Positions 1 through 64,000 of a stretch of 64,000 bases of DNA are shown one piece after another. Origin of the DNA: Bdellovibrionales bacterium (GTDB lineage Bacteria; Bdellovibrionota; Bdellovibrionia; Bdellovibrionales; Bdellovibrionaceae). A program made the position numbers and the translations under genes. Under the pieces are notes generated by a model that did not search any database, was not told the origin of the DNA, and worked only from the letters and a program-made list of their open reading frames with translations. The stretch lies in NCBI GenBank assembly GCA_018266295.1, contig JAFEAQ010000004.1, positions 62,001 to 126,000 of the forward strand, in the 5' to 3' direction. Position 1 is the stretch's first letter. The number at the start of each line of letters is the position of its first letter.

Positions 1-735
1 ATTGAAAAAGTAAATGGCGATCAGGTCACCGTGACCCTGCAAGGTTCCGAATCCTTGTCGGCAGGCGACAGAGTTTCTTTCCTTAATGACTCTCTTAATA
101 CAACTGGCCAAGGCGAAGTGACCCGCGTCTCTGAAGGCGGTCGAAGAGCCACGATCAAAATCACCTCTGGCGATGCAAGACCGGGCATGACTCTCGAAAA
201 AGCCGCTCGCGCAGCGATGCCAGCGCAAAAGTCGATGGATCGCAATGAAGAGGTCGAAATTGTGCCTCGGAATCAGCCGAACTCTCCAAACTCTCGTTAC
301 TTTACTGACGACGATCGTCGCGTTCTTAATATCGGCGAAATCAGCAACACAGCCTATATCGCCGGCGGCTTGCTGAGTATTTATCCCGGTTTCGGTATTG
401 GCCATGCGGTTCAAGGACGCTACACTGACAAAGGCTGGATCTTCACCGCCGGTGAACTTGGCTCGATCGGTTTGATGATTGCCGGTGCTGGTGATTGCTG
501 GAATTCCAGCTCGTCTTCGAATGGTCAAACCTGCAATGGTGGTGGCGCCATCGTCTTTGGTGTTTTGGGCTTTGTTGGCTTTCGCGTGTGGGAAATCGTC
601 GATGCCTGGGTTGCTCCCCCGCAAATCAACAATCACTACCGCAGTCTGCGTGCGCAGATGTACCAAAGCTCTCTCCAGCCGGTCTTTGCCCCCACAAAAG
701 ACGGTGCTGTGGCGGGTTTCCGGGTGACGTTTTAG
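1..735 (+). CDS. Membrane protein of unknown function, 5' end outside the window
   Basis: The reading frame is open from base 1, so the GTG at 31 is probably internal and the gene begins upstream of the window. The visible 244 residues start with a small beta-rich stretch (VNGDQVTVTLQG... then VSFLND) that could be an S1- or SH3-like module. A Gly-rich hydrophobic region follows (AYIAGGLLSIYPGFGIGHA and later GSIGLMIAGAG, GAIVFGVLGFVGF), likely two or three membrane segments. Phrases like YPGFGIGHAVQGRY resemble small bacterial membrane proteins with a P-G-x-G-x-G-H turn, but I cannot name the family. It ends 108 bases before the next gene on the same strand. Confidence 0.7.
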   Translation: MEKVNGDQVTVTLQGSESLSAGDRVSFLNDSLNTTGQGEVTRVSEGGRRATIKITSGDARPGMTLEKAARAAMPAQKSMDRNEEVEIVPRNQPNSPNSRYFTDDDRRVLNIGEISNTAYIAGGLLSIYPGFGIGHAVQGRYTDKGWIFTAGELGSIGLMIAGAGDCWNSSSSSNGQTCNGGGAIVFGVLGFVGFRVWEIVDAWVAPPQINNHYRSLRAQMYQSSLQPVFAPTKDGAVAGFRVTF

Positions 736-842
736 CCAAATCTCAAAATGAGACTTCTTTAGAAACTGCAAATCTCTTCTTCACTTGATTCTCAGAGCGA
801 GAACCTCTCGGGGAACCTTGGAAATGCCCCTATACTAAGTGA

Positions 843-1364
843 ATGAAGACGTTTGTTGTGCTCGCGATAGTATGGTTTTTGTATTCTCTGACTGCCTGTT
901 CTAGTGGTGACGCCGGCACAACCAACGGCGAACTGCAAATGGGCTCCTCAGCCACTTACGAACTCACTCCAGACTGCCTTGATTATGATATGGACGGCCC
1001 ATCTTGCGCGGCTTTTAAGGCGACAAATGTTCAACGTATCGCAAACGGCCTACCGGCTTTTAGTTACTGCAAGACTTGCACTGCGATGGCCGAAGAACAG
1101 AGCAAAGATATGAATGACCGTGGTTACTTTGATCACAATCGCCCTGATGGCGAAACTTTCGCTCAGCGCGCTGCCCGTTTTGGCCTCAGCAAAGGCGCCG
1201 GTGAAAACATCGCGTGGGGAAAGCTCGGTGATGAAGTGGTAGTTCTTTGGATGAACAGCCCTGGCCACCGCGCGAATATCCTCAATCCTAATTTCAAATC
1301 CATGGGTGTCGGGACTTACAACCTCTACACCTCTCAAGTGTTCTACGTCGGAACTGATAAATAG
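843..1364 (+). CDS. CAP-domain (SCP/PR-1 type) lipoprotein
   Basis: A 173-residue exported lipoprotein. Residues 1-18 form a signal peptide ending in the lipobox LTAC, with Cys19 as the lipidation site. The rest is a single CAP domain: residues 60-173 contain the helix with NVQRIANGL, the H-N-R-P-D-G-E segment, GENIAWG and the signature GHRANILNPNF around residue 141. Bacterial CAP proteins of this YkwD type are extracytoplasmic, and their biochemical role is mostly unknown. Two cysteine pairs (PDCLDYDMDGPSC and YCKTC) may form disulphides. The gene ends one base before the stop of the converging outer-membrane gene, so the two transcripts run into each other. Confidence 0.9.
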   Translation: MKTFVVLAIVWFLYSLTACSSGDAGTTNGELQMGSSATYELTPDCLDYDMDGPSCAAFKATNVQRIANGLPAFSYCKTCTAMAEEQSKDMNDRGYFDHNRPDGETFAQRAARFGLSKGAGENIAWGKLGDEVVVLWMNSPGHRANILNPNFKSMGVGTYNLYTSQVFYVGTDK

Positions 1365-2321
1365 TTAGAAAATATTGATCGTCGTATTGAGTCCCACATT
1401 CGTACGCTCTGGGCTGAGATGCTCTGGCGCAAACTGGATATTGGGGTAAAGATACACGTCTCTAGTCACCGCAATACCAAGTCCCACCGATTGCGTGTAA
1501 AGCTCGCGGAAATAGGTGCTTGGATCGTCATAGCGGTAATGGTCAAAGGTCAGAAAGCGAAAGACCGTACGAAACGAATAACGCTCGTTAAACGCATATT
1601 CTGCATAGGGATAAAGAGCGATCGTGTAATCCGAGCGTCCCGATTCGGGATTGGTGAGTGTATCTGTCGGCTGCTTATCATCGTTAAAGAATGTGTAGTT
1701 GAAATCAATGTTGCCACCGACTTCCCACTCTGTATCTGTGATCTTGTATAAAGCAGTGTGGTTCACATCGAAGGTTCCCACGTAGTGGGCGTTGGTATAC
1801 GCCGACTGCGTGATCTGCGTGTAGGAAGTATCGAAAATATTCTGCCAGCCACCGAGCTTCATAGAGCGGGAATATTCTAAGTAAGGATTCGAGATATCGG
1901 TCTTGCGGCTGCCATTAGAATTGGTGACCTCTTCCCACGAGTTATGAAACGGAGTCAGAATCAAAACCCCCGTCCCTGCGCGCAAGCTATCATGTGCCGT
2001 CAGGCGATAAGCCACTGCAATGGTGCCCGCAATGGACGTGCTGTTGTCTTGCGAAGAGATGCCGGCGTAGTTCGGGCGAATCGGGCCAAAGGGAGTTTCT
2101 AAATTGCCACCGTTATAGTTGATGTCTGCTTTGATCGACCATTCTGATTTCGATCCGGACTCCGCCCGCAATTTTGCGTTGGTGATTTCTGCATCGATGT
2201 CTCGTAAATCTGTTGCTTGAGCCACTTTCGTCGGTTTTGGCTTATTGTCCGGCACGCTGGCATCTTGAGCGCGGGCACTAACGGCTGAAAAAACAATGAG
2301 AGCAAATATGTAAAGTCTCAT
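1365..2321 (-). CDS. Outer-membrane beta-barrel-like protein
   Basis: A 318-residue exported protein with a clear signal peptide (MRLYIFALIVFSAVSARA, cleavage near Ala-Gln-Asp). After a charged linker (residues 25-60) the sequence alternates polar and aromatic residues, for example YNGGNLETPFGP, YLEYSRSMKL and YPYAEYAFNERYSFRTVFRF. It ends in a strand closing with a C-terminal aromatic (TTINIF), which is typical of proteins inserted by the BAM complex. I infer an outer-membrane barrel of about 10-12 strands. No transporter family is recognisable. It converges on the CAP lipoprotein gene with no intergenic space. Confidence 0.75.
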   Translation of the reverse strand: MRLYIFALIVFSAVSARAQDASVPDNKPKPTKVAQATDLRDIDAEITNAKLRAESGSKSEWSIKADINYNGGNLETPFGPIRPNYAGISSQDNSTSIAGTIAVAYRLTAHDSLRAGTGVLILTPFHNSWEEVTNSNGSRKTDISNPYLEYSRSMKLGGWQNIFDTSYTQITQSAYTNAHYVGTFDVNHTALYKITDTEWEVGGNIDFNYTFFNDDKQPTDTLTNPESGRSDYTIALYPYAEYAFNERYSFRTVFRFLTFDHYRYDDPSTYFRELYTQSVGLGIAVTRDVYLYPNIQFAPEHLSPERTNVGLNTTINIF

Positions 2322-2362
2322 AGGGCCCCATCATAGGATTCCCTACCGTTATTAATGTGAAG

Positions 2363-3184
2363 TTAAGGTACGCATTTCGTAGCAACTCTATGGCCTATAA
2401 CAGTTTTGCGATGTCCTTGCGGTCCACCTTCTTGAAAGAGCCACAATGTTCCCGGCTCAAGGTGAACCCACGCTTCGTTATCCGTCAGCGGAGCGGTCGC
2501 AATAATCACCACTTGGTCGTTAGAAGAAGTTACCGAGTTAAAATCCACTTTGACGTCGCGATCTTTAAGGTGCGCCGTCGGGAATGGAGCTTTGCGAATA
2601 ATATAAGAAAGCTTATTCGCCATCGAGCAATGAGCAAAAAGCTGATCGCCATTCGAGAAAAGAAAATTAAACTCGCCGTGCTGACCGATTTCCTTGGTAA
2701 GTTCCGCGAGAGTTTCAAAGAGAACTTCTGTCGCTGGCATTGTACCGCCATGGCGGTGGTGGAACTCCTGCATGATCCAGCAGAACGCGCGCTCACTATC
2801 TGTATTACCCACCGGAGTAAACCGACCATCGAGTTTCGGTTTGAAATCCGGCACATTTCCATTGTGGGCAAAAATCCAATAACGCCCCCAAAGCTCGCGC
2901 ATGAAAGGATGAGTGTTTTCTAAACTCACCGCCCCCTGTGTGGCCTTGCGAATATGAGCAATGACATTCTTTGAATGAATCGGATACGCCTTGATGAACT
3001 CGGCTACCGGAGAATGAATCGATGCTTTCGAATCCAAAAACTGTCGAACGGCTTTGCCTTCGAAGAAGGCGATTCCCCACCCATCTTTATGATCGTCAGT
3101 GAGACCACCGCGCGCTTGAAAACCGGTGAACGAAAAACAAATATCTGTTGGCACATTGCAATTCATTGCAAGAAGTTGGCACAT
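2363..3184 (-). CDS. Class II glutamine amidotransferase, YafJ type
   Basis: A 273-residue Ntn-hydrolase-fold protein. It starts MCQLLAMNC, so removal of Met1 exposes the catalytic Cys2. Family hallmarks follow: the DGWGIAFFEG strand, the IAHIRKAT segment, HNGNV (oxyanion-hole Asn-Gly), and a terminal half with PLTDNEAW as in YafJ/DUG3-like proteins. The length is that of the stand-alone amidotransferase domain with no fused synthase domain. Substrates of this subfamily are poorly defined; gamma-glutamyl compounds are the usual suggestion. It is divergently arranged with the small membrane protein starting at 3229. Confidence 0.88.
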   Translation of the reverse strand: MCQLLAMNCNVPTDICFSFTGFQARGGLTDDHKDGWGIAFFEGKAVRQFLDSKASIHSPVAEFIKAYPIHSKNVIAHIRKATQGAVSLENTHPFMRELWGRYWIFAHNGNVPDFKPKLDGRFTPVGNTDSERAFCWIMQEFHHRHGGTMPATEVLFETLAELTKEIGQHGEFNFLFSNGDQLFAHCSMANKLSYIIRKAPFPTAHLKDRDVKVDFNSVTSSNDQVVIIATAPLTDNEAWVHLEPGTLWLFQEGGPQGHRKTVIGHRVATKCVP

Positions 3185-3228
3185 ATCGATATTCTAGCAG
3201 GAGAAATCCGCAAAATGAAAGGGGCGTC

Positions 3229-3654
3229 ATGACTGCTAAATCACTTCTGCGTGTGGCCGCGATTTCATTACTGATTATTGTCTGTGGGCACTCGACCACA
3301 CTCATTCCCCGCGAGCCTCGCGACCTCACCGAGACCTTGGTTTTAAAAGGCATGAAAACATACGAGATGAATCTGTTTGGCTCAATGCGGACTTACTGGG
3401 ACTTCCATCAAGGCATGAGTATTATCATGACCTTGCAGATGATGGTGGCTGTGGCGATGTTGTGGATTTTAGCAAAGGAGTCAGAACAGCATCCACGTTT
3501 GGTCCTACCAATGGCCATTGTGCTGTTTTTAGGAGCCGTGCCTTTTGCGGTTCTCTGTTGGACGTACTTCTTTTTCTTGCCGGGGACGTTTGCCACGATT
3601 GGCGCGATTGCCATGGGCTTAGCCATTCCAAAGTTGGCGGCCGCCCAGAAATAA
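3229..3654 (+). CDS. Small four-helix membrane protein of unknown function
   Basis: 141 residues starting at ATG 3229. A longer frame from 3148 runs back into the divergent amidotransferase gene and lacks a ribosome site, whereas GAAAGGGG stands just before 3229. Four hydrophobic segments are visible: residues 5-22, 60-80, 88-105 and 107-130 approximately. A conserved-looking DFHQGMSIIM motif starts the second. The layout resembles small uncharacterised membrane proteins that lack any catalytic motif. It converges on rnpB. Confidence 0.75.
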   Translation: MTAKSLLRVAAISLLIIVCGHSTTLIPREPRDLTETLVLKGMKTYEMNLFGSMRTYWDFHQGMSIIMTLQMMVAVAMLWILAKESEQHPRLVLPMAIVLFLGAVPFAVLCWTYFFFLPGTFATIGAIAMGLAIPKLAAAQK

Positions 3655-3664
3655 TGAGGTGGGA

Positions 3665-4060
3665 ACGTGGTTTTGCTGTAAGCCGGATTCTGTCCCAGTC
3701 ACCAGGTCCCATAAGTTTCCCGATAACCTTGGATGATCATTCCTCTAGGAGGGCCATTACTGTCCCCCTCAAGCGATCTTACCCGAAAGCTACCCACGGG
3801 TCGTGGTACTAGTGCTTTCCTATTTGATCTTGCTCCGCGCAGAGTTTGGCTGTTTTCACTCCAGCGGCTCCCCGAAGCCTCCCGTTCCCGGTCTCCGGCT
3901 CAATGCCCTGGACATTCTCTCTGTTCCACTGTTCCTTGCATTACTGCAGAGGGGCGTTACCCCTTGCGCTACCCTTTGGAGTCCGGACTTTCCTCCCCCT
4001 CAGAACCTCCGGTTTTAACACCTTTGGCCCCTTTGGCGGCGATCATCCGCAAAACCGCAG
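3665..4060 (-). ncRNA. rnpB: RNase P RNA, bacterial class A type
   Basis: Read on the minus strand, the region carries the universal RNase P RNA core: GAGGAAAGTCCGGACTCC near the 5' side (about 3986-4003), a 3' core ending ACAGAATCCGGCTTAC (about 3678-3693), and the internal AGCCGCTGGAGTGAAAACAG-like segment between. The ends were set by the P1 helix: TGCGGTTTTGC at the 5' end pairs with GCAAAACCACG at the 3' end, with one mismatch and one G-U. The resulting length is about 396 nt. This is the catalytic RNA that trims tRNA 5' leaders. Apparent open frames across 3733-4091 on the opposite strand are by-products of this G+C-rich structured RNA. Confidence 0.95.
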
Positions 4061-4063
4061 TTC

Positions 4064-4092
4064 TTCTAACACTCTAGGCCATAAACTGTAAA
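4064..4092 (-). promoter_or_regulatory. Probable rnpB promoter
   Basis: On the minus strand, TTTACA (4087-4092) and TTAGAA (4064-4069) are separated by exactly 17 bases. They stand immediately upstream of the P1-defined 5' end of rnpB, which would place the start point close to base 4060. Both hexamers are near-consensus for a sigma-70-type promoter. The agreement between the independently placed RNA end and the promoter spacing is the main support. Confidence 0.55.
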
Positions 4093-4171
4093 CCCCCAAA
4101 CGCTGTTTTGAGTTCACAGAGGGCGATTTTTCTACTATTTTGGCCTTTCCAGCTAAATAAGGATGCTACAT

Positions 4172-4618
4172 ATGAAAATTTTAGTTTCAGTTCTCGTTTT
4201 CGTGACCGCTTTGACCATGGGTGTGAGTGCCTTGGCAGAAATGAATAAAGAAGGTGCCATCAATATGGACGGCCTTTTCCCACCTCCTAAAAGCGATTTG
4301 AGCCAAAGCGAGCGTCCCGAGAAGCCAGAATTAGTAGCTCCAGCATTTTTCGCGAAAATCGGCGATTCTTCAGTAAAATTGGAGTGGAAAGCCTCTCCGA
4401 ATGCTGAAGCTTATCACGTTCAAGTAGCCACAGATCCTAACTTCAAATGGTTGGTGAAAGAAGAGGAGATGTTCAAAGCCACTTCTTTGGAAGTCACAGG
4501 CCTTGAAGGTGGCAAACACTACTTCTGGCGTGTTTCTGCAGAAAGACCTAGCAACAAAGCTGGCCATACACATGGCTCTTTCGCGTCTTCTATGTTCGCA
4601 ACTAGCGCAAACAAGTAA
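4172..4618 (+). CDS. Secreted protein with one fibronectin type III domain
   Basis: 148 residues from ATG 4172. The alternative ATG at 4163 overlaps the ribosome site AATAAGGA, which is correctly spaced for 4172. Residues 1-22 are a signal peptide (MKILVSVLVFVTALTMGVSALA). After a Pro/Ser-rich linker a single FN3 domain spans about residues 53-145, with the typical VKLEWKASPNAEAYHVQVA strand pair and HYFWRVSA near the end. It is likely periplasmic or outer-surface; the role is unknown. It lies 39 bases before the cis/trans isomerase gene on the same strand and may be co-transcribed with it. Confidence 0.8.
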   Translation: MKILVSVLVFVTALTMGVSALAEMNKEGAINMDGLFPPPKSDLSQSERPEKPELVAPAFFAKIGDSSVKLEWKASPNAEAYHVQVATDPNFKWLVKEEEMFKATSLEVTGLEGGKHYFWRVSAERPSNKAGHTHGSFASSMFATSANK

Positions 4619-4657
4619 TCTTACGTAACATGGTTGTTCCACTTCAAAGGAGCAACC

Positions 4658-6943
4658 ATGCTTTGGATCCTTCAGATCCTTTTCGCTTTTCAGTTTCAAG
4701 CTTCTAGCTACGCTGCTGATATCCCGGCAGATCTCTACACTGAAAAAATTCAACCGATCTTTAGTAACCGCTGCGTTGCTTGTCATAGTTGCATGAATGC
4801 TCCTTGCCAGCTGAACTTGCAAAACTATGAAGGCTTCTTGCGTGGGGCAAATAAGCTCAATGTCTACAATGGCACCCGAATTGATGCTGTCGCTCCCACT
4901 CGCCTGTGGATTGATGCTCACTCTGTCGAGGGCTGGCAAATGCGCGGCTTCTATACCGTGAATAATTCCGTAGATCCCGAGACCAATATTTTCTTTCGAA
5001 CGATCGCCGCTAAAAATAATGAAAAATCGGTGCCGACGAAGATCGTTTCCGAAAGCCAGTACTGTGCTGCGAACCCAAAAGAGCAAAATGTCGGAATGCC
5101 TTATGCACTTCCAGCTCTCGAGAAAGATCAGGCGGAGACACTGGCAGCTTGGGTGAAAAAGGGGGCCCCGGGCCCAACAACTGAGACTTTGAAACTGCAA
5201 GCAGGTTTAACAAAAGAAACCCATAAGCAAATCAAAGAGTGGGAAAATTTCTTTAATCAGGGCGATAATCGCCATAAAGTCGTCAGCCGCTATTTGTATG
5301 AACACCTTTTCTTAGCACACTTGTATTTTCCCGAAGAGCCGCAGACATTCTTCCGGTTAGTCCGTTCAAGCACCGCGTGTTCAAAAGAAGTCTCTGAAAT
5401 CGCTACACGCCGGCCCAACGATAATCCCGGAGTCGAAAAGTTCTACTATTGCTTCAACAAGCTTCCAGGGGCCGTCGTTTCTAAAACGCATATCCCTTAT
5501 GAGGTCAGTCCAACAAAATTGAAACGACTCGAAGAGCTTTTCTTCAGCGGGGACTGGAAGGTGACCCGCCTTCCCACCTATAATTATCAAGAAGCAGAAA
5601 ACCCATTCTGGGCTTTTTCAGAAATTCCCGTGAAGGCACGCTATCAGTTCTTACTCGACGATGCTCAATACCAAGTTAGTACTTTTATCAAGGGCCCGGT
5701 TTGCAATGGCAGTGCTGCTGTAAATTCGATTCAAGAACAATTCTATGTGCTATTTATTAATCCTGAGTCCGAGTTAATGGTGAAGGCCCCTGGATTTCAG
5801 GACCAAGCTCAAAATATGCTAATTTTGCCGGGGGTTTGGGGCAGCGATATTAAGCTCGATAGCGCACCTGAGTTTTTAGGCAAACTCGTTGAGAACCGTG
5901 AAGAGTACCGCAACCTGCGCGCGAAATGGAAAAGACAACTTTTTCCTCAGGGTTATGCCCTGAAAGATGTGTGGGACGGCGAAGGCCATAATAAAAATGC
6001 TATCTTGACGGTGCTTCGTCATGACGACAATGCTGTTGTCATGAAAGGTGCTGTTGGCGATCTTTCCAAGACAATCTTTTTCTTGGATTATCCATTGTTT
6101 GAGCGCCTGGTGTACAACCTTGTTGTGAACTTCGATGTCTTCGGCAACGTCGGCCATCAACTCCTGACTCGCGTCTACATGGATATGATCCGCATGGAGG
6201 CGGAAGAGATTTATTTGTCGTTTATTCCTCCGAGTGAGCGGATCCCGGTTCGCAAAGCGTGGTATCAAGGACTCGCAACAGAACTCAAGATGAAATACTT
6301 TTTTCCTGTAACGAATCTCGAACTGCCAACAGGGATTTCCTATGAAAACCCGAAGCATGCAAAAAAGGAATTTATCGAGAAAGTGCTCTTTACACGTATG
6401 GATGAAAAGGTTCGCGGCGCCATGGATCCGATTAATTGGAAAACCTTGCATGCGCCAAAGGATATTCTTGTGGGTTTAAGCGAAACCGAAAAGCAGCTTC
6501 GCACGATAGCTTCTGTAAAAGCCACGGACAAAACTCCATTTTCTAGATTTTTCCCAGAAATCGCCATGCTGGTTATAAAAGAAAAAAACGGCGCCTCTAA
6601 AGTCTATAGCCTGATGCACAATCGCGAACATCAGAATATTTCATGGATCTTGGCGGAATCGCTGAGATTGGCTCCGAAGGAAGATACTTTGACTATCCGT
6701 GAAGGCTTCTGGGGTTCTTATCCCAATATGTTCTTCTCCGTGACTGAAGATCAAATCGGTAAATTTACTTCTCAAGTCCTTAAGATCAAGTCCGAGAAAG
6801 AATACAAAAAACTCGTTAAAGACTTTGGAGTTTCGCGTATGCAAGCGAATTTCTGGAACATCTATGACGAGGCCAATGCTCGATTTAAAAAAGAGGCGCC
6901 AACACAATTTGGCTACTTGGATTTAACCCGCTACGAAATGTAA
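4658..6943 (+). CDS. cti: Fatty acid cis/trans isomerase, periplasmic haem protein
   Basis: 761 residues from ATG 4658, preceded by AAAGGAG; the upstream TTG at 4634 overlaps no better site and is rejected. A signal peptide (about residues 1-20) leads into a cytochrome-c-type site CVACH at residues 39-43, followed by the family-typical C-x-L-N-L-x-x-Y-E-G-x-x-R-G-A. The long remainder matches the Cti family pattern (TRLWIDAHSVEGWQMRGFY, QYCAANPKEQNVGMPYALP, HNREHQNISWI). The known enzyme converts cis to trans unsaturated fatty acids in membrane phospholipids to stiffen the membrane under solvent or heat stress. Length agrees with the family (about 760-780). A TfoX-like gene converges directly on its stop. 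Confidence 0.92.
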   Translation: MLWILQILFAFQFQASSYAADIPADLYTEKIQPIFSNRCVACHSCMNAPCQLNLQNYEGFLRGANKLNVYNGTRIDAVAPTRLWIDAHSVEGWQMRGFYTVNNSVDPETNIFFRTIAAKNNEKSVPTKIVSESQYCAANPKEQNVGMPYALPALEKDQAETLAAWVKKGAPGPTTETLKLQAGLTKETHKQIKEWENFFNQGDNRHKVVSRYLYEHLFLAHLYFPEEPQTFFRLVRSSTACSKEVSEIATRRPNDNPGVEKFYYCFNKLPGAVVSKTHIPYEVSPTKLKRLEELFFSGDWKVTRLPTYNYQEAENPFWAFSEIPVKARYQFLLDDAQYQVSTFIKGPVCNGSAAVNSIQEQFYVLFINPESELMVKAPGFQDQAQNMLILPGVWGSDIKLDSAPEFLGKLVENREEYRNLRAKWKRQLFPQGYALKDVWDGEGHNKNAILTVLRHDDNAVVMKGAVGDLSKTIFFLDYPLFERLVYNLVVNFDVFGNVGHQLLTRVYMDMIRMEAEEIYLSFIPPSERIPVRKAWYQGLATELKMKYFFPVTNLELPTGISYENPKHAKKEFIEKVLFTRMDEKVRGAMDPINWKTLHAPKDILVGLSETEKQLRTIASVKATDKTPFSRFFPEIAMLVIKEKNGASKVYSLMHNREHQNISWILAESLRLAPKEDTLTIREGFWGSYPNMFFSVTEDQIGKFTSQVLKIKSEKEYKKLVKDFGVSRMQANFWNIYDEANARFKKEAPTQFGYLDLTRYEM

Positions 6944-7699
6944 TTACTTTTTCTTCGGCCGAGGCAAGGATCGGCAAAAGTTTCTTGCCTCTTCTTTTTC
7001 CTGCTCGGTGATGGCGTTCCAGTCTTTATTTGTGAGCGCACCAATAATCGCGTAAGCAAACATCGAGTGTCTGTTCCGAGGATCTGCTTTCACCAGCTTC
7101 ACCATCGTCTTTTTCCAGCCGAGCTTTTGGAATTGGGAAACGGTCTTGATGCCGGCTATGCGAAATGTTTCCTCTGTCTTCGGACCTAGATTCTTGAGAT
7201 CAGAAATCTTCTTAGCTTTCTTAAACACATCTTCCGCAGGTGCATCTGAGAACATTCTCGGTGTCCGTGTGTCGATGTTGTCGTAGTCTTCTTCTTTTTG
7301 CGCTCGCTTCTTTTTTGAGGACTTTGGTTTCGGAATACTACCCCAATAGCCTGTCGGCTTCACCGCTTGAGCCATCACTTCCGTGACAAGGTCTTCGAAG
7401 TTTTCAGTTTCCAACGGCAGGTAAAGCCATTTCGGCAAAATCGGATGTGGAGTCAAAAATGGAAAGCGTGCGAGGGCCTGTTCCTGAAACTCGTGATCCA
7501 CCGGAAACATGCAACCATTCCATATTTCAAATGGATATTTTTTGCGTTTATACGTGCGGTTGCCTGTGCTCTCAAAAGTTGCAAGCACCATCTTGTCGCC
7601 GATGTAATAAGCAAAGCCACCGAACATTGCTTTTCGGCGATACTCGTACTCCGGGAGGAGGTCTTCGATCCATTTGAGTTCTTGCGGTTCTTTGGCCAT
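6944..7699 (-). CDS. TfoX-like protein with N- and C-terminal TfoX domains
   Basis: 251 residues. Residues 10-110 match a TfoX N-terminal domain (RRKAMFGGFAYYIGDKMVLA, then the conserved aromatic strand region PKWLYLPL). Residues about 165-240 match the TfoX C-terminal helix-hairpin-type domain (ISDLKNLGPKTEETFRIAGI, later FAYAIIGALTNKDWNAI). A basic linker PKPKSSKKKRAQKE separates them. In Haemophilus and Vibrio, TfoX/Sxy promotes competence gene expression; most homologues elsewhere are uncharacterised. The Gly-Pro-rich second domain suggests nucleic-acid contact. Its stop abuts the isomerase stop. Confidence 0.8.
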   Translation of the reverse strand: MAKEPQELKWIEDLLPEYEYRRKAMFGGFAYYIGDKMVLATFESTGNRTYKRKKYPFEIWNGCMFPVDHEFQEQALARFPFLTPHPILPKWLYLPLETENFEDLVTEVMAQAVKPTGYWGSIPKPKSSKKKRAQKEEDYDNIDTRTPRMFSDAPAEDVFKKAKKISDLKNLGPKTEETFRIAGIKTVSQFQKLGWKKTMVKLVKADPRNRHSMFAYAIIGALTNKDWNAITEQEKEEARNFCRSLPRPKKK

Positions 7700-7842
7700 G
7701 GCTCCTTATAGCTCGGCTCTCTGCGGGCCGTCTAGAAATTGATACGTTCGTTGCAAAGTCGTCACAAATTATATCAGGACCTTAGTGCCCCTCTCGACGG
7801 TGGTTTACTTGTGGTCCCATATAAAATGAACAAAAATGGATT

Positions 7843-9234
7843 ATGGGTTTTAAAATGATTTCTCCCGCGCAATTAGAAATTCTGTTGCGGCGGTTTGAAA
7901 TTCGTCTATCGCAATACTGTGCTGCCCGATTTAAGTGGCTCACTCCTCTGGCGGCGGCGCTTCTGGTTCTCTTGGCATTTTGGATTAAGTCACTCATTGA
8001 AGTGGACCCAAAGGGTTTACAAAACTCCGGCATGTTCTCGTTTATCCGCCATGCCCGCTATGTCATGCCTTTTCTTCTGGCGGGTGCTGGTATCTCCATT
8101 TTCTTCCATCGCAAAAGTCGGGCTTATTATACGACGGCCGTCACAGTGGTCGCATGGGCATTTAATTGCTACATGCTTTTTCTTGGCAAAGTGCCCATGG
8201 ATGTTTTTATCTGCATCCTTTTTTCTTTGCCGGTAAATTGCATCTTTACTTACTATTTGGGTATGAACCGCCGTGAAGGCAAACCTCGCGTGAAGCTCTC
8301 AATAGGAATGATCGCATACTTTGCTTTGACATGGATTTACGTCAGTACACGACTCTACTCCCAGGATGACTACGGCCAGCTGCTCTTGTTTTGGAATTTC
8401 AAACTTCAGTACATGATTCTTGTCGCGGTTCAGTTGGCCTACGCTTTTTCTCCTCGGCCGGTGGATCCATTTCTTGCTTATAATCCGGTGACGGCAGCTC
8501 ATAGTATTTTATGGCCCGTGACGACTTTGCTAGCAAGGCGAAACCGCGCCGCGATTTCACGCTTCTGGTGGAGTGGATTTTGGGGCGTGCTCCTAGGGTA
8601 CGTGATAATTTATCTGCGCATTCAATTGGATAAATCAGATTTAGATGTCTCTAAGAATCTCTTTATTCGCTCGACCTCGCGCTATTTTTTGCTGATCCTC
8701 TCTGACGTTGGTGTTTTCAATCTCGTGACGGGTGTTGCAAGACTTTACGGTTACAGGGTCCGTGATGCGACGAACTTTTCTTGGCTGGCTCGGACTCCGG
8801 CAGAGTACTGGCGCCGCGGCAGCGTTTACCACTACGAATTTATTAATAGATATCTTTATCTTCGCTTGTGGAAACGTATCCGCATCCGCTTTGTCGTCGC
8901 CTTCGTTTGCTTCTTTTTCTTTTATGTAATGAAAAATGGCGCTCTGGATGTAGGGATTATGTTCCTGAATTGGATGGGTGCTGATATCCATGGTGAGTTC
9001 TATCGTAACCCCGACACCCGCTATTCGGTGATTTTATTCTTGCTGCATTTTCTTTTGTTATATACGACTCAACGATACTGGTTTTTTGAGTGGTCACATC
9101 AAAAGAAAGTTTGGCAATCGTGGGCTTCAGTTCTAGCAACCTATGCCCTGCAAATATCGGCGATTGCTCTTGCCGTTTTGCTGAACACTTATGGTCATCG
9201 TTGGTTGATGCATCTTTGGAAAATGCTTACTTAA
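7843..9234 (+). CDS. Polytopic membrane protein with an MBOAT-like motif
   Basis: 463 residues, about ten hydrophobic segments. The start is ATG 7843 or 7855 (MGFKMIS...); neither has a strong ribosome site. Around residues 310-345 the run NFSWLARTPAEYWRRGS, then YEFINRYLYLRLWKR, resembles the cytosolic loop of membrane-bound O-acyltransferases (pattern: N-F, then F/Y-W-R-R, then Y-L-Y-x-x-L). I do not see an unambiguous catalytic His in the usual helix context, so the assignment is tentative. It might acylate a cell-wall or surface polymer. It converges on DAHP synthase with an 8-base overlap. Confidence 0.5.
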   Translation: MGFKMISPAQLEILLRRFEIRLSQYCAARFKWLTPLAAALLVLLAFWIKSLIEVDPKGLQNSGMFSFIRHARYVMPFLLAGAGISIFFHRKSRAYYTTAVTVVAWAFNCYMLFLGKVPMDVFICILFSLPVNCIFTYYLGMNRREGKPRVKLSIGMIAYFALTWIYVSTRLYSQDDYGQLLLFWNFKLQYMILVAVQLAYAFSPRPVDPFLAYNPVTAAHSILWPVTTLLARRNRAAISRFWWSGFWGVLLGYVIIYLRIQLDKSDLDVSKNLFIRSTSRYFLLILSDVGVFNLVTGVARLYGYRVRDATNFSWLARTPAEYWRRGSVYHYEFINRYLYLRLWKRIRIRFVVAFVCFFFFYVMKNGALDVGIMFLNWMGADIHGEFYRNPDTRYSVILFLLHFLLLYTTQRYWFFEWSHQKKVWQSWASVLATYALQISAIALAVLLNTYGHRWLMHLWKMLT

Positions 9235-10039
9235 TTTTGGTCAGTGGGCGATCTAAAGCTTTGGTGACTTTTTTTACTTTAGACATCATGTTTTTGAAAT
9301 CATCAAAAGTCAGTGCTTGAGGTCCGTCAGAAAGGGCTTCCGCAGGACAAGGATGTACTTCCACGATAATACCGTCAGCGCCCGATGCGGCCGAGGCAAT
9401 TGCAAGATCTGGAACGAGCGCACGAATACCGACGGCATGCGATGGATCGACAATGACCGGAAACGATGTATTCTTTTTGACGTAAACCACGGCATTTAAA
9501 TCGAGAGTGTTACGAGTCGCTGTTTCAAACGTTCGAATTCCGCGCTCGCAGAGAATGACGTTTTCATTGCCACCGTTTGTGATGTACTCGGCTGCTTTAA
9601 TCCATTCATCGATCAGAGCGGCAAAGCCACGCTTTAAAAGCACCGGTTTCTTCTGCTTACCCAGCTCTTTTAAGAGCGAGTAGTTAAACATATTACGAGC
9701 GCCAACTTGAAACATATCGACGAAATCATAGACCTCTTCGATTTGCTCCGTGTCGGTAATCTCCGAAACAAGACCCATGTTCGTTTCTTTTAAGACTTCA
9801 CGAACAAAATCAAATGAGCTTTCGCCCAAGCCTTGAAAGGTCTTCGAAGAAGTGCGCATCTTCCAAATACCCCCGCGGAGCAAGCACGCCCCATTGGTTT
9901 TCACTGTCTGGGCTGTATCTAGAAACTGTTTTTTACTCTCGATGGAACACGGGCCTGCAATGACCGAGAAGCTTTCTCCGCCGACTTCCACGGCTCCATA
10001 AGCTGTTTTGATTGTCACAACACGTGTTGAGGGGTTCAT
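9227..10039 (-). CDS. aroF: 3-deoxy-7-phosphoheptulonate (DAHP) synthase, type I-beta
   Basis: 270 residues, the size of the short I-beta class without an N-terminal regulatory domain. Signature segments are AGPCSIES (residues 28-35), LLRGGIWKMRTS, the GARNMFNYSLLKELG helix, ILCERGIRTFE, and the C-terminal VDPSHAVG and GIIVEVHP strands with the metal-binding His and Cys. The enzyme condenses phosphoenolpyruvate and erythrose-4-phosphate, the entry step of the shikimate pathway. Some members of this class carry a fused chorismate mutase. Here the mutase is a separate gene, divergently placed 181 bases away, which ties both to chorismate/prephenate supply. No strong ribosome site precedes the ATG. 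Confidence 0.93.
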   Translation of the reverse strand: MNPSTRVVTIKTAYGAVEVGGESFSVIAGPCSIESKKQFLDTAQTVKTNGACLLRGGIWKMRTSSKTFQGLGESSFDFVREVLKETNMGLVSEITDTEQIEEVYDFVDMFQVGARNMFNYSLLKELGKQKKPVLLKRGFAALIDEWIKAAEYITNGGNENVILCERGIRTFETATRNTLDLNAVVYVKKNTSFPVIVDPSHAVGIRALVPDLAIASAASGADGIIVEVHPCPAEALSDGPQALTFDDFKNMMSKVKKVTKALDRPLTKIK

Positions 10040-10220
10040 ATAATTAAGTATCGGTAAATATTAGCGTTGCCTCAAGCACTCTCTCACTGAAACAAACAAA
10101 GTTGATGTTGCCGGGTACTTTCCGAATTGTGGAAGCTCGCACTAGGTCTAGCGCCCTCTCATTTTTGCACTGGTTATTCACGCGGAGGAGTATAATAATT
10201 ATTAAACAATAGAGGGGATT

Positions 10221-10517
10221 ATGAGCAAAAACGATGCTGCACTGGCCTTACAAGAACTGAGAAATCAGATCGACCAGATAGACAATCAAATTGCCGAAGC
10301 CCTGAATAAACGTGCTGCCATCGTCGAAGAAGTTTGGACGTTGAAACAACAAAACCAATTCCCCTTCATTGACCAAGGCAGAGAAAATGCCATCTTCGCT
10401 CGAGTTCGCTCGCTCGCTAAAGAGCCTCTGATGGCGGATTCGATGCAAAACATCTTCCAATGCATTCTCAACGAAGTCCGACCAAGAATTAAGAGCGCAA
10501 AAGCAAAATCAGGATAA
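10221..10517 (+). CDS. Chorismate mutase, AroQ class
   Basis: 98 residues, all-helical AroQ fold. The N-terminal helix has the pattern LRNQIDQIDNQIAEALNKRAAIVEEV, with the conserved basic residues that hold the substrate carboxylates. The loop FIDQGRENAIFARV corresponds to the D-x-x-R-E motif. It converts chorismate to prephenate. No prephenate dehydratase or dehydrogenase domain is attached, so free prephenate is the product. The ATG at 10221 follows GAGGGGATT. It is first of a tight six- or seven-gene run, three bases from a fused protein whose C-half resembles CmoA, an enzyme that consumes prephenate. That pairing is the main clue to the cluster's chemistry. Confidence 0.88.
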   Translation: MSKNDAALALQELRNQIDQIDNQIAEALNKRAAIVEEVWTLKQQNQFPFIDQGRENAIFARVRSLAKEPLMADSMQNIFQCILNEVRPRIKSAKAKSG

Positions 10518-10520
10518 AAA

Positions 10521-11993
10521 GTGGCCGCTAAAAACGTAAAGAAAAAAACACCCTTCGAAGTTGAACCTGGCTTCTACTTAGAAGACAACCGCAATCAGCG
10601 CGCTGTCGTCCCCGTCACAAAAGAAACTCTTGAAGCAAAGCACGCAGCCATCATGCCTGAATGGCTTGTCGAAGGAAAAAGTGTGCTCGACTTAGGATGC
10701 TGCCTGGCGGCGACAGGGCATTGGTGTCTTTCTTACGGCGCTAAAAAGTACACCGGTGTGGAACTTCAGCCTGAGTATGCTAAGAAAGCCAAAGAACTTC
10801 TTGGTAAGCATTGGTCGAAGGATCAGTTTGAAATCGTCCAATCTGAAATCTCTGATTTTCTCGCTGAAGTCAAAAAAGGTGAATACGACATCGTAATGAT
10901 GGCCGGTGTTCTTTATGTCTTTCTCGATTATTTTTCGGTTCTTGAGAAAATGACATACGCCTCGAAAGAATGGGTTTTGCTTGAATCCATTATGCCACAA
11001 AAGAATTTAGATCCTGAAACTCCTTACGTTGAATTCGTGAGCAAACAAACAATCACTTTACCGAACGGCCAAGAACGTGCCCGAGGTATCGGCAGTCGTG
11101 TTAGCCCCGGCGGTCTAAAGATGGTGATGGAGCACTTTGGTTTTACAAGCCAAGAAGGTGTTATTACTCCGGCGGCAGTAAAAGGAACTCACGACGCTTT
11201 CAATGAAGTGATTCCCGGCTGGAAATCTCCGGTTCGTTTCATGATGCGCTTTCAAAAAGGCGGCGCTAAAGTCGCCGACCTCGCTGAAGAACTTAAAACT
11301 GGCAAGTTCAAGCAGCCGAAAGCTGGATTTGACGAGTATAAACCAGGTACGAAATTGAAGGCCGGCTCTTGGCAGTTTAACGATAAGGTAGCGGATGAGT
11401 TTGAGAATATCGCTCTGACTTCGATCCCACGCTATAAAGAAGTCATCGGCATGTGCGTCGAGATTGCGACCAAGGCTTATCCGGATAAGAAATGCCGCAT
11501 TCTTGATGTGGGTTCTGCTATTGGAAAAACCATGGATGAATTCCATAAGAGCGGTTTCACAGATGTTTGGGGTGTTGAAAAGTCCGAGGCCATGATCAAG
11601 GGATCTAAATATAGCGATCATGTTATTCACTCTGACACTTTCCCTCGTGGACAAAAGCCATTCCACATTGTTTGCGCGAATTGGACTCTTCATTTCGTCA
11701 AAGAGCGTAAGGCCTATTTGGAAGATATCTACAATGGTCTTGAGAAAGAGGGCTTCCTCATTCTGTCTGATAAAACTCAGGGAAATCCGTTCCTTCTCGA
11801 TCTGTATCATGATTTTAAGCGCCGGAATGGTTTGACCGAACAGCAGATTGCAGACAAAGCGGAATCTATCAAAGGTGTCCTCGAGCCTTATCCTTTGAAT
11901 TGGTATTTGACCGAGTTGAAAAACATCGGTTTTAGCGAAGTTCACGTGATCAATGCTTACTATCACTTCACGACCTTTTTGGCGCGTAAGTAG
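10521..11993 (+). CDS. CmoB-like/CmoA-like fusion, predicted carboxy-SAM-dependent protein
   Basis: 490 residues, two Rossmann methyltransferase halves; GTG start three bases after the mutase stop. Half 1 (1-250): motif I VLDLGCCLA at 55-63. Compared from memory with E. coli CmoB, KTPF (9-12), GVLY (129-132) and the SPVRFMMR stretch (Arg239) line up with the segments holding CmoB Lys91, Tyr200 and Arg315, the Cx-SAM-binding residues. Half 2 (280-490): WQFNDKVADEF, LDVGSAIG, NWTLHF and HDFKRRNGLTEQQI (430-443) line up with CmoA, which makes Cx-SAM from SAM and prephenate. CmoA Arg199 falls on Ala447, so this half may have altered chemistry. CmoB's first 80 or so residues are absent. A plain double methyltransferase is the alternative. 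Confidence 0.72.
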   Translation: MAAKNVKKKTPFEVEPGFYLEDNRNQRAVVPVTKETLEAKHAAIMPEWLVEGKSVLDLGCCLAATGHWCLSYGAKKYTGVELQPEYAKKAKELLGKHWSKDQFEIVQSEISDFLAEVKKGEYDIVMMAGVLYVFLDYFSVLEKMTYASKEWVLLESIMPQKNLDPETPYVEFVSKQTITLPNGQERARGIGSRVSPGGLKMVMEHFGFTSQEGVITPAAVKGTHDAFNEVIPGWKSPVRFMMRFQKGGAKVADLAEELKTGKFKQPKAGFDEYKPGTKLKAGSWQFNDKVADEFENIALTSIPRYKEVIGMCVEIATKAYPDKKCRILDVGSAIGKTMDEFHKSGFTDVWGVEKSEAMIKGSKYSDHVIHSDTFPRGQKPFHIVCANWTLHFVKERKAYLEDIYNGLEKEGFLILSDKTQGNPFLLDLYHDFKRRNGLTEQQIADKAESIKGVLEPYPLNWYLTELKNIGFSEVHVINAYYHFTTFLARK

Positions 11994-12037
11994 TTTTATA
12001 TTGATCGCTAAATTTGTTTTTGAGACAGTTTATATCT

Positions 12038-12736
12038 ATGGAAGAAGCTGAGGTTAGAGTCTCACGTAGAAGTCTTTGTATCTTGTGGCATTTGAAATCA
12101 AAAAGAATTCTCTGCGTAACTCAATACACTAGTACCGCTCAAGCACTGATGTCTTCAGAAATGGAGATGGGTTTTAATATTATCTCCGGAGCAAAACCTA
12201 TTCTTCACTCCAAAGATACAGTGGGATATTTGAGAAGTATTCCGCCGGAAGAGCTGCCGAACTATCTTTTTCATCGTCAATCCGGAGCTGTCGTAAAAAT
12301 TAAAAATCCAAAACCCATAACGGAAAAGCAGAAAAACACCTGCATTCTGCTTGCAGGGCGCGCTCGTTATCTCCGCCGCGTAACTCGTGTGGTTAGTCAG
12401 GCTCGTAAGCGCGTGGCACCTTCAGAACTCTATGGGGAGCTCGTTGACTATATTCGCCGCGAACAAGCGTTGAAGTTTCGCGCATCTGGATACAATGAGG
12501 ATCTCATTCAAGAATGTCTCTTTGTGTTTCAGTATGCTCAAGTGAAAAAGATCACTCCTCGGGCTGCGGCTGATGAGGTTATCTTCCGCTTTAGTTTATT
12601 TCAAGCTGACTTGTGGAAAACGGAAGAGGTGAAGCTGAAGTATTACGACCTCTTTGCCAATGCCGCAAATTTAGAAGACCTTCATGATATTTTTCAAGAT
12701 TTCATCAGGGAGTATTATTTAAATTCCCATGTCTAA
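12038..12736 (+). CDS. Unknown protein of the prephenate/PP-loop cluster (first of two)
   Basis: 232 residues from ATG 12038; a TTG at 12014 would add eight residues without a better ribosome site. I do not recognise a family. The N-terminal part is mixed alpha/beta (RSLCILWHLKSKRILCVTQY), the middle is basic (GRARYLRRVTRVVSQARKR, a candidate nucleic-acid or phosphate contact), and the rest is helical, ending NAANLEDLHDIFQDFIREYYL. No signal peptide or membrane segment. The stop overlaps the next start by eight bases, implying translational coupling to the first PP-loop gene. The shape weakly resembles the protein at 14872-15444 (same N-terminal strand pattern and a C-terminal NAA-containing helix), so they may be distant paralogues. 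Confidence 0.75.
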   Translation: MEEAEVRVSRRSLCILWHLKSKRILCVTQYTSTAQALMSSEMEMGFNIISGAKPILHSKDTVGYLRSIPPEELPNYLFHRQSGAVVKIKNPKPITEKQKNTCILLAGRARYLRRVTRVVSQARKRVAPSELYGELVDYIRREQALKFRASGYNEDLIQECLFVFQYAQVKKITPRAAADEVIFRFSLFQADLWKTEEVKLKYYDLFANAANLEDLHDIFQDFIREYYLNSHV

Positions 12737-13838
12737 GAATATCTTTATCTATAATCCCATGCTCATTACTAAGAAAAAGTTGCAGGATCTGCCGGGGATC
12801 CGGGCTTTCCGGCAGGCGTTTAATCTCTTTAATGAGAACGTCGTCTTGATTGATCGCACTCACACCATTCAAGTGCCGGTAAATGTCGCGGTCCACGCCC
12901 CTATTCCAGAGTTTCGTAAGATTGATAAATCTTACGAGCAAATTTGTGATGAACGCGCACAAGAGCTTCTTCGCCGTTCTGACGAGCATGATCTGCCGAT
13001 TAATGTTTTCTATTCCGGTGGCATTGATTCAACACTTGTGATGGTTTCTCTTTTAAAAAATGCGACGGAAGAACAGAAAAATCGTATCTGTGCTTTTATG
13101 TCCCAAGAATCAATTAACGAGAACCCAGCCTTCTACCGCGATCATCTCCGTGGCAAAGTAAAACTCGAAGCTGCTGCAGTTTATCCTTACGCACTCTCTA
13201 AACGAGCTCTCTTTGTTGGCGGCGAGTACAATGATCAAATCTTTGGTTCAGCCCTATTTAAAGACTTCCTAGATGTGCATGGCGAAGAAGCCCTTGCGAA
13301 GAAATATAGTCGCAATCAAATGGCACAGATGTTTGGCAGAAAGTGGCATAATGATGCCGTGATCTCTTGGTACATGGATCTTTTTGAAAAGGTTCGTGCT
13401 GCGGCTCCGTGCCCGGTTGAATCCAACGCGGATTTCTTATGGTGGATTAATTTTTCTTTGAAGTGGCAATCGGTCTATTTCCGAATGCTGACCTACGCTT
13501 CAGATTTTGTTGTTCACAATATTGACCGTGATTTCATCGATAACTATTTCTTTCACTTCTATGGCACCGATGATTTCCAGCTCTGGTCCATGGGAAATCC
13601 TGACAAGCGCGTTGTCACCAAATGGGAATCTTATAAGCAAGAAGCGAAAGATGTGATTTATCGCTTCAATAAAGATTCAGACTATCGTGATTTTAAAACC
13701 AAGAACGGTTCGCTTGCTTGGGTCATTATGCATCAGATTCAAAAGAACTTTATTGATGATCAGATGCATATGTATATGACTCTGCCGCGCACAGATTGGT
13801 TTAATCCTAATAATAGCTTTAAGGACGCTCCATTCTAA
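12729..13838 (+). CDS. Asparagine-synthase-like PP-loop ATP ligase without glutaminase domain (copy 1)
   Basis: 369 residues. The ATP-pyrophosphatase loop SGGIDST lies at 96-102, and GGEYNDQIFGS at about 175-185 corresponds to the G-E-x-x-D-x-x-F-G motif of asparagine synthetase B-type synthetase domains. The first 95 residues are too short and lack an N-terminal Cys, so there is no glutamine amidotransferase domain. Such proteins adenylate a carboxylate and need ammonia or another nucleophile from elsewhere. A motif WWINFSLKWQ and the tail FQLWSMGNPDKR...KWESYKQEAK recur in the next gene, showing the two are paralogues. The asparagine-synthase fold is also used by beta-lactam and lasso-peptide cyclases, so the product need not be an amide of aspartate. 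Confidence 0.8.
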   Translation: MSKNIFIYNPMLITKKKLQDLPGIRAFRQAFNLFNENVVLIDRTHTIQVPVNVAVHAPIPEFRKIDKSYEQICDERAQELLRRSDEHDLPINVFYSGGIDSTLVMVSLLKNATEEQKNRICAFMSQESINENPAFYRDHLRGKVKLEAAAVYPYALSKRALFVGGEYNDQIFGSALFKDFLDVHGEEALAKKYSRNQMAQMFGRKWHNDAVISWYMDLFEKVRAAAPCPVESNADFLWWINFSLKWQSVYFRMLTYASDFVVHNIDRDFIDNYFFHFYGTDDFQLWSMGNPDKRVVTKWESYKQEAKDVIYRFNKDSDYRDFKTKNGSLAWVIMHQIQKNFIDDQMHMYMTLPRTDWFNPNNSFKDAPF

Positions 13839-13841
13839 AAT

Positions 13842-14882
13842 ATGGAAAAACTCTTAAATCTAAGCTTTAAAACTGGCCGAAGTCTTAAGAGTATAATCTC
13901 TCAAGAGGATCTTTTATTCGATCCCTTTGATAAAGCGATCAGCCGCCTTAAGTACAAGCCAGATTTTTTTAACTACGATCTTCAATCGGAAACAGTGGCT
14001 AGTATTCAAGAGATTGGTAAAGCAAAGACGTGGGAAGAATGCTGTGCCGAAAGAGCTTTGAATCTGTTGAAACTTGATTATGAAAACTATTGGTTCGCCT
14101 ACAGCGGCGGCATCGATAGCACCGGAATGCTCACTTCGATTCTGAAATTCTGGCCGGCAAAAGAACTTTCTCGCGTGTCCGTTGTGCTCACTCACCACTC
14201 TGTCGAAGAAAATCCGTTCTTCTTTGATAAGTATGTTGTGAAGTTCAATCTTATTAATACTCTTCGCCCGCTTTCGAAAATGCTGCTCAAGGGTCATACC
14301 CTGATGGTGACGGGTGAACTGGGCGATCAACTCTTTGGCTCGGACATTCTGGGTGCCGGTAGTCGCCAGTATGGGGATGAAGTTCTTTTTAAAAACTATA
14401 AAGACGTGGCTCCACAGATCATCGAAGCATACATCGGCACCAAGGGACCTGGAAAAAGTATTTTTGAGCACTTTCATCCGATTGTTGAGGAATCTCCTTT
14501 TCCGATTAAAACGGCCCACGACTTTTTCTGGTGGCTGAACTTCTCGCAGAAATGGCAGCACGTGAAATTTCGTTTTATCGAGAGCACGAGTTGGGACTTG
14601 AAGGCTAAATATGGCAGTCATATCCAGCACTTCTACGATAGCCCGAGCTTCCAGAACTGGAGCTTACAGAATCATGATCTGAAAATCCGCAATACTTGGC
14701 AGTCTTATAAATTCACGGCGAAAGAATACATCGCAGATTTTTCGAAAGACCCGGGCCAGTTGAATCTAACGAAGATTCAAAGCCTGGAGAAAACCTATGT
14801 CATTGATGAAAAACGTATTGGCGTAGATTCAAACTACAAACCGATTCAAACTTTTGAGGAGCTCAAGCACTATGTCAGATAG
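13842..14882 (+). CDS. Asparagine-synthase-like PP-loop ATP ligase without glutaminase domain (copy 2)
   Basis: 346 residues, three bases after copy 1. PP-loop SGGIDST at 88-94 and TGELGDQLFGS farther on match the synthetase motifs; WWLNFSQKWQHVKFRF and FQNWSLQNHDLKIRNTWQSYK are shared with copy 1. As in copy 1 there is no N-terminal cysteine glutaminase. Both copies keep the ATP-binding residues, so neither looks like a dead partner. Two different carboxylates or a heterodimer are both possible. The stop overlaps the next start by 11 bases. No ribosome site of its own is obvious, which suggests coupling to copy 1. Confidence 0.8.
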   Translation: MEKLLNLSFKTGRSLKSIISQEDLLFDPFDKAISRLKYKPDFFNYDLQSETVASIQEIGKAKTWEECCAERALNLLKLDYENYWFAYSGGIDSTGMLTSILKFWPAKELSRVSVVLTHHSVEENPFFFDKYVVKFNLINTLRPLSKMLLKGHTLMVTGELGDQLFGSDILGAGSRQYGDEVLFKNYKDVAPQIIEAYIGTKGPGKSIFEHFHPIVEESPFPIKTAHDFFWWLNFSQKWQHVKFRFIESTSWDLKAKYGSHIQHFYDSPSFQNWSLQNHDLKIRNTWQSYKFTAKEYIADFSKDPGQLNLTKIQSLEKTYVIDEKRIGVDSNYKPIQTFEELKHYVR

Positions 14883-15444
14883 AGTGAAGCTCTTCATTTA
14901 TACAGATGCTAAAACCCACCGCGTGCTCTTTACGAAGCGAAGTACGAAGTTTAACTTCTTGGTAGGCATCCAGGGCGTTTATGTGCATATACTTAGTTCC
15001 CGGCTTGAGCTGCCCGAAATTAAACCGTTAACTCAGACTTATCAGCCGAAAGCGGGGCTTAAAAAGGCCTCCTCGAAACTGAGTAAGCCAGAGCAAGAAC
15101 GTCTTGGTGTTTTGCGCAGAAAGGTCGAGATCGTTATCTTAGTGCTGACGAGCCTCTATATTATGCGTGATGAGATTAAGGCAAGCTTCACGAAAAGTGT
15201 TTTGGAGAACACTCCGATAAGTTCAGGCAGCTTCAAAAAGTACTGGCTCTTTGTAGCCGAGGAAAAGAAGCTATTATTTGCGCGGCTTCAAAAGTTCAGA
15301 AAAAATTTTTCTACGGCGGTCAATGCTGCAGAAACCCTCGACCAGGTGGATGCTCTTTATGAGCATATGCGTTTTAATGTAAATCTTGGGGTTTACTCGG
15401 TGATGAATAGAGAGAGAAAGGGCCTCCATGGCACAAAAAGTTAA
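14872..15444 (+). CDS. Unknown protein of the prephenate/PP-loop cluster (second of two)
   Basis: 190 residues from ATG 14872, which overlaps the preceding stop; an in-frame start at 14854 lies inside that gene and is less likely. No known family. The N-terminus is a short beta pattern (VKLFIYTDAKTHRVLF), the centre is basic, a hydrophobic helix VEIVILVLTSLYIM lies near residue 85-98, and the C-terminal third is helical with NAAETLDQVDALYEHM. It is not convincingly membrane-bound. Faint resemblance to the 12038-12736 product suggests a mirrored pair: unknown, ligase, ligase, unknown. Overlaps the carrier-protein gene by 17 bases. Confidence 0.75.
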   Translation: MSDRVKLFIYTDAKTHRVLFTKRSTKFNFLVGIQGVYVHILSSRLELPEIKPLTQTYQPKAGLKKASSKLSKPEQERLGVLRRKVEIVILVLTSLYIMRDEIKASFTKSVLENTPISSGSFKKYWLFVAEEKKLLFARLQKFRKNFSTAVNAAETLDQVDALYEHMRFNVNLGVYSVMNRERKGLHGTKS

Positions 15445-15766
15445 CATTGAGCTCTTAAAGAAGGCCATATTGGAAGTAAACCCGCGTGTGCGTACGATGA
15501 ACTTCACCGCACAAACGGACCTCTTTGAAGAGGGAATTCTCGATTCATATTCGGTGATTCAGCTGGTGAATACCTTTGAGGAACGATTTGGCATCGTCTT
15601 CGACTATGGAGACCTAAAGGCGGCCTATTTTAGAAACCTCATGAGCCTGATGGGCATCCTTACGACAAAGTATAAAGTCGAAGAGGGCAAGAATCTGCCC
15701 GGCACCGGAAAGAAGAAGGCGGCCAAAAATGCGGGCGCCGCCAAGAAAGCAAAAAAGAAAACCTAA
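15428..15766 (+). CDS. Acyl/peptidyl carrier protein-like with basic tail
   Basis: 112 residues. Residues 5-85 have carrier-protein layout: helix 1, then TDLFEEGILDSYSVIQLVNTF, where Asp39-Ser40 occupies the place of the D-S-L phosphopantetheine attachment motif at the head of helix 2, followed by EERFGIVFDYGDL. If Ser40 is modified, the cluster's substrate is carried as a thioester. Residues 90-112 form an unusual Lys/Ala-rich tail (KKKAAKNAGAAKKAKKKT), not normal for acidic carrier proteins and perhaps a tether to RNA, a membrane or a partner. ATG 15428 lies inside the previous gene. Last gene of the run; it overlaps the converging cupin gene by four bases. Confidence 0.78.
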   Translation: MAQKVNIELLKKAILEVNPRVRTMNFTAQTDLFEEGILDSYSVIQLVNTFEERFGIVFDYGDLKAAYFRNLMSLMGILTTKYKVEEGKNLPGTGKKKAAKNAGAAKKAKKKT

Positions 15767-16419
15767 AATTTAGTGAACGTTCGATTCAACATCGGATGAG
15801 AATCATCTGTCGGCCCGGTATCTGAATCCGGATGGAAGGCGATGATTTTCAATTTGCTGTCGAAAGAATTGAACGAGTGAACCAAACCTTCTGGCAAATA
15901 GAAGGCCATGCCTGGCTTCAGAGGAAGTTTCTGATTCGGCATCACGCACTCCCCTTCACCTTCAAAGACGACCCCGAGACGAATCGTCGGATGAATGTGC
16001 GGCGTTTGAATCACTTTTGGTGGGAACACTAAAAGATTGAAAACCGGATCCCCCATACGTGGCGGCGGAATAATGATCGTCGTATTCGAGTTATCGATAT
16101 AGCAGAGACGGCCGCTATCTTCGACGGGGCCACCGACATGGAGAAGCCCGCGATATCCGACGCGCTCGATGACGATGATTTCACCGTCGCCTTTGATGTG
16201 GAGTGGACCCGGCGCAGAGAAGTACATGCCGCCCTGAAGAGTGACGTAGTGTTGGCCTTGGCGCTGGAGTTCATATTTTCCATTGAGAACGAACCCAAAG
16301 TAGGTGCTTGTCGGGAGCGAAAAATTCTCATCACAACGCCCGAAGCCTTTTAAGACACTCGGATACATAGTGGCAGACGCATCTAAAACACATCCTTCTT
16401 TAACCATCTTGTAAATCAT
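15763..16419 (-). CDS. Cupin-fold protein, probable bicupin
   Basis: 218 residues with two half-barrels. The first is residues 30-95 (GFVLNGKYELQ, GGMYFSAPGP) and lacks the full His set. The second is residues 130-200, with QTPHIHPTIRLGVVFEGEGE, GMAFYLPEGLVHSF and the His residues expected for metal binding (H-x-H and a late His). Cupins of this kind are metal-dependent dioxygenases, isomerases or sugar/acid-binding proteins; the reaction cannot be read here. GGGGAG precedes the ATG. It converges on the carrier-protein gene, and whether it belongs to the same pathway is open. Confidence 0.78.
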   Translation of the reverse strand: MIYKMVKEGCVLDASATMYPSVLKGFGRCDENFSLPTSTYFGFVLNGKYELQRQGQHYVTLQGGMYFSAPGPLHIKGDGEIIVIERVGYRGLLHVGGPVEDSGRLCYIDNSNTTIIIPPPRMGDPVFNLLVFPPKVIQTPHIHPTIRLGVVFEGEGECVMPNQKLPLKPGMAFYLPEGLVHSFNSFDSKLKIIAFHPDSDTGPTDDSHPMLNRTFTKF

Positions 16420-16501
16420 AGTCGCTCCCCTACTATCTAAAAAACTATCTCGCTAAAATCCGCTGCAGTCATTGCCCAACGCTCATAAGCAGACTAAGGA
16501 C

Positions 16502-17467
16502 CTAGATTGGTTTAGCTCTTTTTGCCTTTTTAGGCGCATTTTTTGACTTCTGCGCCTCTATTTTAAGCTTTTCTTCATTCTCTTTTTTATTTTTTTCCAT
16601 AACCAAATAGCTCGAAATCATCGGCTTAATAATTTGAAAGCTTTTATTGATCCCAGACGAGTTCAATATGTTGCGAGATCCACTTACAAGATTATCTGAA
16701 CGCAAAAGTTGAAAAAACTCAGCGGGAAGCAGTTGGTAATTTAAACCAGAATAAGACAAGTAATCTTTAATCTTTTCTTTACCAACATTCGCCCCTTGGA
16801 AGAACATTTGTGCTAGAGAAGAATTTAAAGCATTATCCGAAAATATCTCGCGGCTATATTTAGTTCTTTCCGGAGAGATAAGAAAAATAATTTTTTCCTT
16901 ATCCTTTAACAAAAATTTTAAGACTTGATACGGAGTAAAACTTATATCTAGATAGAACTCTGTTTCGTCAGAAGAAGAGTCTTCATTCTTCCAGTGTTTA
17001 TTCAAACGATTCTGAATAAATATGGCTCTTTTTATCGGCATTATAAAAGAGAAATTAGGCAAAAGTGTTCTAGACCAACCCGGTTGATATTTCAAAATTT
17101 CATCTTCAGAGAAAAAATCTCGAGTCAGCGCTTTATTAGGTAGGTTTTTGCTTAGCAAAATCTCCTCAAAATCCTTAGCAAGAAGCCGCGATGACTCAAT
17201 ATAAAAAATATAATCCGGCTGTGCGGTCTTTAGCTCTTCTTGAAGAGAATAGTACTGACTGAGAGCAAATCCTTTTCCAGTTTTTATTTCAACTTTTACC
17301 GGCTCTGCAAGAGAGTTCTGTAAATAGGACTCTAAATTTTCAATTCCAGCTTTTAGCTCGGGGCTCTCTGTGCTCCAAATTTCAGGCGCAACAATCCATA
17401 CCAATGATTGATGATCTGCATGAGCCTGAAAACAAAGAAAAATTATCGAAAAGAATATGTATTTCAA
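16502..17467 (-). CDS. Secreted protein of unknown function at the end of the pilin-like locus
   Basis: 321 residues. The TTG start at 17467 overlaps the stop of the rhodanese-like gene (TTGA arrangement) and follows GGGGAG, so translation is coupled. A signal peptide ends HADHQ. The following region (LESYLQNSLAEPVKVEIKTG, then LKTAQPDYIFYIESSRLLA) is faintly like the first lobe of PhnD-type periplasmic binding proteins, but I would not assign it. A highly basic, Lys/Ala-rich tail (KNAPKKAKRAKPI) ends the protein. DNA here is noticeably A+T-rich compared with the flanks. It is the last gene of the minus-strand series running from 26898. Confidence 0.72.
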   Translation of the reverse strand: MKYIFFSIIFLCFQAHADHQSLVWIVAPEIWSTESPELKAGIENLESYLQNSLAEPVKVEIKTGKGFALSQYYSLQEELKTAQPDYIFYIESSRLLAKDFEEILLSKNLPNKALTRDFFSEDEILKYQPGWSRTLLPNFSFIMPIKRAIFIQNRLNKHWKNEDSSSDETEFYLDISFTPYQVLKFLLKDKEKIIFLISPERTKYSREIFSDNALNSSLAQMFFQGANVGKEKIKDYLSYSGLNYQLLPAEFFQLLRSDNLVSGSRNILNSSGINKSFQIIKPMISSYLVMEKNKKENEEKLKIEAQKSKNAPKKAKRAKPI

Positions 17468-18777
17468 TATAGCTCCCCAGATTTGACCGCGCGATTTAAC
17501 TTATACAGCTCAGGGTGAAATAAGACCTTCTGTGCCCAATCTTTCATGCCCATACGATACCAGTAAATATTCTTATACCCTTTCGATTTTAAGTAAATAG
17601 CTGCCTTCAGAGGGCGCCAGTCGTATTCATTCTCGCCAACAAGGATGATATTCTTATTTGCACCAATCTGAATCTTTCCCTTATAACCTTCTTTATGCGA
17701 AACAAGGCCTTCGGCAGTTATAGAAGATCGGTACAATGGCATTGATAAAGCATTTCTTTTCTCTGGAAAACCCATTGGCTTGGCACCAACTAAAGAAAAT
17801 CTCTTCTCAGAACGAACATCTATCACCTCATTGTGCTTTTTATCTTGTATCATTTCCCGAACTTGGGAGGCCTCGAGAATCGGGGCCACTGGAGGCTTTT
17901 CAGGAGTTAAACATGGTTGTGCCTTTTTACCATACTCAGACATTCCCCCCGGAAACCAAGAAATATTCTTATAACCCATTGACGTTAAGAGAGTAATAGT
18001 GTTGTAGGCGGAGTACTCTCCAGGGCATCCTGAAATAATACTTATTGGCTCACTTTTATTCTTTGGTAGAGTATTTTTACTAAATCTGATTTTGAGCTTA
18101 GACATTTCCTCAGGAGATAAAATCTCAGATGCTATTCTCGTGTAGTCTATATACTCAAGAACATTCGCATACTTTAGGGGACCTTTCTTTTTCAATGCCG
18201 CAGGTCTAATATCGTAAGCATGATTATTTTTTACTTCGTCGACGAACTGCTTTTTCTTCAATGACTTCGCCGCGGGGTGAAACCTCGGACTACCACCCGT
18301 TTTCAAGCTGTCAGTTAATTTATCCGCCAAAACTGTGACTGCGATTATTGGTACTGAGTCTATTTCAGAAGCTTTCTTTCCAGTAAAATCTACCACTCGT
18401 TTCCTGAAATTGTTCATTTCCTTTTCAGTTGTCTTCGTTACTTCTCTTTTTTTATATTCAGAAAAATTGATATTTTCGACTTTTTGAACTTTAACCGTTC
18501 CTCGTGGAGCACGCCAGTAGACAAATCCATCACCATTCTTTGTTTCAAATAAGTTTATTTTTTGATTAGGTAAAAAGCATTTTTCTGTATCTACAAAATA
18601 GAGGGTCTCAGGCTTATTTTGAACGACCTTCCAAAATTTCACACTATTCATGTGAATACTCTTTTCAGCATTAGCAGCCGTACACTTCGACGGCGCCGCA
18701 GCACTCTTTTTATCAGCGGCGATAGCAAAGTTAAGAGAGGATGCAGTCACCATCATTATGGCGAAGATATACCGCAT
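17464..18777 (-). CDS. Exported rhodanese-like protein with two domains
   Basis: 437 residues from ATG 18777; another ATG at 18792 would overlap the upstream stop, and the frame extends farther upstream only inside that gene. A signal peptide (MRYIFAIMMVTASSLNFAIA) is followed by an unrecognised 200-residue region, then two rhodanese-like modules. The first holds ISGCPGEYSAYNTITLL plus MGYKNISWFPGGMSEY, so it keeps a Cys at the loop position. The second has NEVIDVRSE, NIILVGENEYD and GYKNIYWYRMGMKDW, where the loop has no Cys and is probably inactive. Rhodaneses handle sulphane sulphur or act as binding modules. It is located between the beta-propeller protein and a secreted unknown, so a periplasmic role in the same assembly is likely. 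Confidence 0.78.
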   Translation of the reverse strand: MRYIFAIMMVTASSLNFAIAADKKSAAAPSKCTAANAEKSIHMNSVKFWKVVQNKPETLYFVDTEKCFLPNQKINLFETKNGDGFVYWRAPRGTVKVQKVENINFSEYKKREVTKTTEKEMNNFRKRVVDFTGKKASEIDSVPIIAVTVLADKLTDSLKTGGSPRFHPAAKSLKKKQFVDEVKNNHAYDIRPAALKKKGPLKYANVLEYIDYTRIASEILSPEEMSKLKIRFSKNTLPKNKSEPISIISGCPGEYSAYNTITLLTSMGYKNISWFPGGMSEYGKKAQPCLTPEKPPVAPILEASQVREMIQDKKHNEVIDVRSEKRFSLVGAKPMGFPEKRNALSMPLYRSSITAEGLVSHKEGYKGKIQIGANKNIILVGENEYDWRPLKAAIYLKSKGYKNIYWYRMGMKDWAQKVLFHPELYKLNRAVKSGELY

Positions 18778-18782
18778 AAAAT

Positions 18783-21167
18783 TTATTTCCATTGAACAAG
18801 TCCCCCTGAAGTATCTAACGAATAAGTCATTTCCCCATTTTCGAACCAAGGGACAGAGCTTAGGCGATCACCAAGATTAATTCGTCGTAAAATATCGCCT
18901 TTTTTTGAATTGAAAATGCAAAGCTCCCGCTCAAAGCAGCCGGCAACCAGCTCTTCCTCAGGCTTAACTCCATCTTTAACTAATAACACAGGACTGGAGA
19001 AAAAAACTCCGCTCCCCTGATGCCGCCACATTTCTCTCCCGTTAGAAAAATTAAATGCAACAGTTCTGCCTGAAGATGTACTAATATACACAGCATCTTC
19101 TTTCTTAGACCACGTAGGAGAGCTTTGACAGGATCCCTCTAACGGGGAATTCCACAAAAGGTCTCCAGTTGAGGCCTTTAGCTTATAAATATTTTTGTCC
19201 CATGAACAAAAAGTAACTGAATCTCCAACAACCATGGGTGTTCCTTTAACGGCAAGACCCGTTGCATATTTCCAAACGATTTTTCCAGTTAAAGAGTCTA
19301 TGGCATTTATATATCCATTATTGCTTCCTACAAAAATCAAACTTCCATCTTCCGATAAAGCCGGAGAAGAATGCGCCTGCTCTCCTAACATCGAACTTTT
19401 CCACAGCATTTTTCCCGTCTTCGCATCAATCTTCGTCACAAATCCATCTGGAGGAGAGAATGTCTCTACAGAAACAAAAATAGCGCCATTACTATAGAGT
19501 GGCGAAGAACCGATTGTTTGTCCCAATGGCAAAAGCCAATTTGGTTTTCCATTGCCCTTATTTGCGGAGTACAAAATTCCATCATAGTCACCCCAAAATA
19601 CTGATTCGCCGACTATCATGGCAGTTCCATGGACTCCTCGGTTAGCTGACATTACCCAGCGCCAAACTTCACGGCCTGTCAAATCCATTGCCGAAAAGAA
19701 TCCTTGGTCAGACCCGGCATAGATCATTTTACCGTCAGATATCGGTGAGCTCTTACTAGCGCTATGACGAGAGTCATTCCAATTTGGTTTTCTCCAAATC
19801 GGCCTACTCATCGGGTGAATAAGTTCTTTTGTCTCTACAACACCCGTCCTTTGTGGATTTTCACGATACATTGCCGGGGAATTATTAGGATCTAATTTTG
19901 ATTCTTGATATTTCCAAGGCGAAATCTCTACTTCACTTTCAACGCTCTTCTTAATCCAAGAATTTGCCCAAAACGGATTAAAATGAGGTTCTTTCTTACA
20001 AACATCATTTATATCAACGATGGGTTGGAAATTTTGTTCACTACTCAATCTTGACTGCATGTGAATATCCACTACAGCAAAATCGTTATTCTTCTGGTAG
20101 TCCTCGCACAAGCGCCGCGCGAATTCTAGATACACATAGGGCTCGCAGCGTATACGCGTACCAAAACTCTCAAGATTCAACTGCATCTGAACATAATGTC
20201 CCATGCCTCGGTCGACCACAAAGGTGTGCCGGCAAACCGCCCGCGCATCAAACATATTGAGTGAGACAAGTCGACCTTCGCCAGTAAGAGCTGACTTTCC
20301 AGGTAAAATGAGTGGATAAATCTGCGCTAAAATGAAAAGCAACGAGAGAGTTCGGTGAGGCTTGTAACGCCATACACTTATAATGCTTGGCATGTCCGCG
20401 TGTTCTTTAGACATCAAAATGAAGATACTCAAAATGCAAAACATCACTGCAGGATAAAAAAGCCCCACGATTTGTATCGAGTAAATATGAAAGACAAAAA
20501 ACTGAAATAGCGCAAATTTCTGCCAAAAACGGTGACGGCTTAACAATAGAGAGGAAAAACCTAGCTCCAAAACAATAACATAGATAGTAGCCATTTGAAT
20601 TGGTATCCATTTCAAAGGGCCAATATCGCCATATAACGCACTTCCCGAAATCCACTCACTATTTAATTTTAGCAGACCAGCACCTAAATAGATTAGGACA
20701 ATTGAAATAGGAATCAGCTGTATCTTTCTTGGAACTAAGAGAAATAAGAGAATAAAAATAAAATGTATATAGTGAAAATTACCCATCAGACGGTAATCTT
20801 GGACATAGATGAAAATTTTAAAAAGCAGTACAAAATAAGAGTAGGAGTACGCTAGAGAAATAGATTTGCGTAGCCAAAGGACCGAGCCAATAGCGCCTAT
20901 AATAAAATAAAAGACAAGAATCCAACGCCAAAGAATCGGATTACCAAATCGATAGCTCTCACAAAATTGTAAAAAAGGCTGGCAAACTCCCGGAGTCGCC
21001 TTGCTAATGTAATTATAGACTTCACCAACAAAGAACCAGTAAGAAAAAGTAAAAAAATGAATAAGCGATAGAAGAAATCCGTATTTTCGCAAAACTGGCG
21101 AATTTTGGATTTCCTCTCTATTTTCTTGGAAAAAGAGTTTACCTTTTGCTAGCAAACCAAACGTCAA
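18783..21167 (-). CDS. HTTM-like membrane domain fused to a PQQ-type beta-propeller
   Basis: 794 residues. Residues 25-260 hold about seven membrane helices, with patterns (YLGAGLLKLNSEWISGSAL, FHIYSIQIVGLF) resembling the HTTM/vitamin-K-carboxylase-like membrane domain. Residues 455-794 hold at least six propeller blades of the PQQ type, each with a G-x-L/I-Y-A-x-D/N and a T-G-x-x-x-W signature (GREVWRW, GKPNWLL, GKMLWKS, GKIVWKYA, GDLLWNS, GREMWRH). The start codon appears to be TTG 21167 inside the upstream gene; a later start is possible. The propeller probably faces the periplasm. This is unusual as a fusion and sits beside minor-pilin-like genes, where PilY1 normally supplies the propeller. 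Confidence 0.75.
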   Translation of the reverse strand: MTFGLLAKGKLFFQENREEIQNSPVLRKYGFLLSLIHFFTFSYWFFVGEVYNYISKATPGVCQPFLQFCESYRFGNPILWRWILVFYFIIGAIGSVLWLRKSISLAYSYSYFVLLFKIFIYVQDYRLMGNFHYIHFIFILLFLLVPRKIQLIPISIVLIYLGAGLLKLNSEWISGSALYGDIGPLKWIPIQMATIYVIVLELGFSSLLLSRHRFWQKFALFQFFVFHIYSIQIVGLFYPAVMFCILSIFILMSKEHADMPSIISVWRYKPHRTLSLLFILAQIYPLILPGKSALTGEGRLVSLNMFDARAVCRHTFVVDRGMGHYVQMQLNLESFGTRIRCEPYVYLEFARRLCEDYQKNNDFAVVDIHMQSRLSSEQNFQPIVDINDVCKKEPHFNPFWANSWIKKSVESEVEISPWKYQESKLDPNNSPAMYRENPQRTGVVETKELIHPMSRPIWRKPNWNDSRHSASKSSPISDGKMIYAGSDQGFFSAMDLTGREVWRWVMSANRGVHGTAMIVGESVFWGDYDGILYSANKGNGKPNWLLPLGQTIGSSPLYSNGAIFVSVETFSPPDGFVTKIDAKTGKMLWKSSMLGEQAHSSPALSEDGSLIFVGSNNGYINAIDSLTGKIVWKYATGLAVKGTPMVVGDSVTFCSWDKNIYKLKASTGDLLWNSPLEGSCQSSPTWSKKEDAVYISTSSGRTVAFNFSNGREMWRHQGSGVFFSSPVLLVKDGVKPEEELVAGCFERELCIFNSKKGDILRRINLGDRLSSVPWFENGEMTYSLDTSGGLVQWK

Positions 21168-22698
21168 TCACTTCACCCTTAGTTCTTTTGCCATTTCTGA
21201 CCATATTGAAAGATGACCGTTCTCTTAATTCCGCACGATTGCCAATTCCCATAGCAGCGCTTTTTTCATAGCGTAGAGAAATTGATTCCACGCCAGCCTC
21301 TTTTAGAGAGACTAAATCTTTTTTAAGCGTCTTACCTGTACCCGTAGAATCACGCCATAATTTCAATTTCGGATATATTGAGTCTTTGGCATCGATAACC
21401 CCATCACCATTTTCATCAAATGCTGCTAGCATCTCGAAACCATTCATTGAGCTATCTTCACTTCCGAACATCTCCGTAACGTCATTAATAATTCCGTCAC
21501 CGTTTCTATCAAGAACCAAGAATGCAGCATTCAGCTCTGGTTCTGGCCAATAGGTTTGATCTGCGTAGCTGCTCATTTTAAAATTCACATAACGATTAAA
21601 TTGCGGCTCTTGATGATCAAAGAACAACATGAGGGGGGAGAAAAATCCTCCGCAGAAATCAACCTGTCCCGGGAAAGAGGCATTGATATTTAAAACTCTC
21701 ATATCACTAGACCAGGTCGCTTCCCAATTCGCAGAAAGAGGTCCGTCCTTACCCATAAATCTCTGAACATCACTTGGTGTATTTGTGTAGTTATGAGGGT
21801 TAGGAATCGGATTAACAATACTTTCTTGTGTCTTAATTTGTTCCCACCAAGCAAATCGAGGCTGTCCCCAGCCGGCGTCGGTGTTCGCATCCGGACCTTG
21901 CAGTAAAGGAACTGCTACAGCAACAGGTGCCCCTTGGTCATTTATAGTTCCGCCACCGCCATCACCGCCGCCATCACCTCCATCACCACCCGCGTATGAT
22001 TTTTCAGTAGCCCCCCAAGATATCCATTTTAGAGGAGTCATGAATGACGATAATGCCGTTTGTATTTTCCAAGGTTTAATTTTTTGCTCTTCTTCGAGCT
22101 TAACCAGTTTTACTTGCCCCACGACGCTGTAAACATCCTGAATAATTTGAACTTCACTAATAAGCGATGAAAAATCAGCATTAGTATAAGAGGTGCCGTT
22201 GAACGAAAGCCCCGTGGTTAAATTCGGCGGAGCATTGAAAATAATAGTATTTCCGTAAGCGCTTGTTATAGACGGTTGTCGATTTGCGGGCTCATACGGC
22301 CAATCTCGACTATCAGGCGATTTATCCACATAGAACATCCCACCATTTACGATTGCTAAAGGTGCCGGAGAAGGGACCATTGTACTATAATTTGTGTTCA
22401 TAACCATCCATCCTGGGAAGACTACTGAAAAAGTCCCACCAGATCTGAAGGCCATGCTGAACTTTACGCTGCTTGCAGGAGAAACTGGATTCGCGACACT
22501 TCGCAAGTTCGTTCCAAAACAAGAAACATTCATTCTCACCTGAAAGCCAACGGAGGCATCTGCAAAAGAACTCGCTTGATCTGTAAAAATCATTGTATCG
22601 GTCGCTCTTCCAGCCTGACTTGGTCGGACCAGGACCTGAGCTCCATAAACCGGAACTGACGCTGCCAATAAAATGCTCAAGAATATTCTTTTATTCAT
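21139..22698 (-). CDS. Secreted calcium-loop (EF-hand-like) protein of the pilin-like locus
   Basis: 519 residues with a signal peptide (MNKRIFLSILLAASVPVYG). Two Asp-rich loops, DRNGDGIINDVTEMFG (from residue 397) and DENGDGVIDAKDSIYP (from 428), match the D-x-N-G-D-G calcium loop found in dockerins and in many large secreted proteins. A repetitive Gly/Asp linker (GGDGGDGGGDGGGG, about residue 240) splits the protein into two parts. The N-terminal half is beta-rich. ATG 22698 follows GGGGAA and lies one base past the PilW-like stop, so it is in the operon. I suggest it is displayed with the pseudopilins, perhaps as a calcium-dependent adhesive or tip component. Confidence 0.75.
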   Translation of the reverse strand: MNKRIFLSILLAASVPVYGAQVLVRPSQAGRATDTMIFTDQASSFADASVGFQVRMNVSCFGTNLRSVANPVSPASSVKFSMAFRSGGTFSVVFPGWMVMNTNYSTMVPSPAPLAIVNGGMFYVDKSPDSRDWPYEPANRQPSITSAYGNTIIFNAPPNLTTGLSFNGTSYTNADFSSLISEVQIIQDVYSVVGQVKLVKLEEEQKIKPWKIQTALSSFMTPLKWISWGATEKSYAGGDGGDGGGDGGGGTINDQGAPVAVAVPLLQGPDANTDAGWGQPRFAWWEQIKTQESIVNPIPNPHNYTNTPSDVQRFMGKDGPLSANWEATWSSDMRVLNINASFPGQVDFCGGFFSPLMLFFDHQEPQFNRYVNFKMSSYADQTYWPEPELNAAFLVLDRNGDGIINDVTEMFGSEDSSMNGFEMLAAFDENGDGVIDAKDSIYPKLKLWRDSTGTGKTLKKDLVSLKEAGVESISLRYEKSAAMGIGNRAELRERSSFNMVRNGKRTKGEVIDVWFASKR

Positions 22699-22699
22699 T

Positions 22700-23692
22700 T
22701 TATTTCCCCAAGCGCTGTTGCGCAGTTTGCGGCGTTACATCAATTGTTATTGTAGGGTCACTGATATTAGGGCGAGCAAAAACCACTTGGATAATTCGGT
22801 CTGCAATAAGCACAGGAGTACTATAGGCTGCGCCATTCCAGGTACTATAATATAGATCTCCAGCGTCATTACCATAATTCATCACTGTGTTTGGCTTTAA
22901 CTCATAACGAATGAGTCGAACTGAGCGAGCTAAAATTGGCGGAATCCCGCCACCTGCGGGTGGTATGGTCTTCAAGTAATTGTCGAAATCTGTAATTGCT
23001 ATCGCATTATTCTGTGCATTTCTAAAAGAAACCAGTCCGCCAAAATCCTCAGTACTACAGCTAGAACCAGGAACATTCGTACATCTCAAAAAATAGCTAG
23101 TAGAATTTGGAGTTACAGTTGTTGCAGCCCCGACATTCCTCATTGTAGAGGGAATGTATACTTCCAATACCTGCGTCGCCTTTACTAAAAAATTCGGATT
23201 CAACGCATTGATAAAATTTCTGAATTTATCCCAATTCAAAGGAATATTCGAAGATGAGCCTAGAGAAATATTATAGAATTTCGTTGGGTCTAAAAAAATG
23301 ACTTCTGGATAACCATTCTGAACTTGAGCTGTCGTACTTTCGCTCAAAAGGGCTGTGAAAACAGTTTTTCCACCAGTAAGATTCATGGTTAATTTGCGAG
23401 TCAGCCCCAGGCTACTAGATGTTGCAGCCAAATCACGATTCAAATCGAAAAACTTTTGATTGGTATCGTCTAGCATCGGTAAATTATTGAATGAAGGAGC
23501 CGCATTTTTTAAATGCATCCACATGTAGCGCTCAGCTAATGACTGTGTTGTTTGAGAATCTGCTTTAACACGGATTCTATTTTCCATAACTCGCATGTAT
23601 TGCATCACGTCCATAAACGCGAGCAAGACCATACCTCCCAAGGCAATGGCTATACAAAGCTCCGTTAAAGAAAACCCTCTGTTATTTTTCAT
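22700..23692 (-). CDS. PilW-like minor pseudopilin
   Basis: 330 residues. The N-terminus NNRGFSLTELCIAIALGG is a textbook type IV prepilin signal: short basic leader, Gly before Phe+1, Glu at +5, then a hydrophobic helix of about 20 residues. The long mixed C-terminal region, with a Cys pair (RCTNVPGSSC), fits minor pilins of the PilW/GspJ kind. It would be cut and methylated by PilD and incorporated at the tip of a pilus or secretion pseudopilus. Seven bases separate it from the upstream PilV-like gene. No pilus motor or platform genes are in the window. Confidence 0.88.
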   Translation of the reverse strand: MKNNRGFSLTELCIAIALGGMVLLAFMDVMQYMRVMENRIRVKADSQTTQSLAERYMWMHLKNAAPSFNNLPMLDDTNQKFFDLNRDLAATSSSLGLTRKLTMNLTGGKTVFTALLSESTTAQVQNGYPEVIFLDPTKFYNISLGSSSNIPLNWDKFRNFINALNPNFLVKATQVLEVYIPSTMRNVGAATTVTPNSTSYFLRCTNVPGSSCSTEDFGGLVSFRNAQNNAIAITDFDNYLKTIPPAGGGIPPILARSVRLIRYELKPNTVMNYGNDAGDLYYSTWNGAAYSTPVLIADRIIQVVFARPNISDPTITIDVTPQTAQQRLGK

Positions 23693-23698
23693 AACTAC

Positions 23699-24229
23699 CT
23701 AGTTCGTGTTAATTAAAAAGTAGTAGTAGTTGTCCTGCAAATCGAGATCTTTAGGATCTTTTTTTAAATGGACAACACGTATTGTTCCTTCAAACATCCC
23801 AGAAAGACTCTGTGACGGTAAAATGGTATATGTAATTAGACCGTCACAAAATGAATCCGTTGGTAAATCAGTTCCATTGAGCGTAGCCGTCGCCGCCGGA
23901 TTAGTTGGATCGCACTTAGGCGGGTTACCGGCATTTCCCATATACATAATAGTCCCGCTATATCCGTAAGGAAAACTTGCCAAGAAACTCTGGCTATTAC
24001 CTGCATTAATATTAAAGTTTTTCTGATAAACTGCAGGCTCGCCTTTGATGGTCTCAATTAATTGGGAAACAACCTGATACTCAGAGCTAGTTCGCACTGT
24101 TTTACTATCAGTTTTAAACAGCTGAACACTTCCATCGACAATCATATAAAATACCAGCACGAGAAGTGCCATTGCCAACAAGTTCTCAATTACTGTCTGA
24201 CCATGGTTGTTTTTTATGAGATGTCTCAT
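23699..24229 (-). CDS. PilV-like minor pseudopilin
   Basis: 176 residues. The leader MRHLIKNNHG is followed by QTVIENLLAMALLVLVFYMIV; Gly10 is the prepilin cleavage position, the residue after it is Gln rather than Phe, and Glu+5 is kept. The rest is a small globular head with two Cys. It overlaps the large PilX-like gene by four bases (ATGA), an indicator of coupled translation. It is likely a minor pilin of the PilV/GspI type. A TadE-like assignment is the alternative but the Glu+5 argues for a type IV prepilin. Confidence 0.8.
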   Translation of the reverse strand: MRHLIKNNHGQTVIENLLAMALLVLVFYMIVDGSVQLFKTDSKTVRTSSEYQVVSQLIETIKGEPAVYQKNFNINAGNSQSFLASFPYGYSGTIMYMGNAGNPPKCDPTNPAATATLNGTDLPTDSFCDGLITYTILPSQSLSGMFEGTIRVVHLKKDPKDLDLQDNYYYFLINTN

Positions 24230-26898
24230 TGCAACTCACTCGTCCTACTGATTTCATTCAGTATGTAATTTATGGGATGCTTTTGGCATTGAACCATGGT
24301 GTTACCAGCAACCACGCCGCAATCAGGGTTCACTGCGGTCCATGTGAACGGATTCGCTTTATCTCTTAAAGAAACCACACTGCATTTACGGAAAGAGTCA
24401 TACTGAGTATTGGAAAGAGTCGGCCACCAAATCGGGAAAGGCAAAGGTGTCGTGCATGGGCTACCATCTTTATTTCGCAAAACCCCTTGGGCTGCTAAAT
24501 CACTTGAAGCTTGCGGATGATAAATGCTCCTAAAAGTGATTCCATTTGAAATGGCACTGGGATCAATAAACGCTTTATTAACGATGAAGGTTCCAATCAT
24601 CAACAATGGTTGCGTTCTAGCTTGAATAATCAATTGATCACAAGTCAAAAAGCCCGATGCGACCGTAGTAGTGCTAGGCACTATACATTGATTGACAATC
24701 GAATTTACAGAAAAAGTCCCATTCACCAAGGTTACAGGAGTTCCTGGATTAACTGGAATGCTATTATAAGCCCCATCAGGACTTGTTGGCATTGGGTTAG
24801 GAGCGAAATGCCACGAGTGCCGTGTCGTCGTCACAAAAGGGCTATTCCATCCAATCGACTTAAACGCAATACCATTCGACCCGCCAGAGTTAGAAAGACA
24901 ACTATCCACTAAAGACTGATAATCCTGGCCTTCGTCTGGCAAAACAGGAAACGGAATATCCGTAGGAGCATAAACCAAAGGCGCCGTTGGAATTGGCGTC
25001 GGTGCCGGGTTTGGAGCTGCAGGAGGCGGGGCCGGAGGAGGTGGGGGATAGCCCGCTGGGACATTTGCAGCAGGTGGCTGCAACCTATCATAAATTGCTG
25101 AAGCGGTCGGCATCGGATTACCAGACGCATCTACTCTGACAAGAGTTCCCGCAGAACTTGTCGAGCCGCCTTGAAGTTGAAAGTGCAACCAACCTTCCAT
25201 TGAGTGACCAATTCTCAAGGAGTCAAACGAAGTATCACCCGGATAACGACGATCACGTCCCGCAAACACTCCAAGGTCGAAAGCCTTCATATAGAGCGAA
25301 AAATTTTGCACTGTTTCGGGAGGATATTTTGCTAAGGGGGCTCGTACACGCAACTCAAAGAGCTGCATCTGCATCGCACGCGTGGTATCTCCACCATAGT
25401 ACACAGGCAGCATTTCAATTTCTATTCTACCACCGTATGAACCTGACGGTTGTTTAATAGTCACCCGTGCATTTGGCCGGAGAGTAAACTCTTCTGTGAT
25501 GTTATTAGGGCCACCGATATAAGCTGGGCCTCCTAACGACCCTCCACCCGCAGGACCCGAGTCGTAGCGGAAGTACATAGTTGCCTGACCATTCAATCTA
25601 CTACCACTTGTTGTTCCGGTAATGATGTCAGTCAGGAATGCTCGTCCACCGGAACCATATGGAAAATACGGCCGCAATTCTTGATGAACAAATAAGTTTC
25701 CTTGAGTAAGCCCAACGTAATATCGCAACTCATTCGCTTGAAGTGGTGGCAATGGCTTGATGACCAAATCTGACTGATTGGTGTATCTTAATTTGTAAAA
25801 AACATTATTAACCCCAATGCAACGATCTGAGCCTACCATCGCATTTATTGGAGGAGCTGTCGCATTATATCCGGCAAGAACATCTAATCCTTGATCACGA
25901 ATACCATCAACATCGACTCCTTTTTTAAATCCACCAAAGTTCGGAAGCACAGAATAGAGATAGCTCGACATATTCCCATCATTTGGTGCTGAAAAAGGGG
26001 AACCTCCTCGCATCAGACGGCCGCCGGTATTGCCGTTAGACCCACCTAAAATCACACGATTGGTAAAATTAACACTGGTATAGTTGGCAACTGGGTTAGG
26101 GATATGAATATCCCCATTTACAAAAACCGGACTTTCGAAAGTAATTCCGGCGCCACCAGTTCCGGTTGGAATCCCAATATCACCGTTCGATCCACCAAGT
26201 CCTGGAACTGTTCCATTTAAATACAAGTCACGAGGCACGATTAAAGAAAAGTAGTTAAGCTCACGCGGAGTCACCATCACACGACTGGTTGCTGTAATTG
26301 AAGAAAGGTTTCTAAAGATCACACTGCCGGACATCAATGTAACTTTGATATCTAAGAAAACTTCACGTCCACGACGAGGAATATTTGAGTCATTAACTCT
26401 TTTAACTGTAATCCCGATTTGAGAGACTGCCTTACCGGTCTTATCAAGATTCTTAACAATGTTGAGCAAAGGATGACCAGTAACGATCTCACTGACATTA
26501 ACAATGGTATTAATTTGCTCTGATACGATACCCGCAGAAGTGAATGAAGGATCACCCGCGTTCAAGTCACGAAGAGCGGTAATGGCACTTGTATCCAGCG
26601 TTAAGCGCTCAAGACTCATTGGATTTTTAATATTGCAATTGGAATCGCGGGTCCAACTGGAGGTCATGCACCAGCGATTCTTGATTGCATAGTTGGTGTA
26701 ATCAATCACACCATCCATGACCGCTGAATAAGAAACCATATTACGATTAATGAGTGTTTGCTGTTTGGAGATCAGAACCAATTCAATCAAAGAAAAAAAC
26801 AAGGCGGCCGCGACGGGGGCGGCGATCATGACGAGGAGGAGTACGGAGCCTTTGTTGTTCCGGCCGAGACCGAACCAACGACGGCGAGTCGCTTTCAT
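24226..26898 (-). CDS. Large PilX-like pseudopilin or pilus-assembly protein
   Basis: 890 residues from ATG 26898 (MKATRRRW); the frame stays open 60 bases upstream. Residues 13-45 are GRNNKGSVLLLVMIAAPVAAALFFSLIELV, the leader and hydrophobic stretch expected of PilX/GspK-type proteins, although Glu+5 is not in the classical place. The large exported part is beta-rich and Gly/Asn-rich with a Pro/Ala linker (PPPPPAPPPAAPNPAPTPIP, near residue 620). Typical PilX is about 170-200 residues, so this is four times larger and probably carries its own adhesive head. First gene of the locus. Confidence 0.75.
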   Translation of the reverse strand: MKATRRRWFGLGRNNKGSVLLLVMIAAPVAAALFFSLIELVLISKQQTLINRNMVSYSAVMDGVIDYTNYAIKNRWCMTSSWTRDSNCNIKNPMSLERLTLDTSAITALRDLNAGDPSFTSAGIVSEQINTIVNVSEIVTGHPLLNIVKNLDKTGKAVSQIGITVKRVNDSNIPRRGREVFLDIKVTLMSGSVIFRNLSSITATSRVMVTPRELNYFSLIVPRDLYLNGTVPGLGGSNGDIGIPTGTGGAGITFESPVFVNGDIHIPNPVANYTSVNFTNRVILGGSNGNTGGRLMRGGSPFSAPNDGNMSSYLYSVLPNFGGFKKGVDVDGIRDQGLDVLAGYNATAPPINAMVGSDRCIGVNNVFYKLRYTNQSDLVIKPLPPLQANELRYYVGLTQGNLFVHQELRPYFPYGSGGRAFLTDIITGTTSGSRLNGQATMYFRYDSGPAGGGSLGGPAYIGGPNNITEEFTLRPNARVTIKQPSGSYGGRIEIEMLPVYYGGDTTRAMQMQLFELRVRAPLAKYPPETVQNFSLYMKAFDLGVFAGRDRRYPGDTSFDSLRIGHSMEGWLHFQLQGGSTSSAGTLVRVDASGNPMPTASAIYDRLQPPAANVPAGYPPPPPAPPPAAPNPAPTPIPTAPLVYAPTDIPFPVLPDEGQDYQSLVDSCLSNSGGSNGIAFKSIGWNSPFVTTTRHSWHFAPNPMPTSPDGAYNSIPVNPGTPVTLVNGTFSVNSIVNQCIVPSTTTVASGFLTCDQLIIQARTQPLLMIGTFIVNKAFIDPSAISNGITFRSIYHPQASSDLAAQGVLRNKDGSPCTTPLPFPIWWPTLSNTQYDSFRKCSVVSLRDKANPFTWTAVNPDCGVVAGNTMVQCQKHPINYILNEISRTSELQ

Positions 26899-27035
26899 CT
26901 TAGGGCTGTTTACTCTGGACACGTGAGCCTTCCCCAGCAGCGCCCCAAAAACTACCACGAGAGTTACAGTCGCTTGAATTACTTCAGAAATATACGGGCC
27001 GCTGATTTTTCAATACGTTCTTCAACACACCCTTA

Positions 27036-27066
27036 ATTATATTGTAAGCAGACACAAATGTGTCAA
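27036..27066 (-). promoter_or_regulatory. Promoter candidate with a GACACA/TGTGTC inverted repeat upstream of the pilin-like locus
   Basis: On the minus strand TTGACA (27061-27066) and TATAAT (27036-27041) are both perfect consensus hexamers, but the spacer is 19 bases rather than 17. GACACA-AA-TGTGTC (27051-27064) is an inverted repeat with 6-base arms that overlaps the -35 box, which would suit an operator. The remaining space from 26899 to 27222 has no credible gene. Confidence 0.45.
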
Positions 27067-27222
27067 ATCGCTCCCAGTATTTCCCAACTTGAGATGGACC
27101 TAGTGCTAGTGTTCACAAAAAAACAAAGCGAAACGAAGAACATTTCCACAATGTTGTCTCTCTCAAGGTCTATAAACTATGGAAGATACTGATTTTTTTC
27201 GAACAGTACGGCAGTGGCGTTT

Positions 27223-27855
27223 CTAAAGCTTGCGCAACAGCTCTTCACGCTTCTGATTGTATTCTGCCTCTGTGAGGATGCCTTTTTGAAACAGCTCATA
27301 AAGCCCTGCCAGGTCCGCCGCTGCTGGAGCGGGTTTGGAGTCTGGTCCAGAAGTTGGAGCGCCCGCAGATCCACCACCAGAGCGGTTTTCGGGGACTTTA
27401 TCAGTCATACCAAGCACCGCCAAAACTTGGTGATACCATGCTTGGAAAAAATTAACGTTCTTCACATCGCCGCGAACCACGAGGGTTTCCGCAGCCAAAT
27501 CATGCAACGTCTGCTTTTTCTCTGTGAAAAGCATCATCAAAAAACCAAAACACAAAAGCAAACCACTCACAATGCGAACCAAATAACGAATGAAAGCTTT
27601 TTTGAAAGTAATGCGTTCGCCATTCATATTTACAACACGCATGTCGAGCAAAGCTTTGCCGGGAGTTGCTTGCAATTCTGAAGCTTCAAAAAACGGAGTG
27701 TACAAAAGCGCCAGCAAAATATCCAAACCCACGGAGTACAAACCGATCACTTTGAAAAGCAAGCCCAAGATGGCGATAAAAAAACCATCGATGATGATGG
27801 CGCCGAAGCGTCTCCAGAAACCTGCGTACTCAGTCGTTGCGATTGCGTAATTCAT
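27223..27855 (-). CDS. RDD-family membrane protein with C-terminal SHOCT-like helix pair
   Basis: 210 residues. Residues 8-125 form an RDD domain: Arg in FWRRFGAIIIDGFF, Asp within helix 1, two or three membrane helices, then TPGKALLDMRVVNMNG, which is characteristic. After a Gly/Pro/Ala linker (about 155-178) the tail LYELFQKGILTEAEYNQKREELL matches the SHOCT short helical module (L-x-x-G-x-I/L-T-x-E-E-F/Y). RDD proteins are membrane proteins of mostly unknown function; some are proposed ion exchangers. It reads away from the pilin-like promoter region on the same strand and may have its own promoter. Confidence 0.85.
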   Translation of the reverse strand: MNYAIATTEYAGFWRRFGAIIIDGFFIAILGLLFKVIGLYSVGLDILLALLYTPFFEASELQATPGKALLDMRVVNMNGERITFKKAFIRYLVRIVSGLLLCFGFLMMLFTEKKQTLHDLAAETLVVRGDVKNVNFFQAWYHQVLAVLGMTDKVPENRSGGGSAGAPTSGPDSKPAPAAADLAGLYELFQKGILTEAEYNQKREELLRKL

Positions 27856-27894
27856 AAGTTCTCCTCAAATGCGAACCTATTTAAATCAAAATTC

Positions 27895-29670
<1,776 letters not shown>

Positions 29671-29677
29671 GCCACCT

Positions 29678-30958
29678 ATGAAATCATTAGGCCGCCATAT
29701 TTTAGTTGAGTTCAGCAACTGTAACGCTCAAGTTTTGAACGACGCCCAAATCGTCGAAGAAGCTATGATTAATGCCGCAAAAATCGCGGGGGCGACAGTG
29801 ATCAATTCCACGTTTCACCACTTTTCTCCGTGGGGTATTTCCGGAGTGGTTGTGATCCAGGAAAGCCATTTGGCGATCCACACATGGCCTGAATACAAAT
29901 ACGCAGCCGTCGACCTCTTTACTTGTGGCGAAAGCGTCGATCCATGGGTTTGCTTCGAGCACTTGAAGCAGATCTTCCAAGCCAACTACTCTGCAATGGA
30001 ACTCAACCGTGGTTCTTTGCACTTGATCAAGAAATCTGAATTCGTTCCTCAGGCAACTCGTCACGAGCCAAGCCCGATCCACGATCCGCAAGTTGAACGC
30101 AGCGTTTGGTTCACGGACAAAGACGAGAACCAGGCTCTTTCACTCCGCTACAACGGCGAAGTTCTGTTCAACGAAGTTTCTCCATTCCAGCAAGTGCGTG
30201 TTTTCAAAACTCACGCTTATGGCAAGATGCTTGCGATCAATAACATGATCATGTGCACGGAGCGCGATGAATATCACTATCACGAAATGATCACTCACCC
30301 GATCATGCAAATGCATGGCAATGCGAAGAACGTTCTTGTGATCGGTGGTGGCGACGGCGGAACAATCCGCGAACTCTTCAAGTATGACGTTGAAAAAGTA
30401 ACGATGGTTGAAATTGATGACGCAGTTATCCGCGCATCGAAACAGCATCTGCCAACAGTCGCGTCTGAGTTCAACAACCCGAAATTGAATCTCATTGTCG
30501 GTGACGGCATCCAGTTCGTGAAGGACGCTGCTCCAAATAGTTTTGATGTGATCATCGTGGACGGTTCTGACCCTGTGGGTCCAGCTAAGGGCCTTTTCAC
30601 TGCAGAATTCTATGGCAATTGCCGTAACGCGCTTAAAGAAGGCGGTGCTTTGATCACTCAGGGCGAATCACCGATGTTCCATGAGGACACTTTCATGGAA
30701 CTCAATAAGTGCTTAAAAGGCATCTTCGGCAAAGAGCAAACGCACACAATGCTCTTCCATGCGACAACTTACCCTTCTGGCATGTGGAGTCTTCAAATGG
30801 GTGTTAAAGGACACACTCACCCTGTGAAGAACTTCAACGCCGATAGAGCGCGTCAGTTCGCCTCTGCTAAAAAGCTGAAGTACTACAATCACGAATTGCA
30901 TACAGCAGCATTTAGCCTCCCTACCTTCGTCAGAAATATGTTGGGAGAGAGCGTTTAA
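29678..30958 (+). CDS. S-adenosylmethionine decarboxylase-spermidine synthase fusion
   Basis: 426 residues in two domains. Residues 1-120 are a prokaryotic SpeH-type AdoMet decarboxylase proenzyme, with the self-cleavage site in [13 protein letters not shown] (Ser63 becomes the pyruvoyl group). Residues about 130-426 are spermidine synthase: [57 protein letters not shown]. The single chain would make decarboxylated SAM and hand the aminopropyl group to putrescine. Usually these are two separate genes. It follows the methyltransferase gene by seven bases, so both are likely on one transcript. Confidence 0.95.
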
Positions 30959-31004
30959 ATTGGACCTCGAAAGGGGTCCTGGCTATAGTGTCTTCTTGGA
31001 AATC

Positions 31005-31035
31005 AATTGAGAAATAGTTAACTCAATTTTATCTC
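31005..31035 (+). promoter_or_regulatory. Probable sodB promoter with overlapping inverted repeat
   Basis: TTGAGA (31007-31012), a 17-base spacer and TATCTC (31030-31035) form a plausible sigma-70-type promoter 18 bases before the ATG of the superoxide dismutase gene. AATTGAG (31005-31011) and CTCAATT (31022-31028) form a perfect inverted repeat with 7-base arms inside it, a candidate operator for a redox or metal regulator. No known box sequence is recognised. Confidence 0.5.
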
Positions 31036-31052
31036 ACTTCAAGGAGACACCT

Positions 31053-31673
31053 ATGTTTAAACTACCTACACTTCCTTACGCTAAAACTGCCCTCGCCCCT
31101 TTCTTGTCTGAAGAGCAAATGACTTATCACTACGATAAGCATCACAAAGCTTACATCGACAACTTGAACAAATTCATGGAAACAGACGCTTCTCTCAAAG
31201 GTAAATCTTTGGAAGAAATCGTTTTGTCTTCAACTGGCGGCGTATTCAACAATGCAGCTCAGGCGTACAACCACACGTTCTTCTGGTTCAATATGCAACC
31301 AAACTCAACGATGAAGCCTTCTGCAACTTTGATGGCGGCGATCACTCGTGACTTCGGTGGCATGGATCAACTCAAAGAAAAGTTTGTTGATGGCGGCGTA
31401 AAAACTTTCGGTTCTGGCTGGATCTGGTTGTGCGCTGACAACTCTGGCAAATTGAGCCTTGTTTCTACTTCAAACGCTCAAGTGCCGTTTACAAACAACG
31501 GCCCACGTCCATTGATGGTGGCTGACGTTTGGGAACACGCATACTACATTGATTACAGAAACTTGCGCGCGAAATTCCTTGAGACATTCTGGAATAACGT
31601 TAACTGGGACTTCGTATCTCAAAACTTTGACTCTCAAAAAGTTCGCGAATTAACGACTTCTATGAAGGCGTAA
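31053..31673 (+). CDS. sodB: Superoxide dismutase, Fe/Mn family
   Basis: 206 residues. The metal ligands are visible: His26 in TYHYDKHH, a His in YNHTFFW, and the Asp and His of DVWEHAYYIDY. The pattern GSGWIWLCAD and the AQ-rich AAQAYNHTFFWFNM, with Gln and Ala spacing as in iron enzymes, suggest an Fe form, though metal choice cannot be settled by eye. No signal peptide, so it is cytoplasmic. It has a strong ribosome site (AAGGAG) and its own promoter and terminator. Protection against oxidative stress is the expected role. Confidence 0.95.
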   Translation: MFKLPTLPYAKTALAPFLSEEQMTYHYDKHHKAYIDNLNKFMETDASLKGKSLEEIVLSSTGGVFNNAAQAYNHTFFWFNMQPNSTMKPSATLMAAITRDFGGMDQLKEKFVDGGVKTFGSGWIWLCADNSGKLSLVSTSNAQVPFTNNGPRPLMVADVWEHAYYIDYRNLRAKFLETFWNNVNWDFVSQNFDSQKVRELTTSMKA

Positions 31674-31714
31674 TTTTGCTATACTGATCCCACGCTGATG
31701 AAAAGGCGGACGAG

Positions 31715-31746
31715 AACCCTCACCACCCAGGTGGGGGTTTCTTCTT
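31715..31746 (+). terminator. Intrinsic terminator after sodB
   Basis: AACCCTCACC (31715-31724) pairs over all ten positions (one G-U) with GGTGGGGGTT (31730-31739) around a five-base loop, followed by the T-rich run TTTCTTCTTTC. It sits 41 bases after the sodB stop and just before the stop of the converging oxidoreductase gene. Confidence 0.85.
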
Positions 31747-31753
31747 TCTGGGG

Positions 31754-32323
31754 CTAAGATTTAGCGACCCATTTCTTTCTAAAATTCTTGCGATCTACGG
31801 GCCACGTCACCCAAGGTGTCTTTACCGACGAAGCCAGTTTCAAATTCTCAACCACAACATTAAGATCATCCAAACACCAAAAGTCTTTGGCATGAACGTT
31901 CTTTGACTTCAGGGCGAGCTCCCCCGCTAGCGAGTAAGCCATCCCAGTCATCGGTGGGATCAAGAAGCCCATCGTTGAAAACACGCCCTGCAGACGTGAC
32001 AGCACCGCTTTACCGCCCACCGAGTGCATTAGCACGCAAACTCCCAGAGGCTTACCGAGAATCTCAGGGCGGGCCTCTAAATCCGTCGCGTCTTCGAGGA
32101 ATTTTTGGAGAGGGCTTCCCCATGAATCCCAGTAAGTTCCCGTCATACACAGAACAGCATCGGCCTGAGCGATTTTTTTAGCAAGGCCCGGTCCGAAGGA
32201 GGTCTTTACCAGATTGACAGTCTGAAAGCGGATTCCCTTGTGATTTCGCTTCAGCTGACGAATCAAAAGGCCGCAGTTACCAGCCTCACCATGAATGCTT
32301 CCGTTCAGTATCAAAATGTCCAT
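31754..32323 (-). CDS. Flavodoxin-fold NAD(P)H-dependent oxidoreductase
   Basis: 189 residues from ATG 32323, preceded by GGGAG; a longer frame begins at 32353. The N-terminal MDILILNGSIHGEAGNCG is the FMN phosphate-binding loop after the first strand. ADAVLCMTGTYWDSWGSPLQKFLE is the typical region around the second flavin loop (T-P-x-Y-x-x-x-x-x-x-x-L-K-x-x-L-D). LGVCVLMHSVGGKAVL follows. Such proteins reduce quinones or other acceptors with FMN. Natural substrate is unknown. It converges on sodB. Confidence 0.85.
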   Translation of the reverse strand: MDILILNGSIHGEAGNCGLLIRQLKRNHKGIRFQTVNLVKTSFGPGLAKKIAQADAVLCMTGTYWDSWGSPLQKFLEDATDLEARPEILGKPLGVCVLMHSVGGKAVLSRLQGVFSTMGFLIPPMTGMAYSLAGELALKSKNVHAKDFWCLDDLNVVVENLKLASSVKTPWVTWPVDRKNFRKKWVAKS

Positions 32324-32430
32324 TGCTAGGCTCCCGGCAGAGATGAAAAACAAGTGATAATCGCTCTCGATTAATTTGCCTGTTTTTCGATCTTATGTGA
32401 AAGCATAGAGGACTTTTAAAGGAGCAATCA

Positions 32431-32754
32431 ATGAAATTAGCAATGGTCGCCGGCGTTCTTGTTCTTAACCTCACTTCTTCTGCTTTTGCGGCTCGTGAAA
32501 TCGTGCTTGTTGCGAAAGACGGTAAATTTGAACCGGACACTATTGAAATCGCCGTCGACGAGAAAGTGGAACTCCTCGTGAAAAACGAAGGCAGCGACGC
32601 TGAAGAATTCGAAAGCGTGGAGCTTCACCGTGAAAAAGTCATTCCTCCTGGAAAATCTGCAAAAATTAAAATCGGCCCATTGAAAGCCGGTACTTACACT
32701 TTCTTCGGCGAATTCCATCCTGAAACTGCAAAAGGAAAAATCATCGTTAAATAA
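32431..32754 (+). CDS. Periplasmic cupredoxin-like protein of an FTR1 iron-uptake pair
   Basis: 107 residues with a signal peptide (MKLAMVAGVLVLNLTSSAFA). The mature part is a small cupredoxin_1-type beta-sandwich: EIVLVAKDGKFEPDTIEIAVDEKVELLVKNEG, then LHREKVIPPGKSAKI and GTYTFFGEFHP. The copper ligands of true cupredoxins are only partly present (His residues in ELHREK and GEFHPET, no Cys). Homologues next to FTR1 permeases (EfeO N-domain or P19-like partners) are thought to bind iron and/or copper and feed the permease. AAAGGAG precedes the ATG; the permease gene follows after 15 bases. Confidence 0.85.
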   Translation: MKLAMVAGVLVLNLTSSAFAAREIVLVAKDGKFEPDTIEIAVDEKVELLVKNEGSDAEEFESVELHREKVIPPGKSAKIKIGPLKAGTYTFFGEFHPETAKGKIIVK

Positions 32755-32769
32755 CGAGGGAGATCTGCC

Positions 32770-33624
32770 ATGGCTCAATTTCTGAATTCTTACTTGGTTG
32801 TCTGGCGCGAAAGTTTTGAAGCTGTTTTAGTGATCTTCTTACTCTATACGGGCCTTTCCCGCCAGGGAGCTTGGGCGCGCTCTCGTAATTTCATCCTGAG
32901 TGGTCTTGGGGCCGGCCTAGTTTTGAGCGTGGGCTTTGGCTACGCGATGATCAACTTTGATTCGATCTTTGATTCTGACCACGCTCAGCTGGTCCAGGGT
33001 TTGTTTCCCCTCCTCGCAGCCGGCTTGATGTTGCACATGGTGGTGTGGATGGCGAAGCACTCGGCCGAAGTCACGGGTGAAATCCGTAAAGCCGTGCATT
33101 CTCACAATACGAAGACGCTCACATGGGGCTTACTGGCACTAGTGGCTTACACGATCACACGTGAGGGCTTTGAAACCGTGGTGTACCTCTATGGTCTTTC
33201 AATGTCCCAAGGAGCAAATACTTCTTATGGTCTGATTAGTCTCGCATGCCTTCTTGGCGTCGCCAGTTCTGTGGGCTTGATGTTCGGCATTCACAAAACA
33301 ACGCGCTTTGTGGGTATTAAGAACTTCTTCCGCGTCACAAACTTGTTCTTACTCGGGGCTGCAGCTTCCATGCTGGTGAGCGGGATTAACAAAATGATCG
33401 AGCTTGAATACATTCCATCGGGTTTAAATCCGATCTGGAATAGCAGCGCGGTTCTCGGTTCTGACAGCTTTATTGGAAAATTGGCGACTCAGCTCGTGGG
33501 ATATACACCGATGCCTTCTTTGACGCTCGTATTGGCTTATGGCGCCTTCTGGGCCGCAGCCGCATTTTTGCTGCTCTACAAAAGAGAACAGGGAGCCACA
33601 ACAGCTCCCCGTTCAGCAGGGTAG
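32770..33624 (+). CDS. FTR1-family iron permease
   Basis: 284 residues, seven predicted membrane helices. Both REXXE motifs that carry ferric/ferrous iron in the Ftr1/EfeU family are present: RESFE at residues 13-17 and REGFE in helix 4 (near residue 138). WMAKHSAEVTGEI and the terminal W-A-A-A-F helix fit the family. It is encoded immediately after a cupredoxin-like partner, but no EfeB peroxidase or M75 EfeO domain follows, so this is a minimal two-gene version. AGGGAG precedes the ATG. Confidence 0.93.
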   Translation: MAQFLNSYLVVWRESFEAVLVIFLLYTGLSRQGAWARSRNFILSGLGAGLVLSVGFGYAMINFDSIFDSDHAQLVQGLFPLLAAGLMLHMVVWMAKHSAEVTGEIRKAVHSHNTKTLTWGLLALVAYTITREGFETVVYLYGLSMSQGANTSYGLISLACLLGVASSVGLMFGIHKTTRFVGIKNFFRVTNLFLLGAAASMLVSGINKMIELEYIPSGLNPIWNSSAVLGSDSFIGKLATQLVGYTPMPSLTLVLAYGAFWAAAAFLLLYKREQGATTAPRSAG

Positions 33625-33653
33625 AATAAATAACACTTATTATAAAAATTTAC

Positions 33654-34019
33654 TCACGCGACTAGATCACGTAGTTCGCGTATGTGCTCATGTCGGCGAT
33701 GTTGTGCTTTTTTAGCAGAACGTCGACTCAAAACAGTCTTGAGGGCCGCTGAGGCCTCACTCACAGCGGTGTAAACATCCTCTGCATGTTTTGAGATTTT
33801 GATGGGTTGTTTGGATCTTGTTGGTTTTAAGATAATTTCGCAGTGGAACGAAGGCTTTCTAGTCTGACTGCGATGACGGTCTAATTCAATCCGGACCGTA
33901 GCTGTTGTATTTGGTTGATATTTCAGGAAGTTTTCAATACTGGCCCCAACTTTTTCCTCTAAATAAGTCTCAAGGGCTTCGGATCGGTCTAAGTCTCGGA
34001 AGAGTGTCTGTATTCTCAT
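33654..34019 (-). CDS. hpf: Ribosome hibernation promoting factor, short form
   Basis: 121 residues, one ribosomal S30AE domain: MRIQTLFRDLDRSEALETYLEEKV, TVRIELDRH, FHCEIILKP and DVYTAVSEASAALKTVLSRR, ending in a basic helical tail. The short form binds the 30S decoding site and helps make 100S dimers together with RMF-like factors. The missing C-terminal dimerisation domain rules out the long form. It is divergent from the LysR regulator. Confidence 0.85.
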   Translation of the reverse strand: MRIQTLFRDLDRSEALETYLEEKVGASIENFLKYQPNTTATVRIELDRHRSQTRKPSFHCEIILKPTRSKQPIKISKHAEDVYTAVSEASAALKTVLSRRSAKKAQHRRHEHIRELRDLVA

Positions 34020-34029
34020 AACGTTCTCC

Positions 34030-34047
34030 TATCTTGTTCCTAAGATA
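34030..34047. repeat. TATCTT/AAGATA inverted repeat in the hpf-lysR intergenic space
   Basis: TATCTT (34030-34035) and AAGATA (34042-34047) are perfect 6-base arms with a 6-base spacer. It lies 11 bases upstream of the hpf start and could act in the hpf leader or as an operator. Too short to be decisive. Confidence 0.35.
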
Positions 34048-34087
34048 AGTATCGTTGATTTGAGACATTAGATAAAATATATAATAA

Positions 34088-34102
34088 CTAACTTATAGTT
34101 AG
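34088..34102. promoter_or_regulatory. LysR-type T-N11-A box before the lysR gene
   Basis: CTAACT-TAT-AGTTAG (34088-34102) is a perfect inverted repeat with 6-base arms and contains TAACTTATAGTTA, which satisfies the T-N11-A pattern that LysR-family regulators bind. It ends ten bases before the regulator's ATG, so autoregulation is likely. Confidence 0.6.
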
Positions 34103-34111
34103 GATTTATCT

Positions 34112-35035
34112 ATGTTTAATTACAATCATCTCTACTACTTCTATGTGACGGCTCGCTTAGGAGGCGTCAGCAACGCTTCAAAACACCTCGCGATCAGCCA
34201 GCCTTCCCTCAGCGCGCAAATTAAGACCTTTGAACACAGCATTGACCGCAAACTCTTCGAGAAAAACGGACGAAAAATGCAGCTCACCCGAGATGGCGAA
34301 CAAGTCTACACCTACTGTCGGCAGATGTTTGAGATCGCTGATCATCTTGCAAACCATTTAAAAAGCCCCGAACAGATTGAAAAACGCCGTATTCACATCG
34401 GCGTAACCGATCATGTCGAACGACCCTTCGTCGCCGATTTGCTAGGAGACATCCTCCAACAAGGCAAGGATCATATTAACTGTATTCTCAATGTCAGCTC
34501 CGCAAGCGAGCTTGAACTTTTGATGAAACTGAGATCTCAAAAGATTGATCTCTTTCTGACGAACAATCCCTTGCAGAATGAAAACCTGCACGAAGTGGTA
34601 TCCGTACGTATGCCGGTCGCTTTGGTAGTCTCAAAAGACCTTCTTCGGAAGAGCGGTTATCGCAAAACTCCGACGCTCAGCGAACTTTTTAAAAATGACA
34701 AAGTTGGCTTACTCCTCCCAGCACCAGATCTACGTCTTCGTCAGGAAGCTGACATTTTTCTAAGGCAGAAAAACCTCGATAAACCGATTCTGATGGAAAG
34801 TGATATCCTTTCCGTTGTCGCACGCGCAGTGGTGGATAGCGGTGGCTGCGCGTTTCTGCCGATTCCATATATTGCCAATGAACTCAAGATGGGATTGGTG
34901 AAGATCATCGGCCCATCAGAGGGTCTCTGGAAACATAGCCTCAGCCTGATCTCAAGAAAGCAGATCAAGTATGATCCACTTTTTGAAGAGATTAAGAATA
35001 ATCTGCTGGCACTCAATCGGCCGGTAAAAATCTAG
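34112..35035 (+). CDS. LysR-family transcriptional regulator
   Basis: 307 residues. The N-terminal 60 residues form a winged helix-turn-helix (YFYVTARLGGVSNASKHLAISQPSLSAQIKTFE) like those in NhaR/LysR proteins. Residues 90-300 form the periplasmic-binding-protein-like effector domain. The pattern around LNYNHLYYFYVTARLGG-like start and lack of a typical aromatic-acid site resemble NhaR, but the effector cannot be named. An operator-like box lies just upstream. Its stop overlaps the converging M28 peptidase stop by four bases. Confidence 0.9.
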   Translation: MFNYNHLYYFYVTARLGGVSNASKHLAISQPSLSAQIKTFEHSIDRKLFEKNGRKMQLTRDGEQVYTYCRQMFEIADHLANHLKSPEQIEKRRIHIGVTDHVERPFVADLLGDILQQGKDHINCILNVSSASELELLMKLRSQKIDLFLTNNPLQNENLHEVVSVRMPVALVVSKDLLRKSGYRKTPTLSELFKNDKVGLLLPAPDLRLRQEADIFLRQKNLDKPILMESDILSVVARAVVDSGGCAFLPIPYIANELKMGLVKIIGPSEGLWKHSLSLISRKQIKYDPLFEEIKNNLLALNRPVKI

Positions 35036-36231
35036 TACGGCTGCCGAGCAGCGCTGTTACCAAGATCCATCGCCATAACGAGCGCGATCTTGGTAAACAT
35101 CGCCGAGTGCGCAAAGTTCAGTTTCTGATTAAGAGTGTCTTGGCTGCTATGAATATTCGGATTCATCGTACGCATGGTTGCTTCAAACGGCATCAGTGTC
35201 GCATAAGAATTCCGATACCATGAAGCATGATCACTGCATCCATAGCCGCATTTATCTTCGACAATGTTTGCCTTGATATAAGTGTCATTCATCGCGCGCA
35301 GATAATCGCGCATCCACGCACTGGTGAAGTCCGTCATGCTCCCCAAAGTAAACGGCGCTGTCCCTGGATAAAGAGTCATATCAAGTTGAAGAACCGCCAC
35401 GACATCTTTCTTTTGAGTTTTGTACTGAGCTGCGATTTCAGAAGAGCCGATCAAACCGGATTCTTCGCCGGCGTACCAGAAAAATTCCAATGTTCTTTGT
35501 GGCTGGGGCTGGGCTAAAAGAATTCGGAGGGTCTCTAAGAGATTGGCCGAACCTGACGCGTTATCATCAGCACCCGGCGCATTTCCTCCGCCCCATTGGT
35601 TATTAATCGAATCAAAGTGCGCACCAAAAACGATGATTTCATTCGGGCGGCCTTTTCCCGAAATAGTGAGGTGAATCGATTTTTGCTTTGTTCCGCGATG
35701 ATCAATGAGCTCGATCGACACTGGATACCCGGTGAATGCCGTCATCTGCTGGAGGCGATCTTTAAACGCAGTCACCGGATCATTCGCTTTAGCATCGCGC
35801 GAAGCTCGGGTCGGATAGCTTGAAAGCCACTCAACGGTTGCGCGAAGATTCTGTTCACTGACTTGCTGAAGAGCCGATTCAATCTGCGGATCCGCAGTCA
35901 TCTGCAAAGCCCGCATAGGAGCGCGATCGTAATCTTCGTTCTTTGCCTGGAGACTCTTGAGTGTTGTCAACAACTGTTCAGGAGATTGAACTTGCAACTC
36001 AGGCAGCACTTCAAAGCCGGCGCATTTACCAAAGAGATGTGAGTTATCGATCAGCCTGTCTTCCATTTCTGAAGTCACGTAAGCATAGGCAACGTGGCTC
36101 GTGGGTTCTTCTGCAATGATGGGTATTTTCAAAGCGCGTAGAAAAGAAGTTTCCGCCAAAATAGGGCGCGCAGCCCAGCTGGCACTGCTAACAAAAAGGA
36201 CCATCCCGATCACCAAGAGCTTATTCATCAT
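35032..36231 (-). CDS. M28-family zinc aminopeptidase, exported
   Basis: 399 residues with a signal peptide (LLVIGMVLFVSSASWA). The metal-site residues of M28 are visible in order: His and Asp of FGAHFDS, Asp of GADDNASGSANLLE, Glu-Glu of WYAGEESGLIGS, Asp of LQLDMTLYPG and His of GYGCSDHASWY. Two metals and a general-base Glu are therefore complete. The N-terminal 120 residues form a pro-region-like segment. Secreted aminopeptidases would help a predatory bacterium digest prey protein; that is inference. The start may be either of two adjacent ATG codons. Confidence 0.92.
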   Translation of the reverse strand: MMNKLLVIGMVLFVSSASWAARPILAETSFLRALKIPIIAEEPTSHVAYAYVTSEMEDRLIDNSHLFGKCAGFEVLPELQVQSPEQLLTTLKSLQAKNEDYDRAPMRALQMTADPQIESALQQVSEQNLRATVEWLSSYPTRASRDAKANDPVTAFKDRLQQMTAFTGYPVSIELIDHRGTKQKSIHLTISGKGRPNEIIVFGAHFDSINNQWGGGNAPGADDNASGSANLLETLRILLAQPQPQRTLEFFWYAGEESGLIGSSEIAAQYKTQKKDVVAVLQLDMTLYPGTAPFTLGSMTDFTSAWMRDYLRAMNDTYIKANIVEDKCGYGCSDHASWYRNSYATLMPFEATMRTMNPNIHSSQDTLNQKLNFAHSAMFTKIALVMAMDLGNSAARQPY

Positions 36232-36269
36232 TCATTCCTTTGAATGTGTGTCAGTGTGAAATAAGCGTA

Positions 36270-37868
36270 CTATATGAAACTTTCAAAAGGAAAGGCTTCT
36301 TTTCTATCGGGATGGTTTTCCACTCGTGATCCCTTTTCGAAATAGAAGCGATTTAAGTATTTCAGCAAGTGATTGATATCAAGCGCATCTCCGCAATAGC
36401 AGACGTAACCATCCGGGCGAACAAGGATCAGACCATCTCTGTAAATACCGAATGACTGCAGAATCGTATGCAAGTCTGGTCGTTTATCCAGAGTATGAAA
36501 CTTCACCCGGCTTTCAAAAAATTTTTCCAGCACATCCATGGCGTGCTGTTGCGCTTCTTGTCCGCCCACCAGAAACGCGTGGAACATTCCATTCTGACAA
36601 CCTGACTGGCAAAAACGATCCCCGGCGCGAAGCGCTCCCGCCGTTGAGAAGCATTGCTGTGTGAGCGAGCTTGCGCGATATTGAATGCCGATTTGGGAAA
36701 CTAATTTGAAAACAAAGGAACGAAAAAATTCAAATTTAGATACCAAGTGCAAAACATGCGGCATTAAATGCAATCGTACCCAGCGGATATAGGGCCTTTG
36801 ATTGGTTACAAAAGAAAAAACCCGATCAGTGCCATGAATCAGCTTCCGGGCAATCGGATGGCGTTCCTCATGATAGGTTTCCAAAATTTTTGGATGAGCT
36901 TTTGCAGAGAGAACATATGAAAGTTTCCAGGCAAGATTAAAAGCATCTTGAATTCCAGTATTCATGCCCTGCCCGCCCGCGGGACTATGAACATGGGCCG
37001 CATCGCCGGCAAAGAAACACCTCTGTTCTTTAAAGCGATTTACACAGCGATGATGAAGTTTGTAACTCGAGAACCAGCGTGGGTCGGAAATTTTTATCGG
37101 TAACTCCGATTGCAAACTAATTTCACGGGCAATGAGTTCGTATATTCCCTCTTCGCTCTTAGGTAAATCATCCATCAACAGGCCAATGGCTCTGAACCGA
37201 TCCTCACCATACATCGGAAAAAATCCCGCAAAACCCCTGTCCGAAAGACACAGCGAAACATGCCGGCGCGAAACCGGCCCCTGCACCTGGATATCAGCAA
37301 GAAGGAAGCGGTTCTCATAAGTTCCGCCCTCGAACGGCAGTTGCAGAAAAGTCCGTACTGAGCTTCGCGCCCCGTCCGCAGCGACCAAGTACTTTGCGCG
37401 GACGGTCTCCATCCGTTCGCCGCCGGCCACATAGGCCTCGACAAATTCGGGGTGCTGAACAAGCTCAACCAGTTCTCGCTGCCACTCTACCTTTTTTTCG
37501 AAACTCTCTAACTTATCCAAAAGCAGTTTTTCCGTCCGATCCTGCGCTAGAATTAATACGTAAGGGTATTTCGTAAGCCCCTGGCCATATTCCCGAAGAT
37601 CAATGCTGACACGGGGCTTTCCCTCGACAATCAAATCCAGCCCTTCTGCGGGATGTCCTTGCTCTAGGGCTTTTTCAGCAAGATCAAGTTGTTCAAAGAG
37701 TTCCAAAGTCCTCGCTTGAACGGCAAGAGCCTTAGAACGATCGGTGATGCCTTTGTTTTTCTCAATGATTCTGAATTTGATTCCGAATTGCGCCAGGAGA
37801 CATGCCATAGTCAGGCCCGTGGGACCCGCCCCGACGATAAGAACATCAACATCGGTTGGATGTGTCAT
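36270..37868 (-). CDS. FAD-dependent aromatic-ring-type monooxygenase
   Basis: 532 residues from ATG 37868, preceded by GGGAGC; a longer frame begins at 37904. FAD motifs are present: VLIVGAGPTGLTMAC near the N-terminus, the DG motif YLVAADGARSSVR, and GDAAHVHSPAGGQGMNTGIQDAFNLAWKL. Overall length and order match the PheA/TfdB group of flavin monooxygenases, with a C-terminal thioredoxin-like region (from about 440). Such enzymes hydroxylate phenols or polyketides. The substrate here is unknown and no catabolic neighbours are visible. Confidence 0.88.
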   Translation of the reverse strand: MTHPTDVDVLIVGAGPTGLTMACLLAQFGIKFRIIEKNKGITDRSKALAVQARTLELFEQLDLAEKALEQGHPAEGLDLIVEGKPRVSIDLREYGQGLTKYPYVLILAQDRTEKLLLDKLESFEKKVEWQRELVELVQHPEFVEAYVAGGERMETVRAKYLVAADGARSSVRTFLQLPFEGGTYENRFLLADIQVQGPVSRRHVSLCLSDRGFAGFFPMYGEDRFRAIGLLMDDLPKSEEGIYELIAREISLQSELPIKISDPRWFSSYKLHHRCVNRFKEQRCFFAGDAAHVHSPAGGQGMNTGIQDAFNLAWKLSYVLSAKAHPKILETYHEERHPIARKLIHGTDRVFSFVTNQRPYIRWVRLHLMPHVLHLVSKFEFFRSFVFKLVSQIGIQYRASSLTQQCFSTAGALRAGDRFCQSGCQNGMFHAFLVGGQEAQQHAMDVLEKFFESRVKFHTLDKRPDLHTILQSFGIYRDGLILVRPDGYVCYCGDALDINHLLKYLNRFYFEKGSRVENHPDRKEAFPFESFI

Positions 37869-37957
37869 AGAAGGCTCCCGAAGCAATTGAATATCGACAT
37901 TCAAAAGTGGACCACTTATAGTGGGTCCAAAACAATCACTATGAATGGAAGATTTGT

Positions 37958-39184
37958 ATGCAAAAAATTAAAGTCACCAATCCTGTAGTAGAGCTTGATG
38001 GCGACGAAATGACTCGCGTCATCTGGTCTTTTATTAAAAACAAACTCATCACTCCGTACCTCGATATGGATATCAAGTATTACGATTTGGGTATGGAACA
38101 TCGTGATGCTACCAATGACGAAGTAACTGTGGCTGCTGCTGAAGCAATCAAAAAGTACAACGTTGGTATCAAATGCGCGACGATCACTCCTGACGAAGCT
38201 CGCGTCAAAGAATTCAACTTGAAACAGATGTGGAAATCACCAAACGGGACCATCAGAAATATTTTAGATGGCACAGTTTTCCGTGAGCCAATCGTGTGCG
38301 AAAACATTCCTCGCTTGGTTCCTAACTGGACTGCTCCAATCTGCATCGGCCGTCACGCGTTTGGCGATCAATATCGCGCAACTGATTTCGTTACTAAAGG
38401 CAAAGGCAAACTCACGATCACTTTCGAACCAGAAGGTGGCGAAAAGATCTCTCACGAAGTTTACAACTTCAAAGGCGATGGCGTTGCTTTGGCAATGTAC
38501 AACACCGATGAATCTATTCGTGGTTTTGCTCGTTCTTGCTTCAATATGGCTTTGACAAAAAAATGGCCTTTGTACTTCTCTTCTAAGAACACCATCTTGA
38601 AGAAGTACGACGGTCGCTTCAAAGATATTTTCCAAGAGCTCTATGACAAAGAATTCAAAGAAACATTCGCAAAAGCTGGGATCACTTACGAACATCGTCT
38701 TATCGACGATATGGTTGCATCTGCACTGAAATGGAACGGCAACTTCGTATGGGCTTGTAAGAACTATGATGGCGACGTTCAGTCAGACACAGTTGCTCAA
38801 GGTTTCGGTTCACTCGGCTTGATGACGTCTGTTTTGATCACTCCAGATGGCAAGACAATGGAGTCTGAAGCAGCTCACGGCACTGTGACTCGCCACTTCC
38901 GCGCACATCAACAAGGTAAACCGACTTCTACCAACCCAATCGCTTCGATCTTTGCTTGGACTCGTGGTCTTGAGCATCGTGGTAACTTGGATGGTAACAA
39001 AGCCTTGGTTAACTTTGCTCAGACTTTGGAAAAAGTTTGTGTCGACACAGTTCAATCCGGCAAAATGACTAAAGACCTCGCGGTTTGCATCTACGGCGAC
39101 AAAGTAACTCAAGATCAGTACATGAATACTGAGCCCTTCTTAGAGTTGTTGGATAGCAACTTAAGAAAAGCACTTACGAAATAA
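37958..39184 (+). CDS. icd: NADP-dependent isocitrate dehydrogenase, homodimeric eukaryote-like type
   Basis: 408 residues, the length of the mitochondrial/cytosolic-like subfamily. Signature segments are [14 protein letters not shown] at the N-terminus, [19 protein letters not shown] (substrate Ser and Arg), [24 protein letters not shown] with the Mg-binding Asp residues, and [12 protein letters not shown] for the NADP adenosine phosphate. It oxidises isocitrate to 2-oxoglutarate in the TCA cycle. Strong codon regularity suggests high expression. A terminator follows immediately. Confidence 0.96.
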
Positions 39185-39192
39185 TTCAATAA

Positions 39193-39227
39193 ACTCCTAG
39201 CGGTCTTCGGGCTGCTAGGAGTCTTTT
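39193..39227 (+). terminator. Intrinsic terminator after icd, possibly bidirectional
   Basis: ACTCCTAGC (39193-39201) pairs perfectly with GCTAGGAGT (39214-39222) around a 12-base loop, followed by CTTTTC on the plus strand. The stop codon of the converging histidine kinase lies within the right arm, so the same hairpin can serve both genes, though the minus-strand tail is less T-rich. Confidence 0.75.
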
Positions 39228-40444
39228 CGAAGTCCCTTCTGTTTTTTCGGTAACGTCAGCACAAAACATGTATTTTTAGAAATCGGATCTAGCTCTAAGC
39301 TACCGCCATGTTCTTCAGCAATCGCTTTGGAAATACTCAAACCTAAGCCCGTCCCCTGATGCATTTCCTTTGTGGTAAAGAATGGCTGCATGATTTTGTC
39401 TTGCAGATTTTCCGGAATACCCTGGCCGCTATCCGCGATGCGAATGACCCACAAATCGCCCTCATCAAAAACTGCAATATCCACCCACTTCTGAGGTAAA
39501 TCACGAACGGCATCAAACGAATTACTGAGAAGATTAATGATAATTTGCTCGATCTGAACAGAACGGCATTCTATCAAAGCCCCGGCGGGTGGTAAGTTCT
39601 GACGGACTTCAATTCCATGATAGATGAACTTTTCACGATTCAGTGAGTTCGCATTAATAATCGATGTAGTTAAATCCACCGTTTCATACGGATCATTAAA
39701 ACCATCACGCGAAAGAGCTTTCAGCCCACGGACGATTTTATCAATTCTATGCACAGTCTTTTCAATACTTTCCAAATACTGATTGGCTTTTGGCAAACGT
39801 CCTTCAGGAATGTGACTGAGTATTCTGCGCAAGAGTCCGACATTGCCATTGATAATCGTTAAAGGATTATTAATCTCGTGGGCAATCGAAGCCGCCATTT
39901 CACCGAGTGACGCGAGCTTTGTCTTATGAATAAGCTTTGCCTGCTGATCGTGAAATTGTGATTGGCTTTTACGAAGCTCCATCAGCGCCACCACCTGACG
40001 AGCAAGAGCTGTCAAGGCCTGCATCTGCTCTGAGGTCATGAGCCTCGGCTCAAGATCAATCACGCAGAGTGCCCCAAGCCCAACACCTTCCGGAGAAATC
40101 AACGGGACTCCCGCATAGAAGCGAATGAAAGGAGGCCCCTTCATAAGTTCCATATCCCGAAAACGCGGGTCATTCATGGTATCAGGAACAATCATTGGCT
40201 GGCGATCTTGCGCTACGCATGCGCAAATCGACGTATCCAATGAAGTTTGTTGAAGTGAAGTTCCCCGATGAGATTTGAACCATTGACGGTCTTTATCAAT
40301 GAAGCTCACTAAAGAAATAGGAGTGCGACAGATCGTCGACGCCAGATAAGTGATATCATCGTAAGCCTGTTCAGATTCTGAATCGAGGATGTTATATTCT
40401 TTTAAAACACGCAGTCTGAGTTGTTCGTCAGTGTTGAATTCCAA
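39215..40444 (-). CDS. GAF-domain sensor histidine kinase
   Basis: 409 residues, soluble (no membrane helix). Residues 25-160 form a GAF domain (ICRTPISLVSFIDKDRQWF, FYAGVPLISPEGVGLGALCVID). The kinase core has H-box SIAHEINNPL with phospho-acceptor His189, N-box INLLSNSFDAV, DSGQGIPENLQDKIMQPFFTTKEMHQGTGLGLSISKAI (G1/F/G2). No partner response regulator is adjacent. GAF domains of this phrase pattern (T-S-I-C, V-P-D-T) occur in many bacterial redox- or ligand-sensing kinases. Confidence 0.93.
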   Translation of the reverse strand: MEFNTDEQLRLRVLKEYNILDSESEQAYDDITYLASTICRTPISLVSFIDKDRQWFKSHRGTSLQQTSLDTSICACVAQDRQPMIVPDTMNDPRFRDMELMKGPPFIRFYAGVPLISPEGVGLGALCVIDLEPRLMTSEQMQALTALARQVVALMELRKSQSQFHDQQAKLIHKTKLASLGEMAASIAHEINNPLTIINGNVGLLRRILSHIPEGRLPKANQYLESIEKTVHRIDKIVRGLKALSRDGFNDPYETVDLTTSIINANSLNREKFIYHGIEVRQNLPPAGALIECRSVQIEQIIINLLSNSFDAVRDLPQKWVDIAVFDEGDLWVIRIADSGQGIPENLQDKIMQPFFTTKEMHQGTGLGLSISKAIAEEHGGSLELDPISKNTCFVLTLPKKQKGLRKDS

Positions 40445-40568
40445 ATGTTGCAGCCTTCTAGTTGTGTTCGAATAAGTCTATAAACAAAGTTAGTCTACGG
40501 GTACAATATTCTTGTCCTCATCATCCATAGGTCTAGCAATTCCGGTCTTTCAGAGGTATTTTGCAAAC

Positions 40569-40943
40569 ATGATTGAGTTCTTCGAAATATTCCTCCGATG
40601 CATACTTGGAATACAGCTCACATTTTGGGGCCTAAATGGCTTCTTCCACTGGAAGCCAATTCCACCGTCCTCAAAGGCGATCGATAACTTTACTGCCGCT
40701 TGTGTTGAAAGTCGTTTCATTATGCCCGCAGTGAAAGCTTTTGAAATTGTATTTGGGATATTTCTTTTAGCAAATTTCGCCGTACCGCTCGCATTAGCAA
40801 TGCTATCGCCGATTATCTTCGTGATTACTGGACTCCATGCGCTTTATAGCAAGAAGTCCTGGGAAGTCTTAATACCTATATCATTGCCTTTTGTTGTCCT
40901 CGTGATTTTACACCACGAGGCTTGGCTGAAATTACTTAATTAA
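40569..40943 (+). CDS. Small DoxX-like membrane protein
   Basis: 124 residues from ATG 40569; the frame opens at 40512 but that stretch lacks membrane or ribosome features. Four hydrophobic segments, with LRCILGIQLTFWGLNGFF in the first and FEIVFGIFLLANFAVPLALAML in the second, match the small DoxX/DoxD-like layout. Function is unknown; some family members act with redox carriers. Overlaps the converging PhnD-like gene by 12 bases. Confidence 0.68.
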   Translation: MIEFFEIFLRCILGIQLTFWGLNGFFHWKPIPPSSKAIDNFTAACVESRFIMPAVKAFEIVFGIFLLANFAVPLALAMLSPIIFVITGLHALYSKKSWEVLIPISLPFVVLVILHHEAWLKLLN

Positions 40944-41825
40944 ATCGTTGGCAGATTTGCCGAGATCCAAAAGCATCTGCTGAACTTTATCGTAATCTTT
41001 GAGATTGGCGTCTTTGAAGTCGTCCATGTGATACAAGTTATAAAGAATCTTTCCGCCTTTTTCGTCTTTGACCATTTTCTTCAAAGCATCAACAACAGTC
41101 TTTTTCAACTCAGGTGGAAAATCTTTTCTGAAAACTACTGGATCATTTGGAATAGCATCCGTCTTAGTAATGATAACGATTTGGTCAAAAACATCCGGAA
41201 ACTGAGTCTTCACAAGTTTACGCGCGTCCTGAGGTTCACCATTTTCCGCCGGGGTGTGATAAGTCGCACCGGCATCTACCTGACGTTGATAAACCATGGT
41301 GACAACGCTGTCATGGCGGCCGGCAAAAACGACCTCTTTCGGCTGCACTTTTTCGTCTTTCAAAAGTTTTGAAGGCAAAACAAACCCTGAACCAGAAGAA
41401 GGGTCGACAAAGGCGATTTTTTTATTGTTCAGGTCTTTAAGTGTTTTCGGTCCGTCTTTTCTGGCGATGATCTGACCCCAGTAAACGTCACGGCCTTTGT
41501 AAACGCCTGTTAACGCCGCTTCAGCACCATATCTATCATGGGCAATGATGTAACCAAACGTGTTCATGATCGCCATGTCAGCACGCTTTGAACCGAGAGC
41601 CTCAATCACCGCGATAAAACTTGATGGAACATTTACTTCAAACGGCAAACCGGTTTTCTCTTTAAGGTAAGCTTCGAGCTCTTTGCCATTCTCTTCGAGA
41701 AGTTTTGTATCTTGACCAGGAACCAACGAAATTTTAATCGGGTTTCCTGGAGTACCAACTTCAGTTTTAGTGGTGCAATTTACTAGAACAAAAACACTCG
41801 CGAGAATAAGAAGGTATTTAGTCAT
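40932..41825 (-). CDS. PhnD-like phosphate/phosphonate-type substrate-binding lipoprotein
   Basis: 297 residues from ATG 41825, which overlaps the upstream stop by eight bases. Signal peptide with lipobox VLVNC (Cys17). The two-lobe fold is indicated by YLKEKTGLPFEVNVPSSFIAVIEALGSKRADMAIMNTFGYIIA, then LNNKKIAFVDPSSGSGFVLPSKLL and GRHDSVVTMVYQRQVDAGATYH. These match PhnD/PtxB-type binding proteins. No ABC permease or ATPase lies nearby, so it works with transporters elsewhere or as a sensor. It shares an operon with a LamG lipoprotein. Confidence 0.88.
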   Translation of the reverse strand: MTKYLLILASVFVLVNCTTKTEVGTPGNPIKISLVPGQDTKLLEENGKELEAYLKEKTGLPFEVNVPSSFIAVIEALGSKRADMAIMNTFGYIIAHDRYGAEAALTGVYKGRDVYWGQIIARKDGPKTLKDLNNKKIAFVDPSSGSGFVLPSKLLKDEKVQPKEVVFAGRHDSVVTMVYQRQVDAGATYHTPAENGEPQDARKLVKTQFPDVFDQIVIITKTDAIPNDPVVFRKDFPPELKKTVVDALKKMVKDEKGGKILYNLYHMDDFKDANLKDYDKVQQMLLDLGKSANDLIK

Positions 41826-42591
41826 AGGCATGCTGGTAGATGGTTTGGACATCAGTGTCGGCCAAGACACTACTCCAAATTCCTACCTCGTCAATATCCC
41901 CATTAAAAAAATCTGCTGCGTTGGGATTCAACTCTGTTCCACCGGCTCCCAAATAGAGGGGCCGTGTCGTGTTAGGAGCATAGACTAGAAAATTTACACC
42001 CACTTGAAAGCCATTCTGGTAAAAGCGCAAACTTGAACCATCAAATGTAACGGCGATATGAGTCCACACATTGTTGGGAATAGCGGCTCCGCGCGCGATG
42101 ATCCACGTATCTGCCGAGCCATTTCCTAAGCGGACTTGCGGCACTCCACTTGAATCGACATAAACAGCATAGCCACGCGTCGGCAAAGTATCCCGCGAAG
42201 CCAGTACGCAACGGTCTCCACCGCCGCCGGTAACACGAATCCAGGCCGTCAAAGAAAAGACCGCCTGGTTAAGATTCCCATAAAAAGGCAAAAAGACCCT
42301 GTCATCAACACCATCAAAATGAGTCGCGAAACCGACCATTCCCGAAGTCGTTGTCATGCCCATCGAGTTTGGATTTCTCACGGTGCCGTTGTAGCCAACC
42401 ATCGCAAAGAAAACGGAGTTATCACCAAAAAGCGAAGAGGACATTTGAAAATATTGTTGAAGTTTATCGTACTGCGGGGTCCAAAATCGATTGAAGGTCT
42501 TTTGTCTTTCTGGATTTGAGGAGCTATCGCCAGAACACGCTACAAGAAGTGCCGCGCCCAACGACAGAAGTAATCCACAAAGTTTTCCCAT
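41818..42591 (-). CDS. LamG/concanavalin-like lipoprotein
   Basis: 257 residues from ATG 42591 (the frame extends to 42636 without a better site). Signal peptide and lipobox LLVACS give a lipidated Cys near residue 19. The mature protein is a single LamG-like jellyroll: FDGVDDRVFLPFYGN, FSLTAWIRV, YAVYVDSSGVPQVRLGNG, WTHIAVTFDGSSLRFYQNGFQVG and DIDEVGIWSSVL. Such domains bind sugars or proteins at the cell surface. It lies 16 bases downstream of the receiver-cNMP gene and overlaps the PhnD-like start. Confidence 0.85.
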   Translation of the reverse strand: MGKLCGLLLSLGAALLVACSGDSSSNPERQKTFNRFWTPQYDKLQQYFQMSSSLFGDNSVFFAMVGYNGTVRNPNSMGMTTTSGMVGFATHFDGVDDRVFLPFYGNLNQAVFSLTAWIRVTGGGGDRCVLASRDTLPTRGYAVYVDSSGVPQVRLGNGSADTWIIARGAAIPNNVWTHIAVTFDGSSLRFYQNGFQVGVNFLVYAPNTTRPLYLGAGGTELNPNAADFFNGDIDEVGIWSSVLADTDVQTIYQHAYD

Positions 42592-42607
42592 GAAAACTAT
42601 TGCAACA

Positions 42608-43366
42608 CTACTCTGTCTTTGCGCCCTTCTCATCATTGGAATTTTTGAGGCGTTTTGAAAGAGTTTTTAGTAATGCCTTCGACCACGCCGGGCGTGAAAA
42701 CAAAACGGCATCGAGACTCGCGCTTGGAATCTCTATCAATTCACAGTCCGCAGTACTTTTCACATTCGCAGAACGTGCTTCACCGTTGATATAGGCCATT
42801 TCACCGACGAATTCTCCGGGAACGATTGTGCCTAGCACGATCTCACCTGCGGGATCACTTTTATATGCTTTAAGCTCACCGGATTTCAAAATATAAACGA
42901 AATCTGCCTTTTCACCCTCTTTAATAAGCTGCTCGCCAGGCGATAAGAAAATCAAGTGGTATAAAGCCTTATCCTCATGTGAAACCCAGTTCAGAGCACG
43001 GGTCACAAGGTTGTTAAAAACACTGACCTTTCCCGTGCCGGAAAGAAACTGAACTTGTCCCGTTACAACTTCATCCATGAAAAGATGCTCATCCACCGAA
43101 GGCGATAAGATAATAACTGCCATGCGATCTTTGCGATCAAGAATCTTACGCGTGAGATCGACCGCATTCATTTTTGGAATTTGGAAGTCGACAACCACCA
43201 CATGAGGCGGAACATTTTCAGATTTTCTCAAAGCCTCAATCCCATCGGTCGCAGTGAAAACCGTAGAATTTTGGACGTGCGCTTTGATTGCTTCTTCAAG
43301 CTGAGCATTTAGCTCAGGATTTGATGTCGCTACTAGGAAGATTCTCTTATTTTCAAGTTCAGCCAT
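42608..43366 (-). CDS. Receiver domain-cyclic nucleotide-binding domain protein (paralogue 1)
   Basis: 252 residues. Residues 6-120 resemble a CheY-type receiver with the phospho-acceptor at Asp60 (HVVVVDFQIPKM). Residues 130-240 are a cNMP-binding domain (LSPGEQLIKEGEKADFVYILKSGELKAY, then GEFVGEMAYINGEARSANVKS, the phosphate-binding cassette). No DNA-binding helix-turn-helix follows; the protein ends in a Lys-rich helix. It would integrate phosphorelay and cyclic-nucleotide signals without acting as a CRP-type regulator. A close paralogue lies at 46416-47165. Confidence 0.88.
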   Translation of the reverse strand: MAELENKRIFLVATSNPELNAQLEEAIKAHVQNSTVFTATDGIEALRKSENVPPHVVVVDFQIPKMNAVDLTRKILDRKDRMAVIILSPSVDEHLFMDEVVTGQVQFLSGTGKVSVFNNLVTRALNWVSHEDKALYHLIFLSPGEQLIKEGEKADFVYILKSGELKAYKSDPAGEIVLGTIVPGEFVGEMAYINGEARSANVKSTADCELIEIPSASLDAVLFSRPAWSKALLKTLSKRLKNSNDEKGAKTE

Positions 43367-43536
43367 CGCTTAATGCTATTTCAAGTCGAATAATTAGCAA
43401 ATGAAAATTCGAATCTTATAGACCTTCAAATGTTCGAATCAGTTTGCAAGGATTTTCAGCTCCGGCACCAAAATGAGTCACAAAGTGAGTCATCTTAGCT
43501 CTCGAAAAGCTTTGAGAAAATGCCGATCTATTACAC

Positions 43537-44307
43537 ATGACATTATCCAAAAAGCGCATTGGCGTTTTCGCCATTTTGTCGGGCTGGGGCCTTATGGTCC
43601 TATTGTTTCAAAACATGACACTCGTCGAGTTCTCGACGTTGAATCTGCCTAGCGTGGATGAGCAAGCTCGCCAGGATCAGGCCCGTGAGCTTCTAGGGGT
43701 CTCCTACAAGGGCAGCCTTGCTCAGCGCTTTGAGGGTGAACAGGATCTCAATTATCTGGTTTATAAAAAAATTGAGTCCTCCATGGATGAGAAATGGAAA
43801 AGCCGCCTTGCTGAAATTACGGAAGCCGTAATTATGGAAAGCCGAAACCAGGAACTCGATCCTATTTTCGTTCTAGCTGTTATTCAGACGGAAAGCGGGT
43901 TCAACACTGACGCCCGTGGCGACGCCGGCGAAATAGGTCTGATGCAAATCCTGCCAAAAACTGCCGAATGGATTGCCAAAAAATATAAAATGCCATGGAA
44001 GGGAGCAAACTCCCTCTTTGACCCAGTTACAAATATTAAAATTGGGATCACGTACTTTGCCCATCTCCGCAATGAGTTCGACAGCCGGGCTTACCACTAT
44101 CTTCCGGCCTATAATATGGGCCCCAAAAATATGCGCAAAGTCAGCCGCACCATCGGTAGCATCTCACCTGATGGCAAAATCATTAAACGGGACTATGCAA
44201 TGCGGGTTATGAAGAACTACACCAGTATCTATGAACAGATGATTTCCGCACAAAAAGAAATGGTGCAGTTCGCGAAGGATAATGAAGTTGAGCAAATCAC
44301 CCGCTAA
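43537..44307 (+). CDS. Membrane-anchored lytic transglycosylase, SLT family
   Basis: 256 residues. An N-terminal membrane segment (residues 8-26) anchors the protein in the periplasm. The SLT domain spans about 95-240: catalytic Glu119 in IQTESGFNTDARG, then GEIGLMQILPKTAEW, NIKIGITYFAHL and YHYLPAYNMGPKNM. It cleaves peptidoglycan glycan strands with 1,6-anhydro ring formation. It is the MltC/Slt-like family 1 type; the membrane anchor is less common than a lipid anchor. Overlaps the converging DUF1254 gene. Confidence 0.93.
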   Translation: MTLSKKRIGVFAILSGWGLMVLLFQNMTLVEFSTLNLPSVDEQARQDQARELLGVSYKGSLAQRFEGEQDLNYLVYKKIESSMDEKWKSRLAEITEAVIMESRNQELDPIFVLAVIQTESGFNTDARGDAGEIGLMQILPKTAEWIAKKYKMPWKGANSLFDPVTNIKIGITYFAHLRNEFDSRAYHYLPAYNMGPKNMRKVSRTIGSISPDGKIIKRDYAMRVMKNYTSIYEQMISAQKEMVQFAKDNEVEQITR

Positions 44308-45758
44308 TAGTTTATTGTCATACGTGGCTGCTCGACCCGCTCCACAACCGGCGGCGTCCAGCGCCCTTCTAAAGCTTCCTTCTTAGGCCAATACATTTTC
44401 ATCGTTAGCTGGAAGTTACCTTTACCTGAAGGCAGCCAATTGGCTTCTTTATCTTTGCCTGGACTTGTCGGCTGGATATAGATCGTTAATGAGCCATCAG
44501 GATTCGGGCGCGTTCGAGTATACTGACCAATCGAATACCGGCGAGGTGCATTTTCAATGAGGTTTACATCCGGCAGATGAAACATTGTAATCGACCAGAA
44601 GGCATTCACTGGCGGCAGCTTGTCTTTTGCAAAGGTGATTTTATAGCTGTTCTCACCCATGAGTTGCTGGCCCATATTATCCTCATATGCGATCGGGAAA
44701 AGCGCATCTTGTGGAGGTAAAGCACCTAGTCCTAAATACGCCTCGTAGGCGCGACGATGATAGTCAGTGCCAAAACCTGAAGTCGTAATTGGCATCGTCC
44801 AGCCATTCACTAAGCGCCCCGTTGGTGAGAAAGACCCTTGATGTGCCAAGATAAAATTTTTCGCTCCTTTCACGCTCTCACTTAACGCTCTTTGTGAATC
44901 AACAGGCAGATCCGAGAATTTGAAATTCTTTGTTGGAACAATACCCAGCGTACGAAGTTTATCCATAAAGGCCGTGTCGATGGGAGGGGATGGGTTATCC
45001 ACCATCAATGCGCAAAGTTTTGTATAAAACTCGTCAGCACTCATCGAGAAAACCTGATCCCGCGGCGCAATCCGAGGATCTACTGTTAAATCCACATCCA
45101 CCATGCGCATCCCACTTTTGTTTTTGCCCCAGTGACTAAGCGGTGTCAGGTGAAGGCCATTTTGAAAAGCTCTTACGGAAGCGGTGTCTGTGCCACTGCC
45201 GGCATAAATGCGAATCGGAACCCAAACCAAATTTGTCGGAGATCGAAGAGGCTTCATCCCTCTTGGAGTCGACCCTTTCCATTGGGGCCCACTTAAAAGA
45301 AATCGCTGCTTACCACGCCCTGTGGCGCGCGTGCCAACAACACCGAAAATATCAGACCAAGCCTGCAAAAGACCGCCGACAAAAAAATGATTTCCAGAAC
45401 TAGGGATCGTAAGCACGACAGGATCATCTGCTAAGTTCAACCATGCGGTTGAGTAAATCATATCGTTATCAAGAGAGGCGAGATCATGATAGCGATTCTC
45501 GCGCACCTTGCGTGTATGATAGAATTGATACATAGGCACTTTGCTCTGCTTATCAGAAGATCTCGATAGCACTTCTGTATGTCTCCTTGCCGTGTCCATT
45601 AACACCAGTGGAAATCCATAAGAATAAGCATCTCGTGCAAGATCTTCCCTCTGAGATCTTTTCTTAGAATCCCGTTCGCAGGACATGACTAAAACACTGC
45701 CACCAACTAACGCTAGAATACTAAAAATGAGCATCAAATAGGTTCTGATTGATTTCAT
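44304..45758 (-). CDS. DUF1254/DUF1214 family exported lipoprotein-like protein
   Basis: 484 residues from ATG 45758, preceded by GGGGGA. Signal peptide with a possible lipobox (LVGGSVLVMSC). The N-terminal half matches DUF1254 (AYSYGFPLVLMDTARRH, DNDMIYSTAWLNLADDPVVLTIP, RFLLSGPQWKGSTP) and the C-terminal half DUF1214 (NAFWSITMFHLPDVNLIENAPRRYSIG, GSLTIYIQPTSPGKDKEANWLPSGKG). This fused pair is widespread in proteobacteria, and its function is unknown. It is a single-gene unit. Confidence 0.93.
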   Translation of the reverse strand: MKSIRTYLMLIFSILALVGGSVLVMSCERDSKKRSQREDLARDAYSYGFPLVLMDTARRHTEVLSRSSDKQSKVPMYQFYHTRKVRENRYHDLASLDNDMIYSTAWLNLADDPVVLTIPSSGNHFFVGGLLQAWSDIFGVVGTRATGRGKQRFLLSGPQWKGSTPRGMKPLRSPTNLVWVPIRIYAGSGTDTASVRAFQNGLHLTPLSHWGKNKSGMRMVDVDLTVDPRIAPRDQVFSMSADEFYTKLCALMVDNPSPPIDTAFMDKLRTLGIVPTKNFKFSDLPVDSQRALSESVKGAKNFILAHQGSFSPTGRLVNGWTMPITTSGFGTDYHRRAYEAYLGLGALPPQDALFPIAYEDNMGQQLMGENSYKITFAKDKLPPVNAFWSITMFHLPDVNLIENAPRRYSIGQYTRTRPNPDGSLTIYIQPTSPGKDKEANWLPSGKGNFQLTMKMYWPKKEALEGRWTPPVVERVEQPRMTINY

Positions 45759-45946
45759 AATTTCCCCCACGAAAGAAAGTTTAATGAGGGCACGTTACGC
45801 TTTTGGTCGGATCCGTTGACAAGTTTGACACACTGACAGAATGTTCAGACAACAAACTTGCCAAAGATCTGGAGTTTGGCCAATAAGATCTTGAGTGAAC
45901 TTTCAACTCGCGGTAGTTCTTTATCTAAGATTTAGAAAAGGACACC

Positions 45947-46426
45947 GTGGATAAGAAAAAACTGATCGCTCACATTCGTGCTGAACTGGAAAAAGACCTT
46001 TTGGTATTAAAAGAGTCTGAGCGTGCGACTCGCGAAGCAGCGACTCACGAGGAAAGCAAACCTGAAAATGAGTATGATACGCGGGCACTGGAGGCCTCTT
46101 ATTTAGCCGGAGCTCAGTCCAAGCGTATTACGGATACTGAAGAGCTTTTAGTGATCTTCAAACACGCAGAGCCTAAATCCTTTACTGATAACGATCCTAT
46201 TTCGGCAACGGCGCTCGTTGAAACTGAACTCAACGGCAAAAGCAGCTACTTTTTTGTGATGACTAAAGGTGGCGGCGTGAATGTCACATTTGAAGGGAAA
46301 AAGATCCAAGTGATCACGCCAAGCAGCCCGCTTGGCGAAGCCCTCCTTGGACTTAAAGTCGGAGACACCGCTCTGCTTGAGCAAGGCAATAGAACTCTTG
46401 AGTACGATATTATTTCTATCCAGTAA
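45947..46426 (+). CDS. GreA/GreB-like transcription elongation factor
   Basis: 159 residues, GTG start preceded by AAAGGA. Residues 1-75 form the antiparallel coiled coil typical of Gre factors, with EESKPENEYDTRALEASYLAGAQSKRI at the turn region (Gre tip needs two acidic residues; here E-N-E-Y-D could supply them). Residues 85-159 are the FKBP-like C-terminal domain ending in GEALLGLKVGD...EYDIISI, as in GreA. It would stimulate RNA cleavage in backtracked polymerase or act as an anti-Gre paralogue; the assignment as a true Gre factor is uncertain. Overlaps the converging receiver-cNMP gene. Confidence 0.8.
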   Translation: MDKKKLIAHIRAELEKDLLVLKESERATREAATHEESKPENEYDTRALEASYLAGAQSKRITDTEELLVIFKHAEPKSFTDNDPISATALVETELNGKSSYFFVMTKGGGVNVTFEGKKIQVITPSSPLGEALLGLKVGDTALLEQGNRTLEYDIISIQ

Positions 46427-47165
46427 GAACTTTGTTGGCGCGTTTTAAGCGCTGAGAAAGTGTTTTCACTAAAGCCCGTGCCCACGAAGGCTTCGAGAAA
46501 ATCACATTATCCAAAGAGCTCATCGGAATTTCGACAAGATCCACATCGGTGACGGCTTCGATCGTTGCCGAACGCGGCTCGTGATTGAAGTGACCCATCT
46601 CACCGACGAACTCACCGGCGCCGATTTCACCTAAGGTGACACGGCCGCCTGAAAGTCCATCCGAATAAGCTTTCAGAGTTCCGTTCTTAACTATATAAAC
46701 CGATTGTGTGGCGTCGCCCTCTTTGAAAAGCACTTCCCCGGCTTGGAGATGGCGGAGCGTATACTCTGTCGTTTGTGTCCCCGTCTTCGGAGTGACAAGC
46801 TTCGCGACCACTTCGACCACGGCGTTTTCGCGCTCCGGCTCCGTGAGATAGTGAATACGCCCGTTAGGAGGGTACAGATCTAAATCCGCTACCACCGACA
46901 TAATCACTATATGAACATCGCTATGATTTTTCTCTTTATATATTTTTGCGACAATCTCAAGACCGGAGCACTTTGGCAGATACTCATCAACAAAGACCAT
47001 CTTTGGAAAGACGTTGTCGATTTTATATTTCGTATCAAACCAGTCCGCTGCATGAAAGATCGAGCAGTTGGTGAAGTTCTTATTGATAAATTCGGACATC
47101 GCAGTGATGCGGTTACCGTTACCACTCACAATTAGAAAGACGTTTTTATCTTGTGGACGTGCCAT
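46416..47165 (-). CDS. Receiver domain-cyclic nucleotide-binding domain protein (paralogue 2)
   Basis: 249 residues from ATG 47165, preceded by GGAAGG. Same architecture as the 42608-43366 protein: receiver-like domain with Asp60 (KMVFVDEYLPKC) and cNMP-binding domain with LQAGEVLFKEGDATQSVYIVKNG, then GEFVGEMGHFNHEPRSATIEA. The last 60 residues are highly similar (VEIPMSSLDNVIFSKPSWARALVKTLSQRLKRAN). No DNA-binding output domain. Paralogue pairs like this may read different ligands or partner kinases. Confidence 0.88.
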   Translation of the reverse strand: MARPQDKNVFLIVSGNGNRITAMSEFINKNFTNCSIFHAADWFDTKYKIDNVFPKMVFVDEYLPKCSGLEIVAKIYKEKNHSDVHIVIMSVVADLDLYPPNGRIHYLTEPERENAVVEVVAKLVTPKTGTQTTEYTLRHLQAGEVLFKEGDATQSVYIVKNGTLKAYSDGLSGGRVTLGEIGAGEFVGEMGHFNHEPRSATIEAVTDVDLVEIPMSSLDNVIFSKPSWARALVKTLSQRLKRANKVLTG

Positions 47166-47333
47166 GTTGTACCTTCCATTCCAATTTATCTCTTCTTGAG
47201 ACACAACCGACGTACTACTTATACAACAATTATCTCCCGCTTTGTGTTCTGGCTCAAGCCGCTGTCAAAAGGAACGCCAGGTTCGATTTAATTCGCACCA
47301 AGATGAGAAAAGCCGACGAACTTCTATACGGTC

Positions 47334-47888
47334 TTATTGATTACACCATGGCCGCGGAGTCACCACGCGGGTGATCTCATTAGCGCGCATATAAAGAAAT
47401 TCACTACCAACAGCGATCTTCAAACGCTCTGTTCGGGGTGAACGCGCCGACACTGTCATGATCTGCGCAAAGCCGTCACTGTCTGTTGTCGTGACGCCTT
47501 GATTGGGTTTCATATTCCATCTGACCGGGCGATTTGCAATCGCAGTCAAATCGGCATTCGTTACGCCATTTGCAACGGTGCCTTCAGAGTCACGGCACTG
47601 AAGCTGAATGTTGATCACAACCATGTATTCTTTGTGGCAATTATGAGTGGTCGAATATCCATATCCTGCTTGGCAAGTATCAAAAGGCTTTTCGCGATAA
47701 CCGAGCTTTTCCACAGGAATTTCCATCCCCATGGCTCTTTGTAATCCTACATAATCAATGGAGGGCTGTTCATTGCTAACAGGTTCACTTGGTAGCGTCG
47801 TTTTTGCTTTATATACGGGTGATTCGACAGGCGCTGATGAGCATGCTGTAGCGAGCGCCGCGAGAACGACGATACCAATCCATTTCAT
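47334..47888 (-). CDS. Lipoprotein of unknown function
   Basis: 184 residues. Signal peptide and lipobox LATAC (Cys16). The mature sequence has five further Cys residues: one in FDTCQAGYG, one in HNCHKEY, one in QLQCRDSEG and one in PRPWCNQ, plus Cys in the signal-adjacent part. It probably forms two disulphides. The region from NRPVRWNMKPNQGVTTTDSDGFAQIM resembles an Ig-like or transthyretin-like beta-sandwich with a T-D-x-x-G-F motif as in bacterial carboxypeptidase-regulatory-like domains. No function can be assigned. Stands alone on the minus strand. Confidence 0.8.
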   Translation of the reverse strand: MKWIGIVVLAALATACSSAPVESPVYKAKTTLPSEPVSNEQPSIDYVGLQRAMGMEIPVEKLGYREKPFDTCQAGYGYSTTHNCHKEYMVVINIQLQCRDSEGTVANGVTNADLTAIANRPVRWNMKPNQGVTTTDSDGFAQIMTVSARSPRTERLKIAVGSEFLYMRANEITRVVTPRPWCNQ

Positions 47889-47969
47889 TTGTGACTCCTA
47901 GGTAGAACTCTAAGATATCAAACAAACTCCGGCATGGATCTATGTTTTAGTCCAGTTTTGCAGCGGCTT

Positions 47970-48404
47970 TTAAGGGACTTTCTTAGTGAAAGCGTAAGCA
48001 CGTTTAGTCCAGTGGTGCTTTTCGTAAAACTTGATACCAAGGTCATTCTCAAGAACGGCACAAAGACGCATTGATTTACAATGCAGATCTTTCGCAATCA
48101 CTTCGGCTTGCTTTAACATTTCACCGCCCAGGCCTTGAGAACGCATCTTTTCAGTACTGACAAGATCGTCGATATAAAGATGACGGCCGCGAACAAAATC
48201 ATAAAGTATGCGATAGCCCATCACTGCAATGATTTCGCCTTTTTGTTCCATGGCAAGGATTTCATATCCATCCATGGCGTGAGCATGCCGGTAAATTTCC
48301 AGATACTCCTGAACATTCAAATGAGGCCGCAGCTCTTTCATTACTGGAAAGCAGCGTTCAAGTTCTTCACGATTTTGAATTTTAACAAAAGTAATGTCCT
48401 TCAT
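47970..48404 (-). CDS. GNAT-family N-acetyltransferase
   Basis: 144 residues. GNAT motif A is visible: LYIDDLVSTEKMRSQGLGGEMLKQAEVIA, with the R-S-x-G-x-G acetyl-CoA loop, and motif B LCAVLENDLGIKFYEKHHW. The small size fits a single-domain aminoglycoside/peptide-type acetyltransferase of unknown substrate. It is last in a minus-strand group with a PaiB-like gene five bases upstream, and in some bacteria GNAT and PaiB (PaiA-PaiB) occur together, supporting the pairing. Confidence 0.88.
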   Translation of the reverse strand: MKDITFVKIQNREELERCFPVMKELRPHLNVQEYLEIYRHAHAMDGYEILAMEQKGEIIAVMGYRILYDFVRGRHLYIDDLVSTEKMRSQGLGGEMLKQAEVIAKDLHCKSMRLCAVLENDLGIKFYEKHHWTKRAYAFTKKVP

Positions 48405-48409
48405 GACTC

Positions 48410-49021
48410 CTACTTTCTCAGCTTCATCATCTCAAGGATCGCAAGACTCATTTCATCGCCTTGGTCTTGTAGACCCTGCATTACCCCATCGCGATCTTCG
48501 GGGCTCCGATTCTGGCTGAGTTTAAATTTGCCTTGCAAAGACTTTACCCGGATTTTAAATCCCGCAATGTGCTTACTCAGGGCTTCGTCTTGCAAATCCT
48601 CTGGAACCCAAAAGTCCCAACGAGGAGAGCGGCCCGATTCCATGTGATTCGTGAGCTTTTCAATACACTCTGTAATGTTTTTGGTGTCTTCGATAAGTTC
48701 GCAAGAGCCCGTGATATGAACAACGGCGTAGTTCCAAGTCGGCACGTCGTTTTCTTTGTACCAAACCGGAGTAATATACTGGTGTGGCCCGTGAAAAATC
48801 ACATAGGCATCCGATTGACCAATTGTTTTTGCATGGGGATTTGCGCGCGCCAGATGTCCCAAGAGGAACATCTCATCACCGTGTGTTTCTAAAACCAAAG
48901 GGAGATGACTGACAAAAGGCATCCCCCCTTGAACGGTGAACACAGTCGCAAACGGATACTGACGAATCAAATCCAGCGACTGACCAGCGTCTTTGTTACT
49001 AAATCTCGTAGGAACGTACAC
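48410..49021 (-). CDS. PaiB-like FMN-binding protein
   Basis: 203 residues. Family features: MYVPTRF at the N-terminus, ATVFTVQGGMPFVSHLPLVLE, LLGHLARANPHAK, AYVIFHGPHQYITPVWYKEND-VPTWNYAVVHI and FKIRVKSLQGKFKLSQNRSPEDR near the end. These match the PaiB/FMN-binding negative regulator family, a split-barrel fold that binds FMN. In Bacillus, PaiB with the acetyltransferase PaiA affects sporulation and protease genes, although the regulatory mechanism is doubtful. Here a GNAT gene follows immediately, as in that pair. Confidence 0.93.
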   Translation of the reverse strand: MYVPTRFSNKDAGQSLDLIRQYPFATVFTVQGGMPFVSHLPLVLETHGDEMFLLGHLARANPHAKTIGQSDAYVIFHGPHQYITPVWYKENDVPTWNYAVVHITGSCELIEDTKNITECIEKLTNHMESGRSPRWDFWVPEDLQDEALSKHIAGFKIRVKSLQGKFKLSQNRSPEDRDGVMQGLQDQGDEMSLAILEMMKLRK

Positions 49022-49034
49022 TGATTTGACGAGC

Positions 49035-49280
49035 TTATTCTTTAGTTTTCAATCTATCGTCATTTTCTTCGATAAATTTCTTAATGTCTTCAGCGATACC
49101 CAAAAGTTTCAACCATTGCTCTTTATAAAGAGTCACAGGGAAACGACCCATTCCATAAACAGATAAAGCGCCTTTTTCACTCACCTTCATAGAAAGAGTG
49201 CCTTTAGCTCCCTTTTTGTTCTTCAAAGATTCGTTCTCAGCTTTTAAACGCTCAATTTCTGCCTTCAAATCGTCAGACAT
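49035..49280 (-). CDS. Small coiled-coil protein of unknown function
   Basis: 81 residues from ATG 49280, which follows GAGGAGATC at good spacing; the frame opens at 49298. Residues 1-22 form an acidic/basic coiled coil (LKAEIERLKAENESL). Residues 30-75 form a compact basic module, LSMKVSEKGALSVYGMGRFPVTLYKEQWLKLL, whose tidy pattern suggests a conserved small domain, though I cannot name it. The tail is acidic. It is 13 bases upstream of the PaiB-like gene on the same strand. Confidence 0.75.
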   Translation of the reverse strand: MSDDLKAEIERLKAENESLKNKKGAKGTLSMKVSEKGALSVYGMGRFPVTLYKEQWLKLLGIAEDIKKFIEENDDRLKTKE

Positions 49281-49343
49281 AAAAGATCTCCTCGTCATCC
49301 AATAGACTTTACTATAAATCTAACATCCTCCATCCTATGAATC

Positions 49344-49976
49344 ATGTATCGTACCTGGCAACATTTAATCATTCAGAATGAAACCGGGCTCCAAGATCCA
49401 GCCCGCATTCGCAAACTGTCCAGAGCCGATGGCCGTGTCGGCTGGGGCACCGTTGCCGGCTTTTTCGTGGCGAGTCTTATCTCTGTGCTTCTTGCCATTT
49501 TCTTATTCAATGAAGCTTTCGAGAATGAAGAGAAATTTTTGAGCTTCCTGTTTGCCGGCCTTGCCGTCTTAATTGTGGGAATCGCCTTTTTCGTCGGTGC
49601 ATGGCTTTTCAGAAAAGAAATGGCGCTAAACCCACTACGCAGCTTTTTAAAACATCCTGAAGAATTCATCATCATCCAAGGCCAGCTGGAAGACTGTCAT
49701 TACTTAGCTGGCGAAAAACGCCGCTACGATAGAATTGTGGTCGAAGGCAGAGCCATCGGAGCGCTCGGCGAACAGCTCTCGATTCGTGAAGAGTTTGCCC
49801 CCTCGATTTGGAACTTTACCACTCCGCAAGCCGAACGAAGCCTGCAAAAAGGGGCTGATTGGTATGGCAAAAAAGGACAAAGACGACTATTGCCTGTTCC
49901 CGCCTATTTCCTTTGCCGAAAACAGCGCCCAGGTCAGGCGAGTCTGATTGCGATTCGCGAAGAGTATATTAACTAG
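49344..49976 (+). CDS. Two-helix membrane protein of unknown function
   Basis: 210 residues. Two membrane segments, at about residues 35-55 (GTVAGFFVASLISVLLAIFLF) and 66-90 (LSFLFAGLAVLIVGIAFFVGAWLF), lead into a cytosolic 120-residue domain. The domain repeats polar beta-like stretches (EFIIIQGQLEDCHYLA, YDRIVVEGRAIG) and ends in a basic region. No family is recognised. It converges with the small protein below by an 8-base overlap and is divergent from the coiled-coil gene. Confidence 0.72.
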   Translation: MYRTWQHLIIQNETGLQDPARIRKLSRADGRVGWGTVAGFFVASLISVLLAIFLFNEAFENEEKFLSFLFAGLAVLIVGIAFFVGAWLFRKEMALNPLRSFLKHPEEFIIIQGQLEDCHYLAGEKRRYDRIVVEGRAIGALGEQLSIREEFAPSIWNFTTPQAERSLQKGADWYGKKGQRRLLPVPAYFLCRKQRPGQASLIAIREEYIN

Positions 49977-50298
49977 GTCTGAGCTTGCCTTGCTCTTCAA
50001 AAACTTTCTTTACAGCCTCAACGTTATCTGGGGTGATGGCTGCTTTGAAAAAGCCGCCGCTATCGATTACGAACATTTGATCTTTTGCCGCCCGCCAGTC
50101 TAGGTTAAACCAATAAGGCTTCAACTCCATCCCCCAAGCACGCAGCTTCCCCGTAAAAAGAGTCAAAGGCTCTTGCTTGATATTCTTCACTTGATTCCAG
50201 GCGATTTTCTTCGGCTGCCCCAAAGGAAAATAGTATTTAAAAATAGTGATGCCCTCGTCAGTGATCAATAGCGATTTTTCACGATAAAGTGTCTGCAT
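49969..50298 (-). CDS. Small soluble protein, PH-like pattern, unknown function
   Basis: 109 residues without signal or membrane segment. The N-terminal strands (YREKSLLITDEGITIFKYYFPLGQPKKIAWNQVKNIKQEPL) have the rhythm of bacterial PH-like domains, where I-x-W-x-x-I-x-x-I near the centre is typical. The remainder ends in a helix (VEAVKKVFEEQ). Function unknown. Nine bases after the aldo/keto reductase gene on the same strand, so probably one operon. Confidence 0.65.
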   Translation of the reverse strand: MQTLYREKSLLITDEGITIFKYYFPLGQPKKIAWNQVKNIKQEPLTLFTGKLRAWGMELKPYWFNLDWRAAKDQMFVIDSGGFFKAAITPDNVEAVKKVFEEQGKLRPS

Positions 50299-50307
50299 AA
50301 CTTTTTC

Positions 50308-51252
50308 CTAAATGGCGCTAGCGTCGTTCAATAATTGAATCGAAGCCGCGTCTAAGTTTAACTTAAGCGCGCCGGCAATATCATGCAACTGTTCCGGCGT
50401 TGTTGCACTGGCAATCGGTGCAGTAATTCCCGGGCGTGCCATCAACCACGCCAACGCGACCTGAGCCTGAGTTGCTCTATGCTGTTCTGAAACCTGATCT
50501 AAAGCTTTGAGAATTTTAAATCCCCGCTCATTCAGGAAACGACCCATGCCACCACCACGTTTACTTTTGGAAAAATCCGCTTCCGAACGGTACTTCCCGG
50601 TTAAAAAACCGCTGGCCAGAGAAAAATACGGGATCACTCCCAAACCATGCTCACGGCAAACGGACTCAAGATGAGTTTCGTAGTCTACTCGGTCATACAA
50701 GTTATAGTGCGGTTGCAAGGTCTGATAAGTATGGAAGCCCTTTTGTTTTGCGACCTCAATCGCTTGGCGCAGACGATCGCCGGTATAATTGGAAGCACCG
50801 ATCGCACGTACTTTGCCGGCTTTAATGAGTTGCTCAAAAGCCCCCATCGTTTCTTCCAACGGAGTGTTTTTATCATCGTCATGCGATTGATATAAATCGA
50901 TCGTTTCAACTTGCAAACGCTTCAAGGAGTCTTCGACTGCCGTCATCATGTATTTTTTTGAAAGACCAATCTTTCCAGGAGCCATCTCTTTGCCAAGTTT
51001 TGTGGCAATCACAACTTGATTGCGTTTTCCTGATGTCTTTAGCCATTTACCGATGATGGTTTCAGAAATTCCCGGCTGCCCTGTCCACGTGCTGTAGATA
51101 TCAGCAGTATCGATGCAGTTAAGGCCTTCACCAACTAACTGATCTAAAATTTTAAAGGATGTGGCTTCGTCGATTGTCCAGCCAAAAACATTTCCACCGA
51201 ATACGAGAGGGACTATTTCAATTCCCGATTTACCCAGAGCACGCTTTTGCAT
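50308..51252 (-). CDS. Aldo/keto reductase
   Basis: 314 residues from ATG 51252, preceded by AAGGAG with 6-base spacing; a GTG at 51258 overlaps the ribosome site. Features: LGKSGIEIVPLVFGGNVFGW, the catalytic Asp-Tyr pair in NCIDTADIYS, LYQSHDDD (catalytic His), AIGASNYTGDRL and the terminal APIASATTPEQL for NADPH phosphate recognition. It is a typical AKR of the YghZ/Gpr-like kind. The substrate is probably a small aldehyde or ketone. Confidence 0.95.
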   Translation of the reverse strand: MQKRALGKSGIEIVPLVFGGNVFGWTIDEATSFKILDQLVGEGLNCIDTADIYSTWTGQPGISETIIGKWLKTSGKRNQVVIATKLGKEMAPGKIGLSKKYMMTAVEDSLKRLQVETIDLYQSHDDDKNTPLEETMGAFEQLIKAGKVRAIGASNYTGDRLRQAIEVAKQKGFHTYQTLQPHYNLYDRVDYETHLESVCREHGLGVIPYFSLASGFLTGKYRSEADFSKSKRGGGMGRFLNERGFKILKALDQVSEQHRATQAQVALAWLMARPGITAPIASATTPEQLHDIAGALKLNLDAASIQLLNDASAI

Positions 51253-51290
51253 ATGCACTCCTTGATGAAATATTGGGCACTATATCATGA

Positions 51291-51530
51291 CTAAAAGAAA
51301 AATGCCCGCGACATTGCGGTTTTACATTGATACCAATGGCCGTCATTTTTATGTTGGAAAACCTTCATATAGAAATCGCGATCTTGCCGCTCTTCGATAG
51401 GAACTCCGAAGTGACCAAGAGCTTCGTCGGCAATGGGGCTACAGATCGGGCGCATACCGTAACCCACTCCAGCAAGTATCGCCAGGAGAATAAGAAAGAC
51501 GCAAACTTTGATGATGCTCTTCTTTTTCAT
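51291..51530 (-). CDS. Small membrane-anchored or exported protein
   Basis: 79 residues. Residues 1-25 have a basic start and a hydrophobic stretch (MKKKSIIKVCVFLILLAILAGVG), either an uncleaved anchor or a signal peptide. The rest contains two cysteines (RPICSPIAD and YQCKTAM). No known domain. The clean leader and spacing of 39-40 bases to both neighbours argue for a real gene. Confidence 0.55.
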   Translation of the reverse strand: MKKKSIIKVCVFLILLAILAGVGYGMRPICSPIADEALGHFGVPIEERQDRDFYMKVFQHKNDGHWYQCKTAMSRAFFF

Positions 51531-51570
51531 GCGAGAGCATTGTTAACTTTATTTTTCGCTCAGGCAAGAA

Positions 51571-51903
51571 TTATCGATGCTCGTATTTGTACAATCCAAA
51601 ATAAATTGCGAGCGTCCCAAGATGGAAGTAGATCAATGAAATTTGATCTCCGAAGTAATTTCTAAATCCGATGTAAGCAATCAATTGAGAAATCGCGACA
51701 ATCAGAAATAAAACTATCCCACCTGTATGCTGAAACCAAAGGCCTACAGCCGCTGCAAGGTCCATCAATCCCAAATAGATAATCCAGAATTTCCAGCCGG
51801 TACTTAACTCCGAAAACTTTAACCGAAGACCGAGAACATCTGCGAAGTGCAGAAGAAATCCGATAAAGTAAAAAGCCGCCAAAGCCCGGAGGTAAATCTT
51901 CAT
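51571..51903 (-). CDS. Small four-helix membrane protein
   Basis: 110 residues with four hydrophobic segments: residues 8-24, 40-58, 62-80 and 88-104. The pattern FYFIGFLLHFADVLGLRLKFSEL and WIIYLGLMDLAAAVGLWF resembles small DoxX-like or DUF-type membrane proteins. It overlaps the DTW-domain gene by four bases (ATGA type), so translation is coupled. The functional link to tRNA modification is not evident. Confidence 0.72.
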   Translation of the reverse strand: MKIYLRALAAFYFIGFLLHFADVLGLRLKFSELSTGWKFWIIYLGLMDLAAAVGLWFQHTGGIVLFLIVAISQLIAYIGFRNYFGDQISLIYFHLGTLAIYFGLYKYEHR

Positions 51904-52658
51904 GCACTAGCCAGTTTCTTTCTATCCCTGCGATAACGAAGATGGCCGGGCTTGTTTTCAGAAAGTTTAATGAATTCCAGCTGTCGCTCTACCATTTTGT
52001 CGAAAACATAAAGAAGCTTGTCATGTTCTCGCGAAGCCGTATCGAACCCTTGGCTTTTTCCCAAAAGCTCAATCGTGTGATGAATCGCTTCAATCGTAGA
52101 ATAACAGGCGGCGTGAGGCTGTTTACGAACACGGAACGTCGATGGTTTTTCCGGCGCAAAACAAATTCTTGGAATTGCGTGCAAATTTTTACTTTGGCGA
52201 ACCGTTCTTCTGGCGGTCGCCCACGTTCCGTCAATCACGAAAATCGTCAGCCTTTTTCCATGAGGAAAAAGTTCGGTCCGCTCTTGATCGTTCATGGGAG
52301 TCAAATTACGAGAGGTCCGGCCTGGATAAAGCATTACACAGTGGCGCGAGGGGTCTTCCAATAATCGGTTCACTTCGCTGCTTTCGGTATAGTCTTGGCC
52401 CATAATCAGATGAGAATTCTGCAAAGTGAGGTGTGACATCCTGCCGGTGGCAATTCGGCGATGCACTTCAATTGGATGAATTAGAACCACAAAGTCGATG
52501 TGCGGATCAAACTTTTGGATATGCTCACAATAGCAGCTGAATTTCGGCTGAATACAAACCATGCACAGCTCGCGATATTTTGGTTGCTGCTCATTTTGCA
52601 GTTGGCGTCGTTCTAAATAACGTTGAACATCCACGGCGTCTTCTCCTGACGCCTTCAT
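51900..52658 (-). CDS. DTW-domain tRNA-uridine aminocarboxypropyltransferase-like protein
   Basis: 252 residues. The zinc site is CMVCIQPKFSCYC (Cys32, 35, 42, 44) and the motif IDGTWATARRTVRQS (Asp143, Thr145, Trp146) is the D-x-T-W signature, followed by FRVRKQPHAACYSTIEA. Together they mark the DTW domain shared with YfiP/TapT and TuaA. Characterised members add an aminocarboxypropyl group from SAM to uridine, giving acp3U47 in tRNA. Homologous members also act on rRNA (Tsr3). Size fits the tRNA type. Confidence 0.92.
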   Translation of the reverse strand: MKASGEDAVDVQRYLERRQLQNEQQPKYRELCMVCIQPKFSCYCEHIQKFDPHIDFVVLIHPIEVHRRIATGRMSHLTLQNSHLIMGQDYTESSEVNRLLEDPSRHCVMLYPGRTSRNLTPMNDQERTELFPHGKRLTIFVIDGTWATARRTVRQSKNLHAIPRICFAPEKPSTFRVRKQPHAACYSTIEAIHHTIELLGKSQGFDTASREHDKLLYVFDKMVERQLEFIKLSENKPGHLRYRRDRKKLASA

Positions 52659-52717
52659 ATTAACTGAAACAAAAGAATGACTTAAGATTTACACCCGAGA
52701 ACTGGACTAAGAAAGGG

Positions 52718-53209
52718 CTAAGAGCGTGAGATCTTTCTATCGCTGAGATTTGCTGGAACACCGGTTCCACTCCATCTCTGGGTTTGATAGGCGCCAGTAC
52801 GGATCTTCTCAGACGTAATATCCACATCGATCAGGCTGTTATAATCTTTTTGAGCGGCAAAGAAAGCTAAGCGAAGCAAAGTTTCGTCTTCGTCAGCACA
52901 ATCTTTCACACGGAAAATTTCATTGGATCTTTTCACCAGACGGGTTTCTTTGGCCTGATCTTTGAAAAACACGGCGATATTCTTTGCTCGCTCCATAATG
53001 TCGTCATATTTCGTAAGCTCTGGAGCGACCTTCTCGTCAAAACAAGGCCCGCAATAAGTGCCATGAGTAAGATCGTCTGGAACTTTTGCCAGAAACGAAA
53101 AACTGTCCTCTTGAGTAAATTGAGCGCACTTCTTACAAACAGCGCTTTTACAGATACCACAAACAAGAGTTGCTTTCGGTTTTTGGCAGACACAGCATGA
53201 GTTTTCCAT
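52718..53209 (-). CDS. Zinc-binding protein with B-box-like cysteine cluster
   Basis: 163 residues. The N-terminal 30 residues hold Cys at 5 or 6, 8, 17, 20, 25 and 28 (CCVCQ, VCGIC, VCKKC), a treble-clef or B-box-like zinc knot, and a further TYCGPC pair near 53-56. A charged helical middle and a beta C-terminus (YNSLIDVDITSEKIRTGAYQ) follow. The C-terminal part resembles bacterial proteins with no known function. It is cytoplasmic. Confidence 0.8.
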   Translation of the reverse strand: MENSCCVCQKPKATLVCGICKSAVCKKCAQFTQEDSFSFLAKVPDDLTHGTYCGPCFDEKVAPELTKYDDIMERAKNIAVFFKDQAKETRLVKRSNEIFRVKDCADEDETLLRLAFFAAQKDYNSLIDVDITSEKIRTGAYQTQRWSGTGVPANLSDRKISRS

Positions 53210-53251
53210 AGGCCTAACCTAGCATATTTCTTAGCTTTTACCCTGCTTTTT

Positions 53252-54208
53252 TTAGAAATTCAGGTTGATCGCGAAAGTAATACCCAAAACCCTCTTAAAA
53301 TCCAGAGTTCTTTGGAAATCCACATTCGGGGTTACCTGAAAATCCAGGATTTTTCGGTAGAGAATCTGGCTGTAAGCGACGCCAAAATTATAGCTCTCAA
53401 GATGGTAGTTCGGCTGATTATTAGAGCCGGTAAAGAAGTTGTAGGAAAGTGCTGACTTGCGAGTCAGAATTTGACCAAAGGAAATACCATTGGATACCGA
53501 ATATAAGTGCGATTTTTCTTCATAGTTACCCTGATTGACCAGCGTGATCGACCAAATCTTACTTAGCTGGAAATAGAAATTCAGCGCCTGAAAGGTTCCA
53601 ACGCCTTTGTCTGGTGTCGCCCAGAACTCTAGCTTCGGATTGATTTCATAACCTTTCATGCGCGCGACACTTTCAAAGCTTAACGAATGCGAAACGCTCA
53701 AGGGATCTTTTAGTTCAATGCGGGGCTCAAAGGATGTTCTGACGTTCCCTAATTTTTTGAAAACTCCCACCGTCGCCCCGTAGCTCTTTTCCCGTGGTGT
53801 TTGACGAAGATAGTCGCTTGGCGTATTACGCCGGTCTTCACGATCATCATATGTAGCAAATTTTAAATGCCAGTATTCTTCCAAGTTGGGCAATCGTGGA
53901 TTAACCCCGACGCTCACCGAATTATTGAGCGCCTTTCCCTCTTGAGAAACAATTAAGTTCTCAATTCGCACGCTGCTTTCGTTCACACGATTGGTCACGC
54001 GACGGCCAACTAAAAACAGGTCCAAACCCTCGGCTACGCTATCGAACCACTTAGAAATCGCAATATTGCTATCGATAAAAGTTTGTTCCCAAGTTTTGCT
54101 TTCTTCCTTTTCTGGTTCCTCTTCTTCCTGAGCAAGGGCATGAATCTGAAACAAAGAAATCCCCAGACATAGCCCCCACAATAAAGCTTTCCTGCAGACG
54201 ATTTTCAT
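53252..54208 (-). CDS. Outer-membrane or periplasmic beta-rich protein of unknown function
   Basis: 318 residues from ATG 54208 (the frame begins with GTG 54241). A signal peptide ends QIHALAQ, followed by an acidic stretch (EEEEPEKEESK). The rest is rich in alternating strands (TNRVNESSVRIENLIVS, LKFATYDDREDR, YNFFTGSNNQPNYHLESYNFGVAYSQ) and ends in an aromatic-terminated strand (LGITFAINLNF), typical of an outer-membrane barrel. Divergent from a second barrel-like gene that starts at 54244. Confidence 0.72.
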   Translation of the reverse strand: MKIVCRKALLWGLCLGISLFQIHALAQEEEEPEKEESKTWEQTFIDSNIAISKWFDSVAEGLDLFLVGRRVTNRVNESSVRIENLIVSQEGKALNNSVSVGVNPRLPNLEEYWHLKFATYDDREDRRNTPSDYLRQTPREKSYGATVGVFKKLGNVRTSFEPRIELKDPLSVSHSLSFESVARMKGYEINPKLEFWATPDKGVGTFQALNFYFQLSKIWSITLVNQGNYEEKSHLYSVSNGISFGQILTRKSALSYNFFTGSNNQPNYHLESYNFGVAYSQILYRKILDFQVTPNVDFQRTLDFKRVLGITFAINLNF

Positions 54209-54243
54209 TGGATTTTCTTGGTTATCAATTTTACTCTTCACTT

Positions 54244-54879
54244 ATGAGATATCTTATAAGGGCTTTTATCATTTTGCTATTCCTTACTGGAAAGAGCTTC
54301 GCTTATGACCCGGTAGAGGGTCAGGTCACGGCGACTTTAGGCCCTTATTATAGCCGCACCAATTATGGCGGCTTTAATTCTGATCTTAATTCCTCCTATA
54401 AGACCGGTGTCGGCCTGATTGCGGTCGGAGATTTTAATTCTCACGCAAGCCTTGAAATCAGCATGTTTTACTTCCCGCAAATGTTCTTTCGAGAGGTCGA
54501 CGGCTATCTCATTTCCGAAAAATCGCAAATTATGCACATTGGAATGGGCTATCGGCGATGGTTAACAGCCTATTTTTCCACATCTCTCGCCTTTTACTCT
54601 TCTTATACAATGGGAGAACCTGAAACGGTCTATTCAAACGTTCCCGCCGGCATGGACGTGGACACTTCCGCCCGTGACATTACCGAGTACGGGGTGGATT
54701 GGTCTATTCAAGGGGATCTTTGGAACCAAGATCGCCTCGCTGTGGTTTTAGAGGGGCGTTATTCCCTGTCATTCACAAGCAAAAAAGGCGAAAAGTCCGA
54801 TCAGTATGGGGCTCTGATCGGACTCCGCTATATGGTTCAAGAAGAAAAACAGGTTATTGCACCTCCACCGGTGAAATAA
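54244..54879 (+). CDS. Outer-membrane beta-barrel-like protein
   Basis: 211 residues from ATG 54244; a longer frame opens at 54208. Signal peptide (MRYLIRAFIILLFLTGKSFA) followed by barrel-type strands: GQVTATLGPYYSRTNYG, GLIAVGDFNSHASLEISMFYFP, MHIGMGYRRWLTAYFSTSLAFYSSYTMG and LIGLRYMV near the end. This resembles OmpW/OmpX-sized small barrels of eight strands. Overlaps the converging ThrRS-like gene by 26 bases, and the last strand runs on into the Pro-rich IAPPPVK tail. Confidence 0.7.
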   Translation: MRYLIRAFIILLFLTGKSFAYDPVEGQVTATLGPYYSRTNYGGFNSDLNSSYKTGVGLIAVGDFNSHASLEISMFYFPQMFFREVDGYLISEKSQIMHIGMGYRRWLTAYFSTSLAFYSSYTMGEPETVYSNVPAGMDVDTSARDITEYGVDWSIQGDLWNQDRLAVVLEGRYSLSFTSKKGEKSDQYGALIGLRYMVQEEKQVIAPPPVK

Positions 54880-56077
54880 GCGGCTGCAGTTCTTCTATCA
54901 GGCGCTCGGCGCTGACTTGTTTTTTCTCATCCCGGAGTTGAATCTCAAACACACCTGACGAAACTTCCTTCGGTCCTAGAACGATTTTGGCAAACGGTCG
55001 AAGACGATGAGCAAAAAGAATTCTCTTCGAAAGACTTCCTTGATTCAAATCCACATGGACACGAATGTTCTTGGCTAAAAGTTTTTTCTCAAGCTCTTTC
55101 GCAAAAGGAATTTGATCTTCACTGACAGGAAGCAAATAAGCCTGAACCGGACTGAGCCATCCAGGAAGTTGTCCATTATAGTATTCAAGCAACAAAGCCA
55201 CGAACCGTTCATGACTACCCAGCGGGGCCCGGTGGATAATCCACGGCCGCTGATTCTGACCGGACTTTGCAATAAAATTCAGATCAAATTTTTCCGCCGA
55301 GTTAAAATCCAACTGCACACTGGCAATGGATTCCTCATCTCCACTCCCCATTTTCATCTGCACATCCACTTTCGGTCCATAGAACGCGGCTTCACCTTCC
55401 GCCTCAAAGAACGGCAAATTCTTTTCAATCAAGCACTCGCGTAAAATCGCTTCGCCCTTGAGCCAAAGCTCCTGTTCACCGTCAAAATCCATCATACGTT
55501 TGGGATCATGCTTTGAAAGCCGGTAACGATAACCCTTTAATCCCAGAGCTGCATAACATTTCTCGTGCATATCAAGAACACTCTTGATCTCTGCCTTAGC
55601 TTCACTGGGATCTACATAGATATGGGCGTCGTTTTGACAAAGCCCACGGACACGAGAAAGGCCTTTTAGTGACCCGCTATTTTCATAACGGTAAACTTGT
55701 CCGTACTCTGCAATTCTCAAAGGGAGCTGGCGATAGCTACGGAGGCTCGATGCGAATACCTTATGATGGTGCGGACAGTTCATCGGCTTTAAATAGTAAT
55801 GACTCTGATCCTCGGGCCATTGCATCGGTGGAAACATGTCTTTCTGAAATGCTCGCAAATGGCCCGATATTTCATAAAGATCGCTCTTGGCGACATGTGG
55901 ACTTGAAACTCTCTGATAACCGGCAAGATGTTCCAGATTTTTCACGAATGCTTCCAAAGAATCTCGAATGGCGACTCCATTAGGAAGCCACACCGGCAAG
56001 CCTGCACCGATTTGTTCGTTAAAGAAAAAGATCTCCATTTCATCGGCTAATTGCCGATGATCATAATTTTTAGACAT
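54854..56077 (-). CDS. Minimal threonyl-tRNA synthetase-like protein
   Basis: 407 residues against about 640 for standard ThrRS. The class II catalytic core is complete: LKPMNCPHHHKV (zinc Cys), LSRVRGLCQNDAHIY (zinc His), FYGPKVDVQMK, QLDFN and PWIIHRAPLGSHERFVALL (zinc His), followed by the anticodon-binding domain (VQAYLLPVSEDQIPFAKELEKKL and KIVLGPKE). The N-terminal TGS and the N2 editing domain are absent. It could be a second, editing-free ThrRS, like those of some mitochondria and archaea, or a specialised paralogue. A normal thrS is not in the window. GAGGT precedes the ATG, and the leader contains hairpins. Confidence 0.9.
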   Translation of the reverse strand: MSKNYDHRQLADEMEIFFFNEQIGAGLPVWLPNGVAIRDSLEAFVKNLEHLAGYQRVSSPHVAKSDLYEISGHLRAFQKDMFPPMQWPEDQSHYYLKPMNCPHHHKVFASSLRSYRQLPLRIAEYGQVYRYENSGSLKGLSRVRGLCQNDAHIYVDPSEAKAEIKSVLDMHEKCYAALGLKGYRYRLSKHDPKRMMDFDGEQELWLKGEAILRECLIEKNLPFFEAEGEAAFYGPKVDVQMKMGSGDEESIASVQLDFNSAEKFDLNFIAKSGQNQRPWIIHRAPLGSHERFVALLLEYYNGQLPGWLSPVQAYLLPVSEDQIPFAKELEKKLLAKNIRVHVDLNQGSLSKRILFAHRLRPFAKIVLGPKEVSSGVFEIQLRDEKKQVSAERLIEELQPLISPVEVQ

Positions 56078-56134
56078 AAAAATACCTCAGATATTTAAAA
56101 TAACTTGATAGAAATAGACGTAAGATTTTCGGGA

Positions 56135-56176
56135 TTGTCCCAGAAGGACAAAATAATGTGACAACCCCTATGGGGT
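56135..56176 (-). promoter_or_regulatory. Two hairpins in the leader of the ThrRS-like gene
   Basis: TTGTCC-CAGAA-GGACAA (56135-56151) has 6-base arms and a 5-base loop. ACCCC-TAT-GGGGT (56164-56176) has 5-base arms with a 3-base loop and possible outer pairs. They lie 58-99 bases before the start codon. thrS leaders in enterobacteria fold into tRNA-like elements bound by ThrRS itself, but these hairpins do not obviously resemble them, so a control role is only a possibility. Confidence 0.4.
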
Positions 56177-56338
56177 GGTGTGAAGGAAGCAGAAAAGAGG
56201 TAAAGCAGACAAAGCTTTCATTATTGCAGTTTAGCTAAAAGAGCCGGTTTTTCCCAATTAGTTTTACTTATGGGCTCCAAAAGGAGGTTGAATACAGGCT
56301 CTGTCTATAAGTACTATAGTTTCAAAGGAGATTATCAC

Positions 56339-56698
56339 TTGCAGAAAAACCAAAGTTTTTATAATCGCTTTCTTTTTGCCTGGAATGGATTGCGTTCTAC
56401 TTTCAAACAAGAAAATAGCTTTAAAACAGAAGTGGTTTTAGCCATTGTCGCGAGTATCATCCTTTTCTTTCTGAAAGCGGAACCAATCTGGTGGGCGATT
56501 TTTCTGATCCTAATGTCGAGTATCATGGCTTTGGAGCTCGTCAATACAGCAATTGAAAATACCCTAGACCGTCTTCATCCGGAGCATAACCCACAGATCG
56601 GTCTTGCCAAAGACTGCGCGGCGGCGGCCATCTTTTTAATGTGCGTTATCTCCGTCGTTGTCTTTTTTATTTTTCTGTACGAAAAATTTAACATCTAA
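56339..56698 (+). CDS. dgkA: Diacylglycerol kinase, DgkA family
   Basis: 119 residues with a TTG start at 56339, preceded by AAAGGAG at eight bases; the frame also opens at ATG 56270, but the extra stretch is not family-like. Features: RFLFAWNGLRSTFKQENSFKTEVV at the N-terminus, then WAIFLILMSSIMALELVNTAIENTLDRL (E-L-x-N-T/S-A-I-E, catalytic and membrane) and GLAKDCAAAAIFLM (D-x-A-A). The three-helix integral enzyme phosphorylates diacylglycerol to phosphatidic acid, usually to recycle lipid from membrane-derived oligosaccharide or lipid A modification. Length agrees with 122 residues in E. coli. Confidence 0.92.
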   Translation: MQKNQSFYNRFLFAWNGLRSTFKQENSFKTEVVLAIVASIILFFLKAEPIWWAIFLILMSSIMALELVNTAIENTLDRLHPEHNPQIGLAKDCAAAAIFLMCVISVVVFFIFLYEKFNI

Positions 56699-56902
56699 AT
56701 GTGCTTTTAATACGCACACTTACACCAAACCTAAAAATATTTTCCCGGCTGCCTTGACTTCTTTCAAAGCAAACAGATCTTTACTATATGAAAAAGCATA
56801 CCTGCGGCCTTTCGGTCGTGCCTCCCAACTAAAAATCCAAAAATAAAAATCGAATAATTATTTTCAATTGTGAGACTCAAATTCTCAACAAGGAGTATCC
56901 CT

Positions 56903-56989
56903 TTGTCTCAAACACTGGATCGCGTATCGAAAAAAATAGTTTTTATTCTTGGATTGATGGCTTTGCTTTTTGTGGCGACATCGCCTTGA
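56903..56989 (+). CDS. 28-residue membrane micropeptide before hsp20
   Basis: TTG 56903 follows AAGGAG at a 7-base spacing and opens a 28-residue frame, MSQTLDRVSKKIVF followed by ILGLMALLFVATSP, ending at TGA 56989. A basic N-terminus and a 15-residue hydrophobic stretch suggest a single membrane helix. It lies 67 bases before the Hsp20 gene. The ribosome site and hydrophobic pattern support it; conservation cannot be tested here, so it is a candidate only. Confidence 0.45.
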   Translation: MSQTLDRVSKKIVFILGLMALLFVATSP

Positions 56990-57056
56990 CAGAAAAAATA
57001 GAAAACACAGTTTTTAACTAGAAAGAGAAATTAACAAAACCAATAGGAGGTTTGAA

Positions 57057-57509
57057 ATGAGAACAGCATACCCTTTCTTTACTACAGGTCTTCATTCTGA
57101 TCTCTGGAGACAGATGGACCGAGTCTTTGATGAAACAGCGGAATTTTCTCCAGCGTATGAAGTGAGCGAACAAGACGATCACTATGCGATTAGCCTGGAT
57201 ATTCCTGGCGTGAAAAAAGACGAGATCAAGATCGAGGTCCTAGATAAAGCTCTCACCATCAGTGGTGAAAGAAAGAAATTTGAAAAATCTTATGGCACAT
57301 TTAAACGCAGTTTCGTGTTACCAAGCACCGTGAGTACCGATAAAATCGAAGCTCACTATGAAGACGGCGTTTTAAATCTTTATGTTCCAAAAACACCGGC
57401 TGCTCAGGCCCGAACAATTGAAGTTCAGGCCGGCAAAAGCAGCTTTCTAGAAAAATTCTTGGGCGGCAAAACAGCACAAGATTCCACACAAACGACTCAA
57501 GTAAACTGA
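57057..57509 (+). CDS. Small heat-shock protein, Hsp20/alpha-crystallin family
   Basis: 150 residues. The alpha-crystallin domain spans about 36-130: YEVSEQDDHYAISLDIPGVKKDEIKIEVLDKALTISGERK, then YGTFKRSFVLPSTVSTDKIEAHYEDGVLNLYVPK (G-V-L-x-L/I-x-V/I-P motif). An N-terminal segment and a short C-terminal tail (VQAGKSSFLEKFLGGK) are present. It holds unfolding proteins as an oligomer. AGGAGG precedes the ATG. A strong terminator follows. I see no clear sigma-32 or CIRCE element upstream. Confidence 0.95.
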   Translation: MRTAYPFFTTGLHSDLWRQMDRVFDETAEFSPAYEVSEQDDHYAISLDIPGVKKDEIKIEVLDKALTISGERKKFEKSYGTFKRSFVLPSTVSTDKIEAHYEDGVLNLYVPKTPAAQARTIEVQAGKSSFLEKFLGGKTAQDSTQTTQVN

Positions 57510-57530
57510 GCCCACTTCCCCCGCAAACGG

Positions 57531-57564
57531 GCCGGTCCTTCGGGCCGGCTCGTCCTCCTTTTTT
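57531..57564 (+). terminator. Intrinsic terminator after hsp20
   Basis: GCCGGTCC (57531-57538) pairs with GGGCCGGC (57542-57549) in eight positions (one G-U) around a short TTC/UUCG-type loop, followed after a C-rich spacer by six T (57559-57564). It is 22 bases after the Hsp20 stop. Confidence 0.85.
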
Positions 57565-57610
57565 CAGCAACTATTTGTGAAATTTCCGTTCGCCCTCTAA
57601 AATCTGAAGC

Positions 57611-58483
57611 ATGAAAGAAATTATCACGACCCGAACAGTGAATGCTTCTCCAGAGCATGTTTTCAAGGCCTGGACCCATCCGCATTACTTAGCTCTATGG
57701 TGGGGACCGAAGGATTTTAGAAATACTTTTCATGAATTTGATTTGAAGCCTGGTGGTGCATGGAACTTTGTCATGCATGGACCGAACGGTGTCGACTATC
57801 CTAATAGCAGTCAGTTCGTTGAAATTAAAATACCGAACCGTCTGGTACTGAATCATATTTCCAAACCACAGTTTCAAATTGTCGTTACTTTTGAAGAAGC
57901 CGGCAGTCAAACAAAGGTGACCTTCCGCCAAATCTTTCCGACCAAGGATGAAGCAGACAAAATCCGCGCTTTTGTGACGGAAGCCAATGAACAAAACATG
58001 GATCGTATGGAAGCTGTCGTTGCGGAAATGATTTTAGACCGCTCAAATCGCGAATTGATTGCGCACAGAATGTTTGATGCCACTCCTGAAGAGGTCTATT
58101 CCGCCTGGACGGACTCTAAACAGCTCAGTCAATGGTGGGGAACAAATGGACTTGGCCTAACAACGCACTCGATCGATGTGAAAGCCGGCGGTCTCTGGCG
58201 CTTCCTGATTCATAGTGCGGATGGAACTCTTTACCCGAACCGGGTTGAATATATCGAAGCCGTTCAACCCTCGCTTTTAAGCTATGTACAAGGAACAGAT
58301 CAAGAGCCTGAACAGTTTAAAACAATGGTTCACTTAGAGAGAGTCGAAGGACAAACAAAAGTCACCATGAAGGTGACCTTTCCCACTCCACAGGCTTTTG
58401 AAGCTGCGAAGAAATCCAAATCTTTTGAAAATAGCCGCCAAACGCTCGATCGTCTGGCGACCTTCTTAGCGAAAAAATCTTAA
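57611..58483 (+). CDS. Tandem SRPBCC/AHSA1-domain protein
   Basis: 290 residues made of two successive SRPBCC (Bet v1-like) domains, residues about 5-140 and 150-288. Each has the same rhythm: TRTVNASPEHVFKAWTHPHYLALWWGPKDF... and HRMFDATPEEVYSAWTDSKQLSQWWGTNGL, then a GG-W/L pair (GGAWNFVMHGPNG and GGLWRFLIHSADG) and a T-K-V-T-F/M-x-x-x-F-P strand. It looks like an internal duplication. Such cavities bind hydrophobic ligands; AHSA1 names the Hsp90 activator family, which shares the fold, but no chaperone role follows from that. Confidence 0.88.
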   Translation: MKEIITTRTVNASPEHVFKAWTHPHYLALWWGPKDFRNTFHEFDLKPGGAWNFVMHGPNGVDYPNSSQFVEIKIPNRLVLNHISKPQFQIVVTFEEAGSQTKVTFRQIFPTKDEADKIRAFVTEANEQNMDRMEAVVAEMILDRSNRELIAHRMFDATPEEVYSAWTDSKQLSQWWGTNGLGLTTHSIDVKAGGLWRFLIHSADGTLYPNRVEYIEAVQPSLLSYVQGTDQEPEQFKTMVHLERVEGQTKVTMKVTFPTPQAFEAAKKSKSFENSRQTLDRLATFLAKKS

Positions 58484-58499
58484 AATTGCGCGGATCTTT

Positions 58500-59039
58500 C
58501 TATTTTAAAAGAGCATCCATTTTTTCGAATTGCTGTCCCCAACCCATTCCAGCAAAGAGCTTCATGATCATTGGAATTTCGCTTTCCGTGATTTGGACCT
58601 GAGTCTTCCCATCCATTGCTGTGAATTCCACCATCACGGTAGCTTCATCAGCCCAGTTTCCAGGAAGCCCATAGTGCGAAGCCGGAACCGGAGTGCCACT
58701 CTCGTCTGCGAATGAAAGCTTGGACACGATCTTTTTCATTGGGTCGATCTCAGTATAAATTCCGATGTTGTATGAAATCTTGCCATCTGGCGCTTGCATA
58801 CCAAGGAAGTATCTACCGCCAATCTTCAAGTCGTTTTGAGCAACCGCGCAGGAATAGCCGGTGGGTCCCCACCACTTTTTGATCGACTCAGGATCATTCC
58901 ACATCGTCCAAACTCTTTCTACGGGGGCATTGAACACATGCTGAATAGTCACTGTGGACCGCGTCTGCAATAATATGAAAACAACAATGACTAAAACAAC
59001 GACAATAGCGCCGAGAATCTTCCAGATATTTTTTTTCAT
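58500..59039 (-). CDS. Membrane-anchored SRPBCC/AHSA1-domain protein
   Basis: 179 residues. Residues 5-25 are a membrane helix (IWKILGAIVVVLVIVVFILL). One SRPBCC domain follows: VTIQHVFNAPVERVWTMWNDPESIKKWWGPTGY, GGRYFLGMQAPDGK and the C-terminal helix MKLFAGMGWGQQFEKMDALL. Directly downstream of another SRPBCC gene with no gap (stop TAA then ATG), so they are one operon. The anchor is unusual for the family and may tether the cavity to the membrane. Confidence 0.85.
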   Translation of the reverse strand: MKKNIWKILGAIVVVLVIVVFILLQTRSTVTIQHVFNAPVERVWTMWNDPESIKKWWGPTGYSCAVAQNDLKIGGRYFLGMQAPDGKISYNIGIYTEIDPMKKIVSKLSFADESGTPVPASHYGLPGNWADEATVMVEFTAMDGKTQVQITESEIPMIMKLFAGMGWGQQFEKMDALLK

Positions 59040-59537
59040 TTACTTGCCCTTCATTTCAGCGACTAACTGATCAAGGACAATACCCCAACCCTCTTGAAAA
59101 CCCATTTCTGCATGACGACGGCAATCCGCTTCGTCTTTATGAATACCAATGGCGGTGTACTTCGTACCATGAGCGCCATGCGGTTCCAGAATGATCATTC
59201 CGGTAAAGAGAAGGTCCGCACCAGAAATCGCAGCACCAATAGGTCTGTAACCTTCAGTCAAAGCACTCGTCCAAACCAGTTTGCGATTTGGAACGATCTC
59301 AAGCAAGCAGCCTTCATTTGGAAAGTTTTGTCCTTCAGGCGATTGCATCGTTGTACTAAAACGACCGCCAGGACGGAGATCCATCACGCAATCAATCGTC
59401 TTCCATGGACGCGGGCAGAACCACTTCATCAGAATATCAGGCGTCGTCCACGCTTTAAAAATAAGTTCAGGAGGAATATCTACGATTCTTTCGAGTACCA
59501 GGTCGCGCTTCGGATCTACTTTAAAACTTTGTGCCAT
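59040..59537 (-). CDS. SRPBCC/AHSA1-domain protein
   Basis: 165 residues, one SRPBCC domain: LVLERIVDIPPELIFKAWTTPDILMKWFCPRPWKT, GGRFSTTMQSPEGQNFPNEG, LLFTGMIILEPHGAHGTKYT and the terminal helix EMGFQEGWGIVLDQLVAEM. It resembles the YndB/AHSA1-type group. First gene of the two-gene operon with the anchored homologue. Function is not known; ligands may be lipid or aromatic compounds. Confidence 0.88.
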   Translation of the reverse strand: MAQSFKVDPKRDLVLERIVDIPPELIFKAWTTPDILMKWFCPRPWKTIDCVMDLRPGGRFSTTMQSPEGQNFPNEGCLLEIVPNRKLVWTSALTEGYRPIGAAISGADLLFTGMIILEPHGAHGTKYTAIGIHKDEADCRRHAEMGFQEGWGIVLDQLVAEMKGK

Positions 59538-59664
59538 AGTGTTGTCTCCTCTTTGACATAGTTGGAACTAGCTTCTTTGTAAAAACAAATACTTACACTG
59601 TGCGTTTCACATGATTGCGGAAGGCTCTATGTTCCGCTAAAAATAATTTATCTAGCGAGGTTTC

Positions 59665-60417
59665 ATGAAATCACAAATGATCGACATCCAGATGCAAGAT
59701 GGCGTTTGCGATGCCTATATCTCTTGTCCTGAAAATACCACGAATCTTCCGATCGTGCTCCTTTACATGGACGCTGTTGGACTGCGCCCTCGCATCCAAG
59801 AGATGGCTGATAAAATCGCCGTTCAAGGATATTATGTTCTTGCTCCAAATCTTTTCTATCGAACTCGCCGTGCTCCGGTTTTCGACTATAGTTTGCTTAA
59901 AAAACCAGATGGTGTTGCAGTCATCTGGAATGATATCCGTGCTGCTGCTTCTCAAGTAAATCCAGTTCTAACGAAAAAAGATACAGCAGACTTTCTTCAA
60001 TTTGCAAAATCACAACCCAATGTGAATCCGAATAAAATCGGCTCTACCGGTTATTGCATGGGCGGTGGGCAAGCTCTCCGCACAGCCGGTGATTTTCCAG
60101 ATGATTTCAAAGCCACTGCAAGCTTCCATGCCGGAGGTCTTGCAACAGATTTAGAAACCAGTCCTCACCGCTGGTTTAAAAAAATCAAAGCAGAGGTCTA
60201 CGTAGGCCACGCCGATCACGACCAGCACATGCCGCTTGAACAAATGGAACGAGTTGCGGCCGAACTCAAAGCAGCGAATGTAAAGTTCAACGCAGAACTT
60301 TTCAAAGACTGCCCTCATGGCTGGACCATGTCCGATTTGCCTGCCTACAACAAAGCCGGCGAAGAAAAGCACTGGGAAAAACTTTTCGATCTTTTCCAGC
60401 GCACCCTCAAAAAATAA
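59665..60417 (+). CDS. Dienelactone hydrolase family protein
   Basis: 250 residues, alpha/beta-hydrolase fold without signal peptide. The nucleophile motif is GSTGYCMGGGQA with Cys131 replacing Ser, as in dienelactone hydrolases; the acid and His appear in VYVGHADHDQHMP and DCPHGWTMSD. True ClcD/TfdE enzymes open dienelactones in chlorocatechol breakdown, but many family members act on other esters, and no catechol pathway is nearby. It converges on the GyrI-like gene. Confidence 0.9.
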   Translation: MKSQMIDIQMQDGVCDAYISCPENTTNLPIVLLYMDAVGLRPRIQEMADKIAVQGYYVLAPNLFYRTRRAPVFDYSLLKKPDGVAVIWNDIRAAASQVNPVLTKKDTADFLQFAKSQPNVNPNKIGSTGYCMGGGQALRTAGDFPDDFKATASFHAGGLATDLETSPHRWFKKIKAEVYVGHADHDQHMPLEQMERVAAELKAANVKFNAELFKDCPHGWTMSDLPAYNKAGEEKHWEKLFDLFQRTLKK

Positions 60418-60418
60418 A

Positions 60419-60877
60419 CTATTTAGTCGGGATTAAAATCTCAGTCACGAGCTTCTCTTCTGGAGTAACTCGCGGATCATTTACATAATTTTCGATAAAG
60501 AAATTATTATCAACCGGCAGATTTGTTTCTTTCACGGTATTAAATACGCGACCACAGGCTTCAGGTAATTGCGCGTAAGAGCCCGTCAACACAAAGCGAG
60601 AGTACTTACCGCCTTGGAACTTTTCATATTGAAAACCCGGAGGAATTGTTTCCGGTTTTCTATCGAGCGCAACACCCGCCCGGTAAAGCATTTTTGGCTC
60701 CATTTTATAAAGGCTCATGTAGCCATTGATTTTGCCTTGGCTTGCAATCTGATCGACACTTTTATGGAGAGCTTGCCAAGCCGCCGGTGCTGTTTCAAGG
60801 AAGGGGCCAACGCCTTCAACGAAGACATAGTGAATTTCGGGCCAGTTCACCACATCAGGCTTTAGTGTGAGATTCAT
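60419..60877 (-). CDS. GyrI-like small-molecule-binding protein
   Basis: 152 residues. The domain has the GyrI/Rob-C-like layout: PEIHYVFVEGVGPFLETAPAAWQALHKSVDQ, YMSLYKMEPKMLYRAGVALD, FQYEKFQGGKYSRFVLTGSYAQLPEACGRVFNTV and NNFFIENYVNDPRVTPEEKLVTEILIP. This last stretch (E-x-Y-x-N-D-P-x-x-T-P-E-x-x-x-T-E-I-x-I-P) is a family hallmark. Such domains bind multidrug-like ligands and may have hydrolase activity. It is in an operon with the SRPBCC gene upstream, under a TetR-type operator. Confidence 0.88.
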   Translation of the reverse strand: MNLTLKPDVVNWPEIHYVFVEGVGPFLETAPAAWQALHKSVDQIASQGKINGYMSLYKMEPKMLYRAGVALDRKPETIPPGFQYEKFQGGKYSRFVLTGSYAQLPEACGRVFNTVKETNLPVDNNFFIENYVNDPRVTPEEKLVTEILIPTK

Positions 60878-60885
60878 AGCGTCCT

Positions 60886-61422
60886 CTATTTCTGCGCTTC
60901 GATAAGCGTCTTCAAGTTGTTAATACCTACTTCAAATTGACCTGCAATCATCTTTTCACAATCAATAAAGACTGAAATCAATTTTGTCAGATAACCGCCA
61001 TCACCTGACATAGACCAAGTAAAACGAGTGCCACCGCTGGCCTCGGGCGTGAGCTTGTAAGTCACGATATTCTCTGCATGAACCGGTTTTGTCATGATGA
61101 GCTTAATCTCAACTAGTTCGTTAGGAATCACACGAAGCATCTCAAGACGTCCCGATCCCGCATCGCTATTGCCTTCAAAGTCCATAGCCTGACCGACTTG
61201 GGCCGGAGAACCAGTGATTGTCTTCTTCATATTTGGATCGATCTTTTCATAAGGAGACCACTCGCCGCCTTTAGAGAAATCACTTAGGTATGGAAAGATT
61301 TTCTCTGCAGGGGCATTAATCACTCCGCTGCGAGAATAGTTAAATTGACCTTCGCGAGTTGAAACGTAACCCAAGAAGATAGCCAATACAGCGATGATAC
61401 TCATTAAGATCTTTCCGATCAC
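60886..61422 (-). CDS. SRPBCC (polyketide-cyclase-like) protein with N-terminal membrane helix
   Basis: 178 residues with GTG start at 61422 after AAGGGG. A membrane helix (residues 4-20) precedes one SRPBCC domain: RSGVINAPAEKIFPYLSDFSKGGEWSPYEKID, PAQVGQAMDFEGNSDAGSGRLEM and RFTWSMSGDGGYLTKLISVFIDCEKMIAGQFEVGINNLKTLIE. It matches the polyketide cyclase/dehydrase-type SRPBCC group. It is the first gene of a two-gene operon with the GyrI-like gene and has a strong promoter overlapped by a perfect palindrome. Confidence 0.85.
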   Translation of the reverse strand: MIGKILMSIIAVLAIFLGYVSTREGQFNYSRSGVINAPAEKIFPYLSDFSKGGEWSPYEKIDPNMKKTITGSPAQVGQAMDFEGNSDAGSGRLEMLRVIPNELVEIKLIMTKPVHAENIVTYKLTPEASGGTRFTWSMSGDGGYLTKLISVFIDCEKMIAGQFEVGINNLKTLIEAQK

Positions 61423-61452
61423 AAGAACCCCTTTGTTATTTATGTATCAAAA

Positions 61453-61481
61453 ATTTAACATACTATTTAGTATGTTGTCAA
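61453..61481 (-). promoter_or_regulatory. Promoter with overlapping TetR-type palindrome
   Basis: On the minus strand, TTGACA (61476-61481), a 17-base spacer and TTAAAT (61453-61458) make a near-consensus promoter reading into the SRPBCC-GyrI operon. AACATACTA-TT-TAGTATGTT (61457-61476) is a perfect palindrome with 9-base arms filling the spacer and touching both hexamers. A divergent TetR gene starts 34 bases away, so repression by that regulator and autoregulation are the natural reading. Confidence 0.85.
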
Positions 61482-61510
61482 TGAGGTCCAGGTTTGATAG
61501 GATTAGATCT

Positions 61511-62140
61511 ATGAAATCAAAGACTTCGGCCGCTAAAAAGACCCGCAATCTTGAAAAATCTCGAAAAGAGATTTTAGGGGTCGCATTCGGCGAGATCTTT
61601 AAACATGGTTTCCAAGGTGTGAGCGTCGATGATATCGTGAAAAAAACGTCGATGACTAAAGGCGCTTTCTATCATCACTTTCCAACAAAATTAGATCTCG
61701 GCTATGCACTTGTGGATGAAGTGATCGCACCTCTGACGGTCACGCGGTGGACCGCCCCCCTCGAAGAATACGACAACCCTCTTGAGGGCATACTCAAACA
61801 AATGCGCAATAATATCGGCAAGGCCGAGCCGAAAGATTTAAAGCTCGGTTGTCCACTGAATAATCTTGTGCAAGAGATGTCTCCTCTTGACGAGGGCTTC
61901 CGCAAACGCCTCGATAAAGCTTTGAACCTGTGGATTGATGAAACCGATAGACACCTTCAACGCGCAAAGAAAAACGGCTATCTAAAAAAAGACATCAATA
62001 CTCGCCACGTCGCTCAGTTTGTCGTTATGGCTCACGAAGGTTTCTACGGAATGCTGAAAGGAATGCAGGACTCGAAGACTTTCGAGGTTCTATACAACTC
62101 CCTTGAGATCTATTTTGACTCTCTTCAGGAAAAGAAATAG
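61511..62140 (+). CDS. TetR-family transcriptional regulator
   Basis: 209 residues from ATG 61511; the frame opens earlier (61394) across the operator and is rejected. The N-terminal helix-turn-helix is typical: SRKEILGVAFGEIFKHGFQGVSVDDIVKKTSMTKGAFYHHFPTKLDLGYALVDE (F-Y-H-H-F recognition helix end). The C-terminal region, with the Cys in LKLGCPLNNLVQEMSP, resembles the TetR_C subgroup (YxiF/YcdC-like) that senses small electrophiles or thiol-reactive ligands; the G-C-P/L motif is characteristic of that subgroup. Divergent from the SRPBCC operon across a perfect palindrome. Confidence 0.95.
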   Translation: MKSKTSAAKKTRNLEKSRKEILGVAFGEIFKHGFQGVSVDDIVKKTSMTKGAFYHHFPTKLDLGYALVDEVIAPLTVTRWTAPLEEYDNPLEGILKQMRNNIGKAEPKDLKLGCPLNNLVQEMSPLDEGFRKRLDKALNLWIDETDRHLQRAKKNGYLKKDINTRHVAQFVVMAHEGFYGMLKGMQDSKTFEVLYNSLEIYFDSLQEKK

Positions 62141-62164
62141 AACCCAATCAACCGGGAGATTCAT

Positions 62165-62521
62165 ATGAGCACAGAACCAAAATGCCCGCAATGCGGCTCA
62201 GAACATACATATTCCGATGGCAACCTTTGGGTTTGCCCAGAGTGTGCACATGAGTGGAGCCAGCATGCCTCTGCGGAGGCTCCCGCTGAAGCTGTTGAAG
62301 ACAATTCTATTCGCGATGCGAACGGCAACATCCTCGCCGATGGCGACAGTGTGACTGTGATTAAGGAATTAAAAATTAAAGGATCTTCTTCGGTGGTAAA
62401 GGTGGGAACCAAAGTTAAAAACATCCGCCTTACTGATGGTGCCGACGGACACAACATCTCATGTAAAATTGACGGTATTGGCGCAATGAATTTGAAATCA
62501 GAATTCGTTCGCAAGGCCTAA
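62165..62521 (+). CDS. yjdM: PhnA/YjdM-family zinc-ribbon protein
   Basis: 118 residues. A zinc ribbon at the N-terminus, [25 protein letters not shown], is followed by the PhnA domain (VRDANGN-like [41 protein letters not shown] and [21 protein letters not shown]). The name comes from an E. coli phn-region gene but it is not needed for phosphonate use, and the function is unknown. GGGAG precedes the ATG. It is 24 bases after the TetR stop on the same strand and may be co-transcribed with it. Confidence 0.93.
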
Positions 62522-62546
62522 CAGCCCTAACAGCTTCGTCTCCCAT

Positions 62547-62588
62547 CCACCACCAGACACCTCAATACCCCAAAGGCGCTGGTGGTGG
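62547..62588. repeat. Inverted repeat between converging genes
   Basis: CCACCACCAG (62547-62556) and CTGGTGGTGG (62579-62588) are perfect 10-base arms around a 22-base spacer. The position, between the YjdM stop and the converging small gene's stop, suits a transcription end, but no T run follows on either strand, so termination would need Rho or other help. Confidence 0.6.
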
Positions 62589-62618
62589 AGGTCAACAAAA
62601 CAACTCGGACTCACAGAA

Positions 62619-62894
62619 CTAATCGACCTTGTTCTTTACTTCTTTTGCCTTAGTTTCCGTTTTATCTCCTAAAGTCTTAGCCTTATTCATAATTTTTTTG
62701 CCCACACAGTGAATTTTCCCGTTCACCATTTCGCAAGTTTTGTCTTTAACATCACGATAGCTTTCTTTAACACTATCTGTAGCTTTATTTGCCACCGCTT
62801 CAGTCTTTTCTAAAGTGCTCTCTTCTGCGCTTGCTTTAATTGCAAAAGCAAGTGCACACGCAATCGCCAATGAGCCAATAGTAAATCCGTTCAT
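62619..62894 (-). CDS. Small exported helical protein
   Basis: 91 residues. A signal peptide (GFTIGSLAIACALAFAIKASAE) is followed by a charged helical region with repeated TEAVANKATDSVK/KTLGDKTETKAKEVKNK pattern, like apolipoprotein or LEA-type amphipathic repeats, and two Cys (DKTCEMVNGKIHCVGKK) that may form a disulphide. TAGGAGG precedes the ATG. Stress-related roles are typical for such proteins but nothing proves one here. It lies nine bases downstream of the hemerythrin gene. Confidence 0.75.
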   Translation of the reverse strand: MNGFTIGSLAIACALAFAIKASAEESTLEKTEAVANKATDSVKESYRDVKDKTCEMVNGKIHCVGKKIMNKAKTLGDKTETKAKEVKNKVD

Positions 62895-62903
62895 AAAAAC
62901 CTC

Positions 62904-63395
62904 CTAGAACGATAAAAGTGTGTAAAACAAAGATGATTGATACGTCGGACGTTCATAAGAACGACGGCCGTCATACTCAAAACAAAGCTGCTCATCAGCT
63001 TCGTCATTCAGTACCTTTTTTAGTTTTGGAAAAACCTCACGCTCTTCTAAATCAAAATGATGGCAAAGAAGATCCGCAAAGACCTTTGACTTTGCAATCC
63101 ACTCATCATCAGGCAAGGTATAATCCTGTAGCTCCTCGACCAGGCCATCCAGAATTGCATGCTCCTCATCTCCCTCAATGGCCAACCTCTTTAATTCTTC
63201 GCTCTGTTTGGCCATGTAACTATAGACGACTTTTTCTTCACGATGACTATGAGAGATCAACATAGGCAGCATCTTCACGAAGGCCAGTTTCTTACTGCCA
63301 TCGTCTTGCTTCTGGTCGAGGAGCACATCCATGTGCTCGCGGATTTTGTCATGATCTTCGACAAGATGATCAATCGTTGATGAATTGAAAAACAT
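62904..63395 (-). CDS. Hemerythrin HHE-domain protein
   Basis: 163 residues, four-helix bundle. The first helix begins DHLVEDHDKIREHMDVLL (H-D and H), followed by MLPMLISHSHREEKVVYSY (H-x-x-x-E), EGDEEHAILDGLVEEL and FADLLCHHFDLEEREVFPKL (H-x-x-x-E). These supply the di-iron His and Glu/Asp residues. HHE proteins bind oxygen or repair iron-sulphur proteins (RIC/YtfE), but this one lacks the ScdA N-domain. GAGGAG precedes the ATG. It heads a minus-strand operon with a small exported protein. Confidence 0.9.
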   Translation of the reverse strand: MFFNSSTIDHLVEDHDKIREHMDVLLDQKQDDGSKKLAFVKMLPMLISHSHREEKVVYSYMAKQSEELKRLAIEGDEEHAILDGLVEELQDYTLPDDEWIAKSKVFADLLCHHFDLEEREVFPKLKKVLNDEADEQLCFEYDGRRSYERPTYQSSLFYTLLSF

Positions 63396-63410
63396 GATCT
63401 CCTCTACTTG

Positions 63411-63545
63411 CTAGTGTCCGCGAATCAGGAAAATAAGTAATAATAATGAAGCTGGTACGCCCAAGAGCCACGCAATCAAATAGCCGATTTTACCGTCTTG
63501 ATTTGCAATCACATTCATCACTTTGTCTGTATATTTGCGATCCAT
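63411..63545 (-). CDS. 44-residue membrane peptide upstream of the hemerythrin gene
   Basis: ATG 63545 follows GAGGGGGAA, and the frame ends at TAG 63411. The peptide begins MDRKYTDKVMNVIANQDGKI and continues with the hydrophobic segment GYLIAWLLGVPASLLLLIFL and then IRGH. Residues 22-40 form one membrane helix. A strong ribosome site, good start codon, and only 15 bases to the hemerythrin start on the same strand argue for a real gene. Small PASLLLLIFLIRG-type membrane proteins are common in proteobacteria near stress genes, as I recall, but the role is unknown. Confidence 0.72.
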   Translation of the reverse strand: MDRKYTDKVMNVIANQDGKIGYLIAWLLGVPASLLLLIFLIRGH

Positions 63546-63751
63546 AAGTTCCCCCTCGAAATTTCTCAGCGTTTGTTACCACTCTTGTTGAAACCTCTAT
63601 GCAACCACAGGGCCAAGTTCAAAAGCCGATTATTTTTATCTGACGGAGGTTTGCACCAATATTCAGGGAATTTTGGTACCTCGCGGGGATTTTTGGGACG
63701 CAGGTAAATGACAATGGAAATTATTCCCCGAGATACCTGCTAACAGTCACA

Positions 63752-63780
63752 TTGGAATCAAAACGATGCTGTCCAATAAT
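63752..63780 (+). promoter_or_regulatory. Promoter candidate before the FMN-binding protein
   Basis: TTGGAA (63752-63757), a 17-base spacer and AATAAT (63775-63780) form a plausible promoter 23 bases before the ATG at 63804. Farther upstream, GGTACCTCGCGGGGA (63679-63693) and TCCCCGAGATACC (63726-63738) make an imperfect inverted repeat, nested with GCAGGTA (63701-63707) and TACCTGC (63734-63740). The remaining bases from 63546 hold no gene I can support. Confidence 0.4.
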
Positions 63781-63803
63781 AGATGCTTTACAAGGAGGTT
63801 CTC

Positions 63804-64000
63804 ATGGAGAGCAATGAGACGATTGATCCGCAAGTTAAAAAGTTCTGTGACCTCGTCGACGATATTAAGATTGCGATGCTCGTAACTATATCTAACGGCA
63901 ACGTCTTGCATAGTGTCCCGCTAGTCACCCAAGAGATGGGCTTTGATGGCAGTCTATGGTTTTTGGTTTCTAAAGCTTCGCAAGTTGTTATGAATATAGA
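63804..64000 (+). CDS. Pyridoxamine-phosphate-oxidase-like FMN-binding protein, 3' end outside the window
   Basis: ATG 63804 follows AAGGAGG, and the frame is open to the window end (65 codons plus two bases). The sequence KFCDLVDDIKIAMLVTIS, HSVPLVTQEMGFDGSLWFLVS and KASQVVMNI matches the first half of the FMN-binding split barrel of general-stress-protein-26/PPOX-type proteins. Such proteins often bind flavin without oxidising pyridoxamine. The rest is outside the window. Confidence 0.85.
   Translation, partial: MESNETIDPQVKKFCDLVDDIKIAMLVTISNGNVLHSVPLVTQEMGFDGSLWFLVSKASQVVMNI

Follow-up and report, generated by a model that had tools for sequence, protein, structure and literature searches.

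We propose that a short run of genes in the genome of a Bdellovibrionales bacterium is probably a self-contained carboxymethylation module, centered on a fused protein with one CmoB-like and one CmoA-like half that directly follows a stand-alone chorismate mutase (CM). The genes lie in a 64,000-nucleotide stretch of one contig, called the window here. An initial annotation had suggested that prephenate from the mutase is dedicated to carboxy-SAM, and this prediction is supported as the best reading of the locus: the genome's sole CM precedes its sole CmoA homologue, prephenate dehydratase (PDT), prephenate dehydrogenase (PDH), U32 peptidase-family proteins and CmoB were not found in it, and the pairing of CM with cmoA recurs elsewhere. 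What the sequence itself shows is the order of the genes, the identity of their domains, the lack of other recognizable prephenate users and the repeated pairing; the chemistry that we build on them below is predicted.

Results

The mutase and the 490-residue fusion lie at the coordinates and in the reading frames first assigned to them, three bases apart (Table 1). The CM gene runs from an ATG at 10221 to a TAA ending at 10517 and encodes a 98-residue product that passes the PF01817 cut-off of 27 bits (E 2.9e-21, 75.9 bits). Five of six catalytic residues are shared with E. coli CM in the alignment (Arg11, Arg28, Lys39, Arg51 and Glu52); the sixth, Gln88 of the E. coli enzyme, is Ile here, and most stand-alone CMs of relatives likewise have no Gln at this position. 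The fusion gene opens with a GTG at 10521 and continues for 490 unbroken codons to 11993. An AGGA within the 3' end of the CM gene, ahead of this start, is a plausible ribosome site of the fusion. A gene for DAHP synthase (DAHPS) diverges from the CM-fusion pair, and the region between them is presumed to hold the promoters of both transcription units; a search of that region for a consensus promoter found none. This gene is the second DAHPS copy of the genome; the other is at the menaquinone locus (C8), where its neighbors are a UbiE-like gene and one for a chorismate-binding, isochorismate-synthase-like protein. Because the two copies are identical at 217 of 270 residues (80%) and each is about 63% identical to the DAHPS of one relative, the window copy looks like a duplicate that arose within this lineage.

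Table 1. Predicted features of the locus, with window coordinates and the evidence for each.
Feature	Coordinates	Strand	Evidence
DAHP synthase (DAHPS), type I beta	9227..10039	-	PF00793 E 4e-70; PRK08673 over cut-off
Divergent intergenic region	10040..10220	.	Gene layout
Stand-alone AroQ-type chorismate mutase (CM)	10221..10517	+	PF01817 75.9 bits; single genome-wide match
N-half of fusion, CmoB-like carboxymethyltransferase domain	10521..11306	+	K34, Y132, R239 aligned to CmoB K91, Y200, R315
C-half of fusion, CmoA-like carboxy-SAM synthase domain	11307..11993	+	Profile, PDB sequence, predicted fold
X, protein of unknown family	12014..12736	+	About 20-45 bases after fusion; homologue in same order in G018
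Asn1, asparagine-synthetase-like PP-loop enzyme without glutaminase domain	12729..13838	+	SGGIDST loop; PF00733 E 0.06
Asn2, second asparagine-synthetase-like PP-loop enzyme	13842..14882	+	SGGIDST loop; PF01171 E 0.02
Y, protein of same operon	14854..15444	+	Homologue in same order in G018
Acyl carrier protein (ACP), ..GILDS.. phosphopantetheine site	15428..15766	+	PF00550 over cut-off, DltC-like

Pfam places two class I methyltransferase domains in the fusion, and the proposed kinship of the C-half with CmoA is firm. Residues 280-490 match the CmoA family TIGR00740 (E 6e-28) at 98 bits, below the equivalog cut-off for tRNA CmoA (193 bits), and the C-half is matched by phrog_4752 of PHROGs (E 4.6e-43); a PDB sequence search returned YecO and CmoA as best matches. 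The AlphaFold2 model of this half has pLDDT mostly above 90, and the structure closest to it is E. coli CmoA (4gek; Foldseek TM 0.8 by target; VIA Z 26.0 over 207 residues, rmsd 2.4), whose fold covers the whole domain. Profile search and structure prediction alike rank CmoA above unrelated methyltransferases. Five residues of the fusion (S301, Y305, K418, K433 and K446) belong to CmoA-specific motifs and are invariant across 47 sequences, and the Arg ahead of the S-P-x-Y motif is lost.

In E. coli CmoA the carboxyl group of carboxy-SAM is touched by Arg199 only (PMC4482062). At this position (fusion residue 447) the C-half has Ala, whereas the examined CmoA orthologues of the phylum all have Arg; position 203 in E. 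coli numbering (fusion residue 451) is Lys. We considered and rejected the view that without Arg199 the enzyme must be inactive. SpCmoA of phage S-B43 is an active carboxy-SAM synthase with a kcat of 2.33 per s, tenfold faster than E. coli CmoA (PMC12783734), and our alignment gives it Glu199 and Arg203, so that a missing Arg199 is not disqualifying. Across 208 CmoA homologues, a basic residue occupies 199 or 203 in 204: 48 combine Arg199 with a non-basic residue at 203, 156 have Arg or Lys at 203 and no Arg199, and 4 fit neither class. A CmoB gene is a neighbor in 32 of the 48 loci of the 199-type and in 1 of the 156 of the 203-type, and 59 of the latter have a CmoX-type DNA methyltransferase as neighbor. 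Phage and non-tRNA homologues have thus exchanged the carboxylate-binding Arg199 of tRNA CmoA for a basic residue, Arg or Lys, at 203, and having neither is almost never seen; the residue at 203, one helical turn away, presumably takes over the carboxylate. The Ala199/Lys203 pair of the window fusion fits the 203-type class, on a very long branch where Lys203 could have arisen by chance and where the only near tree neighbor, an Aeromonas phage protein, has a basic residue at neither position. Separately, a Burkholderia stagnalis plasmid (L104:3060-8684) carries in a row genes for a DUF692 protein, a CmoA homologue (Thr199/Lys203), an 867-residue methyltransferase and a radical SAM protein, an order reminiscent of 3-thiaglutamate clusters.

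The N-half is a divergent class I methyltransferase, and its proposed likeness to CmoB stands residue by residue but is weak by score. Its best named family matches are CpaM (E 4e-7) and TIGR04290, and the CmoB profile (NF011650) gives E 0.002 and 17 bits, short of a cut-off of 209. Lys91, Tyr200 and Arg315 of CmoB grip the carboxylate of carboxy-SAM (PMC4482062). In an alignment with CmoB proteins, K34, Y132 and R239 of the N-half fall on these three residues, and the motif P..K.........I..EW around Lys91 is kept with the exact CmoB spacing; a separate hhalign run placed K34 and Y132 alike, with a probability of 20%. As a control, the same kind of alignment was made for 101 other sequences. 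All three residues are present in 19 of them, all from cmoA loci of the phylum, and 5 more have only the Tyr and the Arg. Since these 24 come from phylum cmoA loci, 32 of which carry a CmoB gene, we took them as true CmoB and left 77 as non-CmoB; by this split of our own, none of the 77 has the three residues together. About 30 residues precede the P..K motif in the N-half, compared with 87 in E. coli CmoB, and the long N-terminal domain (about 100 residues) is missing. Given the low score and the missing domain, yet three kept residues, we describe the N-half as working like CmoB rather than as being CmoB. A model of the N-half (mean pLDDT 51) has CmoB as its top structure match, a circular result since the model was built on CmoB rows. 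Homology to CmoB would rest on the three residues and the short motif, and is not proven by statistics.

The fusion architecture has no second case in 369 genomes of the phylum, 50,697 phage records and 72,556 plasmid records. With the fusion itself as query, genome and viral contigs yielded one viral match (L078), which is not a clear relative, and a viral scan with a broad CmoA alignment gave no pattern. The fused CmoB-like/CmoA architecture seems to be new, and its chemistry of a known kind.

The genome measures 4.22 Mb and is 99.99% complete, and our genome-wide statements come from family searches. By these, the window CM is the only CM and the C-half the only CmoA homologue above trace level. 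Neither PDT nor PDH, each present in 14 of 14 control genomes, gave a match anywhere in the genome; the same holds for CmoB (PF08003), and no Peptidase_U32 protein was found. TrhP and RlhA belong to the U32 family, and their RNA hydroxylations need prephenate (PMC6599085). With PDT, PDH, U32 and CmoB all missing, the fusion is the only recognizable consumer of prephenate within these searches, which do not extend to PheC-type dehydratases. Among 39 relatives, a CM is found in 15 of the 16 genomes that have U32 or PDH and in 0 of the 23 that have neither (Fisher p 6e-10, an overstatement because the genomes are related). Stand-alone CM genes lie beside Peptidase_U32 genes in relatives without PDH (L089, L090, L093 and relatives). 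The window genome, which has a CM and neither partner, would be an exception to this rule unless the fusion is the partner.

CM or a DAHPS-CM fusion occurs beside cmoA independently in phages and at three other bacterial loci. Scans seeded with 203-type CmoA covered 80 phage and 80 bacterial loci. On phage contig L178 a stand-alone CM (5631-5894) lies just after cmoA and directly before a DNA C5-methyltransferase gene, and in phages L185 (3833-4819) and L210 (632-1579) a DAHPS-CM fusion stands between the same two genes. In one phage clade of eight contigs, three carry a CM or DAHPS-CM insert, and in five cmoA is followed directly by the methyltransferase gene. The same DAHPS-CM precedes C5-methyltransferase genes at a contig edge (L215:118-1065), and phrog_10027, listed as of unknown function, matches the phage CMs of the L178, L185, L210 and L215 set. 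Among the bacterial loci, CM matches occur in three, each time as the immediate neighbor of cmoA, a count with no formal background rate: in two Gemmatimonadota loci (L250, L252) the DAHPS-CM and cmoA genes are neighbors in divergent orientation, and in the Olavius algarvensis Delta 4 symbiont (L267) they lie in tandem. The initial annotation held that cmoA is not tied to CM in known bacteria, and in the E. coli pathway CM is unlinked. Its chemical idea stands up better than evidence from one locus could show. In the text consulted from the literature naming both CmoA and chorismate mutase, we found no description of such a linkage. Neither DAHP nor a mutase is mentioned in PMC12783734, which leaves open the availability of prephenate in phage hosts, a question to which phages with their own CM or DAHPS-CM offer a partial answer. 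ICMT/PEMT-like membrane methyltransferase genes stand beside cmoA on a Rhizobium plasmid (L114:3929-5451) and beside DAHPS-CM in one Gemmatimonadota locus (L250:5491-6234); their products are candidate carboxymethyltransferases.

Downstream, the genes X, Asn1, Asn2, Y and ACP follow on the strand of the fusion, spaced or overlapping by no more than about 45 bases, and no terminator-like site is found on the plus strand from CM up to where Asn1 starts. X has no match in Pfam, NCBIfam or PHROGs. Asn1 has a 56% identical homologue in genome G018, and Asn2, which also has no glutaminase domain, has homologues in G018 and G198; phmmer detected no recognizable homology of either to phage CmoY. In G018 the same five genes directly follow a homologue of the membrane protein at 7843-9234, with no DAHPS, CM or fusion there, and searches of that genome for CM, U32 and PDH found none. 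The DAHPS-CM-fusion cassette therefore most likely joined, or dropped out of, a pathway that already existed, as a tailoring step, and the operon needs no carboxymethylation in general.

Further observations concern the surroundings of the operon. The membrane protein at 7843-9234 (also L079:8976-10331) carries the motif NF..L.R...YWRR......NRYLYL near a DltC-like carrier protein; by eye it resembles MBOAT O-acyltransferases such as DltB, and our searches gave no profile or PDB support. Compact clusters at L081:6206-9613 (G027) and L082:7934-11304 (G022) unite a cupin gene, related to window 15763-16419, with PP-loop, X-like and Asn1-like genes. A run of minus-strand genes at window 16502-26958 has a GC content of 0.35-0.46, below much of the window.

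Discussion

Based on these data, we propose that the extra DAHP synthase would push carbon into the shikimate pathway and that the stand-alone CM would convert chorismate to prephenate. The C-half would then form carboxy-SAM from prephenate and SAM, and the N-half of the same polypeptide would transfer the carboxymethyl group to an acceptor; we infer both of these catalytic activities of the fusion. More speculatively, the acceptor would most likely be an intermediate or product of the co-directional X-Asn1-Asn2-Y-ACP operon, and Asn1 or Asn2 could amidate the new carboxylate. Such a role would be CmoY-like by analogy, as phage CmoY amidates the carboxymethyl group of carboxymethylcytosine with glycine (PMC12783734).

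It is also conceivable, though unlikely, that the fusion is a compact tRNA enzyme, in which CmoA and a shortened CmoB make cmo5U34 from the hydroxyuridine supplied by TrhO. The match of the N-half residues to CmoB, the TrhO-type gene (PF17773) in the genome and the absence of a separate CmoB are all in keeping with such an enzyme. However, TrhO is present in 33 of 40 relatives and the fusion in none of them, most of the N-terminal part of CmoB is missing (about 30 versus 87 residues), a CmoB neighbor accompanies 203-type CmoA in a single locus of 156, and the fusion sits within a biosynthetic-looking operon.

We consider it improbable that the CM is a housekeeping enzyme for phenylalanine and tyrosine beside two ordinary SAM methyltransferases fused by chance. 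CM is a common family, and generic methyltransferase Pfam families are the first matches of both halves, but CmoA is the best structural and profile match of the C-half, above unrelated methyltransferases. The PDT and PDH that such a role would call on are absent here and both present in all 14 control genomes, with the non-homologous PheC outside the search, and the recurrence of CM or DAHPS-CM beside cmoA elsewhere speaks against this reading. Just as improbable is a C-half that no longer makes carboxy-SAM and has become an ordinary methyltransferase or taken on a regulatory or binding role, with the CM serving something else. The very long branch would fit such a decay, as would the loss of Arg199 and of the Arg that precedes the S-P-x-Y motif, whereas the CmoA-specific S301, Y305, K418, K433 and K446 are kept, Lys203 occupies the alternative position used by the active phage enzyme, and the searches found no other prephenate user for the adjacent CM.

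Returning to the carboxymethylation module, its fullest form would be a new carboxy-SAM-dependent biosynthetic pathway, in which one polypeptide, fed by a dedicated DAHPS and CM, makes carboxy-SAM and spends it on an acceptor, either a small molecule or bound to a carrier, which the paired asparagine-synthetase-like enzymes then amidate. More generally, a dedicated prephenate supply by CM or DAHPS-CM would be a recurring, unreported part of carboxy-SAM systems. We hold this combined proposal tentatively, with somewhat less than even confidence. Few pathways are known to use carboxy-SAM, and those compared here have a synthase and a transferase that are distinct proteins and draw their prephenate from general metabolism. 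If the proposal is true, a single enzyme uniting both activities, with a prephenate supply of its own, would be a ready-made carboxymethylation tool. The pairing of DAHPS or CM with cmoA offers an easy way to spot new carboxy-SAM pathways in genomes, and the 199/203 switch a test to tell tRNA-type from other carboxy-SAM synthases.

Among the closest known systems is the E. coli CmoA/CmoB pathway to tRNA cmo5U34 (PMC4482062, PMC6599085), which shares with the window the formation of carboxy-SAM from prephenate and SAM, predicted here, and the CmoB carboxylate-binding residues that align with the N-half. There, however, CmoA and CmoB are separate genes, CmoA has Arg199, CmoB has its long N-terminal domain and CM is unlinked, whereas the window has one fused protein with Lys203 and adjacent CM and DAHPS genes, in a genome with no CmoB and no U32. 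The phage 5-carboxymethylcytosine system CmoA-CmoX-CmoY (PMC12783734) likewise brings a 203-type synthase, a carboxymethyltransferase and asparagine-synthetase-like enzymes into one neighborhood, and by our analysis some phage loci also have CM or DAHPS-CM. It differs in that CmoX is a DNA C5-methyltransferase, while the window has a CmoB-like transferase in one chain with the synthase, and in that CmoY is not recognizably related to Asn1 or Asn2. The TglE/TglF pair of 3-thiaglutamate biosynthesis and MccS/MccB of microcin C (PMC10491745, PMC9239234) also employ carboxy-SAM outside tRNA, in biosynthesis, and TglF keeps the CmoB residues. Unlike the window fusion, synthase and transferase are separate proteins in both; we had considered MccS as a fused transferase-synthase and rejected it on this ground. 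Neither a peptide precursor nor a DUF692 gene was seen in the window locus. Finally, bifunctional DAHP synthase-chorismate mutases of the PRK12595 type place both supply activities beside a carboxy-SAM synthase, as at L250, L252 and L267 and in phages L185 and L210, whereas in the window DAHPS and CM are two separate, divergent genes.
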